54,282 nt of DNA, taken from Candidatus Omnitrophota bacterium. GTDB taxonomy: Bacteria > Omnitrophota > Gorgyraeia > Zapsychrales > Fredricksoniimonadaceae. The stretch spans positions 1-54,282 of the forward strand of contig JADFZK010000016.1 in the NCBI GenBank assembly GCA_015232565.1, read 5' to 3'. The notes under the pieces were generated by a model. That model did not search any database. It had not been told where the DNA came from and worked only from the letters and a program-made list of their open reading frames with translations. The translations under genes were made by a program, and so were the position numbers. Below are positions 1-54,282 of the stretch, piece by piece (position 1 is the first letter of the stretch; every line of letters begins with the position of its first letter).

Positions 1-478
1 AGAGGTTCAGTTTAATGTGAGAAAATAAGACGGATTATTGTGAGAGTCTACAAGCCTGACGATACGGTCTTTTTTTCTGGGCGATTTTATTTTCAAGGGC
101 GGCAGGGAAGGCGGGGTTGAAAAATACCGGCTCTTCGAAAAGAGATTGAACGGCAAGTTCATTTTTATCCAGGGTAATCATGACCGGAACAATAGCCTCA
201 GGACGATCATCACGAAAATGTATATTCATTACGGTGCGAAGGATATTTGCATGACGCACCGGCCGGAAAATGCTGATCTCGATGCGTTGTGGAATTTTTG
301 TGGTCATGTTCACGAGCGATACAAGGTGCGCAGGTTGAATGAGAATTCCTTGATCGTGAACCTTTGCGTGGAGGTCTGGAATTATTACCCGGCATCTTTT
401 GACGAGATTTGTTCTGCTGTTGCCGAGTTCTTAAGAGTAGAAAAGGAGCAAAGCAAGGGGGGTGGAAGCCTTTTATGA
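1..478 (+). pseudogene. Frameshifted metallophosphoesterase remnant (5' end outside window)
   Basis: The metallophosphoesterase motifs are readable but sit in two frames. Frame 1 gives VYKPDDTVFF up to a run of seven T at 70-76, and frame 2 then continues LGDFIFKGG, so one extra T breaks the gene. Downstream in frame 2 are GNHD, THRP and GHVHE, the metal-binding motifs of small calcineurin-like phosphoesterases that begin by looking for a GDF/GNHD core. Frame 1 also has a stop at 13-15, so the 5' part may carry a second lesion. An internal start near 146 would lack the GDF motif and probably be inactive. The frameshift could also be an assembly or homopolymer error. Confidence 0.7.
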
Positions 479-662
479 GAAAATTGGCCAGTATTCAGAA
501 GATTAAAGCGCTGGATCCGTTCCCGGTGTAGACGCCATTGAGAGAGCCACGGTTTTGGGTTGGCATCTTGTAGTCAAGAAGGGCGAGTTCAAGGCTGGCG
601 AGTTGTGCGTATATTGTGAGGAAGATTGCCTTATGCCGGAGGATCCGCGGTTTGGCCATTGA
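475..662 (+). pseudogene. Remnant of an RNA ligase N-terminus
   Basis: An ATG at 475 begins MRKLASIQKIKALDPFPV and stops at 529. The reading continues one base out of frame from 531 as DAIERATVLGWHLVV, KKGEFKAGELCVYCEED and LMPE, ending at 660-662. This is the typical N-terminal segment of DRB0094-type RNA ligases, before the nucleotidyl-lysine domain. The catalytic domain is absent: the sequence runs straight into an unrelated winged-helix reading frame. It is best explained as a deletion scar. It overlaps the end of the preceding phosphoesterase remnant by four bases, so the two may once have been coupled nucleic-acid repair genes, which is an inference. Confidence 0.6.
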
Positions 663-957
663 GAGCCAGGTAGGGGAGTTTTCGATCTCTGATATTGAGC
701 GCGCTTGTTCCAGTGTCAGCCGGCCTATGATTCGGGTTGTTTTGGAGGTTCTCCGGGAAGAGGGCAAGATAGAGGTTCTAGGAACAGGGCGAAATGCCCG
801 TTGGCGTAAACGTGAAAAGACTGTGGAGACAAGCCATTGGTTTGAATCTAAGGGGTTTATGGGTAAGGGTTCGACGCTGAGTATAATTCTTAATGAAATT
901 AAGTTCTTGCTTGATAACTACGAAAATCCTGAGAAGAGAGTTTTTTTAGACGAATAG
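616..957 (+). CDS. Small winged-helix DNA-binding protein, possibly a truncated remnant
   Basis: The GTG at 616 opens a 113-residue frame. Residues ~18-70 (GEFSISDIERACSSVS, then a helix VLEVLREEGKI and a strand-like RNARWRK) look like a winged helix-turn-helix of the kind that ends many bacterial regulators. The first ~15 residues overlap the RNA-ligase remnant in another frame and probably are not native, so the real protein has likely lost its front. The C-terminal ~40 residues are not recognisable. No convincing Shine-Dalgarno precedes the GTG. It may be an expressed fragment or a relic. Only the DNA-binding fold is supported. Confidence 0.4.
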   Translation: MRKIALCRRIRGLAIESQVGEFSISDIERACSSVSRPMIRVVLEVLREEGKIEVLGTGRNARWRKREKTVETSHWFESKGFMGKGSTLSIILNEIKFLLDNYENPEKRVFLDE

Positions 958-982
958 TTGGAGTATTTATGAAGTATTATTA

Positions 983-1024
983 TTTACACTACAATAGCTA
1001 CTTGTGGTATCATTGTAGTGTAAA
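983..1024 (+). promoter_or_regulatory. Perfect 13-bp inverted repeat upstream of the nucleotidyltransferase module
   Basis: TTTACACTACAAT (983-995) and ATTGTAGTGTAAA (1012-1024) are exact reverse complements separated by 16 bases. The right arm ends immediately before the GGAGG ribosome site of the next gene. The position suits an operator for self-repression of the downstream pair. A third exact copy of the motif lies at the end of the pair (2026-2038). Confidence 0.65.
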
Positions 1025-1035
1025 AGGAGGTGGTT

Positions 1036-1341
1036 ATGGATGTATTAAAGGGTGTTCTTATAGAAAGCAAGAAGCACTATACTGATCTGGAAAAGCGGAT
1101 TGTGAAGGATCTGAAGTCCTTGCCGTCAGGGAGTATCAAAGAACGCAAGATTTCCGGGTCGGTATATTATTATTTACAGAAAAGAGTCGGAAAGAAGGTT
1201 GTGCATAAATATTTGGGTAAAGAGAATCCGGAGGCTTTGCTTAAACAAATTTCCGAGCGTCGGGCCCTCAAGGTTGAGTTGAAAAAGGTTGATGAGGGGC
1301 TACGGGTGGTCCGCAGAGCCCAAGGGAGGAAGCGTGCTTGA
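1036..1341 (+). CDS. Small basic protein paired with a nucleotidyltransferase (putative antitoxin/regulator)
   Basis: The protein is 101 residues and strongly basic, with many lysines and arginines. I chose ATG 1036 over GTG 1030 because GGAGG at 1026-1030 sits five bases upstream. The centre has a beta-rich segment, ISGSVYYYLQKRVGKKVVHKY, resembling the short domain found in small proteins that recognise a ligand or DNA next to nucleotidyltransferases. The C-terminal third is a charged helix. No known family can be named with certainty. It overlaps the next gene by eight bases and has an inverted repeat in front, so a two-gene toxin-antitoxin or defence module is a reasonable inference. Confidence 0.6.
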   Translation: MDVLKGVLIESKKHYTDLEKRIVKDLKSLPSGSIKERKISGSVYYYLQKRVGKKVVHKYLGKENPEALLKQISERRALKVELKKVDEGLRVVRRAQGRKRA

Positions 1342-2032
1342 GATCATTGGGGATATTCTAAAAGTTTTTGCCAAGAACGGCCTCTTTGATGAAGGCGTTG
1401 AGTTGATCGGGAGCTGGTCCTTTCTTGTTTATCAAAAATACCTTGGGGCAAGATCTTTGCCCTTCGTAACGCAGGATGTTGATTTTCTTATTCCTAATCC
1501 ATTTTATGGCCAGGAACATCCGGATCTTGTTGATCAACTGGAAAAGCTGGGATTCCGATATGATTTTCGCAGTGATGGCTCGATGTTCCTTTGGAAGGCC
1601 GATTTTGTGATTGAGTTTATAACTGCCGAGAAAGGAAGAGGATCAACCGAGTCTATTAATTTCAAGAAGCTCGGTCTTAGGGCAGTCCCGTTGCGTTATA
1701 TGGATTTGCTTCTTGAGGATTCCATTATTGTGCCGGTAGAAGGTGTTAAAGTGCGGGTGCCACATCCGGCCAATTATTTTTTTCATAAGTTGATCATTTC
1801 TGCCAAGCGAAAGAACTCAGTTAAAAGAGGGAAAGACCTAGAGCAGGCGCTTTGTACGTCGACTATAGTCGATGTTCAGGATATTGCTGATCGGTTTAAG
1901 AAACTTCCCAAGGGTTGGCAGGCAGATATTGTAAAGGTCTTGTTTCATGCGGGTAAGGATCTTCCGCTTTATAGAAAAGAGCTTGAGCGGATAGAGCTTG
2001 CCCTACAAACCGCGGTTAATAAGCAATTGTAG
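1334..2032 (+). CDS. Nucleotidyltransferase-fold protein (AbiEii/GSU2522-like)
   Basis: The start is GTG 1334, behind GGGAGGA with a three-base gap; it overlaps the upstream gene by eight bases. The 232-residue protein has the minimal nucleotidyltransferase signature: GSWSF near the N-terminus, then VTQDVDFLI carrying the paired aspartates, and a later strand ADFVIEFIT. This arrangement is typical of stand-alone nucleotidyltransferases that act as toxins or tRNA/protein modifiers. The C-terminal half is helical and includes a PANYFFHKLI segment common in this group. The stop codon TAG lies inside the third copy of the 13-bp motif seen upstream, so the module is bracketed by it. Function as a toxin is inferred, not shown. 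Confidence 0.65.
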   Translation: MLEIIGDILKVFAKNGLFDEGVELIGSWSFLVYQKYLGARSLPFVTQDVDFLIPNPFYGQEHPDLVDQLEKLGFRYDFRSDGSMFLWKADFVIEFITAEKGRGSTESINFKKLGLRAVPLRYMDLLLEDSIIVPVEGVKVRVPHPANYFFHKLIISAKRKNSVKRGKDLEQALCTSTIVDVQDIADRFKKLPKGWQADIVKVLFHAGKDLPLYRKELERIELALQTAVNKQL

Positions 2033-2038
2033 TGTAAA
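2026..2038 (+). repeat. Third copy of ATTGTAGTGTAAA at the end of the module
   Basis: It is identical to the right arm at 1012-1024 and forms a direct repeat with it and an inverted repeat with 983-995. It contains the stop codon of the nucleotidyltransferase gene and the AAAGG that may serve as ribosome site of the next gene. Confidence 0.75.
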
Positions 2039-2050
2039 GGATTGGTCATT

Positions 2051-2743
2051 GTGAAAGTCTTCGCTATTGGCGATATCCATGGTGCGCATAAGTCGCTCAT
2101 GCAGTGTTTAGATCGGTCTGCTTTTGACTACGAGAAGGACCGGCTGATCGTCCTGGGTGATGTTTGCGATGGATATCCTGAGGTTCGCCTGTGCATTGAC
2201 GAGCTTTTGAAGATTAGGCATTGCGATATTATTATTGGCAATCACGATCAGTGGGCCTTGGACTGGGCATTGCGCGGGGATAAGCCGAAGATCTGGACCA
2301 GCCAGGGTGGGGATCGGACAATGGCATCGTATGCCGGTGGGCCGATGCCGCAGGCACACATTGATATTTTGAAGAATGCTCATCTTTGGCTGGAGCTGGA
2401 TGGGCAGATTTTTGTTCACGGTGGATTTTATCCAGGGGTCCCATTAACCAAGCAGACTGCGCAGACATTAATGTGGGATAGAGATCTTCTGGATGTGGCT
2501 TGGAAGAATGGATTGGCAGGGATTGAAGAAAAGTTCGGGGGGTTCAAAGATATTTTTGTCGGTCATACAACAACGCAGATGTACCGGACCCTCGAGCCGA
2601 TACATGCGTGTAATGTTTGGGATCTTGATACCGGAGCTGGTTGGTCGGGGAAGCTCACGATGATGAATGTTAAGACTAAGAAATATTGGCAGTCAGACTT
2701 TTCTGCGGATCTTTACGGCGGTACGCCTGATTATTTAAGGTAA
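2051..2743 (+). CDS. PPP-family metallophosphatase (serine/threonine phosphatase/ApaH-like)
   Basis: The protein is about 230 residues. It carries the full set of PPP/calcineurin-like motifs in order: GDIHG near residue 7, GDVCDGY near 38, GNHD near 65, HGG near 125 and GHTT near 172. These bind two metal ions and hydrolyse a phosphoester. The GDIHG...GDVCDG pattern is that of bacterial PP2A-like phosphatases and diadenosine-tetraphosphatase relatives. The substrate cannot be told from sequence. I start at GTG 2051 because the GDIHG strand should begin within a few residues; TTG 2042 is an alternative. AAAGG from the repeat lies upstream. The next gene follows after 13 bases. Confidence 0.75.
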   Translation: MKVFAIGDIHGAHKSLMQCLDRSAFDYEKDRLIVLGDVCDGYPEVRLCIDELLKIRHCDIIIGNHDQWALDWALRGDKPKIWTSQGGDRTMASYAGGPMPQAHIDILKNAHLWLELDGQIFVHGGFYPGVPLTKQTAQTLMWDRDLLDVAWKNGLAGIEEKFGGFKDIFVGHTTTQMYRTLEPIHACNVWDLDTGAGWSGKLTMMNVKTKKYWQSDFSADLYGGTPDYLR

Positions 2744-2756
2744 CGTTAGGGGAAAT

Positions 2757-3269
2757 ATGAGCTATGTTATGGTTGACATAGAAGCCGACGGTCCGATCCC
2801 GGGAGATTATTCGATGGTCTCTTTTGGCGTGGTGATCGTTGAGCCTGGCTTGCATAAAACTTTTTATGGAAAGTTGCGGCCAATATCGGAGAAGTGGGTT
2901 CCGGAAGCGCTTAAAGTCAGCGGGCATAGCCGGGAGGAGACTCTGGGCTTTGATAATCCCAAGGCAGTGATGGAGAAGTTTGATGGCTGGGTGCGGGAGA
3001 ACGCGGTTGATCGGCCTATCTTTGTCTCGGATAATAACGGCTTTGACTGGCAGTTTATCAACTGGTATTTTCACCATTTCCTGGGGCAGAACCCGTTTGG
3101 GTTCTCTTCGATGAATCTGGGATCGTTCTACAAGGGTCTGGTGAAGGATGTTCGCAAGAATTTTAAGCATCTTCGTAAGACCCCGCACACTCATAACCCG
3201 GTGGATGACGCCAAGGGTAACGCTGAAGCCTTGTTGGTTTTGATCCAACAGTTTGAATTGGTCATCTAA
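2757..3269 (+). CDS. DEDDh-type 3'-5' exonuclease
   Basis: The 170-residue protein begins MSYVMVDIEADG, giving the first Asp-x-Glu pair of the DEDD superfamily. A middle acidic motif is in SDNNGFDWQFINWYF, and the last is HNPVDDAKGNAEAL, giving the catalytic His and final Asp of the DEDDh (polymerase III epsilon-like) class. It should remove 3' nucleotides from DNA or RNA. A weak AGGGGAAAT ribosome site precedes the ATG. It follows the phosphatase by 13 bases and probably shares its transcript. It could be an oligoribonuclease-like or repair enzyme; the specificity is unclear. Confidence 0.75.
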   Translation: MSYVMVDIEADGPIPGDYSMVSFGVVIVEPGLHKTFYGKLRPISEKWVPEALKVSGHSREETLGFDNPKAVMEKFDGWVRENAVDRPIFVSDNNGFDWQFINWYFHHFLGQNPFGFSSMNLGSFYKGLVKDVRKNFKHLRKTPHTHNPVDDAKGNAEALLVLIQQFELVI

Positions 3270-3714
3270 ACTTTAGGCTGAATTAATTTTGGGGACTGGT
3301 GTTTATGTTGTGCGGCGTAAACGTGATAACAGCGCTTAGTAACGTGATAACAACTGCCCGTTGAAATATGGCACAAATCTGGCGGTATTATCCAGGAAAC
3401 TGACCGTGTATGCTACGCTTGGGATGCGCCCATATTAATAATGCGGCATGTGCAGTGGACGTTTCAAGGAAGAACAAAAAGTATAGATCAAATTTACTGG
3501 TAATGTATCGTCGTCTTATTCGTTCAGCGGTTAAGAACTCTCATGCAATCTTTAGAGCGGGCGGGTTTTGACTACAGCTATGTAATAACAGCGCATATTC
3601 TCCGACAAAAGAAATGGTAAGTTAAAAAGGCGGGTCTTTGCGGCTGGCGGGTCCCTTTGCAGGGGATATGACAGTTGCGGATTCGGGGGAGTTACTTGGA
3701 AACGGAGGATTGCG
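3270..3714 (+). other. Intergenic region with a tandem ACGTGATAACA repeat
   Basis: This 445-base stretch holds no convincing gene. ACGTGATAACA occurs at 3321-3331 and again at 3342-3352, 21 bases apart, so both copies face the same side of the helix; this suits a tandem regulator site but no target gene follows closely. A second loose direct repeat, GGCGGGTC followed by TTTGC, occurs at ~3629 and ~3647. A good ribosome site (GGAGGA) sits just before the ATG at 3715. Confidence 0.4.
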
Positions 3715-4098
3715 ATGAAGCTGAAACAATATTTTGAAAGTAACAATGGTTTAGGTGTTTTATCGACCGCAGATCAGGAGGGTAAGGTTAACTCTGCAGT
3801 GTATTCCAGGCCGCAGGTGATCGAGGATAATAAGATCGCTTTTATCGCTGCCGATCGGCTGACCCACGCGAATTTGATGCAAAATCCGCACGCGGTTTAT
3901 CTTTTCAAGGAAGACGGTCCTGGTTATAAGGGCAAGCGGTTGTTCCTTAAGAAGACCGGCGAGTCGCAGGATCAGGGCCTTATTGACAGCCTGCGGCGGT
4001 CTTGTCATGGCCAGAGCTGTGAGGAGGGCAGGGATAAGAAGTTTCTGGTATATTTTGATGTTGAGAAAGAACTGCCCCTGGTAGTGATGAAAGATTGA
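3715..4098 (+). CDS. Pyridoxamine 5'-phosphate oxidase-like flavin split-barrel protein
   Basis: The 127-residue protein begins with a helix and then GLGVLSTADQEGKVNSAVYSRP, the opening strands of the FMN-binding split barrel. HANLMQNPHAVYLFKEDG and GKRLFLKK continue the fold. The length fits the small PNPOx-like family (120-140 residues), whose members bind FMN, F420 or haem and reduce varied substrates. A cysteine pair in SCHGQSCEEG near residue 97 is unusual and may be redox-active or metal-binding. ATG 3715 is preceded by GGAGGA. It lies upstream of msrB with a 48-base gap, which hints at a shared role in redox damage repair, though that is only inferred. Confidence 0.75.
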   Translation: MKLKQYFESNNGLGVLSTADQEGKVNSAVYSRPQVIEDNKIAFIAADRLTHANLMQNPHAVYLFKEDGPGYKGKRLFLKKTGESQDQGLIDSLRRSCHGQSCEEGRDKKFLVYFDVEKELPLVVMKD

Positions 4099-4146
4099 GA
4101 GCTTCGAGCAATACAAAAGACGCGCGCGGATGATGAGGGTTGTTTT

Positions 4147-4653
4147 ATGCGAATAATTCTATTGATCTTGTGGTTTCTTTTGTGGGGCGATCAACAGGGG
4201 GCGATGGTTATGGCTGACGTTACAAATAATGCGGCTCGGGCGGATCTTAAGGCCAAACTGACGCCGCTCCAGTGTGAAGTTACCCAGGGCAATGGCACTG
4301 AGCCGGCATTTCATAATGAATACTGGGACAATCATGCCGAAGGCATTTATGTGGATGTTGTTTCTGGCGAGGTGCTCTTCAGTTCCAAAGATAAATTCGA
4401 TTCTGGCACCGGATGGCCGAGTTTTACCCGTCCTATCGATAACAAAGGTGTGGTCGAGAAAGCCGATAAGAGTTTATTGATGGAAAGGGTCGAAGTCCGC
4501 AGTGTAAAAGCCAATTCGCACCTGGGGCATGTGTTTAAGGATGGGCCAGCCCCCACGGGGTTGCGCTACTGCATAAATTCAGCCGCATTGCGCTTCATTC
4601 CCAAGGGGCAGCTCGAAAGTAAGGGTTATGGAAAGTATCTAAAATTATTTTAG
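4147..4653 (+). CDS. msrB: Secreted zinc-free peptide methionine (R)-S-oxide reductase
   Basis: The MsrB core is clear: [32 protein letters not shown] and [11 protein letters not shown]. The catalytic cysteine is Cys142 in RYCINS. It reduces methionine-R-sulfoxide in proteins. Both zinc-binding CxxC pairs of the common form are missing (VSGEVLF and SVKANSHLG stand in their places), and GTGWPSF replaces the usual GCGWPSF. Cys43 is the only other cysteine and is the likely resolving residue. The N-terminus ([13 protein letters not shown]) is a signal peptide or anchor, so it acts in the envelope. A rho-independent terminator follows. Its last third and downstream region recur at 11398-11677. 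Confidence 0.9.
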
Positions 4654-4776
4654 CACTCACCGCAATCGTCAAGCCGTCCAATGATTTAGGTCGTTGGGCG
4701 GCTTTCGTTTCTACTGTAGGAAAGGCTCCGGTTAGCACTGGGCTGTCATGCCGGCGAAGGAGAGTTTCTTTGGGTT
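4480..4776 (+). repeat. Segmental duplication, copy 1 (msrB 3' end plus downstream region)
   Basis: This stretch aligns with 11398-11677. By eye, the coding part differs at roughly 18 of ~159 shared positions plus a 15-base in-frame deletion in copy 2. The ~120 bases after the stop codon differ at only about two positions. Confidence 0.9.
4671..4710 (+). terminator. Rho-independent terminator after msrB
   Basis: AAGCCGTCCAA (4671-4681) pairs with TTGGGCGGCTT (4694-4704) with one G-T wobble and a 12-base loop, followed by a T-rich run. The same hairpin recurs at 11574. Confidence 0.75.
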
Positions 4777-4860
4777 TGAAGATAATGCCCCCCGCAACTG
4801 GTTATTATACTTTTTAAGTGTTATCTTTGACTTAAGAAGTGTACGAACCGGGAGGCGGGG

Positions 4861-7800
4861 ATGGGCAATGTTGGGATCAAAAGGGCGGTGGGTTTAATTG
4901 TTCTGGCGGTTTTTATACTGACCAGCGTAGTGCCGCCGTCTTATGCTCAATCGTTGTTGCAGTTGCCGGCCGTGGATCAAATGGTGGCGTTAAGCCCTGC
5001 TTTTAATCCGGCCGTTTTAAAAGGGATCAAGGTGTATCCGCAAGATCCTTTGCGGCTGGATTTTATTCTGGCCAATGGGGAAGCTTCGGGCAATGGTGCC
5101 GGCCATGCACTGCAAGGTGAAGCCTCGCGCCTGATCAAGTATTTTCTCGCCTCCCTGACCATTCCGGAAAAAGACCTGTGGGTTAACTTAAGCCCGTACG
5201 AAAAAGACCGGATCGTTCCGGAGGCTTTCGGCCAGACTGAGATGGGGCGTGATCTTTTGGCGCAGGACTATATGCTCAAGCAAATCACGGCGTCGGTCAT
5301 CTATCCTGAAGGTGAAGTAGGCAAAGTGTTCTGGTCCAGGGTTTATGTTGAGGCACAGAAACGTTATGGAACGACTGATATCCCGGTCGACACCTTGAAT
5401 AAGGTCTGGATCGTGCCAGAGAAGGCCACGGTCTATGAGACAAAAGAAGCGGCTTTTGTTGCTGAGAGTCGGCTCAAGGTCATGATGGAGGAAGATTACC
5501 TGGCTCTTGAGAAGAATAACGAAGGGATAAACCAGACCGCTCCAGCAACCAATAAGCTTGGGTCTGACATTGTCCGTGAGGTTGTTATTCCCATTCTTGA
5601 AAAGGAAGTCAACGAAGGCAAGAATTTTACTTTGCTTCGACAGGTTTATAACGCTCTCATTCTGGCCACCTGGTACAAGCGAAAGGTCAGGGAAGGCCTT
5701 CTTGGCCAGGCATATGTAGACCGGCACAAAATCGTGGGGATTGACATTGCTGACAAGGACGAGAAGGAGAAGATTTGGCAGCGGTACGTCGAGGCGTTTA
5801 AGAAGGGGGCCTACAATTATATTAAAGAGGTACAGGATGCGGTGACTGGAGAGGTAATTCCGCGGAAATATTTCTCCGGTGGCATGGGTTTGCAGGTAGG
5901 CGCGCGGTTTCTAGCGTTACCGGCCACCCCTGCGATGGTGCAGGGAAATTTTAGGGTTGACCGGGCCATGGTTGTTCAGGTGCAAGCTGATATGGCGATG
6001 TCGCCGGTACCCGGGGCGGATCGACCGATGACTCCACCCAAAGCAGAATCCACAGATGCAGCAGAGAATGACCAAGAAATAAAGATTGATAAAGACGCCG
6101 TAATGTTTTGGCACCATATATTTGGCAAGGATTTCGTTCAAGACCATTGGAATGATTTTGTTAGGATATCGAAGATTGAAAGATTTGATTTCGGCCTTCC
6201 AGAAGAAATGCCAGATTTTTTTAAGAAAGACAGTCGCAATTGGGATAGCTTTGTTGAAGTTATTATGGCTTCTGATCAAGATGCCACGTTGACAAATTAT
6301 GCTTTATCAAAATTCTATGAAAAATATCATGATAAAAGCTGGTTCGAAAAAGCATGGCGAGGGTTATGTGGTTTGGCAATACTTCAGATGAGCCAAAAGA
6401 AAGAATTTAAAAGTGTATCAATTAGTAAATTGCTTGATAAAGAGTTTTCTGAATTTGTGCAAATATTTACGGAAGATTCTCTTTTTGGGAATGAAGGATA
6501 TTGGGACAATGTGGTCCAGTTATGTATAAAGGCCAAACTGAAATTGGAATCTATTTCTCAAATGATTAAGTGGAAATACAGCCTTGGAATATCTGTAGAA
6601 ATAGAGCAAAAGAAACAACTTATATCGGATCTTTTCAGAGCGGGGAATGAGTATTTTGATGCTTTCTTAACGCTATACGGTATTCGTGATTTTTGGAACG
6701 AAGATCAATATGAACCTTCCAGAAAGTTCCTCTTTAATAATGAAGTTCCTCTCGCCGAACGCATGGCGGAAATGTCCCGAAGGATATTTGTTAAGAAAGG
6801 GGAAGCATATTTTCTCTATAATCTGGTTGATAGCAATAAAATCGATTCAGGCATTGAAATCCCTCCGAGTGAAATGACGACGGATAAGCTGGTGGATTAT
6901 CTGGGCTCTTCTGATGAACGGATAAGGGTTAAAGCAGCAACCGAGCTTCTTAAAATGGATGAAGTAAGCGTGAGAGACGCGCTCTTGAGAAGTGGTTTAT
7001 GGGTTGCAAAGGGATCCGATGACCAGGGCTGGAAAAGGCTTCTTGAAGCTTTCCGGGGACTATATGTTTCAAGGCAATTGCCTTCGGATAGATGGCAAGA
7101 TGAGTTTGAAGATTACGAAGGGGAGAGATTTGTTGCGCTGGGCATGGAAATGATGACAAGGCCTTATAAAAATTCTACTCACTTTTCCAGAGAGGGCGAT
7201 CTTTTTGAGAAACATCTTTCTGATATGAGAGATCGGCAGGCATTTATTAGTTTTATCGCAACCAGTCAAGCCCGTGCCTTCTCGACAAGAAGAATTCTGG
7301 AGATAGCAGCTGATAAAACTCACAATGATATCTTTAAAGGAATTATTGCCGGGATATTAACGCTACGAAACGATCTTCCGATTGAAGGTGTTCAATTATT
7401 AACTGCTTGGCTAAAACCCACTGCGGGATATATATACTCAGGGACTCGACAAGCTATTGAGAGAGCATTAATGAGTGCTGATGGCGAGATGGTGTATGAT
7501 TTTTATCTTCAGGAAGACCAAAAGAGTGGTCTGGCAAAACGAGCGATGGATATGAGGGATGGACTGATGGGGAGTTCAGTTAAGCTCAAGAACGACATTA
7601 GCATTATGATTACTTCCCGATGTCAATTTAATTGTCCTATGTGCATTGCAAGGGCATTACGGGGAGAAAAGCATCCGGACGTTCCCAGGAAAGATCTCTT
7701 TAGCTGGATTGATCAAGTTAAAGGGGTTGCGCAAATTCGGCTGGTAGGGCCTGGCGAAACAATGGATTACGGTAAGGAAAATATTCAGGAGCCGGGACTA

Positions 7801-9036
7801 TCTCAGGATTTCATTGAGCTTGTACAATATGCCGCACGATCGGCGGACGAAGTTTATGTTGTGACCAATGGCGCTTTAATACCCGACAATATTGATAAAG
7901 CTAGAGAAATGTTTCGAGGTTTTCCCAAGAATGTTGTATGGGTTCTTTCGGTTGATAATCAGCATGCAACACAAATGAGGATGGTTCAGGGTGGAAAGAA
8001 ACTATCCGATGTTTCTAATATCCTTGAGCAATTACATCAGGAAGGAGCGATTAAAGCAGGCTACTATGTGGTTGATAGTTACGATAATTATGAGAGAAAT
8101 ATCGAAAAACAATTTGGTTTGGAAACGGCTGCTATTGAAAGACGGGTTACTATCTTTCCCGAGGTTCAGCCTGTTGACAAGAAAACAAAGACCAAGACCG
8201 CCGAAGATAGAACCCCCGAGCACCTAAAAGCACATTCGTTAGAAACAGATAAGACTGATTTATATATTGATATGGATGGTTTTGTTATAGGGTCCAATCA
8301 CGTTGCCTTTATACCACCGGTGGAAAGGCAATCCTTAGATCCTGTTAATATCTTCGGTAATATAAATGAAATGCCTTTGGCTCGTATTCTGTTAGAGAAA
8401 TATCAGGATAAAATACTTGCTCACCAATATGCAGAGCATCCTGAAGCCGCGATCCTTCAGAGAGCGCTCTTGAAAGCAGTTTCGGCCTCCTTGCGTGGTG
8501 ATCGTCAAACCCTCAATCAAACTTTAAGGGCTCTTAGATCAATGTCAGGGTACAGTTTTGAACAATATCTTGAATGGAGCATTTACCACAGTGAGCTTAA
8601 GACTAAAGTGTTGGTTGCGGCTTGGTTTAGAAAATATTTACCAACTGTATGGGAAGCTATAATAAGTTATAAACCATCTCGGTGGAAAACATTTGGTAAT
8701 CTGACCAGACTCGTTTTTACTAATGTTGGGAATAATTCCGATGAAGCACGTTGGAAGGAAGATTATGCACAAGCGCCTGCGTTAGATGGTTCGGCAATGG
8801 CTATTGATTCTGCTCAAAATGGCGGTATCGACCTAACGCCGCAGAGGATGGAGTTACAGACGACCGGAAGCGGTGACGGGATAAAGTTCAACCTCGACCC
8901 TGCACAGCTTCAGCAACTCCAGAACGCCCCTGGCTTGACGCCTGTTATCATCGACATCCAGCCAATGACAACAACCGTGCTAATGTTCCTGGGGTTTAAG
9001 GCCGATGCTCCGGCAGGGCAGTTGAGCAGGAGATAA
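4861..9036 (+). CDS. Giant modular exported protein with an embedded radical-SAM domain
   Basis: The 1391-residue protein has three parts. Residues 1-~395 start with a signal peptide (hydrophobic to VVPPSYAQ) and a region (MVALSPAFNPAVLKGIKVYP) that I recognise from many large Omnitrophota proteins. Residues ~400-900 are helical and include HEAT-like repeats (DERIRVKAATELLKMD). Residues ~905-1250 are a radical-SAM module: CQFNCPMC (Cys921, 925, 928) binds the 4Fe-4S cluster, followed by a VVTNGAL strand. The end (GGIDLTPQRME, then PVIIDIQPMTT) is again the shared tail. The middle DNA (~6050-8780) is visibly more A+T-rich than both ends, so a cargo seems to have been inserted into a common frame. 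An exported radical-SAM enzyme is odd because the cofactor is cytoplasmic. Substrate unknown. Confidence 0.75.
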   Translation: MGNVGIKRAVGLIVLAVFILTSVVPPSYAQSLLQLPAVDQMVALSPAFNPAVLKGIKVYPQDPLRLDFILANGEASGNGAGHALQGEASRLIKYFLASLTIPEKDLWVNLSPYEKDRIVPEAFGQTEMGRDLLAQDYMLKQITASVIYPEGEVGKVFWSRVYVEAQKRYGTTDIPVDTLNKVWIVPEKATVYETKEAAFVAESRLKVMMEEDYLALEKNNEGINQTAPATNKLGSDIVREVVIPILEKEVNEGKNFTLLRQVYNALILATWYKRKVREGLLGQAYVDRHKIVGIDIADKDEKEKIWQRYVEAFKKGAYNYIKEVQDAVTGEVIPRKYFSGGMGLQVGARFLALPATPAMVQGNFRVDRAMVVQVQADMAMSPVPGADRPMTPPKAESTDAAENDQEIKIDKDAVMFWHHIFGKDFVQDHWNDFVRISKIERFDFGLPEEMPDFFKKDSRNWDSFVEVIMASDQDATLTNYALSKFYEKYHDKSWFEKAWRGLCGLAILQMSQKKEFKSVSISKLLDKEFSEFVQIFTEDSLFGNEGYWDNVVQLCIKAKLKLESISQMIKWKYSLGISVEIEQKKQLISDLFRAGNEYFDAFLTLYGIRDFWNEDQYEPSRKFLFNNEVPLAERMAEMSRRIFVKKGEAYFLYNLVDSNKIDSGIEIPPSEMTTDKLVDYLGSSDERIRVKAATELLKMDEVSVRDALLRSGLWVAKGSDDQGWKRLLEAFRGLYVSRQLPSDRWQDEFEDYEGERFVALGMEMMTRPYKNSTHFSREGDLFEKHLSDMRDRQAFISFIATSQARAFSTRRILEIAADKTHNDIFKGIIAGILTLRNDLPIEGVQLLTAWLKPTAGYIYSGTRQAIERALMSADGEMVYDFYLQEDQKSGLAKRAMDMRDGLMGSSVKLKNDISIMITSRCQFNCPMCIARALRGEKHPDVPRKDLFSWIDQVKGVAQIRLVGPGETMDYGKENIQEPGLSQDFIELVQYAARSADEVYVVTNGALIPDNIDKAREMFRGFPKNVVWVLSVDNQHATQMRMVQGGKKLSDVSNILEQLHQEGAIKAGYYVVDSYDNYERNIEKQFGLETAAIERRVTIFPEVQPVDKKTKTKTAEDRTPEHLKAHSLETDKTDLYIDMDGFVIGSNHVAFIPPVERQSLDPVNIFGNINEMPLARILLEKYQDKILAHQYAEHPEAAILQRALLKAVSASLRGDRQTLNQTLRALRSMSGYSFEQYLEWSIYHSELKTKVLVAAWFRKYLPTVWEAIISYKPSRWKTFGNLTRLVFTNVGNNSDEARWKEDYAQAPALDGSAMAIDSAQNGGIDLTPQRMELQTTGSGDGIKFNLDPAQLQQLQNAPGLTPVIIDIQPMTTTVLMFLGFKADAPAGQLSRR

Positions 9037-9140
9037 TTGTCTCTCAAGAGTTTAGACGAGGCCCGGTCAAATTGCCGCGCGGCTCAACGGGACCACCTTC
9101 GCCGGATTTGGGTCCATTCTAACCGCCGCCAATACACGCA

Positions 9141-9174
9141 CAGCAATCGCAAAGCCGTCCAATGATTCAGGTCG
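9141..9174 (+). repeat. Third, partial copy of the terminator-leader repeat
   Basis: CAGCAATCGC followed by AAAGCCGTCCAATGATTCAG and GTCGGCT matches the start of the element after msrB (4662-4695) with a few changes, then breaks off. The remaining hairpin is only AGCCG/CGGCT. It lies 106 bases before the DUF4143 ATPase gene. The rest of the 9037-9279 gap shows nothing else except the promoter described next. Confidence 0.65.
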
Positions 9175-9241
9175 GCTAAACTCGACAAAGTTCTTGATTT
9201 GTTAAACAAGTACACCTGGTTTTATTGCCGTGATAATTCGC

Positions 9242-9270
9242 TTGACAACATGATTTTATCCGGATAAACT
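9242..9270 (+). promoter_or_regulatory. Promoter overlapping a 14-bp palindrome
   Basis: TTGACA (9242-9247) and TAAACT (9265-9270) are 17 bases apart. TTTATCCGGATAAA at 9255-9268 is a perfect palindrome lying across the spacer and -10 box, a natural operator. The ATG at 9280 is only ten bases past the -10 box and has no ribosome site, which implies a leaderless message. Confidence 0.65.
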
Positions 9271-9279
9271 TCAAGTACT

Positions 9280-10425
9280 ATGAAGATTATCCAAAGAGAG
9301 TTTAAGTTAGATCTTCCCAAGGGTAAGTCTGCGTTCCTTTGGGGACCGCGCAAAACAGGTAAAAGTTACTGGATCAAACATCATTTGCCTACAGCCAAGG
9401 TCATCGATCTTCTGAAGACCGATGTGTTCGCGGATTATTCTTCCCGGCCAGCCCTTCTAAGAGAAAGGTATTACGATCACAAGGGACTTATAGTGATCGA
9501 CGAGGTGCAGAAGGTTCCGGCTTTGCTCGATGAGGTCCACTGGATGATCGAGAACCGGGGGGCCTCTTTTCTTTTGACTGGCTCGAGTGCGCGCAAGCTA
9601 AAACACGGCCATGCCAATATGCTTGGTGGACGGGCGTGGCGCAGGACAATGTGTCCTCTCTCCTGGAGTGAAATACAGGGTTTTGATCTTACACGTGTGA
9701 TGAGGTCCGGCCTTTTGCCTCCGCATATCCTGTCGACGGCTCCGGCCGAGGATCTGAGGGCTTATATTGCTGATTATCTTAAAGAGGAGATCGCGGCTGA
9801 AGCATTGACGCAAAATATCCCGGCGTTCAATGAATTTTTACGGGTGGCCGCGCTCACATCGAGCGAACTGATCAATTATGTCAATATTGCCCGTGAAACT
9901 GGCGTCAAACATAATATTGTACGTAATTATTTTAGCATTCTTGAAGATACGCATCTTGGCCGGAGGCTGGCTCCGTGGAAGAAGTCGGAGAACCGCCGGA
10001 TGATCCAAACGGAAAAGTTCTACCTTTTTGATGTCGGAGTGGCCAACCATCTGGCCGGCCGGCATCCGCAGCCGGGCAATGCTGACTTTGGAAAATCATT
10101 CGAACATTTTATTTTCATGGAGCTTTGTGCTTTTCAGGCTTATCGTTGCCCCGATCTGCCTTTGAGCTATTGGCGTACAAGTACCGGGCAGGAAGTTGAT
10201 TTTATCCTGGGGGATAAAGAACTTGCTATCGAGGTTAAGTCTTCTACCCGGGTACATGAAGGTGATACGCGCGTTCTTTCAACTCTGCTTAAAGATGGTC
10301 CTGTTAGACACGCCTGTATTGTTTCACTTGAAAAGGAGCCGCGGCGGATCGCTCCCGGAATAACTGCTTTGCCATGGGAGACCTTTCTTGAGAAGCTTTG
10401 GGGCAATGAGTTTTTTAAGCCGTGA
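9280..10425 (+). CDS. AAA+ ATPase with DUF4143 (PD-(D/E)XK-like) domain
   Basis: The 381-residue protein is of usual length for this family. Walker A is GPRKTGKS (residues 22-29, Lys28), Walker B is VIDEVQ (Asp74-Glu75), and a sensor-like LLTGSSARKLK follows. The C-terminal half is DUF4143: VKHNIVRNYFSILEDTHL is its winged-helix-like part, and QEVDFIL (Asp307) with AIEVKSS (Glu318, Lys320) forms a nuclease-like core. Such ATPases are widespread, often horizontally moved, and act by unknown means; defence or toxin-like roles have been suggested. It is a single-gene unit with its own palindromic promoter and no coupled partner. Confidence 0.85.
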   Translation: MKIIQREFKLDLPKGKSAFLWGPRKTGKSYWIKHHLPTAKVIDLLKTDVFADYSSRPALLRERYYDHKGLIVIDEVQKVPALLDEVHWMIENRGASFLLTGSSARKLKHGHANMLGGRAWRRTMCPLSWSEIQGFDLTRVMRSGLLPPHILSTAPAEDLRAYIADYLKEEIAAEALTQNIPAFNEFLRVAALTSSELINYVNIARETGVKHNIVRNYFSILEDTHLGRRLAPWKKSENRRMIQTEKFYLFDVGVANHLAGRHPQPGNADFGKSFEHFIFMELCAFQAYRCPDLPLSYWRTSTGQEVDFILGDKELAIEVKSSTRVHEGDTRVLSTLLKDGPVRHACIVSLEKEPRRIAPGITALPWETFLEKLWGNEFFKP

Positions 10426-10541
10426 TCTTCGATGGGTTCGCAAAAGGCCTGTATTGGTGGTTCTTTCTTTCCGTGTTCCTCATAAAAGCTTTAGAAGTAA
10501 AAGCGCGTGGTAGTAATTAAACAGTACAAGGAGAAGCATTT

Positions 10542-10868
10542 ATGGCTCAATGTCCAACTTGTCTGCAGGAAGTTGCGCTGTTGCAATTTAATGAGGAAAC
10601 TTTCAGGAATTCTTTTCGTCCGCTGCCGACTGATATAGTTTATATTTGTGGTAAATGTGGTGAGAAATTACTTATGACATTCGCTAGTGTTATAAAAATG
10701 ACTGTTGTTACTGTTGGGGCTACTTTCGCAAGGTTCTTGTTCTTTAGTTATCATGCAAGAAACGCAGGTCAATTCGAATTAAGAATAGTTTTGCCATCGG
10801 GTATAGTTCTTATTATTGCGACGGCTTTCTCGTGGATATGTCTGGTTGTTTTGAAAAGAAAGGTATAG
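10542..10868 (+). CDS. Small zinc-ribbon membrane protein
   Basis: The 108-residue protein has CPTC near residue 4 and CGKC near 36, forming a likely zinc ribbon, followed by two hydrophobic segments (about residues 50-70 and 82-104, the latter IVLPSGIVLIIATAFSWICL). It is predicted to sit in the inner membrane with a cytoplasmic zinc finger. AAGGAG eight bases before the ATG supports the start. I do not recognise the family. The surrounding DNA is A+T-rich compared with its neighbours, which suits a recently acquired gene. The 116-base gap upstream shows no clear promoter. Confidence 0.55.
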   Translation: MAQCPTCLQEVALLQFNEETFRNSFRPLPTDIVYICGKCGEKLLMTFASVIKMTVVTVGATFARFLFFSYHARNAGQFELRIVLPSGIVLIIATAFSWICLVVLKRKV

Positions 10869-10945
10869 GATTATTTTGCAAACTATCATTATTTAAATTT
10901 TGCAGCACCGCGTTTTTATAACAGCTTGATCTACGGCATGATGTT

Positions 10946-11200
10946 ATGAGTGTTCTGGCCGGTCGGGCGGTTTCGGATATTATCAAGCTTCCGATCACAC
11001 GGACTGTGAATAACAATGTGCTTACGCTTTTTCCCGCTGTTACATACTCCGTCACTGTTACGGCGTTGTCTAACGATGGAATGGCAGACAGGGTTCTCGG
11101 GGAGGTTACAAATATTGTCGAGGTTCCGGAGGACAGTATCGTTGTCGCCGTTCCGATTGTTCCGACACCCGTGAGACCAGCTCCTGTTGTGAGAAAGTAA
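10946..11200 (+). CDS. Short hypothetical protein, possibly the end of a fibronectin III-like domain
   Basis: The 84-residue frame contains LTLFPAVTYSVTVTALSNDG, which resembles the last strands of a fibronectin type III domain, and ends in a proline-rich tail (PIVPTPVRPAPVV). No ribosome site precedes the ATG, and the reading frame extends upstream to a stop near 10918. It is probably the remnant of a longer secreted protein. The strong terminator that follows suggests that transcription does pass through here. Confidence 0.3.
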   Translation: MSVLAGRAVSDIIKLPITRTVNNNVLTLFPAVTYSVTVTALSNDGMADRVLGEVTNIVEVPEDSIVVAVPIVPTPVRPAPVVRK

Positions 11201-11222
11201 AGAAAGAATCATTCTAGAATAA

Positions 11223-11274
11223 GAGGCGCATTGGATCTGTCACAAAGCAGAACAATGCGCCTCGTATTTTTATT
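11223..11274 (+). terminator. Strong rho-independent terminator
   Basis: GAGGCGCATTG (11223-11233) pairs perfectly with CAATGCGCCTC (11253-11263), an 11-bp stem with a 19-base loop, followed by GTATTTTTATT. Confidence 0.85.
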
Positions 11275-11397
11275 CCTCCTGCTGCCGAGCAACAACGCTC
11301 TTATGGCATAAACACAATATTAGGAATAAATGATGTGGCGAATGGCCTTCGTATCGTATCTGTCTAGTGGTTTCACGGCATTCGTCGGATGGATACG

Positions 11398-11556
11398 ATG
11401 GAAAGGGTTGAAGTTCGCAGTGTTAAAGGCAATTCTTACCCGGGGCATGTGTTTAAGGATGGGTCAGGCTACTGCATAAATTCTGTCGCATTGCGCTTCA
11501 TTCCCAAGGGGCAACTAGAAATTAAGGGTTTTGGAAGGTATTTAAAATTATTTTAG
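11398..11556 (+). pseudogene. Truncated msrB duplicate (3' third only)
   Basis: The frame reads MERVEVRSV, then [19 protein letters not shown] and ends GRYLKLF, the last third of MsrB. The catalytic cysteine survives, but five codons between DG and YC are deleted and everything upstream (WPSF motif and signal peptide) is missing. The match to the intact gene starts exactly at the ATG shown. An 8-bp inverted repeat (ATCGTATC at 11353-11360, GATACGAT at 11392-11399) ends at the junction. It is not expected to make a working enzyme. Confidence 0.8.
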
Positions 11557-11677
11557 CGCTCACCGCAATCGTCAAGCCGTCCAATGATTTAGGTCGTTGG
11601 GCGGCTTTCGTTTCTACTGTAGGAAAGGCTCCGGTTAGCACTGGGTTGTCATGCCGGCGAAGGGGCGTTCTTTGGGT
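11557..11677 (+). repeat. Segmental duplication, copy 2: near-identical non-coding part
   Basis: This region matches 4654-4776 with about two substitutions until the final ~15 bases. It contains the terminator hairpin at 11574-11607 and a downstream GGCTCCGGTTAGCACTGGG segment. It ends 66 bases before the SPFH gene, as copy 1 ends 84 bases before the radical-SAM giant. It may act as a structured leader. I could not match it to a known riboswitch. Confidence 0.7.
11574..11613 (+). terminator. Duplicate of the msrB terminator
   Basis: AAGCCGTCCAA (11574-11584) pairs with TTGGGCGGCTT (11597-11607), followed by TCGTTTCT. It is identical to the hairpin at 4671-4704. Confidence 0.7.
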
Positions 11678-11743
11678 GCAATTATTGGCAGAAACAATAA
11701 GCTCATGTTATACTTTTGGTAAATCTACGAAAGGAAACAGCTT

Positions 11744-12736
11744 ATGGGACTGAACGAACAAGGCGTTATTTTTAAATCCATTATTGATTTTGAAGATCCG
11801 AGCGGCGTTTTAGTCGCAGGGAAGGTTCCTGCCGTTGGTACCGCCGACTTATATTCTGGCACTGCCATTTTGGTAAAAGCCAACCAATGCGCGTTAATGA
11901 TTTATAAAGGCCAGATCGCTGACGTGCTTATGCAGGGCCTTCATGAGGTGAAGACGGGAAATTTTCCGATCCTGACTCAGTTGGCGAATTGGCGGTTTGG
12001 TTTTGACAGCCCATTGCGTTGCGAAGTCTGGTTCTTTTCGGGGTCTGTTTATACCAACAGGCGCTGGGGGACGACTCAGCCGGTCATTTATGATTTTCCC
12101 GACTATCGCGCTGTGCCGATAAGAGCACACGGTATTTTTAATCTCGTTGTGCGTGATGCGAGCAAGGTCTTTATGACTCTCATCGGGAGCCGGAACAGTT
12201 TTGATGTTACTGAATTAGAGAATCTGGTTCAGGCTCAGGTTACGGAGATGCTGCCCAAGGCGTTAATTGTGGTGCCCAGTCTTGAGGAATTAAACCGCTC
12301 CCAGTCAGCCGTTGCCCAGGAGTTGCTGGGGTTGGTGAACAAGGCGTTGGAACAATATGGCATTGGTCTCATCAGTTTACAGGTTATGTCCCTGGTTCCT
12401 TCCCAGGAAGTCCTGCAGGCGCTGGATGCCAAGGCTTCGATGAATATTATCGGCAACAAGCAGGACTACTTGCTTTATAAAGCCGCGAACAGTTTGTTGT
12501 CCGATCATTCTGCCGGTGGCGGCCAGGGTAAGGGCTCCAGCGATTCGATGCAGTTAATGATGGGATTGATGCTCGGTAAAAGCCTGCTGGATGCCAAGGA
12601 GAAAGAACGACCAATGATAGTCTCGATGGATGATGAGGAGCATGTGGCTATTGAAACAAAGCCCTGTCCCAAGTGCAAAAAGATCGTTAGAAGCGGTGAC
12701 AAGTTTTGTGCGTCCTGCGGAACGGAGTTGAAATGA
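11744..12736 (+). CDS. SPFH/Band-7 protein with C-terminal zinc ribbon (YdjI-like)
   Basis: The 330-residue protein has an SPFH core at about residues 30-215: SGTAILVKANQCALMIYKGQI, then FFSGSVYTNRRWGT, RAHGIFNLVV and EQYGIGLISLQVMSLVP. No N-terminal membrane segment is present, as in the YdjI/virion-core-like SPFH group. A glycine-rich linker near 255 leads to a zinc ribbon, CPKCKKIVRSGDKFCASCG. Such proteins form membrane-associated rings or platforms under envelope stress. AAAGGAAACAG precedes the ATG. The stop codon overlaps the next start (ATGA), and the partner also has a zinc ribbon, so the two likely work together. Confidence 0.8.
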   Translation: MGLNEQGVIFKSIIDFEDPSGVLVAGKVPAVGTADLYSGTAILVKANQCALMIYKGQIADVLMQGLHEVKTGNFPILTQLANWRFGFDSPLRCEVWFFSGSVYTNRRWGTTQPVIYDFPDYRAVPIRAHGIFNLVVRDASKVFMTLIGSRNSFDVTELENLVQAQVTEMLPKALIVVPSLEELNRSQSAVAQELLGLVNKALEQYGIGLISLQVMSLVPSQEVLQALDAKASMNIIGNKQDYLLYKAANSLLSDHSAGGGQGKGSSDSMQLMMGLMLGKSLLDAKEKERPMIVSMDDEEHVAIETKPCPKCKKIVRSGDKFCASCGTELK

Positions 12737-13410
12737 ACTTTGAAATTGTCTGCCCCAATTGCGGTGCCCTTTCATCCCCGGCTGTGGGTGTTTGCCCGTA
12801 CTGTAAATCAGCCATGACCACCGAGACTGAAAAGCATAACCCGACGTTGGCGACCATCAAGAAGCTTTATAATGATGGCCAGACTGACCGGGCGCTGGTT
12901 ATGGCCAAGTCTATTGAAACGCAGAAGCCGGAACTGCTCAAGGATGTTGATTTTGCGATCTTGTATGCCAAGATCCTCTTTGAGGTGGATGGCCCCTCGA
13001 GCAAGACGCGGGCGGTCCTGGGACAGGCCTTCTCGGAGCATCCCGCCAATCCGCATTTGGCAGAATACATGGAGGTGGTTGAGGCCGAGACCAATTTATC
13101 TCACGAAAAGAGTGATGCCGGCGCACAAGAGCTGGCGCAGATCATCCGGCGCTCACCGGAAAATGTTTATGCCTTGTTCTTCCTGGGGAGCCATTTGTAT
13201 TGGGTGGAAAAGGATTCTCAGCAGGCTTTAAGGTATTTGGAGCGGTGCGTCAGGTTACGGCCTAACTTTGTTAGAGCCAAGGCGTGTTTGGCGGTGGTTT
13301 ATAAGGAGCTCGGCATGCGCGATGCGGCGGCCAGATTGTTGAATGATTGCGCCACCAAGACCTTTGGTAGTACCAGGCAGTTCTTTCAGAACTTTGCTCA
13401 ATCTGCGTAA
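12733..13410 (+). CDS. Zinc-ribbon TPR protein coupled to the SPFH gene
   Basis: The 225-residue protein starts at ATG 12733, overlapping the previous stop as ATGA. It begins MNFEIVCPNCG and continues to CPYC, a zinc ribbon like the one ending the SPFH partner. The rest is helical with TPR-like repeats: KKLYNDGQTDRALVMAKSIE, then NVYALFFLGSHLYWVEKDSQ and a final repeat with PNFVRAKACLAVVYKELG. TPRs mediate protein contacts, so this is a plausible cytoplasmic adaptor for the SPFH platform. No enzymatic motif is visible. Confidence 0.75.
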   Translation: MNFEIVCPNCGALSSPAVGVCPYCKSAMTTETEKHNPTLATIKKLYNDGQTDRALVMAKSIETQKPELLKDVDFAILYAKILFEVDGPSSKTRAVLGQAFSEHPANPHLAEYMEVVEAETNLSHEKSDAGAQELAQIIRRSPENVYALFFLGSHLYWVEKDSQQALRYLERCVRLRPNFVRAKACLAVVYKELGMRDAAARLLNDCATKTFGSTRQFFQNFAQSA

Positions 13411-13479
13411 AGTGTAACAGTCTTACCGCGGCATTGGAGTTTTCCCGTCTGTATAATCTTTGGTGGATAAACTTATGAA

Positions 13480-13507
13480 TTGTTTTTTGTTCCGTAGTTG
13501 ATATAAT
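13480..13507 (+). promoter_or_regulatory. Promoter in front of the biosynthetic cluster
   Basis: TTGTTT (13480-13485) and TATAAT (13502-13507) are separated by 16 bases in A+T-rich DNA. The AAGGAG at 13546-13551 lies about 40 bases downstream. This is the only clear promoter before the run of tightly packed genes from 13.5 to 40 kb. Confidence 0.55.
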
Positions 13508-13558
13508 TAACGGTCGTTGTCTTATATAAATAATTAAATTATAAGAAGGAGTGGTATC

Positions 13559-14224
13559 ATTTTCATCATCTTTTTACCCATTATTTTAGCGCTAATCTGT
13601 TTTTTCTCTCCCGTTGCAATTGCTGGTACAGAGGCTCTTTTAAGTGCCACGTCTACTGCTAAATCACACTCAGCTCTGGAAAAGCCAACACTAAAAGAAG
13701 TTGGTTTCTTAATGGGCTATGGCTCCACTAAAGTTACAGACAAAGACAGGTATGTTACAATTCCAACTTACCTGCGTTTGGGAATTGATTGCGATAAGTT
13801 CGGGCTGGGATTCTCTGACTGGATCGAACGAGGGGCGAGAGACTTTTTTCATAAAGATTTCCGCCCGCGAGGCACGACGGAGTTTTTGATAGAGCCTTTT
13901 GTTAGTTATGTCCCGAGCCCGAACCAGAACATGGAAGGTGGATTTATTATTGCTTTTAAATATGAGTGGCCGTTGACAGAAAAGTTTCATCCTTATATTT
14001 GGAATGGCGGCGGGGTAATGTATATTACGCAACATCTACGTGAAGAGGCATTACAAGTTAACTTTACTCCGCAGATTGGGGGCGGGTTTCATTATTTTAT
14101 AGAAAAGAACAAGGCTCTGAATTTTGAATACCGGTATCGGCATTTTTCTAATGCAAATTTGAAGCTTCCTAATGATGGCGTTAATCAGGGGTTTATATCT
14201 CTTGGAATTTCATGGTTTTATTGA
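13559..14224 (+). CDS. PagL-like outer-membrane acyloxyacyl hydrolase with an apparent ATT start
   Basis: The mature part (EVGFLMGYGSTKV to the end ISLGISWFY) is an eight-strand-barrel-like protein ending in an aromatic residue. YRYRHFSNANL contains the PagL pair His195 and Ser197. PagL removes the 3-O-acyl chain of lipid A. The Glu expected 12 residues after the Ser is Asn209 here, so activity is uncertain. An uninterrupted signal peptide (FIIFLPIILALICFFSPVA) lies upstream, but its only start candidates behind AAGGAG (13546-13551) are ATT 13559 or ATC 13556. The first ATG, 13712, would remove the whole signal. Either a rare ATT start is used or one base is wrong. It opens the cluster transcript. 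Confidence 0.7.
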   Translation: MFIIFLPIILALICFFSPVAIAGTEALLSATSTAKSHSALEKPTLKEVGFLMGYGSTKVTDKDRYVTIPTYLRLGIDCDKFGLGFSDWIERGARDFFHKDFRPRGTTEFLIEPFVSYVPSPNQNMEGGFIIAFKYEWPLTEKFHPYIWNGGGVMYITQHLREEALQVNFTPQIGGGFHYFIEKNKALNFEYRYRHFSNANLKLPNDGVNQGFISLGISWFY

Positions 14225-14231
14225 GGTTAAT

Positions 14232-14966
14232 ATGACGAAATCAAACAATAAATTAGCATTGGTTATTGGCGGAAGCCGGGGAATCGGTCGAGCAATTGTT
14301 TTACGGTTAGCACAAGAAGGGTTTGATATATGGCTGACTTGTCGTTCTAATATCGAAGCCGCCAAAGAAGTTCAAGCTGAAGTTGAGAAGATAGGTAGAG
14401 AGTGTGCGATTTCTGTCTTTGACATAGCTGATCATAAAGCGGTCAAGGCGGCCTTGGAGAAACAGGTTGATGAACGTGTTCCAGATGCTGTTGTTTACAA
14501 CGCGGGCATCACCAAAGACAACCTCTTCGTTTTTATGACGAAAGATGAGTGGGACTCGGTTCTGCATACAAATTTGGATGGATTTTATCATGTTATGCAT
14601 ACCGTAATTTTTTCTATGTTGCGTGAGAAAAGGGGCAGGATTGTGATTGTTTCATCGACCTCTGGAGAGATCGGTCAAGCTGGACAAGTTAATTATTCAG
14701 CGTCTAAGGCCGGGTTGATTGGCGCGGCTAAGGCCCTCGCTCGTGAAGTGGCCCGTAAAAACATATGGGTTAATGTTGTTGCTCCTGGAGTTATCGATAC
14801 AGAAATGACCAAGGACCTTCCGAAGGACAAGATTCTTCCCATGATTCCTATGCAGCGTTATGGAACCGCTGATGAAGTTGCCTCTATTGTGGCTTTTCTA
14901 TGCGCCGAGAAACATATGTATATTCATGGCCAGGTTATTGGCGTTAACGGTGGACTCGCCATCTAA
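14232..14966 (+). CDS. 3-oxoacyl-ACP reductase (FabG/ApeQ-like ketoreductase)
   Basis: The 244-residue SDR protein reduces 3-oxoacyl-ACP to 3-hydroxyacyl-ACP with NADPH, the first processing step after each condensation. GGSRGIGRA is the cofactor loop, NAGI the fold motif, and Ser142, Tyr155 and Lys159 (VNYSASK) the catalytic set. The ending HGQVIGVNGGLAI is typical of FabG. I start at ATG 14232, five bases after GAGG, because an earlier start adds residues not found in the family. It overlaps the next gene by one base. Its place beside ketosynthases shows it is dedicated to the cluster rather than to housekeeping fatty acid synthesis. Confidence 0.9.
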   Translation: MTKSNNKLALVIGGSRGIGRAIVLRLAQEGFDIWLTCRSNIEAAKEVQAEVEKIGRECAISVFDIADHKAVKAALEKQVDERVPDAVVYNAGITKDNLFVFMTKDEWDSVLHTNLDGFYHVMHTVIFSMLREKRGRIVIVSSTSGEIGQAGQVNYSASKAGLIGAAKALAREVARKNIWVNVVAPGVIDTEMTKDLPKDKILPMIPMQRYGTADEVASIVAFLCAEKHMYIHGQVIGVNGGLAI

Positions 14967-16468
14967 TGAAACAGTACAATTCAATTATTGTCGGTGGTGG
15001 TGTTAGCGGCATGACGTTAGCTTTGCTTCTGGCCGCCAATGGACGCAAAGTGCTTCTTCTTGAAAAAGCACCGACCATTGGTGGCGGGTTGTGTCGTTTC
15101 TACAAAAAGGGGATTCCTTTTGATACGGGGTTTCATTTTACAGGAGGTTTTGTTGGAACGACTACTTTGCACGATATGCTGACCGTCCTCGGCATTCGGG
15201 ATAGTATTCGTCCAATCTTTTTGGATAGGGAGAACTCTAACCAGTTTCTCTTTGAAGAAGAAGGCCGGATGCTTTCTGTTCCTGCCGGAAGAGAGCAGTG
15301 CTGTGCGAGGTTTGAAAGTTATTTTCCCGCAGAACGCGCTGCAGTTAAACGCTATTTTCAAATGGTCGACCGCGTCATTGAAGCGACGCCGTCCTTTGAC
15401 TTGCGCAAGATTTCTATATCTCCAGACCCTCTGGATGAAGACCATGTTACCCTTCAGCATGTTTTGGATAGTCTGACTCAGGACAAAACGCTTCAGGCGG
15501 CGTTGTCCGTTTATTGTATGTGTTATGGCACTAGGCCTAATGAGGTTTCTTTTGCGAATCATGCTCGTGTTTCTGTAGGGTTTTACGATGCTATTGCCCG
15601 GGTTGAAGAGGGGGGAGATGCTTTTATCCGAGCTTTTCGCAGTGCGTTTAAGCAACATTCGATTGAGGTTCGTTGCAATACAACGATCAAGGAATGCCTG
15701 GATATTCGCGATCGGAAGGTTGGTCGGCTCCTTCTGTCCAGTGGAGAAGAAGTAACGGCGGATGAATGCATTTTTACGATCCATCCGCATGAGATCTTAA
15801 AGATTCTGCCTCGGCAGCATTTTTCGAAGGCTTTTTGGGACAGGGTCGCGTCGTTTGGTTCCTCCAACGGATTCTTTTCGGTCTTTGGTGCGATTGATAG
15901 TGTTGAGCTTGCGGCTGATGCTGCCCCGTCTTTAATGTCGGTTGTGCCTCGTGCGGACGTTAATCTACTGATGGATCCTGAGTATGTTGGTCCCCAGGCG
16001 TTAGCAATCTTTCAGAGCCAGGAACTCGTTAGGGATAAGGCCGTTCGCGTTTTGACTGCATTTGAGCCTTCCTATTTTCAACAGGTTGCCTTTTGGAAAG
16101 ATTCTAGGGTCGGCTGTCGACCTGAGGCTTATTCAGTATATAAAGAGCTGCATGCTTCGAGTATTTGTGATCGAATTCGTCAAGTTCTGCCGGAGTATAA
16201 GGATTCATTTAAAATGTATGATGCTGCCAGCATGCTGACGTTCCGTGATTATTTATCAACGCCTGATGGTAGTGCGTATGGAATTCGCCAGAAAGTCGGG
16301 CAATTCAATCTTTTCGGAAAGCTGCCCTTGCGGAATTTTTATGCTGCCGGGCAAAGCGCTGTTTTACCGGGGATCCTGGGGGCGATGCTGTCGTCTTTTG
16401 TTGTTGCGCGATCCATACTTGACCAACAACAATATAACACCTATGTGAGCAAGCGTTTATGCAATTGA
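14966..16468 (+). CDS. CrtI-like FAD-dependent oxidoreductase/desaturase
   Basis: The 500-residue protein opens with an FAD dinucleotide loop, IIVGGGVSGMTLALLLA, followed by LEKAPTIGGGLCRF and DTGFHFTGG, features of the phytoene desaturase/carotenoid isomerase group. It ends with NFYAAGQSAVLPGILGAML, the C-terminal FAD contact. Members desaturate, saturate or isomerise conjugated chains. In this cluster it could set double-bond geometry or degree of unsaturation of the acyl polyene. It overlaps the reductase before it and the ketosynthase after it, so it belongs to the same operon. There is no hydrophobic anchor. Confidence 0.8.
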   Translation: MKQYNSIIVGGGVSGMTLALLLAANGRKVLLLEKAPTIGGGLCRFYKKGIPFDTGFHFTGGFVGTTTLHDMLTVLGIRDSIRPIFLDRENSNQFLFEEEGRMLSVPAGREQCCARFESYFPAERAAVKRYFQMVDRVIEATPSFDLRKISISPDPLDEDHVTLQHVLDSLTQDKTLQAALSVYCMCYGTRPNEVSFANHARVSVGFYDAIARVEEGGDAFIRAFRSAFKQHSIEVRCNTTIKECLDIRDRKVGRLLLSSGEEVTADECIFTIHPHEILKILPRQHFSKAFWDRVASFGSSNGFFSVFGAIDSVELAADAAPSLMSVVPRADVNLLMDPEYVGPQALAIFQSQELVRDKAVRVLTAFEPSYFQQVAFWKDSRVGCRPEAYSVYKELHASSICDRIRQVLPEYKDSFKMYDAASMLTFRDYLSTPDGSAYGIRQKVGQFNLFGKLPLRNFYAAGQSAVLPGILGAMLSSFVVARSILDQQQYNTYVSKRLCN

Positions 16469-17688
16469 AGCGTGCAGTAATAACCGGATTTGGAACAGTT
16501 TCTCCCTTAGGAAGTGATGTTATTGAGATGCAGGCCGGTTTTGAAGCATCTCGCAGTGCGGTCCAGCTCATGGAGGGCTGGGATGCGTATAAGGGTTTGC
16601 GTAGTCTTATCGCGGCGCCGGCCATTTCGCTCGACGCAAGCTCCATTCCGCGCCAGAGCCGCCGCTCTATGGGGCCGATGAGCATTTACTCCGTTCAGGC
16701 CGCCCAGCAAGCGTTGGCAGGTAGCGCACTCCCAGTCGGATTGCTTACATCGGGTCGGGTAGGTTGTGTGATAGGGTCAACAATGGGAGGAACTAGGAGC
16801 ATTAACGAGATTTACGAGAACATGGCTTCGCATAAAGACCTTTCACAGCTGACCTCAATGAAATTTTTTCAGTGCATGTCCCATACTGCGGCATTGAATG
16901 TTTCACAACATTTCGGGATCAACGGGGTTGTTATGGCCACCTCTGCGGCATGCGCTTCTGGTCTGCAGGCAATAGGGTCTGCTTATGACCTTATTCGTTT
17001 GGGGACACAGGATGCGGTGCTTTGCGGCGGAGCGGAAGAGCTTTTTCCGACAGTGACTGGAGCCTTTGATATTTTGTTTGCGACGTCGACAAAATACAAT
17101 GATCGCCCCCAACTGACGCCGCGTCCATTTGACGCGGATCGAGACGGTTTGGTTTGCGGTGAGGGCGCCGGGATTCTGGTGGTTGAGGAATATGAGCATG
17201 CGCGAGCCAGGGGTGCCAGAATTTATGCCGAGATCATCGGTTATCATACGTGTGCCAGTGGACAGCACGTTAGCCATTCTAGTAAGGAGTCGTTAGCCGC
17301 CTCCATGAGAGGTGCGTTGGCTTCGGCTAGGATTGACGCAGGTGCCGTAGATTATATTAATGCTCACGCAACGGCAACATTGCAGGGTGACAAGGAAGAG
17401 GCTGAGGCTATTCGGGATATTTTTGGCGACAAGGTGCCGGTATCGAGTCTAAAGGGATATATGGGGCATACGCTGGGGGCCTCTGGCGCCATTGAATTGG
17501 TGGCGTCGCTGTTGATGATGCAAGCCGGCCGTATCTATCCGACGAAAAACCTAGAGCGCGTGGCTGATGATTGTCAGGGGATTTGGCATGTGCAAAAGCA
17601 ACTTGAGCGCCAGGTTAATGTCATTATCAAGAATGCTTTTGCGCTAGGCGGGTTGACCGCTTCTTTGGTCGTAAAGAGTCCGGATTAA
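16459..17688 (+). CDS. Beta-ketoacyl-ACP synthase (first, ApeR/FabF-like)
   Basis: The 409-residue protein is a complete ketosynthase: Cys165 in SAACASG is the acyl-accepting nucleophile, and His303 (NAHATAT) with His337 (MGHTLGASG) completes the Cys-His-His set. It condenses malonyl-ACP onto a growing chain. Length and motifs match FabF and the aryl-polyene ketosynthases. It overlaps the previous gene by ten bases. An acyl carrier protein follows directly, the usual partner. It lacks an adjacent chain-length-factor partner, unlike the other two ketosynthases of the cluster. Confidence 0.9.
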   Translation: MQLKRAVITGFGTVSPLGSDVIEMQAGFEASRSAVQLMEGWDAYKGLRSLIAAPAISLDASSIPRQSRRSMGPMSIYSVQAAQQALAGSALPVGLLTSGRVGCVIGSTMGGTRSINEIYENMASHKDLSQLTSMKFFQCMSHTAALNVSQHFGINGVVMATSAACASGLQAIGSAYDLIRLGTQDAVLCGGAEELFPTVTGAFDILFATSTKYNDRPQLTPRPFDADRDGLVCGEGAGILVVEEYEHARARGARIYAEIIGYHTCASGQHVSHSSKESLAASMRGALASARIDAGAVDYINAHATATLQGDKEEAEAIRDIFGDKVPVSSLKGYMGHTLGASGAIELVASLLMMQAGRIYPTKNLERVADDCQGIWHVQKQLERQVNVIIKNAFALGGLTASLVVKSPD

Positions 17689-17717
17689 CGAGTTTAATTT
17701 AACCGTGGAGGTATGCG

Positions 17718-17993
17718 ATGACCAAGGAAGAAGTTATTAGCAAGACTAATGAGGTGTTTGAGAAGAGTTTTGAGATTGCGCCGGAGCGGCTTAAACCTGA
17801 GGCACATATTTTTAATGATTTAGGACTGGATAGCCTGGACATCGTTGATCTTGTAGTGGGTCTGCAGCAAAAATTTGCTGTGACGATCCGCGACGATGAG
17901 CGGGTGCGTAATATTCGGACGCTGGGTGATGTTTACGATTTTATATATTTGCTGGGACAGGAAGGCAGTGTCGGGGGCTCGCCATCTAAATGA
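17718..17993 (+). CDS. Acyl carrier protein (first)
   Basis: The 91-residue ACP has the 4'-phosphopantetheine attachment site at Ser39 in LGLDSLDIVDL. Helix I precedes it and LQQKFAVTI forms the following helix-turn. It carries the growing chain as a thioester. GGAGG eight bases upstream supports ATG 17718. The last ten residues (GSVGGSPSK) are a flexible tail. It overlaps the acyltransferase behind it by four bases. No phosphopantetheinyl transferase gene is in the window, so the housekeeping one must load it. Confidence 0.9.
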   Translation: MTKEEVISKTNEVFEKSFEIAPERLKPEAHIFNDLGLDSLDIVDLVVGLQQKFAVTIRDDERVRNIRTLGDVYDFIYLLGQEGSVGGSPSK

Positions 17994-18739
17994 CGACAGT
18001 TAAGAAGATCATTCTTAATGCTGTTTTTTATATCTTATTCGTCCCAGCAACAATTATGGCTGTATTGTTTTTTACGCCCTGGGTTGTTTTTGGACGGTTG
18101 TTTAGTTATCGGGAGGCAATGCGGCGGTTGCGCCTAACTATTAGATGGTATGGCCGAATGATGATCTGGGGATTGCCACAGCCATTCCTCAAGGTTCGTT
18201 ATACGGGTAAAAGCGGCGAGTCGTCAATACCCAGGCCTTGCATTGTTATCTGTAACCATCGTTCTTCATCCGACCCGTTTTTGATGGCGTGTTTTTCTTT
18301 TGAGGCGGTCCAAATCGTCAATATTTGGCCGTTTAAGATCCCTTTGCTAGGGGTTGTAGCGAAGTTGGCCGGTTATTTAAGTGTTAATGAGATGTCTTTC
18401 GAAGAGTTCAGCCGGCGGTGTGGACAGCTTTTAGATGAAGGAGTTTCTATTATTGCGTTCCCTGAAGGGACGCGCTCCGGTGTTAATGCGATGGGACAAT
18501 TTCGAGGTGCTATGTTTCGGATCGCATTGGAGAGAAAGTTGCCGATTGTACCGTTATGTATTTCTGGTAATGAGGACAAGCCGATCCGGGGCTCTTTTTG
18601 TATGAATCCGGGGACCGTGTTTCTCCACAGGTTGCCGACAGTGATGTATGAGCAGTTTAAGGACATGACCCCATTTAAGTTGAAGAATTATGTGCGTGAT
18701 ATTATTGAGAATGAGACCAAATTAATGGATGCTCGATGA
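17990..18739 (+). CDS. PlsC-type 1-acyl-glycerol-phosphate acyltransferase-like protein (ApeD-like)
   Basis: The 249-residue protein has an N-terminal membrane segment (FYILFVPATIMAVLFFTPWVV) and the lysophospholipid acyltransferase motifs: NHRSSSDP (His90 and Asp95, HX4D) and FPEGTRSG (from Phe157). It transfers acyl groups at the cytoplasmic face of the inner membrane. Aryl-polyene clusters encode such an enzyme beside the ACPs, where it probably links the polyene acyl chain to a lipid headgroup. The first four bases overlap the ACP gene, and its end overlaps the ligase gene. Confidence 0.85.
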   Translation: MTTVKKIILNAVFYILFVPATIMAVLFFTPWVVFGRLFSYREAMRRLRLTIRWYGRMMIWGLPQPFLKVRYTGKSGESSIPRPCIVICNHRSSSDPFLMACFSFEAVQIVNIWPFKIPLLGVVAKLAGYLSVNEMSFEEFSRRCGQLLDEGVSIIAFPEGTRSGVNAMGQFRGAMFRIALERKLPIVPLCISGNEDKPIRGSFCMNPGTVFLHRLPTVMYEQFKDMTPFKLKNYVRDIIENETKLMDAR

Positions 18740-20028
18740 TGAGACCATTTAAGGAATATCCCAAAAGTTCTTTTGTCGAACCCAGTCGGATGCGTCGGAT
18801 GCAAACGCAATGGCTTCGCCATCACCTCGTGTATTGCCAGGCCGCGTCTCCTTTCTATCGTAAGTTTTTTAAGAAACATGGAGTCGTTCCTCAGGAGGTT
18901 ACTTTAGATAATTTCGTAAATATCCCGCTGACGGATAAGCGTTCTTTGGAGCGCTCCAATATGGATTTTATTGCGGTTCCCCAAGAGCGTATCTCGGATA
19001 TCGTTCTTTCCAGCGGGACGACCGGTGATCCTACGCAGATAGTTTACACCCAGCGAGATCTTGATCGTCTAGCTTATAACGAACAGCAATCAATGGTCTC
19101 CTGTGGCATGACTGCGGCCGATCGGGTGTTGTTAACTTGCACGATCGATCGGTGTTTTGTAGCTGGACTGGCTTATTATTTGGGTGCAAAGAAGATTGGT
19201 GCGGCGTGTATTCGTAACGGATTAAATAGTCTCGAAAGTCATGCGGGGATCATTAAGTTGATGACGCCATCTGTTGTTGTCGGGGTGCCTTCATTCCTGC
19301 GCAAGCTTGGGGCGTATGTAAAGCATAAGAAGATCCCTGTTGGCAGTGTTAAGAAGTTGGTTTGTATTGGTGAGCCACTGCGCGATAAGGACATGAAGGC
19401 ATTGATCGGGACGCAGGATCTTGAGGCTTTGTGGGGGGCCAAGGCATTTTCTACGTACTCTTCCTCTGAAATGGTGACTTCTTTTTGCGAATGCGAGTGC
19501 CAGAACGGTGGGCATTTGCATCCAGAGCTAGCCGTAGCCGAGATTGTTGATGAGCGGGGTCGTCGTGTGAGTGCGGGAGTTGTTGGCGAGCTGGTGGTGA
19601 CGCCGCTGGGCATTGAAGGTATGCCTTTGGTGCGGTTTCGGACCGGAGATATTACTTTTATGTTTGAGGAGTCCTGTCCGTGCGGTCGTCTGAGCCCGCG
19701 GTTGGGGCCGATTCTCGGTAGAATGAAGCAGATGCTTAAGATCAAGGGGACTACAGTTTATCCTTTGGCCGTTTTTTCGGCATTGGATGAGCTGCGTGAA
19801 GTCAGTGATTATTTCATAACAGTGTTTTCTTCGGATGCCTTGTCTGATCGTCTGATGGTGACGGTTTCCTTGCGACAGTCTTGTTCTGTTGCTCGTATAA
19901 GCGAAGCATTGACTGCGCGCTTAAGGGTTGCGCCGGAGGTTGTGGTGGCCTCTGAGGAAGATGTGAGGCGGGTGGTTTATAACCCGTCATTACGCAAACC
20001 AGTAAGATTCTTTGATAGGAGAATATAA
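18736..20028 (+). CDS. Adenylate-forming ligase, phenylacetate-CoA ligase-like
   Basis: The 430-residue protein belongs to the PaaK branch of AMP-forming ligases. LSSGTTGDPT (near residue 91) is the phosphate-binding loop, TYSSSEM the adenine-binding A5 region, and VRFRTGDI the aspartate that contacts the ribose. A CXC cluster (CECECQ) and SCPCGR resemble zinc-binding features of PaaK relatives. It should activate an aryl or short acyl acid and load it on an ACP or CoA. In aryl-polyene clusters such an enzyme primes the aromatic starter. ATG 18736 and 18739 are both possible starts; the stop of the acyltransferase is within them. Confidence 0.8.
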   Translation: MMRPFKEYPKSSFVEPSRMRRMQTQWLRHHLVYCQAASPFYRKFFKKHGVVPQEVTLDNFVNIPLTDKRSLERSNMDFIAVPQERISDIVLSSGTTGDPTQIVYTQRDLDRLAYNEQQSMVSCGMTAADRVLLTCTIDRCFVAGLAYYLGAKKIGAACIRNGLNSLESHAGIIKLMTPSVVVGVPSFLRKLGAYVKHKKIPVGSVKKLVCIGEPLRDKDMKALIGTQDLEALWGAKAFSTYSSSEMVTSFCECECQNGGHLHPELAVAEIVDERGRRVSAGVVGELVVTPLGIEGMPLVRFRTGDITFMFEESCPCGRLSPRLGPILGRMKQMLKIKGTTVYPLAVFSALDELREVSDYFITVFSSDALSDRLMVTVSLRQSCSVARISEALTARLRVAPEVVVASEEDVRRVVYNPSLRKPVRFFDRRI

Positions 20029-20030
20029 CG

Positions 20031-21521
20031 ATGGGCGGATGTGGGAACATGCCATTTCGTTTTGAATTTACACCGCAAGACATTTCACAGGCTGTTAGTC
20101 AAGCACAGCTATTGTCAATCGAGATAGAGTTTAGTCTGAAGTGCAATTTGCGTTGTCCTTATTGTTACATTTCAACAGCTCCTGATCCCAAGAACGAGCT
20201 TACTTCGGCCGAGATCCGCGATGTTATTTTACAAGCGCGTGATTTAGGTGCACGTAAGATCATTATTCTTGGTGGTGAACCGTTGATCTATCCGCGCATT
20301 ATGGAAAAGATTGAGTTTATAAGGGAGCAGGGACTACAAGTCGAGTTATTTACAAATGGTGCGCATTTAACCCAGGCACGGGCACGCCGGCTGTTCGATC
20401 TTGGCGTTAATGTTGTGTTGAAGATGAATTCGTTTAAGGATGATATTCAGGATAAATTGGTTGGGGTGCCGGGGACGTCTAAGAAGATGAGGGCGGCATT
20501 AGCGCATCTTCGGGAGGCGGGCTATCCGCGTGGCGATGGTTTTTTGGCTGTGAGTACGGTTATTTGCCAAGACAATCTTCCGGAACTCACCGCTCTGTGG
20601 ATCTGGCTTCGGGACCAAGGTATCTTGCCATATTTTGAAATATTAACGCCCCAGGGGGGTGCTGCAAAGAATGATGGGTTAAATGTTTCGACCGGGGAAC
20701 TTGAGAAGTTTTTTCATGAGATAAGCGAGATCGATCGCACTCGCTATAACCAGGTATGGGAGCCGCAACCGCCTTTGGTTGGTGGAAAGTGCTTGCGGCA
20801 TCAGTTTTCCTGCCTGATCAATTCGCAGGGCTTTGTTATGCCGTGTGTGGGATTGAATGTTCCCATCGGCAATATTCGTGAAAAGAAACTTAAGGATATT
20901 TTATCCGAAAGTGAGATTGTGCAGGATTTGCGTCAGTTTCATCACAAGATCAAGGGCCCGTGCGGAAAATGTGAGAAGGCGGGTGATTGTTACGGCTGTC
21001 GTGGCGCGGCATACCAGTTGACAGGTGATTATTTGGCGTCAGATCCTTTGTGTTGGAACAATGAGGCGCACGCTCATGAGATCGTTAAACTACCAGTCGA
21101 AGTGAATGGTTTTGTCCTTCATGATGACGCCATGCTCTTGGTGGATAAATTAATCAAGATTGGAGAACGAACTGCTGAGGTTGAGACGACCGTTAGGGCT
21201 GATATGCCGTTTGTGAGTGGGGATGGATTTCTGGATGAGGCGGCTTATCTTGAGATCATCGCACAAGCTGCGGCGGCTATGGGTGGGTTTAGGCAATACG
21301 GGACATCGAGCAAGAAGCCGATGGGTTTTTTGCTAGGGACAAAGCAGTTAGAGGTTTTTGGGCGAGCTCGTGTTGGTGATGTGCTGTCAGTTAGTGTTTC
21401 TAAGTACGCGCAATTCGGTGATTTTGGTATGGTTAAAGGGTCGGTTACTTGTGGGTCTCATTTGCTGGCACAAGGAGAAATAAAGACTTGGCATAATAAA
21501 GCACCACAGGAGTCCATATGA
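20031..21521 (+). CDS. Radical-SAM/SPASM enzyme fused to an ApeP-like hotdog dehydratase domain
   Basis: One uninterrupted 496-residue frame holds two enzymes. Residues ~25-350 are a radical-SAM domain with CNLRCPYC (Cys38, 42, 45), ILGGEPLIYP, and a SPASM region with further cysteines (GGKCLRH, MPCVGL, GPCGKCEKAGDCYGC) for auxiliary iron-sulfur clusters. From about residue 355 the protein reads VNGFVLHDDAMLLVDKLI and continues to FLLGTKQLEVFGRARVGD, the pattern of the ApeP/FabZ-like hotdog proteins of aryl-polyene clusters. The second part should dehydrate or bind 3-hydroxyacyl-ACP, and the first perform a radical modification. I know of no described fusion of this type. Start ATG 20031 lies two bases after the ligase. 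Confidence 0.8.
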   Translation: MGGCGNMPFRFEFTPQDISQAVSQAQLLSIEIEFSLKCNLRCPYCYISTAPDPKNELTSAEIRDVILQARDLGARKIIILGGEPLIYPRIMEKIEFIREQGLQVELFTNGAHLTQARARRLFDLGVNVVLKMNSFKDDIQDKLVGVPGTSKKMRAALAHLREAGYPRGDGFLAVSTVICQDNLPELTALWIWLRDQGILPYFEILTPQGGAAKNDGLNVSTGELEKFFHEISEIDRTRYNQVWEPQPPLVGGKCLRHQFSCLINSQGFVMPCVGLNVPIGNIREKKLKDILSESEIVQDLRQFHHKIKGPCGKCEKAGDCYGCRGAAYQLTGDYLASDPLCWNNEAHAHEIVKLPVEVNGFVLHDDAMLLVDKLIKIGERTAEVETTVRADMPFVSGDGFLDEAAYLEIIAQAAAAMGGFRQYGTSSKKPMGFLLGTKQLEVFGRARVGDVLSVSVSKYAQFGDFGMVKGSVTCGSHLLAQGEIKTWHNKAPQESI

Positions 21522-22174
21522 CGGTAAGGACATTAACAATGATGCTACTGGTGTTTTTAGGGTGTGCGCTTTCCTGTAGGGTCTCCAGTGCAGATGATGT
21601 CGCTGACACATTAGCAAACATAACACAGCAGATGGCGGATCTAAAGTCGGTGCAGGTAACTTTTGTTCAGGAAAAGAGACTGGCGATGTTCACCGCTCCT
21701 ATCGTGATGAGAGGGACCTTATCCTGGGAGCGACCGGATGCTTTTGCCTGGCATGTCGATTCACCTGTTCAATACGCCATGATCATGCGTAAGGGCGTAG
21801 CTCTTCAGTGGGATGGTGAACACAACACGACACAGGAATACAAGATTGGCGGGAATCCAGTGATGCGAGTGGCCTCTCAGCAGTTGCAGCGCTGGTTCAG
21901 CGGTAATTACCAGCAGTTGGCGGTGGATTACACCATATCGATTGGTAGTCGTAATCCTCTGATCTTAACATGCGTGCCGCATCCGGAGAGTCCTGAAGCC
22001 GGGTTCATTAAGCGTGTGTCGATTCAGTTCCGGGATGATCTGCGCTATATTAGTAGGATCACGATTGAAGAGGTTTCGGGTGATCAGACTGATATTGCTT
22101 TTGATAATGTTCGTCTTAACGAAATCATTCCGATAGATGCTTGGCGTGCTGAAGGATCAAAACCGCATGGTTGA
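21518..22174 (+). CDS. LolA-like periplasmic carrier
   Basis: The 218-residue protein has a signal peptide (TMMLLVFLGCALSCRVSSA) and the LolA-type fold: LKSVQVTFVQEKRL, GTLSWERPDAFAWHV and IRVS-like strands later (RISRITIEEVSGD area). Housekeeping LolA ferries lipoproteins; the versions in aryl-polyene clusters are thought to move the lipid product across the periplasm. The start overlaps the previous stop (ATGA) and its end overlaps the exporter start. A cysteine at the signal cleavage site (SC) could make it a lipoprotein, but the surrounding residues are not a good lipobox. Confidence 0.8.
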   Translation: MTVRTLTMMLLVFLGCALSCRVSSADDVADTLANITQQMADLKSVQVTFVQEKRLAMFTAPIVMRGTLSWERPDAFAWHVDSPVQYAMIMRKGVALQWDGEHNTTQEYKIGGNPVMRVASQQLQRWFSGNYQQLAVDYTISIGSRNPLILTCVPHPESPEAGFIKRVSIQFRDDLRYISRITIEEVSGDQTDIAFDNVRLNEIIPIDAWRAEGSKPHG

Positions 22175-24539
22175 GCAAATGTTTAAGGCTATTTTTAGTT
22201 TTGTTGAGCGCCGTCAGCGGGTTGTGCTGGCGATTTTGTGCGTTCTCATGGCTATCTTTGCCATTGCAGCTACCAGGATTCATTATGACAATGATCTTTC
22301 CGGGATGCTGCCCTCAGACCCTGCTATTCGCCGAGACCTAGACCTGATCCGCCAGAGCGTTTTCGCTGGCAAAGTGGTGTTGTCTTTTGAGCTAGCAGGA
22401 GACAATGCGTCATTGGATGATCTGGTGCAATATGTGGACAAGGTTGCTGCGCGTTTGCCTGGACCGATGGTGTCAGGGGTTATTAAAGGACCTAAACTGG
22501 CGCCGGATGACTTGGTGACGTTCGTCCAGTTTGCTCCGCGGCTAATTGGGGAGAAACGCCTAGCGGACTTTGCTAAGAAATCATCTTCGGGAGTTATTGA
22601 TGAAAGCCTTCGGTCGTTACGTTCACGCTTAATCTCGTTTCAGGGAATGTTCATCGGCGGCATTGTTCGGGTGGATCCTCTGGGTTTGTTCTCGCCGGAA
22701 TTATCGTATTTGCAGCAGTTAGCGGCGACATTCGGGCGCAATGTGACGTTCTATAACGGCCATTTTGCAACGCAGGATGGTAAGCATCTAATGCTGATTC
22801 TGGAAACGCCGGTGCCGATCACAGATGGGACCCGCTCTGCAGCATTGTTAGATTACCTACAGAAATGCCTTGGCGATCATCCGACCTTCGCGAAGGTTGA
22901 CATTATTTCCGGTCATGCTCATACGGCAGCGAATGAGACACAGATTAAAAGCGATATTTCCAGGACCGTTACCGTTGCAACGCTGGCGTATTTGCTTGTT
23001 CTAATATGTTTTTTCCGGGATATGCGGGCGGCTATCTTTTTCATGATCCCGGCTTGTTCGGTGCTGGCTGCGCTGGTTTTTTCAGGGTTGGTTTTTGGTA
23101 GTGTTTCAGCTTTTGTCGCGGCGATGGCCTCGGTTATTATTGGCGTTTCGGATGATTACGGGATTTTGGTGTATACGGCCATCCGCACCGCAGGCCGTCG
23201 TGATGTAGCTACGTTTATGGCGCGGCCTATTATTTTGGCAGCATTCTTTACGACCGGAATCTTTGCGGTGTTCTTCTTTTCCGGTGTGTCGGGGTATCAC
23301 CAGTTGGCATTCTTAACAATTGTTAGCATTTGGTTGTGTGTGGGGTTTGTCTTATTGATCTTCCCCCATTTGGTGACAACATCACCCATGAAATTGCCGC
23401 GGGCTGTCGGGGAAGGAAAGACGGATCCCAAAAAAGATAAATTCATGATTATGATTTGGCTAATCTTTGTGGTGATCATGTGTGTTGGAGCAAGCCGTAT
23501 TCAATTCAATAGTGATATATCTGCATTAGATGGAGTGGACCCTAAGGTTCGCGCTGGGGAGGATAGGTTCGAGGAGGTGTGGCTGGGTCGTCAGAAACAA
23601 AGCATTTTTGTGGTAACTGCCCCAACTCTTGACGCTGCGCTCACGATCAATCAGGCCGTGTTCAATGATTCTGGCGCTTTCGTCAAAGAGATTGCCAGTA
23701 TTGCTCCGTTCATGCAGCCAGCGCATGAAGAAAAGAAAAACATTGCAGCTTGGCACACGTTTTGGCTAACTGGTCAGGGGTCATCGCTTCGGGACTCAAT
23801 TCAGGCTGGGGCCGCCCATAATGGATATTCTGCTGAGGCTTTTGCCTCGTTTATGGCGTTGACACGCCGGGACTCTTTCCCGAAAATCGATGATGTTCCT
23901 TTCTTAAAACAAATGTCTGAGCGTTTCGTGTCCTATCAAAAGGACTCAGTAAGGGTGTTGACCTTTTTCCCGGAAGAGTCTGCGCTAACGGAACATTTTG
24001 ATCGTTTGACGCTTAAATATCCGGGAACGTTTGTTTTCTCCCGTACTCATTTTACCCAGAGGTTTAGTGCTAGCATTAATCAAGAGGCAGCGCGTTTGGC
24101 GGGGTGTGCGGTTGTGTTCTTGGGATTGGTGGCGGTATTCTTTTTGCGTCGCGTGCGTTTGATTCTACTTGTATTGTCAGCGGCAGTAACATCGATTTTG
24201 GCCGTTATGGCCGTTTACGGTTTCTGGGGGAGACCGTTAACGGCACCTGCGTTGGTTGCCTTGATGATCGCGGTTGGCCTGGCGATCGATTATGGCGTTT
24301 TCTTGTTGTATGCGCTGCAGCGCAAAATCGATACGGGTACGGCCAAGGCAGTCAGCATTTCTGCTGCGACTACTTTAACAGGCGCTTGTTCTCTACTGGC
24401 GGCGCATCACCCGGCACTTTTTTCGATTGGGCTGGCCTTGAGTACGGGTTTGCTAGTTGGGTGGCTTTGCGCGCAAATGATCATTCCTGCATTGTATAGA
24501 CGTTACTGTTCGGATATCCATGAGGCCGGTCATGAATAA
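22167..24539 (+). CDS. MMPL/RND-type inner-membrane exporter
   Basis: The ~790-residue protein has the RND repeat: one N-terminal membrane helix, a periplasmic loop, about five helices (near 265-405), a second single helix, loop and five helices (near 640-780). The segments LAYLLVLICFFRDMRAAIFFMIP and the later ALMIAVGLAIDYGVFLLYAL, with the intramembrane Asp of proton-driven pumps, are typical of MMPL proteins. It probably extracts the acyl product from the inner membrane and hands it to the LolA-like carrier. I start at ATG 22167, ten bases after GAAGGA, overlapping the LolA stop. Confidence 0.85.
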   Translation: MVEQMFKAIFSFVERRQRVVLAILCVLMAIFAIAATRIHYDNDLSGMLPSDPAIRRDLDLIRQSVFAGKVVLSFELAGDNASLDDLVQYVDKVAARLPGPMVSGVIKGPKLAPDDLVTFVQFAPRLIGEKRLADFAKKSSSGVIDESLRSLRSRLISFQGMFIGGIVRVDPLGLFSPELSYLQQLAATFGRNVTFYNGHFATQDGKHLMLILETPVPITDGTRSAALLDYLQKCLGDHPTFAKVDIISGHAHTAANETQIKSDISRTVTVATLAYLLVLICFFRDMRAAIFFMIPACSVLAALVFSGLVFGSVSAFVAAMASVIIGVSDDYGILVYTAIRTAGRRDVATFMARPIILAAFFTTGIFAVFFFSGVSGYHQLAFLTIVSIWLCVGFVLLIFPHLVTTSPMKLPRAVGEGKTDPKKDKFMIMIWLIFVVIMCVGASRIQFNSDISALDGVDPKVRAGEDRFEEVWLGRQKQSIFVVTAPTLDAALTINQAVFNDSGAFVKEIASIAPFMQPAHEEKKNIAAWHTFWLTGQGSSLRDSIQAGAAHNGYSAEAFASFMALTRRDSFPKIDDVPFLKQMSERFVSYQKDSVRVLTFFPEESALTEHFDRLTLKYPGTFVFSRTHFTQRFSASINQEAARLAGCAVVFLGLVAVFFLRRVRLILLVLSAAVTSILAVMAVYGFWGRPLTAPALVALMIAVGLAIDYGVFLLYALQRKIDTGTAKAVSISAATTLTGACSLLAAHHPALFSIGLALSTGLLVGWLCAQMIIPALYRRYCSDIHEAGHE

Positions 24540-25197
24540 AAAGATTTTGACTGGCGTCTTAAGCTTGATAGTTCTGTCTGCTGGATGTGCGCATCTCCCG
24601 ATCAAGGATGTCTCTCCATTGGATGTGCGTAGTGTGATGGATGATTTTCAGGGACGTCTTGGTAATAAATATGAAATTCTTGATTCAGTTGAGTTTAAGA
24701 TCGGATTGTTCTCGTTTTCAAGCCTAGGGGTTACGTCGATTGACTTGATTAACGATCATCTGGCGGTGGCGGGGGTGACGCCGGTAGGTATTACGCTGTT
24801 TAGTGTTGTCGCCGACAAGGGCAAGGTTACGAAATCGTTCGTTATGCCTCAGTTTGCCAAGCGTGGGGATGTTGCCAAAGCGGTGTCAGGTAATATTAGG
24901 GATATTTATTTTGATTTGACGCCGAAAAGTTTTATGTCGGGGTTTTCCCAGGGAGATAAGCTGTCAGTAAAGACATTTGTTGAGAACGGCATTCATTTTG
25001 AATATATCTTTTCGTTAAAAGACCAGGTTCTTTGCGAGAAGCGTCTTTATAAGAATAGCCGGATTTTTTGGAGGATATATTATTCAAACTGGTCTGCTGA
25101 TTTATCCGGTCATATTCATCCGGGGAATATCCGCTTTGTACACCGAGCGTATCGGTATCAATTAATTATTAATGCTAAAGAGGTGCGGCCTTTTTAA
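24532..25197 (+). CDS. DUF3261-type lipoprotein
   Basis: ATG 24532 gives MNKKILTGVLSLIVLSAGC, a clean lipobox with the lipidated Cys at residue 19. The ~221-residue protein continues with beta strands (FKIGLFSFSSLGVTSID) and ends FVHRAYRYQLII. DUF3261 lipoproteins accompany LolA and MMPL genes in aryl-polyene clusters and are presumed LolB-like acceptors in the outer membrane. The order LolA, MMPL, lipoprotein is exactly kept here. It overlaps the exporter by eight bases. The function is inferred from context. Confidence 0.7.
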   Translation: MNKKILTGVLSLIVLSAGCAHLPIKDVSPLDVRSVMDDFQGRLGNKYEILDSVEFKIGLFSFSSLGVTSIDLINDHLAVAGVTPVGITLFSVVADKGKVTKSFVMPQFAKRGDVAKAVSGNIRDIYFDLTPKSFMSGFSQGDKLSVKTFVENGIHFEYIFSLKDQVLCEKRLYKNSRIFWRIYYSNWSADLSGHIHPGNIRFVHRAYRYQLIINAKEVRPF

Positions 25198-25212
25198 GGT
25201 GCTCATAAAAAT

Positions 25213-25587
25213 ATGTCTATTCTTTCGCGTGAGATTAAAAGTTATTTTCGTCAAGTCTTGTGTCAGGAGGACGGAAAGATAACTGCGCAGGTCTCTTTTC
25301 CGGAGAATTTTACCGGATTTAAAGGGCATTTTCCGAGTAACCCTGTTGTCCCCGGCGTTTGTCTTGTTACATGTATTCTTGTGTTATTAGAACTCGCCTT
25401 GAAACGCAAGGTCAGGTTAAAGACAATCGTTTTGGTTAAGTTCCTGTCAATCGTTCGCAGCGAGCAGGAGGTTGTGCTTGAACTGCGTCGTGGAGATCAA
25501 GATGCGGCTTGTGAGCAAGTAAAAGTATTGTTTCGTTCGGCAGACAAGAAAGTTGCCGAGATGACCATTGAGGTGACATATGAATGA
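25213..25587 (+). CDS. Hotdog 3-hydroxyacyl-ACP dehydratase (ApeI/FabZ-like)
   Basis: The 124-residue single hotdog has FTGFKGHFPSNPVVPGVCLV. His39 in GHFPxxPVVPGV is the catalytic histidine of FabA/FabZ enzymes. It removes water from 3-hydroxyacyl-ACP to give the trans-2 double bonds that, left unreduced, build a polyene. No enoyl reductase gene is seen in the cluster, consistent with retained double bonds. It overlaps the thioesterase by eight bases. It is shorter than FabZ by ~20 residues but similar to the ApeI proteins. Confidence 0.85.
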   Translation: MSILSREIKSYFRQVLCQEDGKITAQVSFPENFTGFKGHFPSNPVVPGVCLVTCILVLLELALKRKVRLKTIVLVKFLSIVRSEQEVVLELRRGDQDAACEQVKVLFRSADKKVAEMTIEVTYE

Positions 25588-26086
25588 TTCAGTCTCTAAA
25601 CTAACGCGTCGCAGTAAAGGAAACTATTTCTTTCGTGCTCCAGATGCCCCGTTACCGCTGGTCACATCTATCCGTTTACGAGCCGCTTTTGGTGCCGTCG
25701 ATGCCATGGCGGTAGTGTGGCATGGGCGCTACTCTCAATATTGTGAAGAGGCATATGCCGCATTAGCACGAAGTTGTGGTATTTCGTATCATGACTTCTT
25801 TAAGGCCCAGTTGCGCGCACCAGTTGTACAGGTTCATTTGGATTACTTCGTTTCATTGTTGTTGGAAGAAGAGTTTATTGTGACTGCCCGCCTGATCTGG
25901 TGTGAAGGTGCGCGTATGAATGTTGAGTACGAGATTACCAAGCTTGACGGGGTTGTTGCGGCGACGGGATACACCGTCCATATGTTTACGGATTCGGCTA
26001 GTTTGCCGTTGTTGACAGTGCCGCCGCTCATTGAGACATTGCGTCAGCGTTGGCAACGGGGAGAGTTCGCGTGTCTGGTAAAGTAG
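25580..26086 (+). CDS. 4-hydroxybenzoyl-CoA-type thioesterase (ApeK-like)
   Basis: The 168-residue protein contains IRLRAAFGAVDAMAVVWHGRYSQY, where the Asp in VDAM and the WHGRY segment form the 4HBT active site. The later strand RMNVEYEI and an IELR-type C-terminus fit the fold. It should cleave acyl-ACP or acyl-CoA thioesters, either releasing product or editing the chain. Its overlap with the dehydratase before and the ketosynthase behind shows co-expression. The exact substrate cannot be read from sequence. Confidence 0.8.
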   Translation: MNDSVSKLTRRSKGNYFFRAPDAPLPLVTSIRLRAAFGAVDAMAVVWHGRYSQYCEEAYAALARSCGISYHDFFKAQLRAPVVQVHLDYFVSLLLEEEFIVTARLIWCEGARMNVEYEITKLDGVVAATGYTVHMFTDSASLPLLTVPPLIETLRQRWQRGEFACLVK

Positions 26087-27207
26087 CAATCACCGCTTTT
26101 AACATGATCACGGCCTTCGGCCATGGCGTTGATATATCCTGGCAATCGCTATTGGATAATCATACTGCTATCGGTGCTCCAAAACGTATAAGTAAGGCTC
26201 GTTTTGAAGTAGCTCCTGTTGCGGAGAGCCAATTGATTGATCAACGAAGTGCGGACACCTCTGTTTGGCAGCTATGTCGCATGCTTTTAGATGATCCTTC
26301 GCTCAATAACCTTCCGCCAGGAACAGAATTGTTTCTCTCGACAACTGTAGGCGAGATTGAATTACTCGAGCGAGCTGTAGATAGTAAGTCGGATGCTTCT
26401 AGTAGCTGTCTTTCTAATCTATGTCTTAAGGTTGAGGCGCTCTTGGGTCTTCCGCAGGGGCATGGGACGGTAGTTTCTGCAGCCTGCGCATCGGGAAGTT
26501 CTGCTATAGCGCTTGCCGCACAACGTATTAGGCTTGGTTTAGCAAAGAGTGCGTTGATCGTAGCATGTGATGGCGTGAGTGAATTTGTTTTGGCAGGGTT
26601 CAATTCATTAATGGCTTTGGATAAACAAGGGGCACGTCCTTTTGACAGATCCCGTCAGGGATTGTCTTTGGGAGATGGTGCAGCTTTTATGGTCTTGATG
26701 GGCTCGGATTATGCTCAAGAAAACAATATTCCTATTCTGGCGGAAGTGGCGGGTTGGGGAATGAGCGATGACGCCAATCATATTACGGGTCCTTCACGGG
26801 ACGGTTCAGGTCTAGCAAGTGCGATTAAAGTGGCGCTAGAGACGTCAGGAGTGTCCGCTAAGGACATTTCATTCATTTCTGCTCATGGAACAGGGACTCT
26901 TTATAATGACGCGATGGAGATGCAGTCTTTCAAGAAGATCTTTCAAGAACCTGTGGCTTTATATGGAATAAAAGGTGCAATTGGGCACACCCTGGGAGCA
27001 GCGGGTTTAATTGAGGTTGGGATTGCCGTTCATGCTTTGCGGGAATCTTTAATTCCTCCGACAGTCGGGTTATCTGAGCCCGATCCCGAAGCTTTTGGGT
27101 GGGTGTCGTCTCAGTCGCGTGGAGTAGTGGGAGAGTATGCTTTATGTGTAAATGCGGGGTTCGGCGGGGTTAACGCAGCTGTTTGTTTGAAGAAGTCTAT
27201 TAAATAG
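26071..27207 (+). CDS. Beta-ketoacyl-ACP synthase (second, ApeO-like)
   Basis: The complete ketosynthase of about 378 residues starts at GTG 26071, seven bases after GGGGAG, overlapping the thioesterase by 16 bases. Cys139 (SAACASGSS), His272 (SAHGTGT) and His306 (GHTLGAAG) form the active site. The glycine-rich end GFGGVNAAV is typical. It is followed at once by a truncated ketosynthase-like protein with no nucleophile, so the two probably form a ketosynthase/chain-length-factor heterodimer as described for aryl polyenes. Confidence 0.9.
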   Translation: MSGKVAITAFNMITAFGHGVDISWQSLLDNHTAIGAPKRISKARFEVAPVAESQLIDQRSADTSVWQLCRMLLDDPSLNNLPPGTELFLSTTVGEIELLERAVDSKSDASSSCLSNLCLKVEALLGLPQGHGTVVSAACASGSSAIALAAQRIRLGLAKSALIVACDGVSEFVLAGFNSLMALDKQGARPFDRSRQGLSLGDGAAFMVLMGSDYAQENNIPILAEVAGWGMSDDANHITGPSRDGSGLASAIKVALETSGVSAKDISFISAHGTGTLYNDAMEMQSFKKIFQEPVALYGIKGAIGHTLGAAGLIEVGIAVHALRESLIPPTVGLSEPDPEAFGWVSSQSRGVVGEYALCVNAGFGGVNAAVCLKKSIK

Positions 27208-27220
27208 AATTGGCATTGGA

Positions 27221-27907
27221 ATGATGAAAACGGATTTTAATTCAGTATCGATAACCGGGATGTCTTTTATTTTGAAGGACAAGTGTTGCGCTGTCGGTCG
27301 TCGAATGCTCTTTTCTTGTTCAGATGCGAAGGACGCATGCCGTATTCTGGAAACTCAAGGAATCTTCAAAGGGCAACCAAAGAATTGGGGGCGCTTTGAT
27401 CAAGTGTCGTTGACAACATATGCTGCGGCTCTTTGGGCTTGTTTTGATGCTGGGTTACCCTTTGCTCAAGAGAAACGACGGGTTGGGATTGTTGGATTTA
27501 ATCAGCAAGGGGCTTTAGATTCTAACCTGGCATTTTTTACTGATTATGTTAATGCTGGTCGCAATAGTGCGCGTAGTAATTTGTTTGTATATACTCTACC
27601 GACGACGCCAGTTGCTGAGGTTGCGTTGTTTTGTGGATTTACCGGGCCAGTATGGTATATGTATCAACCATTGGGTGGTGCAGGACAGCTGATGGAAGAG
27701 GCAGCATGTGTCTTGAAAGATGATGTTGATGCGATGCTGGTTATATGCGCTGACTCTCAAGAAGCACTCTGTTTTGTTATGCAAAATGGTAAAGGTAAAG
27801 AGCTTTTTCCATTCTCGTTAGTACGGGAACACTTAATTGGCAAGACGTCTGTCCGCGAGATTCTTCAAGCATTGGATATGTTATCTGAAGGCGCTGGTGC
27901 TATGTGA
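27221..27907 (+). CDS. Truncated ketosynthase-like protein (chain-length-factor-like), first
   Basis: The 228-residue protein corresponds to the N-terminal half of a ketosynthase. YTLPTTPVAEVALFCGFTGPV matches the strand before the active site, but where the cysteine should be the sequence reads YQPLGGAGQL, so it cannot form an acyl-enzyme. DAMLVICADS matches the following strand. The second half with the two histidines is absent. Such ApeC-like proteins are partners that shape the chain-length pocket. It starts 13 bases after the active ketosynthase, ending in an ATGTGA overlap with the next gene. Confidence 0.65.
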   Translation: MMKTDFNSVSITGMSFILKDKCCAVGRRMLFSCSDAKDACRILETQGIFKGQPKNWGRFDQVSLTTYAAALWACFDAGLPFAQEKRRVGIVGFNQQGALDSNLAFFTDYVNAGRNSARSNLFVYTLPTTPVAEVALFCGFTGPVWYMYQPLGGAGQLMEEAACVLKDDVDAMLVICADSQEALCFVMQNGKGKELFPFSLVREHLIGKTSVREILQALDMLSEGAGAM

Positions 27908-29166
27908 AGATGAAATTAATTTACCCTAAATGGCCCAAGCTTCCGCATCAGCCGGCATTCAATCTGCCTCCCCATGGCCCGGTGTGTTTTGCTGCGGCAC
28001 TCCCCAAGAGCGTCGGAGTAGATTTTTGCGATGAGAATGTTGAGCCTTTGGTGATCGATCGAGGTGCCGACCTGGTGGTGATTTCCTGTATGTTGACCTG
28101 CCAGATCGTTCGCGGGTGGGAAATTGCTGATCAGTATCGGGCATTGGGTCAGAAGGTTATCTTTGGAGGCATCGCCGTGATGCTGCATCCAGAAGAAACC
28201 TTGCCGCATGCTGATGCCGTCTTTCTTGGGGAGGCCGAGGGGCATATTCACAAGGTATTGGAAGATTTCGAGCGTGGTTCTCTAAAGAAGATATATGATT
28301 TTATGAATGTGTATCCTGATACTGCGCTTATCGGGACAGCTCGACGGGATATCTTAAAGCACGAACTTTATAATTTTCGCGGCGTGCAAATGGTGGATCT
28401 GGTGCATGCTTCAAGGGGGTGCCGGTTTAACTGCTTTCCATGCTGCACTCCATATTTAGGAGGGCGGAATTTTCGTCCGCGCCCAATTGATAAGGTTGTT
28501 GCCGAGCTGGAGAGCATCCCGAATAATCGTCTTTTTTTGGTCGATAATTCTTTGGCCCAGGATGATCAATGGGAGAAGGATCTGTTTCGGGCTATGATCC
28601 CGCTTAAGAAGAAGTGGGTTTCGCATCCGATCAAGGATGATGATGAGATCCTCGATCTTGCGGCTAAGGCGGGGTGTTGGTATGTGTACCAGGCGATCTT
28701 TGATACCTCAGACTATATTAGAAAGCGTATCAAGCGCCTTAAGGAGCGAGGGATCGGTGTTGAAGGAACGATAATCCTGGGGACTGACGATCATGATGAG
28801 GACTCTATCAAGCGCCTGGTTGATTTCCTTCTGGAGGTTGACCTGGATCTTGCCGAATTTACTATTTTGACGCCATTCCCGCACTCGCCTATTCGTACCA
28901 AGCTGGAGCAGGAGGGTCGGATTCTACACAGTGACTGGATCAGGTATACAGCGGGTGAGGTGGTTTTTAAACCAGCGAAGATGACGCCCGATTCTCTTTC
29001 GAAAATGTATGAATATGCCTGGAACACATTTTATGCAGATTGCAGCAAGGAAGTGATGATGGCCAAGCTTTATTTAAATGTGATCCACCGGGAGAAGGCC
29101 GATGGCACCTATCATCAGGTTCAATTGCGAAATACCCGCGGCTGGGTGGCGCCTACTCCAAAATGA
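27904..29166 (+). CDS. B12-binding-type radical-SAM enzyme (first of a pair)
   Basis: The 420-residue protein has an N-terminal Rossmann-like region (residues 1-~130) with ADLVVISCMLTCQIVRGWEI and VIFGGIAVMLHPEETL, the layout of cobalamin-binding domains in radical-SAM enzymes. CRFNCFPC (Cys173, 177, 180) binds the cluster, followed by a second cysteine and PYLGGRNFRPRP. The family methylates, oxidises or rearranges unactivated carbons. GTG 27904 overlaps the stop before it. A partner of the same class follows directly, an unusual pairing within a polyene-type cluster. The substrate is not known. Confidence 0.75.
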   Translation: MKMKLIYPKWPKLPHQPAFNLPPHGPVCFAAALPKSVGVDFCDENVEPLVIDRGADLVVISCMLTCQIVRGWEIADQYRALGQKVIFGGIAVMLHPEETLPHADAVFLGEAEGHIHKVLEDFERGSLKKIYDFMNVYPDTALIGTARRDILKHELYNFRGVQMVDLVHASRGCRFNCFPCCTPYLGGRNFRPRPIDKVVAELESIPNNRLFLVDNSLAQDDQWEKDLFRAMIPLKKKWVSHPIKDDDEILDLAAKAGCWYVYQAIFDTSDYIRKRIKRLKERGIGVEGTIILGTDDHDEDSIKRLVDFLLEVDLDLAEFTILTPFPHSPIRTKLEQEGRILHSDWIRYTAGEVVFKPAKMTPDSLSKMYEYAWNTFYADCSKEVMMAKLYLNVIHREKADGTYHQVQLRNTRGWVAPTPK

Positions 29167-30521
29167 AGATTTTGCTCATATCTGCTAACACGGCGGAAAC
29201 GCCATATCCTGTTTATCCCCTGGGCATGGGGATTGTGGCCAATGCCCTTTTAAAGGCGGGACATGCGGTAAAACAGTTTGATTTTCTTCATTCCGGTCAA
29301 TCTTTGGAGAAACTGTCGGATGTGCTTCGGGCACAGGCACCAGCTCTCGTTGGGATTTCCATACGCAATATTGACAATGTTAATGCGTTAAATGAGCAGC
29401 ATTACATTAACACGGTGCGTCAGATCGTTATGGCCATACGTGCTTCTGTTAAGGCGCCGATCGTTCTTGGCGGTGCCGGCTTTTCGATCATGCCGGAAGC
29501 GATCCTGGACACCGTGGGTGCGGATTATGGGATCGTTGGCGAGGGGGAGTTGGCGGTTGTTGATTTTGCCGGGACGATTGAACGTGGTGAACGCCCGGAG
29601 AAATGTATCCGTTCATCCGGGTATATTCCATCTGCAAGTATGGGCAGTGCCGAATATGATCCGGATATCATGAGTTTTTATTTCCGGTATGGCAATATGG
29701 TGGGCGTTCAGACGAAGCGAGGGTGTGTGCATCATTGTGTTTATTGCACATATCCGCTCCTGGAGGGCCGGATTGTCCGTCCAAGGCCCGTGACCGATGT
29801 CGTCGATGATATCGAGCGGCTGATCAGCGATAAGGCGCCGTATATCTTCTTTACGGACTCGATCTTCAATGATGAGAAAAGTCTTTTTCTGGACCTTTTG
29901 CATGAAATGAAACGCCGTCGGATTTCAACACCGTGGACTTGTTTTATCAAGCCGGGGAGTATTCCTGAAGAGCAGGTGCTCTTGATGAAGGAGACAGGGC
30001 TAAAGGCAGTTGAGATCGGGTCTGATGCTGCCTCAGATCCTGCTTTAAAGGGTATGGGTAAAGATTTTCTTTTTAAGGATATCATTGCGAGTAATGATGT
30101 TTTTGTAAGAAATGGCATAGCGACCGCTAATTTCTTTATGTTTGGCGGTCCCGGTGAAACCAAAGAGTCTGTGAAAGAAGGGATTACGAATATTGTTGCT
30201 TTGCAGAATACGGTTTCATTTATGTTCATGGGAGTTCGTATCTTGCCGGGAACACCTCTAGAGCAGATCGCGTTGAAGGAGGGGGTGATCCGCCCAGGAC
30301 AGGATCTTTTAGGATCCGTGTACTATTTGTCCCCGACGCTTGATCGGGCATGGCTTGAACAAACAATGCTTGAAGGTTTTAAAGATCACCGGCAATGTTT
30401 CTTTCCGGCTGATAAGTTTGAGTCTAGCCTAAAGTTTCTGCATCAGATGGGTTATGCGGGGTCGATGTGGGAGATGTTATCTCCGAACAGGATGCGTATA
30501 GTATCAAGAACCAGGGAATGA
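29163..30521 (+). CDS. B12-binding radical-SAM enzyme (second of a pair)
   Basis: I start at ATG 29163, which overlaps the previous stop as ATGA. The 452-residue protein begins MKILLISANTAETPYPVYPLG, the start of a cobalamin-binding domain, followed by VLGGAGFSIMPEAIL and YGIVGEGE. The cluster motif is CVHHCVYC (Cys188, 192, 195), and FFMFGGPGETKESV is a conserved strand of this class. It resembles its neighbour only in architecture, not closely in sequence. Roles could be methylation or ring formation on the head group or the tail. There is no visible auxiliary cluster motif. Confidence 0.8.
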   Translation: MKILLISANTAETPYPVYPLGMGIVANALLKAGHAVKQFDFLHSGQSLEKLSDVLRAQAPALVGISIRNIDNVNALNEQHYINTVRQIVMAIRASVKAPIVLGGAGFSIMPEAILDTVGADYGIVGEGELAVVDFAGTIERGERPEKCIRSSGYIPSASMGSAEYDPDIMSFYFRYGNMVGVQTKRGCVHHCVYCTYPLLEGRIVRPRPVTDVVDDIERLISDKAPYIFFTDSIFNDEKSLFLDLLHEMKRRRISTPWTCFIKPGSIPEEQVLLMKETGLKAVEIGSDAASDPALKGMGKDFLFKDIIASNDVFVRNGIATANFFMFGGPGETKESVKEGITNIVALQNTVSFMFMGVRILPGTPLEQIALKEGVIRPGQDLLGSVYYLSPTLDRAWLEQTMLEGFKDHRQCFFPADKFESSLKFLHQMGYAGSMWEMLSPNRMRIVSRTRE

Positions 30522-30527
30522 GTAGTC

Positions 30528-31715
30528 ATGCTCAAGAATAAATTATTTTTAGATGCTATTTGGGGTGTGGTGCCGGTTTACAACAATGCGGCGACCGTGT
30601 GTGAGGTGGCGCTTGATTGCCGGAAGTATCTTTCGCATATTCTGGTAGTGGATGACGGGTCCACCGATACGAATGTTGAGGACTTGTTTGTTGGGACAGA
30701 TATTGTTGTTATAAAGCATGCCGTTAATCGCGGTAAGGGCGTGGCGCTGATGACAGCGTTAGATCATATCAGTTCCCAAGGCGGGACCGTTATGCTCACC
30801 ATCGACGCGGATGGCCAGCATTATCCTGATGACATCCCGTTCTTCCTTGAGAATCTTGATGAAACATCGATCCTTGTTGGCTGTCGTGATTTCACTGTTG
30901 CTGATGTTCCGGATTCCAGCAAGTTCGGCCGGAAGTTCTCTAATTTCTGGTTTCGCATTGAAACGGGCCTGGCGGCCAGTGATACGCAAAGCGGGTTTCG
31001 GGCTTATCCTGTTAAGTATTTGCAGCAGCTGGCACTATCGGCGCGTTCTTATGATTGGGAAGTTGAGGTTCTGGTGCGTTCTGCGTGGGCAGGGTTGTTA
31101 GTGACATCGATCCCGATCCGGGTCTTTTATGCGCCTAAGGGTAAGCGGATCTCTCATTTTCGTCCGTTCCTTGATAATTTTCGTTTAGCACTGCTGCATT
31201 GCCGGTTGATCGGCCGGGTCCTTCTGCCGATGCCGCATAAGCAGCTTATTCCCAGGGATAAAGAGGCAACGCAGATCAATATTCAGTTGTTTAAAGATCC
31301 GCGATCTTTTTTTCAAGGGCTTTTGGCAGAACATGCGACGCCAGCAGGTCTGGCGGCTGCGGCGTTCGTGAGCATTTTTTTGGCTGTTTTACCCTTATTA
31401 TCGGTTCATATGCTGGTGATCCTTTATGTTGTCAGCCGGCTTCATTTAAATAAAGTCATGGCGCTGGCTATCCAGAATATTTGCATGCCCCCATTTGTGC
31501 CGGTTCTTTGCGCTGAGGTTGGCCATTACGTGCTCTATCGCACGTGGATCACGGAAGTTTCGTTAAATGTGATCCTTTGGCAATTGAAGGACCGGATCTG
31601 GGAATGGCTGATCGGTTCTCTGATCGTGGCTCCGCTGTTGGCAGCCATTGTAGCTGTCGTTGTGTATTTTGTATCTTCTCGTATCCATAAGGAGCGGTTG
31701 CCTAATGGCATCTAA
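30528..31715 (+). CDS. Family-2 glycosyltransferase fused to DUF2062 membrane domain
   Basis: The first ~230 residues are a GT2 glycosyltransferase: VVPVYNNAATV, VVDDGSTD, and LTIDADGQHYPDD with Asp93 and Asp95 binding the metal-nucleotide sugar, followed by SGFRAYP and a YDWEVEVL region. The last ~130 residues are DUF2062 with three or four membrane helices (GLAAAAFVSIFLAVLPLLSV; PLLAAIVAVVVYFV). This combination is common in aryl-polyene clusters and may add a sugar or related group to the lipid at the membrane. Ribosome-site spacing is poor, but it lies six bases after the previous gene. Confidence 0.85.
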   Translation: MLKNKLFLDAIWGVVPVYNNAATVCEVALDCRKYLSHILVVDDGSTDTNVEDLFVGTDIVVIKHAVNRGKGVALMTALDHISSQGGTVMLTIDADGQHYPDDIPFFLENLDETSILVGCRDFTVADVPDSSKFGRKFSNFWFRIETGLAASDTQSGFRAYPVKYLQQLALSARSYDWEVEVLVRSAWAGLLVTSIPIRVFYAPKGKRISHFRPFLDNFRLALLHCRLIGRVLLPMPHKQLIPRDKEATQINIQLFKDPRSFFQGLLAEHATPAGLAAAAFVSIFLAVLPLLSVHMLVILYVVSRLHLNKVMALAIQNICMPPFVPVLCAEVGHYVLYRTWITEVSLNVILWQLKDRIWEWLIGSLIVAPLLAAIVAVVVYFVSSRIHKERLPNGI

Positions 31716-32622
31716 GGATACAGTCATCGCGGCCCATAAGATCGAGGTCAAGCATCGGGGGAATACTCTCGGCTTTTGGCTTTTTCGTCAGCAGTTGAAA
31801 TTCTTCGGCTTGCGCGGCGCGTATTTCATGCTGGCTATTGTGGCGATTCATTATCTGGTTTTTGATAAGGATGCGCGTCGGCGCACAATGTCGTATGTTC
31901 GCCGGCGTTTTCCCAACGCCGGCTTCTTTGGGAATATGAAGGCGGTGTATCGGCTCTTTCTTAATCAGGGGCAGCATTTGATCGATCATTTTGCTTCTAT
32001 TACCGGCGCTGTTTCGTTTGATCTGCGCATGGAGAATACCGATATTATTTACAAAGTCGGTGCGGCTGCCGAAGGCTGTGTTCTTTTGACTTCCCATGTC
32101 GGTAATTGGCAGATCGCTATGCCATGCTTTGCTCATATAAGTAAAAAGGTCTATCTTGTGATGCGGCCCGAAGATAATCGGGCAGTTGCGGAGTCTATGG
32201 CCGTTGACCGGGTGAATTCTCAGATCCGCCTAATTTCGCCCGAGGGAGATTTTGGGGGGGCCATTGAGATCGTAAAAGTCCTTGGAGAAGGCGCTGTAGT
32301 CTCGATGATGGGGGACAGGCGTTATAATTTCGATAGCGTGCGTGTTCCTTCTTTCCTGGGGGCTCCGGCATCTTTTCCGTATGGGGCGTTTCATATCGCC
32401 GCAGCCTGTAAAGTGCCGGTCGTTGTTTTTCTATCAGCAAAGACCGGGCCGCAGCAGTATACGGTCAGCGTTTCCAGGATGATTTATCCGGTCTATAAGG
32501 AAGGAAAGCCGAAGAAGGATCAAATAGCTGAGTGGGTTGGGGAATATGCGAGTGTCCTTGAAGAATTTGTGAACAAGTATCCGTATCAGTGTTTTATATT
32601 TCATGATGTCTGGAAAGAATAA
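31705..32622 (+). CDS. LpxL/HtrB-like lysophospholipid acyltransferase
   Basis: ATG 31705 follows AAGGAG by ten bases and overlaps the glycosyltransferase by 11 bases. The ~305-residue protein has a membrane-associated N-terminus (AYFMLAIVAIHYLVF) and the motif SHVGNWQ, where the catalytic His is His131 but the sixth position is Gln136, not the acidic residue of HX4D/E. MMGDRRYNF and PSFLGAPASFPYG fit the LpxL family. It likely acylates the glycosylated or lipid-linked product. Gln136 may slow or alter catalysis, or be normal in this subfamily. Confidence 0.8.
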   Translation: MASKDTVIAAHKIEVKHRGNTLGFWLFRQQLKFFGLRGAYFMLAIVAIHYLVFDKDARRRTMSYVRRRFPNAGFFGNMKAVYRLFLNQGQHLIDHFASITGAVSFDLRMENTDIIYKVGAAAEGCVLLTSHVGNWQIAMPCFAHISKKVYLVMRPEDNRAVAESMAVDRVNSQIRLISPEGDFGGAIEIVKVLGEGAVVSMMGDRRYNFDSVRVPSFLGAPASFPYGAFHIAAACKVPVVVFLSAKTGPQQYTVSVSRMIYPVYKEGKPKKDQIAEWVGEYASVLEEFVNKYPYQCFIFHDVWKE

Positions 32623-32635
32623 TAACGGAGGTTGT

Positions 32636-32914
32636 ATGGAACAAAAAGAACAGGAGTTGGCAGAGATTCGTAAGAAGTTAAAAGGGTTCATTGTTACGGG
32701 TCTTTCCCTGGAAGGGGTCAAGCCGGAAGAGATCAAGGATGACACGGTTCTTTTCGGAGAGGGTTTAGGTCTTGACTCTTTGGATGCTGTGGAGATCGTC
32801 GTCCTGTTGCAGCGCAATTGGGGTGTGGATGTAAAAGATATGAATGATGGGCGTAAGGCGTTCTACTCCATTGATACCTTGGCGAATTATATTTACGATC
32901 ATTTGAAGAAATAA
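32636..32914 (+). CDS. Acyl carrier protein (second)
   Basis: ATG 32636 sits five bases after GGAGG. The 92-residue ACP has Ser48 in LGLDSLDAVEIVVLLQ as the phosphopantetheine site. The N-terminal helix (KEQELAEIRKKLKGFIVTGL) is longer than in housekeeping ACPs. Together with the ketosynthase right behind it and the truncated partner after that, it forms a second condensation unit. In aryl-polyene systems two ACPs with separate roles are usual; here there are three. Confidence 0.9.
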   Translation: MEQKEQELAEIRKKLKGFIVTGLSLEGVKPEEIKDDTVLFGEGLGLDSLDAVEIVVLLQRNWGVDVKDMNDGRKAFYSIDTLANYIYDHLKK

Positions 32915-32923
32915 TCGGAGAAC

Positions 32924-34093
32924 ATGGCGATAAAACCCGTTGTCATTAGCGGTATGGGTGCAATATGTGCAGCTGGAAAGACGACTTTAGATATCATGTC
33001 GTCGTTCGAGTCTTGCCATCGGAAACCTGCGCTTCCGACCGTTTTCGCCACTTCGTTGGAGTATCCTGTCTTTGAAGTTGCAGGATTCGTACATTCACCT
33101 GAAATGATGCGCACCTTGGCGTTAGCTTATGTTGCGTTAGATGAGGCCTTATTGGTTGCTGGATTGACCCCCGGGGCTCTTTTAGGGCTTCGGGTGGGGG
33201 TTTGTTTGGGTACTACCGTAGCGAGTCAGCTAAATAACGAATCCTGGTATCGGCAATACCGCTCACAAGGGAAAATGCAGCCTGAACCTATCCACACCTA
33301 TTTCAAAGGGAATCTTGCTGAGGCTGTGGCAGGACATTTGAATATTAAAGGGCCTGCGTTGACGATTGTGAATGCTTGTTCATCCGGAGCGGATGCGATC
33401 GGGGTGGCTTTAGATTGGCTTACCACGGGTCTTTGCGATGTTGTCATTGCTGGGGGCGCAGATGAGATCAATCATATCCCTTATTGTGGTTTTGGAGCGT
33501 TAAGCGTAACAAGCTTGTTACCGTGCAGGCCGTTTGATAAGAACAGGAACGGGTTAAATCTTGGAGAGGGCGCGGGGATTCTTATTTTAGAGACAGAGAT
33601 TTCAGCGCGAAGCCGTTCCAGAAAGGCTGACTTATTTGTATCTGGTTATGGTGCGGCAGCCGATGCGCATCATCTTACGGCGCCACGGCCTGATGGCTCT
33701 GGTTTAGAGGCCGCCGTTGTCGTGGCTATGGCGCAAGCCGGGCTTAAGCCAGAAGACATTGTTTTTGTTAATGCTCATGGCACATCTACACGCGACAATG
33801 ATCGTGCGGAGGGTCGTACTTTACTGCGAATTTTTGGCGATAAGCTTAAGTTTTTATCGACGAAGGGCTTTACTGGACACACTCTTGGCGCGGCGGGTGC
33901 ACTTGAGGCTATTTTTGCAGCATTGGCCTTACGCCATGGATGTGTACCTGCCAATATTGGTTTTGAAGATTTGGATGAAGAAATAGGACAAGCTCCGGTG
34001 TCGGTAAAGACTTCCATCAGTGGAAGGGCGGCGCTTTCGACTTCTTTGGCATTTGGCGGGAATAACGCGGCTGTAATTATCACAGGACAATAA
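32924..34093 (+). CDS. Beta-ketoacyl-ACP synthase (third)
   Basis: The 389-residue complete ketosynthase has Cys152 (NACSSGADAIG), His285 (NAHGTST) and His319 (GHTLGAAG). CSSG instead of CASG, as in some chain-initiating or polyketide-type ketosynthases, distinguishes it from the other two. GGAGAAC lies before ATG 32924. Its last base overlaps the next gene's ATG. It pairs with the truncated protein at 34093, making a second ketosynthase/partner set and a third active condensing enzyme in the cluster. Confidence 0.9.
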   Translation: MAIKPVVISGMGAICAAGKTTLDIMSSFESCHRKPALPTVFATSLEYPVFEVAGFVHSPEMMRTLALAYVALDEALLVAGLTPGALLGLRVGVCLGTTVASQLNNESWYRQYRSQGKMQPEPIHTYFKGNLAEAVAGHLNIKGPALTIVNACSSGADAIGVALDWLTTGLCDVVIAGGADEINHIPYCGFGALSVTSLLPCRPFDKNRNGLNLGEGAGILILETEISARSRSRKADLFVSGYGAAADAHHLTAPRPDGSGLEAAVVVAMAQAGLKPEDIVFVNAHGTSTRDNDRAEGRTLLRIFGDKLKFLSTKGFTGHTLGAAGALEAIFAALALRHGCVPANIGFEDLDEEIGQAPVSVKTSISGRAALSTSLAFGGNNAAVIITGQ

Positions 34094-34896
34094 TGTATAT
34101 CCACGGTATTGGCATCATTTCATCAGTCGGCAGAGGTTTGGAGGCGCACCGTGCGGCGTTGACAAACGGGCAGGAGACTAAGTCTTCTGATGGCGTTCAT
34201 CGTGTTTCGGAAGTAGCATTAAAAGATCCGGCTCTTGCCAAAGACGCCCGTCGCGCTGGTCGCTTTGACCGAATGGCTATTCTGGCCGGTCTTGATGCGC
34301 TTAAAGATGCCGGGCCTCAGTCGACTGCGCATTCATCGAGTATCGGTCTGATTCTAGCAACGGGATTGGGGCCTCATGTAACGACGTTCCGTTTTCTGGA
34401 TGACATGATTAGTTTTAAAGAAAAGGATGTTTCACCTACACTTTTTTCTCATTCGGTCCATAATGCCGCCGCGTCTTATCTTTCTTTACTGGCTGGAATT
34501 CGTGGTCCGACGCTGACCGTGACTCGTTTTTCATCTGCTTTTCAAGAGGCTTTGACTTTAGCTCAGGCATGGCTTGAGCAAAAACGATGTGATTATGTTC
34601 TGGTAGGCGCGGTTGATGAATTAGGGTCAGTTATGGAAGAGGTTTTGCGCTTCCGAGCTTCCGGTGAGAATATTGCTTTTGGTGAAGGGAGCGCGTTCTT
34701 CGTGTTAAGTCAGCACCCATCCGAGAAGAATTATGAAGCGATTGAATCTGTTCAAAATGCTACAGATATCACGCTCTCGAGCGATCAATTAGTCTTGACT
34801 GAAAGATTGTTCGGCCGCTTGCCATGCCAAAGTGCTTTTAGAGCTGCTGTTGCAGCGTTGCTTTTAAGCGCTCCAAAAACAGGGGGAGAAATATGA
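34093..34896 (+). CDS. Truncated ketosynthase-like protein (chain-length-factor-like), second
   Basis: The 267-residue protein covers the front of a ketosynthase: IHGIGIISSVGRGLEAH is the start, SIGLILATGLGPH the first core strand. The active-site position reads TVTRFSSAFQEAL, with no cysteine, and FGEGSAFFVLS fits the later strand. The histidine-containing half is missing. It is a second, independent example of the inactive partner seen at 27221. The one-base overlap with the active ketosynthase points to a heterodimer. Confidence 0.7.
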   Translation: MYIHGIGIISSVGRGLEAHRAALTNGQETKSSDGVHRVSEVALKDPALAKDARRAGRFDRMAILAGLDALKDAGPQSTAHSSSIGLILATGLGPHVTTFRFLDDMISFKEKDVSPTLFSHSVHNAAASYLSLLAGIRGPTLTVTRFSSAFQEALTLAQAWLEQKRCDYVLVGAVDELGSVMEEVLRFRASGENIAFGEGSAFFVLSQHPSEKNYEAIESVQNATDITLSSDQLVLTERLFGRLPCQSAFRAAVAALLLSAPKTGGEI

Positions 34897-35204
34897 AAAA
34901 GATTCTAAATTTATTGTTATGTTTAGGTCTATGTGGGTGTGCAAGCATGGCACTTTATCCCATGGATAAAGATACATATATGATAACCAGAAGTGCAGCA
35001 CAACTTTATTTTGGTCAGCCTGTTGTCGGAAAGGGTGTGGTGTATAAAGAAGCAAATGAGTTTTGTGCTAAGCAAAATAAAGAAGTTGAAACAATAGACT
35101 GTGAGATGGTTAGCCAAATATTTGGTAGGCCCGGCAGAGTTTCTCTAAAATTTCGATGCGTGAATACGGTTGATCGTGTAGCGCCGTCCACTAAACAGGA
35201 ATAA
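34893..35204 (+). CDS. Small lipoprotein of an A+T-rich gene
   Basis: The 103-residue protein starts MKKILNLLLCLGLCGC, a lipobox with Cys16. The mature part (MDKDTYMITRSAAQ and GKGVVYKEANEFCAKQNK) resembles a widespread small periplasmic lipoprotein of unknown role; two further cysteines could form a disulfide. Its codons are richer in A and T than its neighbours, so it may be a later addition between the ketosynthase pair and the third ACP. AGGGGGAG precedes its start, which overlaps the previous gene by four bases. Confidence 0.65.
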   Translation: MKKILNLLLCLGLCGCASMALYPMDKDTYMITRSAAQLYFGQPVVGKGVVYKEANEFCAKQNKEVETIDCEMVSQIFGRPGRVSLKFRCVNTVDRVAPSTKQE

Positions 35205-35208
35205 TATT

Positions 35209-35448
35209 ATGACAAAAGCAGAAATTGAACAGATCTTGGTAAAAGAGATTGGTATTATCCTGGGCGGCGTTCAGGTCGGGGAGGATAAGCCTCTGCATGA
35301 GCTTGGCCTGGATTCCATGGGATTTGTGGAGCTTTTGGTCTTTATTGAGAAGAAATTTAATCTTAAGTTGGTGGATTCCGGTCTAGCCCGTGATAATTTC
35401 AAAACCGTCCGGATCCTGGCCAGCAGTATATTTGAGAAGCTTCGTTAA
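35209..35448 (+). CDS. Acyl carrier protein (third)
   Basis: The 79-residue ACP has Ser36 in LGLDSMGFVELLVFIEKKF as the phosphopantetheine site. DSM instead of DSL and the length near the FabF-type standard set it apart from the other two. It precedes a condensation-like acyltransferase, so it could deliver the finished or starter acyl group to that enzyme, which is an inference from order alone. The start lies four bases after the lipoprotein stop. Confidence 0.9.
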   Translation: MTKAEIEQILVKEIGIILGGVQVGEDKPLHELGLDSMGFVELLVFIEKKFNLKLVDSGLARDNFKTVRILASSIFEKLR

Positions 35449-35458
35449 GTGAGGGGAA

Positions 35459-36769
35459 ATGCGGACTAAAGGTTTGTGTTACTTGAACGGCATTGATTGG
35501 GTGTTCTACACTCTCGACCATCTTTCCAAGAAGGCTACAGGCTGCGGGAATGCCAGTCAGGTAATCCTGTCTCTCGACCGGCCACTTGATATTGATCAGG
35601 TTGGGGTGCGGTTGTCTGCATTTGTGCGGTTATTCCCTGTTGTCCATAGCAAGTGTAAGCGTGATTGGAACCTGGCGCCTTTCTGGTCTTATCCTGAGCA
35701 TTCTACGAGCGACATCCCTGTCATATCCAAAATAGCTGTATCTGATGACGAAGCATTGTCTGTTCTGCATAATTGTGTTAATCAGCCTTTTGCGCAGGAA
35801 TGTGATCATTTGCGATTCGTTCAGGTCACTGTTGGGGCGCGTGCCTTTGTTTCCTTGGTCTTTGACCATCGTCTGTTGGATGCCCGAGGTGCACAGAATT
35901 TCTTACAGCTGTTCCATCAGTTTTATAGTGGAAAGTTTATCTTGCCCGAACCATTCAGACCTATTCGTCCGTCTCATCTTTCTTTGTGGAAAGAGAAGTT
36001 CCTTGCTGGTCAGCGCGTGAATCGCAGATTCTTGGATCTTTCTCATGATTGTCAGTCGCAGCATTTGTCGATCCCTGATGAACTTAAGGCGAGAAAATTT
36101 CTCTTTCGCACAGTATCGTTTGACCGTCTTCAGTCCGATCGCATAACGGAACAGGCGTATGATACGGCTGGGTATCTGATGATGGCTCCCTACTTTTTAG
36201 CAGTAAGTATGGTGGCTTTTCAGGCCGTATTTGGTAAGAGTTTGAGTAAAGGGAATAGTTTTGTTATTCCTGTAAATACTGATATTCGTTCTCGTAATCC
36301 CGGGTTACAGGAGCTGTTTTTTAATCATTTGTCATTTTTCTTCTTACGATTTTCTTCCGAAGCTGTTCAGCCGTCACGAGAATTCATTAAACAGGTCTCA
36401 CGAGTTATGTATGAGGCTATGTCTGGTGGTTTTGCTCAAGATTTAGCTCAAGCCAGTCTTTTGTTACGTGCTGTTCCTAAGATGTTTCTGGATACGGTGC
36501 AACGAGCTTTGATGCGCCTGAAGGGGTTGTCGTTCTCTTTTTCGTATGTTAACAAAGGTTATGATGCTCTTGAATTCTGTGGTGCTCAGGTTACAGGAGT
36601 TATTCATACGCCTCGGGTGGCAATAACGCCAGGTGTAGGAATATTCTTTACGCAATTTAATGGGAATATTTCAATTACTTTTGCTTTTTTGGAAGGGATT
36701 TTGTCTGAACAAGATGCCGACTCTTTTATTGGAAGGCTTCAGTCAGTTCTTTCAGACGAGATAGTTTAA
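35459..36769 (+). CDS. Condensation-domain-like acyltransferase
   Basis: The 436-residue protein has the chloramphenicol-acetyltransferase/condensation-domain layout: an N-terminal ...LNGIDWVFYTLD, then FDHRLLDARGA, a variant of HHxxxDG with His137 as base and Asp141 structural, and a C-terminal FSYVNKGYDALEFCG with late strands GVGIFFTQFNGNISITFAF. Such enzymes transfer an acyl group from an ACP to an alcohol or amine. It stands alone rather than in a peptide synthetase. It could esterify the polyene acyl chain to the head group. AGTGAGGGG precedes ATG 35459. Confidence 0.7.
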   Translation: MRTKGLCYLNGIDWVFYTLDHLSKKATGCGNASQVILSLDRPLDIDQVGVRLSAFVRLFPVVHSKCKRDWNLAPFWSYPEHSTSDIPVISKIAVSDDEALSVLHNCVNQPFAQECDHLRFVQVTVGARAFVSLVFDHRLLDARGAQNFLQLFHQFYSGKFILPEPFRPIRPSHLSLWKEKFLAGQRVNRRFLDLSHDCQSQHLSIPDELKARKFLFRTVSFDRLQSDRITEQAYDTAGYLMMAPYFLAVSMVAFQAVFGKSLSKGNSFVIPVNTDIRSRNPGLQELFFNHLSFFFLRFSSEAVQPSREFIKQVSRVMYEAMSGGFAQDLAQASLLLRAVPKMFLDTVQRALMRLKGLSFSFSYVNKGYDALEFCGAQVTGVIHTPRVAITPGVGIFFTQFNGNISITFAFLEGILSEQDADSFIGRLQSVLSDEIV

Positions 36770-36797
36770 TTTAACAACAAACCATAAAGGGGGAAGA

Positions 36798-37382
36798 ATG
36801 CGGAATCTAATTGCTCTTGCAGGGATGGTCTTTTGTTTAAGTTCATGCGCTGTTAATCAGGGGATTGTTTTGAATTATAACCCGGAAGCTCATGAGAAAA
36901 TCGTTTCGAATAAGACGATTTCGGTTAATGTCAGCGATGAACGCCCTTTCATTAAGGATAAGTCAAAGCCGTCGGCATTTATTGGGAAGTTCCGTGGTGG
37001 TTATGGCAATCCCTGGAATGCTTACACCGACGGGAAGGTCCCCTTGGCGCAAGTTTTCGTGCAGGATTTGGTTAAGGAGGTCAAGGCGCTGGGTTTACAG
37101 ATGCAGGAATCCAATGCTGACCGCACGATCAAAGTTGAGATCCTTGATTATAATTTTGATGCTTACATTAATGGTCGTTTCTGGTATGAGATCAAGATAT
37201 CTGTCCTCGATCAGAATAATGTTGTTTTGGATGAGAACACGTTTAAGGATGAGATTGAGATCAAGGGAAGTTTTTGGCTTGGTCCGATGGGGGCTTTTAA
37301 AGACAAGTTGCCGGAGGTCCATCAGTCGATTCTTAAGAGAATGATTAGGGAGAATTCTCAGTTGATTGATACTTTGCGGTAA
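36798..37382 (+). CDS. YajG-like lipoprotein
   Basis: The 194-residue protein starts MRNLIALAGMVFCLSSC, a good lipobox (Cys17). The mature part begins with a strand and helix pattern (ISVNVSDERPF) and continues KVPLAQVFVQDLVKEVKALG, typical of YajG/LptE-like alpha-beta lipoproteins at the outer membrane. It may help place the lipid product. AAAGGGGGAA lies before ATG 36798. It follows the condensation-like gene by 28 bases and precedes the second FAD enzyme. Confidence 0.65.
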   Translation: MRNLIALAGMVFCLSSCAVNQGIVLNYNPEAHEKIVSNKTISVNVSDERPFIKDKSKPSAFIGKFRGGYGNPWNAYTDGKVPLAQVFVQDLVKEVKALGLQMQESNADRTIKVEILDYNFDAYINGRFWYEIKISVLDQNNVVLDENTFKDEIEIKGSFWLGPMGAFKDKLPEVHQSILKRMIRENSQLIDTLR

Positions 37383-37395
37383 GTTGAGGACTGCT

Positions 37396-38586
37396 TTGAA
37401 GAAAATGGGTCGATTAGCAAAGCAGCACGAAGAAACTGAGCTTGTCGTAGTTGGCGCTGGATTGGCTGGTGTGTGTGCGGCCATAGCGGCCGCACGTCGT
37501 GGCATCCGTGTCACTCTGATTGAGAAGGAAAGCTCTCCGGGTGGCATGGCCGCTGGCTTGCGGCATCGATTTATGTGTGGCCTCTTTACCAACTCTGCGA
37601 GTGCTCCACGAAAGTATTTGAATCGTGGATTAACTGAGGAGGTTTGTAGGCAGGTGTCGTCTCGTAAGGCTCCGGTCAAGATGGGTAAGGTTTGGCTTTT
37701 ACCGTATGATCCTGATCGACTGATGATTGTGTTACATGCCCTGTTGACCCGGGAAAGAAACATTCAGGTTTCGTATGGGTCGAAGGTTATTTCTTGTAGT
37801 TTGCAGGCTGGTAGTATCCAATCCGTACAATATTCTTGTTTTGGAAAGTTGTGTCAGTTTAATGCAGCTGTGTTTATCGACGCAGGCGTGGGGATTCTCT
37901 TGGATAAGTGCAAAGCTTTTATACCTTTAGATCCTTTGAAACGCCAGATGTCCGGATTTGCTGTTGAGATGGATGGAGTTCCATGGGATGACGACTTATC
38001 TTTTCGTGTGCCGTATGTTCTATATCAGGCGGTTCAACGAGAAGCGTTGCCTTTATATGCGCGTTGGACAGTAGTAATGCCCTGTGCCGAGAAGGGGCGT
38101 CTTTATCTTAAGCTGAGCCTTCCTGCAATGGGAGGGCTTCCTTTGGCAGGGCAGACTGCGATGGCTATAGTGAGGATCTTACGCCAGAAAATATCTGCCT
38201 TTAGTTCGGCAAAGATTGTTTGGCAAGCACCGGATGTGTTCTCTCGTGATGTAGATCGGCTTGATGGGCGGTATGTTTTTAAGGATAACGATCTGCTGGT
38301 AGGGAAGAAGTTCTCTGATGCAGTGGTGAAGGGGTCCTGGCCGATGGAGTTCTGGGATTTAAAACGCGGGCCACAGTACAGGTATCTCAATGGGGATCAT
38401 TATGAGTTGCCGCTGAGGAGCCTAAGAGCTAACAAGGTTTTCAATCTTTTCTCCGCAGGGCGCTCTGTATCTGCTGAACCAGGGGCACAGGCGAGTTTGC
38501 GTGTTGGTGGTTTGTGCCTGGCAACTGGGGAGGCGGCCGGGAATGCGGCAGTTGATTATTTAAAGAATGCGTCGGTCACTGAATGA
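37396..38586 (+). CDS. FAD-dependent oxidoreductase, second (FAD_oxidored type)
   Basis: TTG 37396 lies five bases after TTGAGGA and gives KKMGRLAKQHEETELVVVGAGLAGV; ATG 37405 is the alternative. The glycine-rich loop GAGLAGVCAAIAA and IEKESSPGGMAAGL bind FAD, and VFNLFSAGRSVSAEPGAQAS is the C-terminal contact. The ~396-residue protein is closer to the succinate-dehydrogenase/FAD_oxidored class than the CrtI-like enzyme at 14966. It may oxidise or reduce a ring or double bond in the product. It overlaps the ligase behind it by four bases. Confidence 0.75.
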   Translation: MKKMGRLAKQHEETELVVVGAGLAGVCAAIAAARRGIRVTLIEKESSPGGMAAGLRHRFMCGLFTNSASAPRKYLNRGLTEEVCRQVSSRKAPVKMGKVWLLPYDPDRLMIVLHALLTRERNIQVSYGSKVISCSLQAGSIQSVQYSCFGKLCQFNAAVFIDAGVGILLDKCKAFIPLDPLKRQMSGFAVEMDGVPWDDDLSFRVPYVLYQAVQREALPLYARWTVVMPCAEKGRLYLKLSLPAMGGLPLAGQTAMAIVRILRQKISAFSSAKIVWQAPDVFSRDVDRLDGRYVFKDNDLLVGKKFSDAVVKGSWPMEFWDLKRGPQYRYLNGDHYELPLRSLRANKVFNLFSAGRSVSAEPGAQASLRVGGLCLATGEAAGNAAVDYLKNASVTE

Positions 38587-39992
38587 ACATTGTTGAATTA
38601 ATATTCTCCGAGAATGCAGGTTATGCGGGCTCAGCGCTTATTGAGGGCGGCCGGTCAGTTTCGTATCCTGAATTATTCAAGGATGTTCGTTCTCTTGCGA
38701 AACAACTTGAAGCAGGCGGCATCAGGAAGGGCGTTTATGTTGCTATCTGTCTCCAGGGAGGGATTGATTACATTATTATCAGTCTGGCGGTTCTTTTGTG
38801 TGGCGGGGTTTTAGTGCCCATTATCGAAACGGCGGGTGAAGAAGAGATTTGGGATGTCTTAAGGACGGTTGGCGCTGAGATATTGATATCCAGCCGGGAG
38901 TTATCAGGCTTTCAGCCAATTATTTTTAATTCGGGGATATTCCCAGAATCTGTTCTTGCGTGTCGATTTGAACAGGCTGTGGCCCGAGATCCGCGTATCC
39001 AGGATATTGATGCGGCGTTTGTGCGCTTTTCTTCCGGGACGACTGGAACTAGCAAGGGTGTGGTTTTGTCTCATCAGGCCATTCAAGAACGCACGGATGC
39101 GGCTGACCAGGCGCTGTGCATGAGCCGTAACGACAGGGTGATCTGGGTTCTCAATATGAGTTTTCATTTTGTTGTGACCATTCTCTTGTTTTTACGCAGA
39201 GGATCCGCCATTGTGATTTGTGAAAATGACTTTCCGCGGTCTTTCATCAGTACTATTGCAGATGGCGCGCCGACATTCTTATACGCTTCGCCGCTGCATT
39301 ACTCAATTCTGGCCAAGACAGAAGGGCTTTCCAGGGATGTATTTCGGCATGTTCGGCTGGCTGTTTCTACCGCGATGTCGATGTCTGTTGAAGTTGCTGA
39401 AAACTTCCATGCTCTGTCCGGGGTATATCCATCTCAGGCGTATGGCATTATTGAAGTGGGGCTTCCTTGCGTTAATACATCACAGGACCATTCCAGGCTT
39501 TTGTCAGTCGGGGAATTGCTTGCTTCGTATCAGCTTAAATTGGTGGATATTGATGATCAGGGTCGCGGGCGTATCTTCTTAAAGGGGAAGGGCTTGTTTG
39601 ATGCGTATCTTCAGCCAACACGCCTGGCTGATGAAGTTCTTGCAGGCGGGTGGTTTGACACGGGTGATATTGGAGAATTGGATGAGGAGGGTTTTCTTTA
39701 TATTACGGGGCGGAATAAGAATGTAATTAATTTCTGCGGAATGAAGATATTTCCCGAAGAAGTAGAGGCTGTTATAAATCGGTATCCTGGCATTAAAGAA
39801 TCTCGTGTTTACGGCAAGGCGCACCCGCAGTACGGGCAACTTGTTTGTGCTGATATTGTGGCTGATTCGCTGGTTATTGATAATCTGCGTTTGGAATGTT
39901 ATCGCAAACTTGTTAAATATAAAGTACCGAAAGCGTTTTTTGTTGTCGACGAACTCCCAAAGACTATGAGTGGGAAGGTCCTGCGTTCTTAG
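38583..39992 (+). CDS. Acyl/aryl-AMP ligase (ANL superfamily), second
   Basis: The 469-residue enzyme has all adenylation core motifs: FSSGTTGTSKGV (loop A3), AYGIIEVG (A5), GWFDTGDIGELDEEGFLYITGR (A7-A8, split here into GWFDTGDI and ITGRNKNVI) and LPKTMSGKVLRS with the catalytic Lys of A10. It activates a carboxylic acid and transfers it to an ACP or CoA. The cluster therefore holds ligases at both ends, one PaaK-like and one acyl-type, which may load different substrates (starter against lipid tail). The next gene starts 80 bases on, so the cluster probably ends here. Confidence 0.85.
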   Translation: MNIVELIFSENAGYAGSALIEGGRSVSYPELFKDVRSLAKQLEAGGIRKGVYVAICLQGGIDYIIISLAVLLCGGVLVPIIETAGEEEIWDVLRTVGAEILISSRELSGFQPIIFNSGIFPESVLACRFEQAVARDPRIQDIDAAFVRFSSGTTGTSKGVVLSHQAIQERTDAADQALCMSRNDRVIWVLNMSFHFVVTILLFLRRGSAIVICENDFPRSFISTIADGAPTFLYASPLHYSILAKTEGLSRDVFRHVRLAVSTAMSMSVEVAENFHALSGVYPSQAYGIIEVGLPCVNTSQDHSRLLSVGELLASYQLKLVDIDDQGRGRIFLKGKGLFDAYLQPTRLADEVLAGGWFDTGDIGELDEEGFLYITGRNKNVINFCGMKIFPEEVEAVINRYPGIKESRVYGKAHPQYGQLVCADIVADSLVIDNLRLECYRKLVKYKVPKAFFVVDELPKTMSGKVLRS

Positions 39993-40072
39993 GGTGGAAA
40001 ATCGGATAGCTATTTTAAATGCGTACAAAGAAGAAGCCTTAGTAGTATGAAGTTGAGCGCAATGGAGCCAGG

Positions 40073-41434
40073 ATGAACAATTTTATCCGGAATTTTGTTT
40101 TGAGTGTTTTGGCCGGGTGGCTGGTTTTTTCGGTTGTCCCTGCGTTGTCGGCGGTTGGGGGGGCCGGGATGGGGGATTTTGATCTTTCTTTACTGGCCCA
40201 GGGGGTGGTGCGGGATATCACGGATGTTTCGATCGTTTCGGACGGCGCGCGCATGTTTATCGGTCTGCCGGCGGAAGATGTTTCGGGTGCTATTGTTGAA
40301 TACAAGAGCGTTAAGGGGCGCCTTAAGTTCGCGGGGAAGATCCATGTCCACGGGCTGGTGGCCAATGATCGTTTCGGGATCGCTTTCGCGGAAAAGAATG
40401 GTCTTTTAGCCGCGATCGCATTACCGGCAAATAAAGGGCTGGCGCCCAAATTATATATCTTTCGCCGGAATGCCCGGGGTGTCTTTGTTCAGGAGGCGGT
40501 TATTTTGTTGACCGCCAGGGCGCCTCTGGTGAGTCAAGATTTAAGCACCGAATTTGTGCGTCCACCCGTAATGCCGGTGACGGCGGTACGGGTAGCGCTG
40601 GATGGCAATACGATCGTGTTAGGGTTGCCTGCCCGTAATGAAGTCAGGATCGTCAGGCGGCAAGTTGACCTGAGCTGGAAGATGGACCGGATCATCGCGC
40701 TGGATGTTTCCCGGAAAGGCCAGCAGTTCGGAGAGGCGGTTGCGGTAGCGGGAAATCGTTTGGTGGTTGGCGCACCGGGGATCCGTCCGAAACTGACGGC
40801 CAAAGTGTCGGAGCCGGCCTTGAATGCGGATGTTCAACCGCTGACGGGCAGTGTGTATATGTATGCCCTGGATCCAACGTCCCCCGGGTCGTATGCAGTT
40901 GAGCAGGTGTATACTTTTGCTGAACCAACATGGGGCACCAGCGTGGCCCTGGTGCCCGCGGTGGGCCCAGAGAAGCCACTGCCGGTGGGTGCTGCATATA
41001 AGGGCGCTGATCTTTGGGTGGGGGCTTACATCGGGCAGGCCGGTTTGTATCAGGAAACGCTGAGCCAGCCAACCGCATCGTCAGCGGTCCAGAGTTCCTG
41101 GGAGCCTGAGCCGGACGCGGTGGTCTCGTTTAGGCCACTGCCGGGTAATCCTGCGACCTTAAAAATGCAGCTGGCGGCCAGTAACGGCCGGATGGTAATT
41201 TCCAGCGAAGACACTTTAACGGCTAATGATCCAACCAGGCCTTTGCGCTGGAATATCTACAGTCAGAATGGCGCGGAGTGGAAATTAACCTGCGTTTCTG
41301 ACCTGCAGGGGGAGCCGGGCAAACTATTTACCGACGGCAATAGTCTGGTGATCGGCCGGCTTCCGTCCGGTGCCCATACCAGGGCCAACTCCTACCAATG
41401 CTGGATGCCCAAAATGGGCAACGGTCAAAACTGA
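40073..41434 (+). CDS. Secreted FG-GAP-like beta-propeller protein
   Basis: The 453-residue protein has a signal peptide (FVLSVLAGWLVFSVVPALSA). The body contains repeats of the type GxxFGEAVAVAGNRLVVGAP, VRVALDGNTIVLGLPARN and DVSIVSDGARMFIGLP, which are FG-GAP/kelch-like propeller blades, about five to seven in number. No catalytic motif is seen. It may bind surface glycans or protein partners. AGCCAGGATG lies at the start. It separates the polyene cluster from the phosphonate operon and could belong to neither. Confidence 0.65.
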   Translation: MNNFIRNFVLSVLAGWLVFSVVPALSAVGGAGMGDFDLSLLAQGVVRDITDVSIVSDGARMFIGLPAEDVSGAIVEYKSVKGRLKFAGKIHVHGLVANDRFGIAFAEKNGLLAAIALPANKGLAPKLYIFRRNARGVFVQEAVILLTARAPLVSQDLSTEFVRPPVMPVTAVRVALDGNTIVLGLPARNEVRIVRRQVDLSWKMDRIIALDVSRKGQQFGEAVAVAGNRLVVGAPGIRPKLTAKVSEPALNADVQPLTGSVYMYALDPTSPGSYAVEQVYTFAEPTWGTSVALVPAVGPEKPLPVGAAYKGADLWVGAYIGQAGLYQETLSQPTASSAVQSSWEPEPDAVVSFRPLPGNPATLKMQLAASNGRMVISSEDTLTANDPTRPLRWNIYSQNGAEWKLTCVSDLQGEPGKLFTDGNSLVIGRLPSGAHTRANSYQCWMPKMGNGQN

Positions 41435-41503
41435 TTTGCCTAACGCCCCGCAGGCATTTCTTCATCATCATCCCCCGCAATTAATTCTTTATGGAGTGTT
41501 CAT

Positions 41504-41531
41504 TTGACATTGGTTTATGAAGGAGTAAGAT
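41504..41531 (+). promoter_or_regulatory. Candidate promoter of the phosphonate/transport operon
   Basis: TTGACA (41504-41509) and TAAGAT (41526-41531) lie 16 bases apart. It precedes the PAP2 gene by 80 bases in the first clear gap after the polyene cluster. The -10 box matches at four of six positions. Confidence 0.45.
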
Positions 41532-41634
41532 TTTTTGTGACATTACTTTCCGGCCGAAGGCCAACTCGTTGGCTTATCTTAAATCTTTGGGGTATAGAGA
41601 GGAAGGGGCACAATGCAGAATCTGGATGAAATGA
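41521..41634 (+). pseudogene. Possible GNAT acetyltransferase C-terminal fragment
   Basis: From the stop at 41518 to a TGA at 41632 one frame reads KIFCDITFRPKANSLAYLKS and then LGYREEG, the common C-terminal end of GNAT acetyltransferases (AYLKSLGYREEG). No upstream catalytic part is present. It overlaps the start of the PAP2 gene. The match is short, so it could be chance. Confidence 0.35.
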
Positions 41635-42182
41635 TCGTTCTTTTTTTTCAAAGTCTGCGTTGCGAGCCGCTGACGCTGTTCTTTAGTGTTTTCATTCCGT
41701 ACGAATTGTGGAGTGTCATCGCGGTCGCCCTGGTGCTGTTTTCTTATTACAAGACTAAAGTTTTGCGCTTTCCGGTGATTTCTTTCTTCCTCGCGGGAGT
41801 TATGTCGCGTTTTTCCTATGAGATCATAAAAGGCTTTATTCAGCGGCCCCGGCCGTTTCGGACGATCGAGGGCGCTATTCCTTTGCTATCAGTGGATGGT
41901 TTCTCGTGCCCGTCGGGCCATGCAACGATGGCGGTAACCGCCGCAGTCGTGTTGGGCCATCATTTCCCCAATTTTCGTAAGCCGGTCTACGGGGTGGCCT
42001 TGATGATCGTTCTTTCGCGGGTTTATTTCGGCGTACATTATCTGAGCGATGTCCTGGCCGGCATGGTCCTGGGAGCCATTCTGGGTTGGTTGTGTATTAT
42101 CGCGGAGCGCGCCATCCTGCTGGTGATCGCCGGAGTGGATTTGCGTAAGGTGGACATATTAAAACTTTTGTTTAGGGGGTGA
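41613..42182 (+). CDS. PAP2-type phosphatase (undecaprenyl-diphosphatase-like)
   Basis: The 189-residue membrane protein has five or six helices and the three PAP2 motifs: KGFIQRPRPF, SCPSGHATM with the catalytic His, and SRVYFGVHYLSDV with the second His. It removes phosphate from lipid pyrophosphates or phosphatidic acid at the outer face of the inner membrane. GAGAGGAAGGG precedes the ATG. It sits at the head of the operon with PEP mutase, where it might recycle a lipid carrier used for phosphonate transfer, but that is only an inference. Confidence 0.85.
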   Translation: MQNLDEMIVLFFQSLRCEPLTLFFSVFIPYELWSVIAVALVLFSYYKTKVLRFPVISFFLAGVMSRFSYEIIKGFIQRPRPFRTIEGAIPLLSVDGFSCPSGHATMAVTAAVVLGHHFPNFRKPVYGVALMIVLSRVYFGVHYLSDVLAGMVLGAILGWLCIIAERAILLVIAGVDLRKVDILKLLFRG

Positions 42183-42218
42183 ACGTTGTCTGCCCAGCCC
42201 TTACCGTCAGATCGGCAG

Positions 42219-43478
42219 ATGAATACGGCTGAAAACAAGGCCAGGAAGAAAAAACACTGGCTGTTAAGCCCCTGGGCTATTTTCGCCGGGATGTTCCTGG
42301 GCTGTGTGCTCGGGCTGAAATTTAAAGGGTTGGCGAATAACTTGGCGGTATTCGGCTCGATCTTCCTGTCGCTGTTGCAGATGTGTGTTATCCCGATAAT
42401 TATTACCGCGGTCGTCTCCAGTTTAGCCAGGCTGGTGGGCAAGCGGCTTTCGGCGCGTTTCTTAAGCCGGTTTCTTTTTATTATTCTCTTTGGCCTGATA
42501 TTCGCGAGCCTGGTGGGCTTGGCCGCCGGGTTGCTGGGTAAGCCGGGCGTGAATCTTAATGATGAAGCGCGCATCAGTATCGGGCATATGGTTTCGCAAT
42601 ATGACGTTGACGAGGTTGGCAACCATGCGTCAGCGGCGGAAGGTTTCTCGGGTTTTCTCAAAGGCGCAATTCCGGCCAATGTTTTTAGCGCTTTCAGCCA
42701 AGGCGATACACTATCCATTCTTTTTTTCTGCATTCTTTTTGGGATCGCCCTGGGCCTGATCCGCACCCCGACGGGGAATGTGACCGTAGCCTTCATGGAA
42801 GGGCTTTACGATGTCTTCCAAACATTGTTTGGCTGGGTGATGTACGCGCTCCCTTTTGGTTTATGCGTCCTTTTTGCTTCGCAGATCGCGCAAGTCGGCC
42901 CGGAGATCTTTCGGACCCTGCTCAAGTTTATCTTCGTATTTTATCTAACCGCTATTTTGTTGATGCTCGTTTATAACACGCTTATTTGGTGGCGTCGGGG
43001 CGGGCCTTTCTTTGCTCCTTTCCTTGCGCTCCGGGAGACCCTGGTGGTGGCTTTGGGCACCGCCAGCAGTCACGCCGCTGTACCGTCCTCACTGCTTTGT
43101 TTACAGGATAATCTGAAAGTAGAAAAGAGTGTTGCCAATCTGGTGGTCTCTTTAGGCGCTAGCGTGCATGCGCAGGGTAAAGTGATGTATTTTGTGTTAT
43201 TCATAATGTTTTTTGCCCAAATGTATGGCGTGCCCCTGGGTTTTCAGGCGATCCTGATAGTGTTGAGCGGAGCGATCTTTTCTTCCATGGGTCCGGGACT
43301 TGGCGCACTGGTTACGTTGTCGCTGGTATTGGCCGCGCTGGGTGTGCCCAGCAAGCCGCCCATAATATTGTTAATAGCCATTAACCCTATTACGCATCCG
43401 ATCCTGACCGTTGTAAGCGTTTTCGGCAATTGCGCCGCGGCTGTATTGGCGGAAGATCCCGGCGTGAAAGCGGGCTGA
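42219..43478 (+). CDS. SLC1/DAACS-type symporter with altered signature (paralog A)
   Basis: ATG 42219 is chosen because the start then matches the paralogs (MNTAENKA..HWLLSPWAI). About eight membrane helices with HP1 and HP2 hairpins are visible; the HP1 region is LGTASSHAAVPSS. The NMDGT motif that binds sodium and substrate in the whole family is HAQGK at residues 317-321. In helix 8 the residues matching Asp390, Asp394, Arg397, Asn401 and Asp405 of GltPh are Asn, His, Leu, Ser and Asn. Such changes should remove acidic amino acid and sodium binding, so coupling and substrate are probably different. Confidence 0.8.
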   Translation: MNTAENKARKKKHWLLSPWAIFAGMFLGCVLGLKFKGLANNLAVFGSIFLSLLQMCVIPIIITAVVSSLARLVGKRLSARFLSRFLFIILFGLIFASLVGLAAGLLGKPGVNLNDEARISIGHMVSQYDVDEVGNHASAAEGFSGFLKGAIPANVFSAFSQGDTLSILFFCILFGIALGLIRTPTGNVTVAFMEGLYDVFQTLFGWVMYALPFGLCVLFASQIAQVGPEIFRTLLKFIFVFYLTAILLMLVYNTLIWWRRGGPFFAPFLALRETLVVALGTASSHAAVPSSLLCLQDNLKVEKSVANLVVSLGASVHAQGKVMYFVLFIMFFAQMYGVPLGFQAILIVLSGAIFSSMGPGLGALVTLSLVLAALGVPSKPPIILLIAINPITHPILTVVSVFGNCAAAVLAEDPGVKAG

Positions 43479-43523
43479 GTTGGGAAAATAGTTTTGAAAT
43501 CTTCGGGCTCCTGGGAGATCAGT

Positions 43524-44942
43524 ATGTTTAAGGCAATCATCGTTTTTATCGGTCTATTCTTGATCTGCGCAGATAGCAGTGCCGCCACCGCGCGCCAATC
43601 AGTGGATACTATTATTTCGGGCGGGACGGTGGTTACGGTCAATAGTGCTATGGATGTGATTGAAGACGGGGCGGTGGCCATAAAGGATGGCACGATATTG
43701 GCGGTGGGGAAAAGAGCGGCGATCACAAGCCGTTTTGGGGCCAAACAGGTAATTAAAGCCCAAGGCCAGATCGTTATGCCAGGGCTGGTCAACACCCATA
43801 CCCATATCCCCATGGTCATGTTCCGAGGATACGCCGATGATCTGCCGTTGTTGCAGTGGCTTAAGGAATACATATGGCCGGCGGAAGCTCGATTTGTAAA
43901 GCCGGACAGCGTGCGGATCGCCTCTTACCTGGCCATTGCGGAAATGATCCGTTCGGGAACTACTACTTTTAGCGATTCATATTTCTTTGAGGATGTGGTG
44001 GCTTCGGTGGCCAGGAAAGCCAATATCCGGGCGGTGGTGGGAGAATGCCTTCTGGACTTTCCGACGCCCAACAGTAAAACGTCGGAGGAGGGCCTGAAAT
44101 ATACCGAAGCCCTGATCAGGGAATATTCCGGCGACCGCTTGGTTACCGTGGCTGTGGCGCCGCATGCGCCCTATACCTGTTCGCCGGAACTTTTAAAGAA
44201 AGCACTGGAGCTGTCGGATAAATACAATGCGCCTTTGCATATTCATGTGGCCGAGACCAAAGATGAGGTAAGCGACCTGGAATTGCGGTTCCATATGCGG
44301 CCGGTTGGTTATCTTGACAGCTTGGGGCTGTTAACCGCGCGCACAATTGCGGCGCATGCCATTCAGCTGGATACTGCCGAGATCAAGGTTTTGGCCGACC
44401 GCAAGACCGGGGTGGCGCATAATCCGGAAAGCAATATGAAGCTTGCCGAAGGTATCGCCAGAGTGCCCGAGATGCTGAGTACCGGGGTTAAAGTCGGCTT
44501 GGGTACTGACGGGGCCGCTAGTAATAATGACCTTAATATGTTCGAGGAGATGAAGGCCGCGGCGCTTTTACACAAGGTGCAAACCTGGTCGCCCACGGTC
44601 CTGGATGCGCGCACCGCCCTGAGAATGGCGACGATCGATGGCGCTGAAGTTTTGGGCCTGAAGAATAAAACCGGTTCTTTGGAAGCGGGTAAGGACGCCG
44701 ATATCATAATTATTGATGTTGATCGGCCGCACCTGGTGCCGTTCTACAATGTTTATTCCCTGCTGGTTTATTCGGTGGATGGTTCCGACGTGGATACGGT
44801 GATGGTGGCGGGTAAGGTGGTCATGAAAGACAAGAAACTTTTGACCATCAATGAGCAACAGGCGCTTGCAGACATGAGGGCTTTAGCGCAAGAGATCAAG
44901 AAAGAGGCTTCAGGCTTGAATGAACATCTTGAGGGCAGGTAA
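43524..44942 (+). CDS. Exported amidohydrolase (MtaD/AtzA/SsnA-like)
   Basis: ATG 43524, after GGGAG, gives a signal peptide MFKAIIVFIGLFLICADSSA. The body is a subtype-III amidohydrolase: VNTHTHIPMVMFRG (metal His-x-His), VAPHAPYTC (third His), HIHVAETKDE (His and Glu), and GTDGAASNNDLN (metal Asp). These residues match 5'-methylthioadenosine/S-adenosylhomocysteine deaminases and related chlorohydrolases, which act in the cytoplasm. Export is unusual and suggests a role on extracellular nucleoside or triazine-like substrates. It is followed immediately by paralog B, whose ATG comes right after its TAA. Confidence 0.8.
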   Translation: MFKAIIVFIGLFLICADSSAATARQSVDTIISGGTVVTVNSAMDVIEDGAVAIKDGTILAVGKRAAITSRFGAKQVIKAQGQIVMPGLVNTHTHIPMVMFRGYADDLPLLQWLKEYIWPAEARFVKPDSVRIASYLAIAEMIRSGTTTFSDSYFFEDVVASVARKANIRAVVGECLLDFPTPNSKTSEEGLKYTEALIREYSGDRLVTVAVAPHAPYTCSPELLKKALELSDKYNAPLHIHVAETKDEVSDLELRFHMRPVGYLDSLGLLTARTIAAHAIQLDTAEIKVLADRKTGVAHNPESNMKLAEGIARVPEMLSTGVKVGLGTDGAASNNDLNMFEEMKAAALLHKVQTWSPTVLDARTALRMATIDGAEVLGLKNKTGSLEAGKDADIIIIDVDRPHLVPFYNVYSLLVYSVDGSDVDTVMVAGKVVMKDKKLLTINEQQALADMRALAQEIKKEASGLNEHLEGR

Positions 44943-46265
44943 ATGACCATAGCAGAAAATAAGGCCAAAAAAGCTCCGGCCCATTGGCTTTTAAGCCCCT
45001 GGGCCATTCTGGCGGGCATTATTCTGGGATGTGTGATCGGGATCAAATTTAAAAGCTTCGCAATTCATTTGACCATTTTCGCCGATATTTTTCTGGCGCT
45101 GATGCAGATGTGCGTTATTCCCATTCTGGTGACAGCTGTGGTGTCCAGTTTGGCCCGGCTGGTGGCCAAACAGGTACCGGTGCGTTTTTTAACCAGGCTG
45201 GTCCTGTTCTTTGTTTTCGGTTTGATATTCACGAGTCTGGTGGGGTTAGCCGTGGGTTATTGGGGCCAGCCCGGGAAAGGCCTGGATACCAGCTCGCGCA
45301 TTACCATTGGCCAGGCGATCGCTCAATATGAAGTGTCGACGGGCAATAATGATACTGCCGCTACGGAAGGTTTCTTCGGTTTTCTCAAAGGCATGGTGCC
45401 GGCCAATATATTTTCCGCCTTCAGCCAGGGGCATATGCTGGCTATTCTTTTCTTTTGTGTCTTTCTGGGGATCGCCCTGGGCCTGGTGCGCACCCCGGCC
45501 GGCAAAGTCACCTTGTCTGTTATCGCCGGGCTTTACGAAGCTTTTCAGCGGTTGTTCAGCTGGATCATGTATGTTCTGCCTTTTGGATTGTGTTTTCTTT
45601 TTGCTTCACAGATCTCCCATGCCGGGCTGGATATTTTTAAAACACTGATCAAATTTGTGCTTTTGTTTTACTTAAGCGCTGTTCTGCTGATCCTTTTTTA
45701 TAATACTTTGATCTGGTGGCGCAGGGGAGGGCCTTTCTTTGGCCCTGTGATGGCGCTTCGGGAGGTTATGGTGGTGGCGCTTGGGACATCCAGCAGTTTT
45801 GCCTCGATGCCTTCTGCAATGCGTTGTTTACATGAGAATTTAAAGGTCGACAAAGACACCGCCAATCTGGTTATTCCGGTCGGCATCAGCATTCACCGGC
45901 AGGGGAATGCGATGTATTTTGTGCTGGCTATTATGCTTATTGCCCAGTTATACGATGTTTCACTGGGCGCTCAGGGGATCATGATCGCTTTGGTCGGCTC
46001 TATCCTTGCGGCCATGGGGGCCGGCGGAGTGCCCGGGCCGGCGCAAGTGTCTGTGCTGGCGTTCGTATTGGCGTCGCTGGGGTTGCCGGTGCAAACGGCG
46101 CTCATGCTTTTGATCGCTATTGACCCGATCACCGATCCCGTTTTTACCACCGTGAATATTTTTGCCAATTGTACGGTTACAGCATTGATGGATGAACCGG
46201 GCGCTTTAAAGAAAGACACTCCGGAGAGCCTGGCTGCGCCCGGGCAATTGAACCCCGGAATATGA
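44943..46265 (+). CDS. SLC1/DAACS-type symporter with altered signature (paralog B)
   Basis: The 440-residue protein begins MTIAENKAKKAPAHWLLSPW, nearly the same as its paralogs. The HP1 serines are kept (LGTSSSFASMPSA). NMDGT is replaced by HRQGN at residues 318-322. In helix 8 the GltPh Asp390, Asp394, Arg397, Asn401, Asp405 positions are Asp, Asp, Phe, Asn and Asn. It therefore keeps more of the amino-binding part than paralog A but has lost the arginine and a sodium ligand. It starts at the base after the amidohydrolase stop, so the two are probably co-translated and may handle one nucleobase-derived substrate. Confidence 0.8.
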   Translation: MTIAENKAKKAPAHWLLSPWAILAGIILGCVIGIKFKSFAIHLTIFADIFLALMQMCVIPILVTAVVSSLARLVAKQVPVRFLTRLVLFFVFGLIFTSLVGLAVGYWGQPGKGLDTSSRITIGQAIAQYEVSTGNNDTAATEGFFGFLKGMVPANIFSAFSQGHMLAILFFCVFLGIALGLVRTPAGKVTLSVIAGLYEAFQRLFSWIMYVLPFGLCFLFASQISHAGLDIFKTLIKFVLLFYLSAVLLILFYNTLIWWRRGGPFFGPVMALREVMVVALGTSSSFASMPSAMRCLHENLKVDKDTANLVIPVGISIHRQGNAMYFVLAIMLIAQLYDVSLGAQGIMIALVGSILAAMGAGGVPGPAQVSVLAFVLASLGLPVQTALMLLIAIDPITDPVFTTVNIFANCTVTALMDEPGALKKDTPESLAAPGQLNPGI

Positions 46266-46293
46266 TCAATTAAAGATCAAGGATACTGCAAGA

Positions 46294-47595
46294 ATGCCTA
46301 TTGTTTACATTGGAATGACGGCCGAGATCGTGCATCATGGCCATATTAACGTTATTGCCCAGGCCCGCGAATATGGGGAAGTGGTCATCGGGTTATTGAC
46401 GGATGCGGCCATTGCCGATTACAAACGGTTGCCTTTCCTCAGCTATGAAAATCGCAAGAAGATCATCGAGAATATTGTGGGCGTTTCCCGGGTGGTTCCC
46501 CAGCAGGAGTGGGATTATGTCCCTAATATCCGGCAATATCGGCCCGAGGTCATGGTTCATGGCACGGACTGGCAGGCGGGTCCGTTGGCGCCTTACCGGG
46601 AACGGGCTATTGCGGCGCTGGCTGAATATGGCGGCCGTTTGATCGAAGTGCCATATACGGAGGGCACCTCGGCCGGTGAGTTTATTACCCAGGTACAGTC
46701 GCTGGGCAACACACCGGATACCCGGCGGGGCACCTTGCGGCGGTTATTGGCGGCCAAGCCTTTATCCACTTTTATCGAAGCGCATAACCCGATCTCGGCG
46801 CTGATCGCCGAGCATACGGCAGTGGCCAAAGGAGACAAGGTCCGGCGGTTCGACGGTTTCTGGTCGAGTTCCTTGACGGATTCTACGGTTGCGGGAAAAC
46901 CGGATATTGAGGCGTTAGAGATCAACAGCCGTTTGGCGAATATCAATGCGATCTTTGATGTGACCACCCGGCCCCTGATCATGGATGCGGACACCGGGGG
47001 CAAGCCGGAACATTTTGAACTGAATGTGCATAGCATGGAGCGGCTGGGTATTTCGGGAGTGATCATTGAAGACAAGGGGGGGCTTAAGGAGAACTCCCTT
47101 CTGGGCACCGACGTTATCCAGAACCAGGAGAGCGCTATTTTATTTTGTGACAAGATCCGCGCCGGCTGTGCGGCCAGGGTTAGTGATGATTTTATGATCA
47201 TTGCCCGGATCGAAAGCCTTATTCTGGAACAAGGCATGGATGACGCCATTAATCGCGCGGGGGCTTATGTAATGGCCGGCGCCGACGGGATCATGATCCA
47301 CAGCCGGCAGAATACCCCGGATGAGGTCTTTGAGTTTGCCCGGTTATTCCGGATGGAATTTCCCAAAACGCCCCTGGTTTGTGTGCCCACCAGCTACAGC
47401 ATGGTCACGGAAGAGGCGCTGGCTAAACATGGTTTTAATATCGTTATTTATGCCAATCATTTATTGCGGGCGGCTTATCCCGCGATGCAACAGGTGGCCA
47501 GGGAGATCCTGCAGAACGGGCGTTCGTTCGAGTCGGAACAGCGGTTGATGAGCATTAATGAAATACTGGAATTGAACCGGGGTACAACGGCGTGA
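46294..47595 (+). CDS. pepM: Phosphoenolpyruvate phosphomutase with N-terminal cytidylyltransferase domain
   Basis: PEP mutase converts phosphoenolpyruvate to phosphonopyruvate, making the C-P bond. The mutase domain (residues ~145-425) has MDADTGG (Asp231, Asp233) and IEDKGGLKENS (Glu259-Asp260-Lys261), the signature EDKxGxKxNS that separates true mutases from isocitrate lyase relatives. The first ~130 residues form a cytidylyltransferase fold with YIGMTAEIVHHGHINVI (His14, His17 of HxGH), which could activate a phosphonate as a CMP ester. The two domains occur fused in other bacteria. It is followed by decarboxylase and aminotransferase genes with tiny overlaps. Confidence 0.92.
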   Translation: MPIVYIGMTAEIVHHGHINVIAQAREYGEVVIGLLTDAAIADYKRLPFLSYENRKKIIENIVGVSRVVPQQEWDYVPNIRQYRPEVMVHGTDWQAGPLAPYRERAIAALAEYGGRLIEVPYTEGTSAGEFITQVQSLGNTPDTRRGTLRRLLAAKPLSTFIEAHNPISALIAEHTAVAKGDKVRRFDGFWSSSLTDSTVAGKPDIEALEINSRLANINAIFDVTTRPLIMDADTGGKPEHFELNVHSMERLGISGVIIEDKGGLKENSLLGTDVIQNQESAILFCDKIRAGCAARVSDDFMIIARIESLILEQGMDDAINRAGAYVMAGADGIMIHSRQNTPDEVFEFARLFRMEFPKTPLVCVPTSYSMVTEEALAKHGFNIVIYANHLLRAAYPAMQQVAREILQNGRSFESEQRLMSINEILELNRGTTA

Positions 47596-47603
47596 GGACG
47601 GGG

Positions 47604-48743
47604 ATGATCAGTACAGAACTTTTTGGCGCGGCATTAAAGCAGGCCGGCTTTGATTTCTATAGTGGCGTGCCGTGTTCTTTTCTTAAGAATTTGATCAATT
47701 ACGCCATTAACGAAAGCACGTATGTTGCGGCTGTTAATGAGGGGGATGCGGTGGCTGTGTGCGCCGGAGTGTACCTGGGCGGAAAGAAGCCGGTGGTTTT
47801 AATGCAGAATTCGGGGTTGGGGAATGCGGTTTCTCCCCTGACTTCTTTAAATTCTATTTTCCGGATACCGGTGCTGGGACTGGTTAGTTTAAGAGGAGAG
47901 CCGGGGGCCGGCGATGAGCCTCAGCACGAGTTAATGGGCAAGATCACGACGGGATTGTTGGATACCATGAAGCTGGACTGGGAGTTTCTGGCCGATACAA
48001 GTGCCGAGGCCGCGGTGCAGATAGCCCGGGCGGCGCAAATTATTGAGCAGGGCCGGTCGTTCTTTTTTGTGGTGCGCAAAGACCTCTTTTCTGAAGTTGT
48101 GTTAAAGCCGGCGGCCCGGAGCCGGCAGGCGCTGGCGGAAATAACGGATAGTCAGGCGCTGGATCAAGAACCTGCCCGGATAGAGGCGTTGAAAGTGATC
48201 CGGAAAAGAAATAATGAGCGTACGGTCTTTATAGCGACTACCGGGAAAACGGGTCGTGAGTTATATGAGCTGGAAGATCTGGCCAATAACCTTTATATGG
48301 TTGGCTCCATGGGGTGTGCCAGTTCCCTGGGATTGGGTTTGTCTTTGGCGCAACCGCAAAAACAGGTGGTGGTTATTGACGGGGATGGTGCGTTACTAAT
48401 GCGCCTGGGCGCCATGGCCGCAAATGGTTATTACTGTCCGGGCAACCTGTTGCATATTCTTCTGGATAACAACTGTTATGACTCAACCGGAGGGCAGGCG
48501 ACGGTTTCCGATAATGTTGATTTTGTGAAGGTCGCCGAGGCTTGCGGGTACAATTTTATCTGTCGGGCGCATGACCTGGGAGAGCTGGATACCGCGATCG
48601 CCAGATGGCAGACCTCAGGCAAGTTGGGGTTTGTTTATTTAAGGATCGCTCCGGGTTCTTCCAGCGCCCTGGGACGCCCGCATTGTAAGCCTTTTGAGGT
48701 TAAGGAAAGATTAATGCGGTTTCTGGCGGGAGGACCAGCGTGA
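47604..48743 (+). CDS. ppd: Phosphonopyruvate decarboxylase
   Basis: Thiamine-diphosphate enzyme that pulls the unfavourable mutase step by turning phosphonopyruvate into phosphonoacetaldehyde. The ~379-residue protein has VNEGDAVAVCAG with the cofactor-activating Glu, VLMQNSGLGNAVSPL, and the TPP-magnesium motif GDGALLMRLG to DNNCYDSTGGQ. Length is normal for the single-chain type. I prefer ATG 47604 (GAGG six bases upstream) over GTG 47592, which would overlap the mutase gene. It overlaps the next gene by four bases. Confidence 0.92.
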   Translation: MISTELFGAALKQAGFDFYSGVPCSFLKNLINYAINESTYVAAVNEGDAVAVCAGVYLGGKKPVVLMQNSGLGNAVSPLTSLNSIFRIPVLGLVSLRGEPGAGDEPQHELMGKITTGLLDTMKLDWEFLADTSAEAAVQIARAAQIIEQGRSFFFVVRKDLFSEVVLKPAARSRQALAEITDSQALDQEPARIEALKVIRKRNNERTVFIATTGKTGRELYELEDLANNLYMVGSMGCASSLGLGLSLAQPQKQVVVIDGDGALLMRLGAMAANGYYCPGNLLHILLDNNCYDSTGGQATVSDNVDFVKVAEACGYNFICRAHDLGELDTAIARWQTSGKLGFVYLRIAPGSSSALGRPHCKPFEVKERLMRFLAGGPA

Positions 48744-49732
48744 GGAAAGAGGAATCTATCGACAGTTTTGTGGCTGGCCAGAATGACCGCAAATTGTTGT
48801 TTACGGCGGGGCCGGCGAGCCTGCTGGCCGAGAATATAACCGGATTGCGGCCTTGTTTCGGGCGCGATGATGCTGATTACGCCCAGGTTGAAGAGCAGGT
48901 GCTGGGTGCGCTGAAAACAATGACGGGCCATCAACATATTGCGCGTATGCAGGGAGCGGCCAGCCTGGCCCTGGAGATCATGGCGTTAAACTTTCTTTAT
49001 GGACGGGTGATCGTGGTATCCAGCGGTTATTATTCGGAGCGTTTGCAGTGGTTATGTGATTCTGCTTTGCGCAAGGCCGGAGCGGTAAAAGAGGTGGCCA
49101 GTGTGGCCTGGCAGGAGATCGAAACGGCAACCGGACATTTTGATTGGGTGGTCGCCTGCGCTACCGAGACCAGTTGCGGCCTCAAATTGCCGATAGAGCT
49201 GTTAAGTGCCCTGTCCGGGCGCCTCGGAGCGCGCTTGATGCTTGACGCCACGGCCTCGGTCGGCCTGGAGAAAGGGCATGAACTGGCCGATGTTATTGCC
49301 TACAGTTCTTGCAAAGGTTTGTTTGGCCTGACCGGCGCCAGTTTCATTGCCTTTAACGCTCCGCCAGCGGTCAAAGTGGATTCTTTTTATCTTGATATCC
49401 AAAGCCACCTGAATAAATTAATGACCGGGCCGTATCACGCGATATGTTCACTGGCGGATGTTCTGCCCCGGCATGATGATTTTCGTTTTGCGGTAGAGGA
49501 GAACAAGCAGGTTTTTCTAAGGCGGATGAAGCAGTATTTAACTTTGCCCGACCGTCATCAGCCGCTGTTATGCACGCAGGTGAGTTGTGCAATGACCAAA
49601 GCGGATCCGCGGGCCATTCTTTATAAGCCGCGCGGTTCGGCGGAGGGCAGTGTGGTCTGCCATTTAGGCGAGGCGCATTTGGGACGGTCTGCGCGGGCGC
49701 ATATTCTTGAGGCGCTGGATTTTAAAATATAA
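48740..49732 (+). CDS. Class-V aminotransferase, 2-aminoethylphosphonate transaminase-like
   Basis: The 330-residue enzyme starts at GTG 48740 inside the decarboxylase stop. LFTAGPASLLAENI near the start is the class-V opening (TPGPxxV-type), GAASLALEIM the phosphate contact, LMLDATASVGLEK the strand with the conserved Asp, and SSCKGLFGL carries Lys192, which binds PLP. Following PEP mutase and decarboxylase it should convert phosphonoacetaldehyde to 2-aminoethylphosphonate. It is about 35 residues shorter than PhnW and diverged, so another amino acceptor is possible. Confidence 0.8.
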   Translation: MRKEESIDSFVAGQNDRKLLFTAGPASLLAENITGLRPCFGRDDADYAQVEEQVLGALKTMTGHQHIARMQGAASLALEIMALNFLYGRVIVVSSGYYSERLQWLCDSALRKAGAVKEVASVAWQEIETATGHFDWVVACATETSCGLKLPIELLSALSGRLGARLMLDATASVGLEKGHELADVIAYSSCKGLFGLTGASFIAFNAPPAVKVDSFYLDIQSHLNKLMTGPYHAICSLADVLPRHDDFRFAVEENKQVFLRRMKQYLTLPDRHQPLLCTQVSCAMTKADPRAILYKPRGSAEGSVVCHLGEAHLGRSARAHILEALDFKI

Positions 49733-49768
49733 CTCCAACAACCTGTTGAGCCAATGAGGTGAATTGCA

Positions 49769-50611
49769 ATGAACGGTCATTTCCTAAGAAAGATTAAAAG
49801 TCTGGTCTTTTTGTGTGTGCTGAGCCTTGGGCTGAATTTTGCCGTTCAGGCTTTTGCCGAAACGCAAGCTTCCCCCGATTTTGCGCGGATCATGGGCAGT
49901 GGAAAGATCGTCGTGGCGATGACCGACCTGGACAGCCCGCCTTTTTTTATGAGCGATGCTGAGGGCAATATGTCGGGGATCGACGTGGAGCTGGCCCGGT
50001 CTATCGGTGAGAATCTGGGGGTCAAGGTTGAATTTAACCGTAAGGCTAAAACATTTAATGAGGTGGTGGAGATGGTGGCCGCCAGGGAGGCCGATATTTC
50101 CATCTCTTACTTGAGTGAAACTCTGGAGCGGGCCAAAAAGGTGATATTCACCAAGCCGTATATGATCCGTTACCGGACTACGATCGTTAACCGGCTGGCA
50201 ATAGCCCAGCGTAAATGGGGCAAGAATCCGCTGGAAGGGTTAAATCACAAAACGGTCTCGATCGGTGCGCTAAAGGGCAGTTCGCATTTTGCGTTCGCGC
50301 AAAAGACTTTTCCTTTGGCCGTTATGGTGCCTTTTGATACCCGTGAAGCGGCCGCTGAAGCCGCGAAGACCGGAAAAGTCCAGGCGGCTTTCTTTGATGA
50401 TATGTTCGTTGAACGCTGGAGCCGCAGTTTTCCCGACGCTGTATTATATCTGCAGACCATTGTCTTTAAAGATAAGGAAGATCCTATCGGGATAGCGGTA
50501 CATTGGGAAGACACCCACTTGCGGGAATGGCTCAATCAATTTGTGGGGGTGGTGACCAAGGATGGCACCGTGGATAAACTGGTTACCAAATATCTTGAGA
50601 GCCGCAAGTGA
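49769..50611 (+). CDS. Periplasmic substrate-binding protein (SBP_bac_3), paired with symporter C
   Basis: The 280-residue protein has a signal peptide to AVQAFAE, then IVVAMTDLDSPPFFMSDAEG and SGIDVELARSIGENLGVKVEF, the standard type-3 solute-binding fold for amino acids and small polar ligands. GAGGTGAATT lies before the ATG. No ABC permease or ATPase is nearby. Instead its stop overlaps the GTG of an SLC1-type symporter (GTGA). This suggests that the binding protein feeds a secondary transporter, a pairing unusual for SLC1-type carriers. Confidence 0.85.
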   Translation: MNGHFLRKIKSLVFLCVLSLGLNFAVQAFAETQASPDFARIMGSGKIVVAMTDLDSPPFFMSDAEGNMSGIDVELARSIGENLGVKVEFNRKAKTFNEVVEMVAAREADISISYLSETLERAKKVIFTKPYMIRYRTTIVNRLAIAQRKWGKNPLEGLNHKTVSIGALKGSSHFAFAQKTFPLAVMVPFDTREAAAEAAKTGKVQAAFFDDMFVERWSRSFPDAVLYLQTIVFKDKEDPIGIAVHWEDTHLREWLNQFVGVVTKDGTVDKLVTKYLESRK

Positions 50612-51879
50612 ACACACCTGAAAGCAAGACCGTAAAAGCTTCGCCTCATTGGCTTTTAAGCCCCTGGGCCATACTGGCCGGGGTGGTGCTCGGCTGTGTG
50701 ATCGGGATTAAATATAAAAGCCTGGCGGAGTATTTAACCATTCCGGCTGATATCTTCCTGGCGCTTATCCAAATGTGTGTTATTCCGATCATTGTTACGG
50801 CTGTTATTTCCAGCTTGTCCCGTCTGGTCGCCCGGCGAGTATCGGGCCGTTTCTTAAGCCGCCTGGCGGTCGTTTTTATTTCCGGGTTGATCTTTGCGAG
50901 CCTGGTGGGGCTGGTGGCCGGAGTCTTGGGCCGGCCGGGTGAGAATCTGGATGAAAGCGCCCGCGCGCGTATCGGGCAGATGATCTTAAAGTATGAAGTT
51001 GAGGCGACCAATAAAGATTCTGCGGAGTCCGGTCAATTATCGGTATTCCTGAAAGGCATGGTGCCGGCGAATGTATTTAAAGCCTTTAGCCAGGGGCAAA
51101 TGCTGGCTATCCTTTTCTTTTGTATTGCTTTTGGCATTGCGCTGGGATTTGTGCGTACGTCGGCCGCCAGAGTTACGTCTTTGGTAATGGAAGCGCTTTA
51201 TGAAGCGTTCCAGAAATTATTCAGCTGGGTAATGTATGTACTGCCTTTTGGCTTGTGTGTGCTTTTTGCGTCGCAAGTTTCGCATATGGGGTTGACGATC
51301 TTTAAAACCTTGATCAAGTTCATCGGCGTATTTTATTTAACCGCTTTCTTTCTGTTCGTTTTTTATAACACGCTGATCTGGTGGCGTCGGGGCGGTGGGT
51401 ACTTTCAACCGGTCATTGCGTTGAGAGAGACTTTTCTGGTGGCGCTCGGCACGTCCAGCAGTTATGCCACCATGCCTTCCGCGATGCGCTGTTTACGGGA
51501 AAAGTTAAATGTGGATAAGACCACCGCCAATCTGGTGATCCCTTTAGGTGTTAGTGTGCATCCGCAAGGTAAAGTGATGTATTTCGTTCTGGCGACTATA
51601 CTTATAGCCCAGGTATATAACGTTTCTTTGGGTTTTCAGGGGATCATGATCGCGTTGATCGGCTCGATCTTCGCGGCCATGGGCGCAACGGGTATCCCTG
51701 GCCCGGCGACTTTGTCTATCCTGGCGGTCGTGCTGACGCCCCTGGGGTTGCCCGCCCAGACGGCGGTGATCCTGTTAATGGCGATCGATCCGTTGACTAA
51801 TCCTGTGCTGACCGTAGTCAATATTTTTGGTAATTGTACCGCTACCGTACTGGCGGAGGAGCGCCCGGCGGTCAGATAA
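50608..51879 (+). CDS. SLC1/DAACS-type symporter with altered signature (paralog C)
   Basis: The 423-residue protein begins with GTG 50608 and MNTPESKTVKASPHWLLSPW. The HP1 serines are kept (LGTSSSYATMPSA). HPQGK (residues 318-322) replaces NMDGT. In helix 8 the positions of GltPh Asp390, Asp394, Arg397, Asn401 and Asp405 are Asp, Asn, Leu, Asn and Asn. As in paralog A a lysine stands at the Thr314 position near the sodium site, which might replace a cation. It is coupled to the binding protein before it and ended by a terminator. Confidence 0.82.
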   Translation: MNTPESKTVKASPHWLLSPWAILAGVVLGCVIGIKYKSLAEYLTIPADIFLALIQMCVIPIIVTAVISSLSRLVARRVSGRFLSRLAVVFISGLIFASLVGLVAGVLGRPGENLDESARARIGQMILKYEVEATNKDSAESGQLSVFLKGMVPANVFKAFSQGQMLAILFFCIAFGIALGFVRTSAARVTSLVMEALYEAFQKLFSWVMYVLPFGLCVLFASQVSHMGLTIFKTLIKFIGVFYLTAFFLFVFYNTLIWWRRGGGYFQPVIALRETFLVALGTSSSYATMPSAMRCLREKLNVDKTTANLVIPLGVSVHPQGKVMYFVLATILIAQVYNVSLGFQGIMIALIGSIFAAMGATGIPGPATLSILAVVLTPLGLPAQTAVILLMAIDPLTNPVLTVVNIFGNCTATVLAEERPAVR

Positions 51880-51916
51880 GGATTGCCAGAAGGTGGAAAA
51901 TCGTATCCGGTAAACA

Positions 51917-51948
51917 CTAAAAGCCATTGTGGCTTTTAGAATTTAATA
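51917..51948 (+). terminator. Terminator after symporter C
   Basis: CTAAAAGCC (51917-51925) and GGCTTTTAG (51931-51939) form a perfect 9-bp stem with a five-base loop, followed by AATTTAATAATT. It separates the operon from the second binding protein. Confidence 0.65.
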
Positions 51949-51985
51949 ATTGATCGATATTACGCGATCAGGAAATGGAGTAAAA

Positions 51986-52771
51986 ATGAAAAAAGCGGTC
52001 ATTCTTCTGTTGATAGGTTTGGTGGCGTTGATCCCGTCCTTTTGTATGGCGCAATCGGTGAAAGAGATCACTCTGGTTTATGAAGACCAGGAGTCGTTTC
52101 CGGATATCATGGGCGATCAGGCAGTGTTGGAGACCAAGCCCGGGGTGGTTATCGAGCTGGTAAGGCTGTTGGAGCAAAAGATGGGGATCAAGATCAATTT
52201 ACAGCGTCATCCGTGGAAGAAGTGCCTGGACCTCGTAAAGGCCGGGGAAGTGGATGGCGTCATTTTGGGTAGCTACAACAAAGAGCGGGGAGAAGTGCTG
52301 GCGTATCCCATGAAGGGCGATCAGGTAGACACCTCACGGCAGATCACCAGTATGACCTTTACCTTTTACAAGCGCAAGGGTGAGGAGCTGGCGTGGGATG
52401 GTAAAGACCTGGCAAATTTTACCGGTAAGATCGGGGCGCCGACGGGTTATTCTATTGTAGGCGATCTAAAAGCCAAGGGCTATGAGGTGGACGAAGCGGT
52501 TACGGTTATCAATAACCTGGAAAGCCTGGTGGCTGGCTGGGTGGATATTGTGGCTGAGCTGGATACACAGGCCGACTATATACTGGCCAATAATCCGGAG
52601 CTGAATGCCAAGATAGAAAAAGTCTCGCCGGCGATCATAACCAAGCCGTACTATAATATTTTCTCAAAGAAGCTGGCCCAGCAAGACCCCGAGTTTACCG
52701 CCAAATTCTGGGAGGTCTTAACAGAGCTGACGCAAACCCAGTACAAAACACTGGCGGCCAAGTATTATTAA
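51986..52771 (+). CDS. Second periplasmic substrate-binding protein
   Basis: ATG 51986 follows GGAG by five bases. The 261-residue protein has a signal peptide (VILLLIGLVALIPSFCMAQ) and the fold of SBP_bac_3: ITLVYEDQESFPDIMG, VVIELVRLLEQKMGIKINLQ, then VDGVILGSYNKERG and the ligand-cleft segment IGAPTGYSIV. It differs much from the protein at 49769 and probably binds another ligand. A terminator lies before it, but no promoter is clear; AATTTAATAATTG in front is A+T-rich. It may serve symporter A or B, which lack a neighbouring binding protein. Confidence 0.75.
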   Translation: MKKAVILLLIGLVALIPSFCMAQSVKEITLVYEDQESFPDIMGDQAVLETKPGVVIELVRLLEQKMGIKINLQRHPWKKCLDLVKAGEVDGVILGSYNKERGEVLAYPMKGDQVDTSRQITSMTFTFYKRKGEELAWDGKDLANFTGKIGAPTGYSIVGDLKAKGYEVDEAVTVINNLESLVAGWVDIVAELDTQADYILANNPELNAKIEKVSPAIITKPYYNIFSKKLAQQDPEFTAKFWEVLTELTQTQYKTLAAKYY

Positions 52772-52853
52772 AAGCGGGACACATTGTATTAACCGGGGCA
52801 CATTGAACTGTTTCGAAGGGTGATGCCCGGGATCGACAGCAAGCAATGGCCGA

Positions 52854-52905
52854 ACACGCGCCTGGCTCCACACAGTGAAGGAGCCTGGCGCGTGTTTCTT
52901 TTTAA
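52854..52905 (+). terminator. Long rho-independent terminator
   Basis: ACACGCGCCTGGCTCC (52854-52869) pairs with GGAGCCTGGCGCGTGT (52880-52895) over 15 of 16 positions, with a ten-base loop and then TTCTTTTT. It closes the phosphonate/transport region. Confidence 0.85.
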
Positions 52906-52977
52906 TGAACTGTACCTCGGGCAACTTAGTACTTGTGGCCAACAGAAGGAAGGTGTGTAATCTTATAGTACAATGGT

Positions 52978-53006
52978 TTGACAGTTTATATTACAAGTGG
53001 TAATAT
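52978..53006 (+). promoter_or_regulatory. Strong promoter with overlapping inverted-repeat operator
   Basis: TTGACA (52978-52983) and TAATAT (53001-53006) are 17 bases apart, close to consensus. ATATTAC (52988-52994) and GTAATAT (53000-53006) form an inverted repeat with a five-base gap that covers the -10 box. The HTH antitoxin encoded next is the likely repressor. Confidence 0.75.
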
Positions 53007-53062
53007 TGGATCGTTAGCAATGTTTGTTTATGACGGGTTTATTTAGGAAGGCCGGGTGTTTT

Positions 53063-53851
53063 ATGGATATCAATTTTGGGCAGAAAGTTGGTCAACGGAT
53101 CAAAGAATTGCGCGAGCAGAACGGCATTTCTCAGGAACGGGTTGCCAGGGCGCTCGGTATGCACAGGGTTGCGCTGTCTCAAGTGGAGAATGGCGAACGC
53201 AAGCTAAGCGCAGAGGAACTTTCCGGGATTGCCAAGTTCTTTCATATCGGGACGGACGCTTTCTTAAATCCCGGCGCAGAGGTTAAGGTTGCGTTTGAAA
53301 AGAAGATCAGAGTTGAGCGGCAGGAAATTCGTATTAGCGTACCGCAAAAGAAGCTTGGCAAGTTCAAGGAGGTCTTGCTTTATATTCTCAATAAAGTCGG
53401 GTCTAGGCCTAATGTTGGGGAAACGGTCCTTTACAAGCTTCTTTATTTCATTGATTTCGATTTCTATGAGAAATACGAGGAACAGCTTATTGGGGCGACA
53501 TATCTTAGACTTCCGCACGGGCCCGCACCGGTTGAATTTGCCGAGATAGTTAAGGACATGGAAGCCAACAAGGAGCTGGAGAAGATTAACAGTAAATTCT
53601 TTCAGTATCCCCAGAAGAAGTATTTGCCGCTCAGAGAGCCTGACTTGCAACGGTTGAGCGCTAGAGAAGCCGACTTTATTGATGAAGTCTTGGCCAGGCT
53701 TTCGCATATGAAGGCGGTAGAGATCAGCGATTATTCGCATCGTGATGTGCCCTGGATGACGACGGAGGATGGCGAGATCATCGATTATGAGTCTGTTTTC
53801 TATCGCACACCACCCTATTCAGTGAGGTCTTACAGTGAAGAAGTTCAATGA
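53063..53851 (+). CDS. XRE-HTH plus Panacea (DUF4065) antitoxin
   Basis: ATG 53063 gives a ~262-residue protein; an earlier in-frame ATG at 53030 is possible. Residues ~6-65 are an XRE helix-turn-helix (VGQRIKELREQNGISQERV, then MHRVALSQVENGERKLS). After a strand-rich linker, residues ~105-240 are the Panacea/DUF4065 domain: GETVLYKLLYFIDFDFYEKY, YLRLPHGPAPVEF and LPLREPDL. In known systems this domain neutralises diverse toxins and the HTH represses the operon. It overlaps the toxin gene by 17 bases. Confidence 0.85.
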   Translation: MDINFGQKVGQRIKELREQNGISQERVARALGMHRVALSQVENGERKLSAEELSGIAKFFHIGTDAFLNPGAEVKVAFEKKIRVERQEIRISVPQKKLGKFKEVLLYILNKVGSRPNVGETVLYKLLYFIDFDFYEKYEEQLIGATYLRLPHGPAPVEFAEIVKDMEANKELEKINSKFFQYPQKKYLPLREPDLQRLSAREADFIDEVLARLSHMKAVEISDYSHRDVPWMTTEDGEIIDYESVFYRTPPYSVRSYSEEVQ

Positions 53852-54263
53852 TGTAAGACGGCTTCCTGAGTTTGAGAAAGAGGTTAGAAGATTCTTGAAA
53901 AGATTCTCGTCGTTGGAAGAGGATTTAAAAGTGTTTGAAGACAAACAATTGGTGCTATTTCATAAACTGGGAGTTGATAATGGCGGTGTTGTGCAGATCA
54001 CGGGCCTGGGATTTGCTGAGCCGAAGATCTTTAAAGCCAGAAAGTTCGCCTGTAAGTCGTTGAAAGGGCGCGGTGTGCAGAGCGGCATCAGGGTCATTTA
54101 TGCCTATTTTTCTATTAAAGATGCCATTGAGTACATTGAATTATATTTTAAAGCTGATAAGGAGAACGAGGATAGGGAGCGTATCAAAGTGAAATATTTC
54201 GGTAAATCAAGGGAACTGCCGGGAAGTAGGGAACGGTCAATAGATCGTTACCCCCCTGAATGA
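53835..54263 (+). CDS. RelE/HigB-like toxin partner
   Basis: GTG 53835 opens a 142-residue protein overlapping the antitoxin. FEKEVRRFLKRFSSLEEDL is the N-terminal helical part, and the C-terminal part GIRVIYAYFSIKDAIEYIEL and YFKADKENEDRERIK is the strand-turn-helix end of RelE/ParE-superfamily toxins, which cleave mRNA on the ribosome or poison gyrase. The basic residues after the last strand fit an RNA-acting toxin. It is longer than RelE (~90 residues). Its place behind a Panacea antitoxin gives the best evidence of function. Confidence 0.75.
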   Translation: MKKFNDVRRLPEFEKEVRRFLKRFSSLEEDLKVFEDKQLVLFHKLGVDNGGVVQITGLGFAEPKIFKARKFACKSLKGRGVQSGIRVIYAYFSIKDAIEYIELYFKADKENEDRERIKVKYFGKSRELPGSRERSIDRYPPE

Positions 54264-54282
54264 GTGACATCTTCCAGTTGAG

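Follow-up and report, generated by a model that had tools for sequence, protein, structure and literature searches.

The fusion gene and its domains

The window, by which we mean the whole analysed stretch of 54,282 nucleotides from an Omnitrophota genome, carries on its forward strand a gene (20031-21521) for a radical-SAM/SPASM-hotdog fusion protein. A ribosome-binding-like AGGAGA lies just 5' of the gene, and its 3' end overlaps the next gene by ATGA. A sequence-only reading of this DNA had described a single open frame across the domains, and we found one uninterrupted ORF of 496 amino acids.

Pfam places a Radical_SAM domain at residues 32-171 (83.7 bits against a cut-off of 29.5, E 2e-23) and a SPASM domain (PF13186) at residues 254-315 (35.8 bits against 21.5, E 1e-8). 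The CX3CX2C motif C38/C42/C45 (20142-20165, CNLRCPYC), with the predicted ligands of the radical-SAM 4Fe-4S cluster, is invariant in 11 fused proteins and 15 unfused relatives. The SPASM region (20790-21053), recognised by PF13186, conservation and fold, holds eight cysteines (C254, C261, C272, C311, C314, C320, C323 and C341), all invariant in 11 of 11 fused proteins. Their number and order are presumably those needed for two auxiliary Fe-S clusters, as in anSME. In an AlphaFold2 model of the fusion as monomer, built from 26 aligned sequences (mean pLDDT 84, pTM 0.77), the fold of this half matched SkfB, PqqE, SuiB and anSME with Foldseek; an earlier AlphaFold model from 11 sequences had reached a pLDDT of 62, so the deeper alignment improved the model. 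From its sequence, the N-terminal half is predicted to be a complete three-cluster radical-SAM/SPASM enzyme. None of the known SPASM equivalogs of NCBIfam (AhbD, NirJ, PqqE, mycofactocin) scored above cut-off, the best being AhbD with 141.5 bits against 500.

The two halves are joined by a 12-residue junction (residues 342-353, 21054-21089), delimited by the ends of unfused relatives and the predicted structure, and mostly one helix in the model. Because unfused relatives stop 1-21 residues past the last cysteine, the hotdog seems to have been added at the natural C-terminus of the radical-SAM protein via about 12 residues.

The hotdog domain and its proposed ApeI partner

The C-terminal domain (21090-21506) is a hotdog of the ApeP type. 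A plain Pfam search nearly misses it, because its score against the ApeP-like family PF22817 is about 14.7-14.8 bits, below the cut-off of 27; 8 of the 11 fused members match this family weakly, with a best E of 8e-4. A phmmer search of the PDB gave a single match (E 4e-9), chain 6qsr_B, which is the ApeP of Xenorhabdus doucetiae. The same chain was the top match of a profile of the 11 orthologues (E 6e-14), ahead of FabZ-type chains (E 5e-5), and Foldseek with the AlphaFold2 model gave a TM of 0.77 over 143 columns at 2.7 A. The title of the 6QSR record is dehydratase heterocomplex ApeI:P, and the closest solved relative of the hotdog, by sequence and fold, is the ApeP of this complex. The matches of Pfam, PDB sequence and fold agree, and so the domain calls of the sequence-only reading (radical SAM, SPASM cysteines and C-terminal ApeP-type hotdog) were right. 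That reading missed two points: the hotdog is only half a dehydratase, and the cluster around it is not plainly of the aryl polyene type.

A chance match or a plain FabZ identity of the hotdog was ruled out by the agreement with 6qsr_B; in addition, the FabZ homologues of the phylum lie about 180 bits below the fused hotdogs. With the hotdog profile, fused proteins scored at least 222 bits and the next best hit among the 384 sampled Omnitrophota genomes 43 bits. No free-standing hotdog of the fused type was found in these genomes, and the same search found no Rosetta-stone split with a separate ApeP beside an unfused radical-SAM gene. The closest unfused clusters have FabZ instead of a split ApeP. 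Within the cluster and genome of the window's fusion we found no further ApeP-type gene.

The active-site residues of the hotdog are incomplete. E408 (21252-21254) stands at the position of the FabZ catalytic Glu, and Phe394 replaces the His of FabZ and FabA; each is invariant in 11 of 11 fused proteins. The ApeP of X. doucetiae shows the same pattern, Glu without His. Downstream in the cluster lies an ApeI-like hotdog (25213-25587), recognised by weak FabA/ApeI-like Pfam matches, by alignment across the clusters and by 6qsr_A. It has the opposite pattern: the GHFP His is present and the catalytic acid is absent. Across the fused clusters GHF..PGV is kept in ApeI, with T, L, Q or M among the residues at the acid position, whereas the FabZ of the three closest unfused clusters is complete (GHFP and IESMAQ), so that His and acid are both present. 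In FabA/FabZ dimers the active-site His and acid are supplied by opposite subunits. The fusion and ApeI would therefore make exactly one working site, and the fused hotdog alone, judged from these residues, would be only half a dehydratase that needs ApeI. We strongly infer that E408 and the GHFP His of ApeI form a composite dehydratase making polyene double bonds on ACP.

The ApeI:ApeP heterocomplex of X. doucetiae is similar in its hotdog fold, in the Glu without His of its ApeP half and in the GHFP His of its ApeI half (6qsr_A), and it also belongs to an aryl-polyene-type cluster of KS/CLF, KR, ACP, LolA, MMPL and DUF3261 genes. It differs in that its ApeP is a separate protein without radical-SAM domain, and in that its ApeI seems to keep an acidic residue (IDWVM there), which the ApeI of the fused clusters lacks.

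Gene cluster and distribution of the fusion

All 11 fusions lie in one conserved cluster, as far as contig ends allow, and the surroundings of every fused copy are of the type-II FAS/PKS kind, including ACPs, ketosynthases and, on contigs that are long enough, ApeI. In the window all genes of this cluster are on the forward strand. The conserved order begins with a FabG-like ketoreductase in the ApeQ position (14172-14966, NCBIfam), a CrtD/phytoene-desaturase-like FAD oxidoreductase (14966-16468; Pfam, NCBIfam), ketosynthase KS1 (16459-17688; Pfam, NCBIfam), acyl carrier protein 1 (17718-17993, Pfam) and a lysophospholipid acyltransferase-like protein in the ApeD position (17990-18739, Pfam). 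Directly upstream of the fusion is a PaaK/FlxY-like AMP-forming ligase (18736-20028), assigned by synteny and by an NCBIfam FlxY score of 447 bits, under the cut-off of 520. The fusion is followed by the genes for a LolA-like carrier in the ApeL position (21518-22174, Pfam), an MMPL/RND-type exporter in the ApeM position (22137-24539, just below the Pfam cut-off), a DUF3261 LolB-like protein in the ApeN position (24520-25197, Pfam), ApeI and a 4HBT thioesterase in the ApeK position (25580-26086, family matches). A gene for a PagL-like lipid A deacylase/outer-membrane barrel was observed at 13712-14224, and several fused clusters have a homologue of it immediately before FabG.

After the thioesterase the order continues with ketosynthase KS2 (26050-27207, family matches) and a short chain-length-factor-like KS (27221-27907), which has no NCBIfam match and was assigned by synteny. 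Its position and size suggest that it pairs with KS2; a half-size ApeC has been described (PMC8358021). Then come B12-binding/radical-SAM protein 1 (27904-29166, family matches) and protein 2 (29163-30521), which matches TIGR04072 rSAM_ladder_B12 with 602.8 bits against a cut-off of 360, a glycosyltransferase in the ApeJ position (30528-31715, family match), an HtrB-like acyltransferase (31705-32622) and acyl carrier protein 2 (32603-32914), the last two assigned by inspection and synteny, with homologues of the ACP also matching ACP1. Ketosynthase KS3 (32924-34093, family matches) and a chain-length-factor-like truncated KS (34093-34896, family match) follow. Further on are a weak WS/DGAT-like protein (35459-36769; E 0.03, synteny), a FAD oxidoreductase (37420-38586, family matches) and an AMP-forming acyl ligase (38583-39992, family match) with a possible ApeH-like role. 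The second halves of the clusters in G196, G160 and G281 were included in this comparison.

The rest of the window contains other genes of note. The lipid cluster is followed, after a few kb, by a phosphonate pathway (46294-49732). Its genes encode, in this order, a PEP mutase-cytidylyltransferase fusion, a TPP enzyme like phosphonopyruvate decarboxylase and, with no Pfam match, a probable 2-aminoethylphosphonate transaminase. Three sodium:dicarboxylate symporter paralogues (42186-43478, 44943-46265 and 50608-51879; one by Pfam, the others by inspection) are interleaved with an amidohydrolase and with solute-binding proteins. At 4861-9036 a 1391-aa protein has a radical-SAM-like core near residues 916-1063, below the Pfam cut-off.

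Most cluster genes match the E. coli aryl-polyene gene table (PMC8253772), and the aryl-polyene set of KS/CLF, KR, DH pair, ACPs, acyltransferases, thioesterase and LolA/MMPL/DUF3261 is present. The aryl head of an aryl polyene is not established, because neither an aromatic ammonia-lyase (PF00221) nor a UbiC-type chorismate lyase (PF04345) was found in the 94% complete genome. On the other side, the cluster has the ladderane-type family TIGR04072 above cut-off, and its accessory genes (PaaK-like ligase, phytoene-desaturase-like protein, two B12-radical-SAM proteins) are like those of anammox ladderane candidates. A simple aryl-polyene cluster was rejected because no aryl starter source was found and because of the ladderane-type genes. 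By gene content, the cluster looks like a hybrid of the aryl polyene and ladderane pathways. The flexirubin cluster of Chitinophaga pinensis is similar in its FlxY-like ligase, KS series, LolA, exporter and acyltransferase; it differs in that no radical-SAM gene is mentioned for it and in having a tyrosine ammonia-lyase, an enzyme not found in the Omnitrophota genome.

The sequence-only reading had proposed a search for the same architecture across genomes. The full-length fusion occurs in 11 of 384 sampled Omnitrophota genomes from six families, the window's genome counted, for example in G003 of the same genus (90% identity) and in G036 of another family (51%). Between the window and G003, pN/pS was 0.06 for the radical-SAM half and 0.10 for the hotdog, with synonymous sites near saturation. 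It means that both halves are under purifying selection, and that the hotdog evolves faster than the radical-SAM half. The orthologous fusions in 11 genomes ruled out a frameshift or a chimeric assembly, and together with the selection on both halves they speak for an intact frame between the domains near 21080-21120. The fusion is real and conserved and not an assembly artefact. G003 carries the last ~60 codons of the fusion twice, at the end of one contig (C174) and the start of another (C63); these ends differ in their identity to the window and are probably strain variation at a contig break.

A tree built from the radical-SAM half puts all 11 fused proteins in a single clade (support 100/99) that contains none of the 16 unfused relatives, consistent with one fusion event. 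On plasmids we did not find the fusion: the matches listed were PqqE-type, TIGR04053-type or unnamed radical-SAM genes with at most 32% identity, none covering 80%, and the TIGR04072 partner protein had no plasmid match. TIGR04072 itself is above cut-off in 14 of the 384 genomes. Thirteen of these carry the radical-SAM homologue, fused in 10 and unfused in 3; the remaining one (G001) has TIGR04072 on a contig of only 5.7 kb. TIGR04072 was thus found in 10 of the 11 fused genomes, the exception being G141, where the cluster is cut by a contig end.

The closest unfused radical-SAM genes (G149, G372 and G330) are 39-42% identical and without hotdog. Their order is ligase, radical-SAM gene, two B12-radical-SAM genes, FabG, CrtD-like gene, ACP and complete FabZ. 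The pair of ligase and radical-SAM gene is thus kept in the fused clusters and in these three, and further such pairs occur in G199 (C74), G017, G260 and G277. Other radical-SAM genes close to the SPASM/PaaK-like ligase pairs were also observed in G199, G260, G277 and G017, in uncharacterised Omnitrophota clusters. Since relatives in other Omnitrophota are unfused, the fusion is not obligatory.

In gene order and annotation, and by one family model, these three unfused clusters resemble the ladderane candidates of Kuenenia, in which a ligase (kuste3344) is followed by radical-SAM proteins (3343 and 3342), FabG (3341), ACP (3340), FabZ (3339) and a desaturase (3336) (PMC4790861; PMC2649909). 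The candidate clusters of Kuenenia (kuste3335-3352), Desulfotalea and Geobacter share with the fused cluster a PaaK-like ligase, radical-SAM proteins (TIGR04072 family), FabG, ACP, a phytoene-desaturase-like protein and several KS/CLF. They list FabZ and mention no radical-SAM-dehydratase fusion, whereas the fused Omnitrophota cluster has the ApeI/ApeP system and aryl-polyene-type export genes. The antiSMASH 'ladderane' clusters of Omnitrophota MAGs (PMC9902471), compared by description, agree in phylum and broad cluster class, and the domain fusion is not described for them. Radical-SAM/SPASM enzymes, ApeI:P dehydratases and ladderane-type clusters in Omnitrophota (PMC9902471) are already known. 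A SPASM enzyme covalently joined to half a dehydratase was not found in open-licence literature, and this fusion is apparently undescribed.

Possible role of the fusion protein

Our preferred reading, to which we give about an even chance from the sequence evidence, is that the protein is the ApeP half of an ApeI:P-type 3-hydroxyacyl-ACP dehydratase with a radical-SAM/SPASM enzyme at its N-terminus, which acts on an ACP-bound polyene. The hotdog would pair with ApeI in one dehydratase site as above, and the fusion would make the radical site part of the assembly line. The radical-SAM half may carry out a 2-electron oxidation or C-C bond formation, the known SPASM chemistry of BtrN, PqqE and SuiB (PMC9012708). 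Its substrate may be the same polyene, or an intermediate just before or after dehydration, as the fusion and the cluster suggest. The chain would probably be altered further by the phytoene-desaturase-like protein and the two B12-radical-SAM proteins. Acyltransferases may then attach it to lipid, and LolA, MMPL and DUF3261 may move the product to the outer membrane. The sequence-only reading had placed the radical step on, or next to, an ACP-bound chain. The context gives this partial support, as the fused genes lie in type-II FAS/PKS clusters and their closest unfused relatives in similar ones.

The radical-SAM reaction does not need the fusion, because the homologue occurs without hotdog in other clusters. 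Peptides or small molecules are mostly the substrates of SPASM enzymes, and in the literature searched none turned up with an ACP-bound substrate. The most constant neighbour is the PaaK-like ligase, so the radical-SAM half could act on the free acid of the ligase and not on an ACP chain. Because the ligase and the radical-SAM gene remain neighbours where the hotdog is absent, the chief alternative is a radical-SAM half that prepares or alters a starter acid for the adjacent ligase; the hotdog would then have been attached simply to secure co-expression and stoichiometry. This ligase closely resembles FlxY, the 4-coumarate-CoA ligase of flexirubin synthesis, and an aryl starter would need another source in a genome where no ammonia-lyase or chorismate lyase was found. 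The aryl starter itself is not established, though, and this explanation does not account for the fusion of the hotdog in preference to all other genes, or for its persistence in every member found. We regard it as rather unlikely, at about half the weight of our preferred reading.

The missing catalytic His (F394) and the faster evolution of the hotdog would also fit a role in docking the substrate or ACP for the radical-SAM enzyme, in place of work as a dehydratase half. This we consider improbable: the Glu never varies, it is the very residue missing from the partner ApeI, neither cluster nor genome has another ApeP-type gene, and the ApeP of X. doucetiae has the same pattern within a solved dehydratase heterocomplex. 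Least probable of all, in our view, is that the SPASM enzyme and the two B12-radical-SAM proteins do a ladderane-like polycyclisation of the polyene of the cluster. The TIGR04072 equivalog and the gene order that the unfused relatives share with the kuste3349-3335 candidates point to it, but non-ladderane organisms such as Desulfotalea have a similar gene set (PMC2649909), ladderane-type clusters of non-anammox phyla are linked to no product (PMC9902471), and no new fatty acids appeared in E. coli carrying the ladderane candidates (PMC4790861).

An extension of our preferred reading is that the dehydratase passes the ACP-bound polyene directly to the radical-SAM site, where anaerobic C-C coupling or cyclisation would give a polycyclic or cross-linked polyene lipid of the outer membrane. 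We offer it as speculation, with odds as low as those of the docking domain. If true, a radical-SAM enzyme would be physically part of a type-II fatty-acid/polyketide line, and the ladderane field would gain a radical enzyme for ACP chains with a built-in handle.

The route by which anaerobic bacteria build polyene and ladderane-like lipids is still an unsolved problem, and the radical-SAM proteins encoded in such clusters are without a demonstrated substrate. One shared radical-SAM gene links the aryl polyene and ladderane-like clusters, fused in the one and free in the other. With the natural fusion, one such enzyme is tied to a defined reaction, dehydration on ACP, and this link can be tested concretely.
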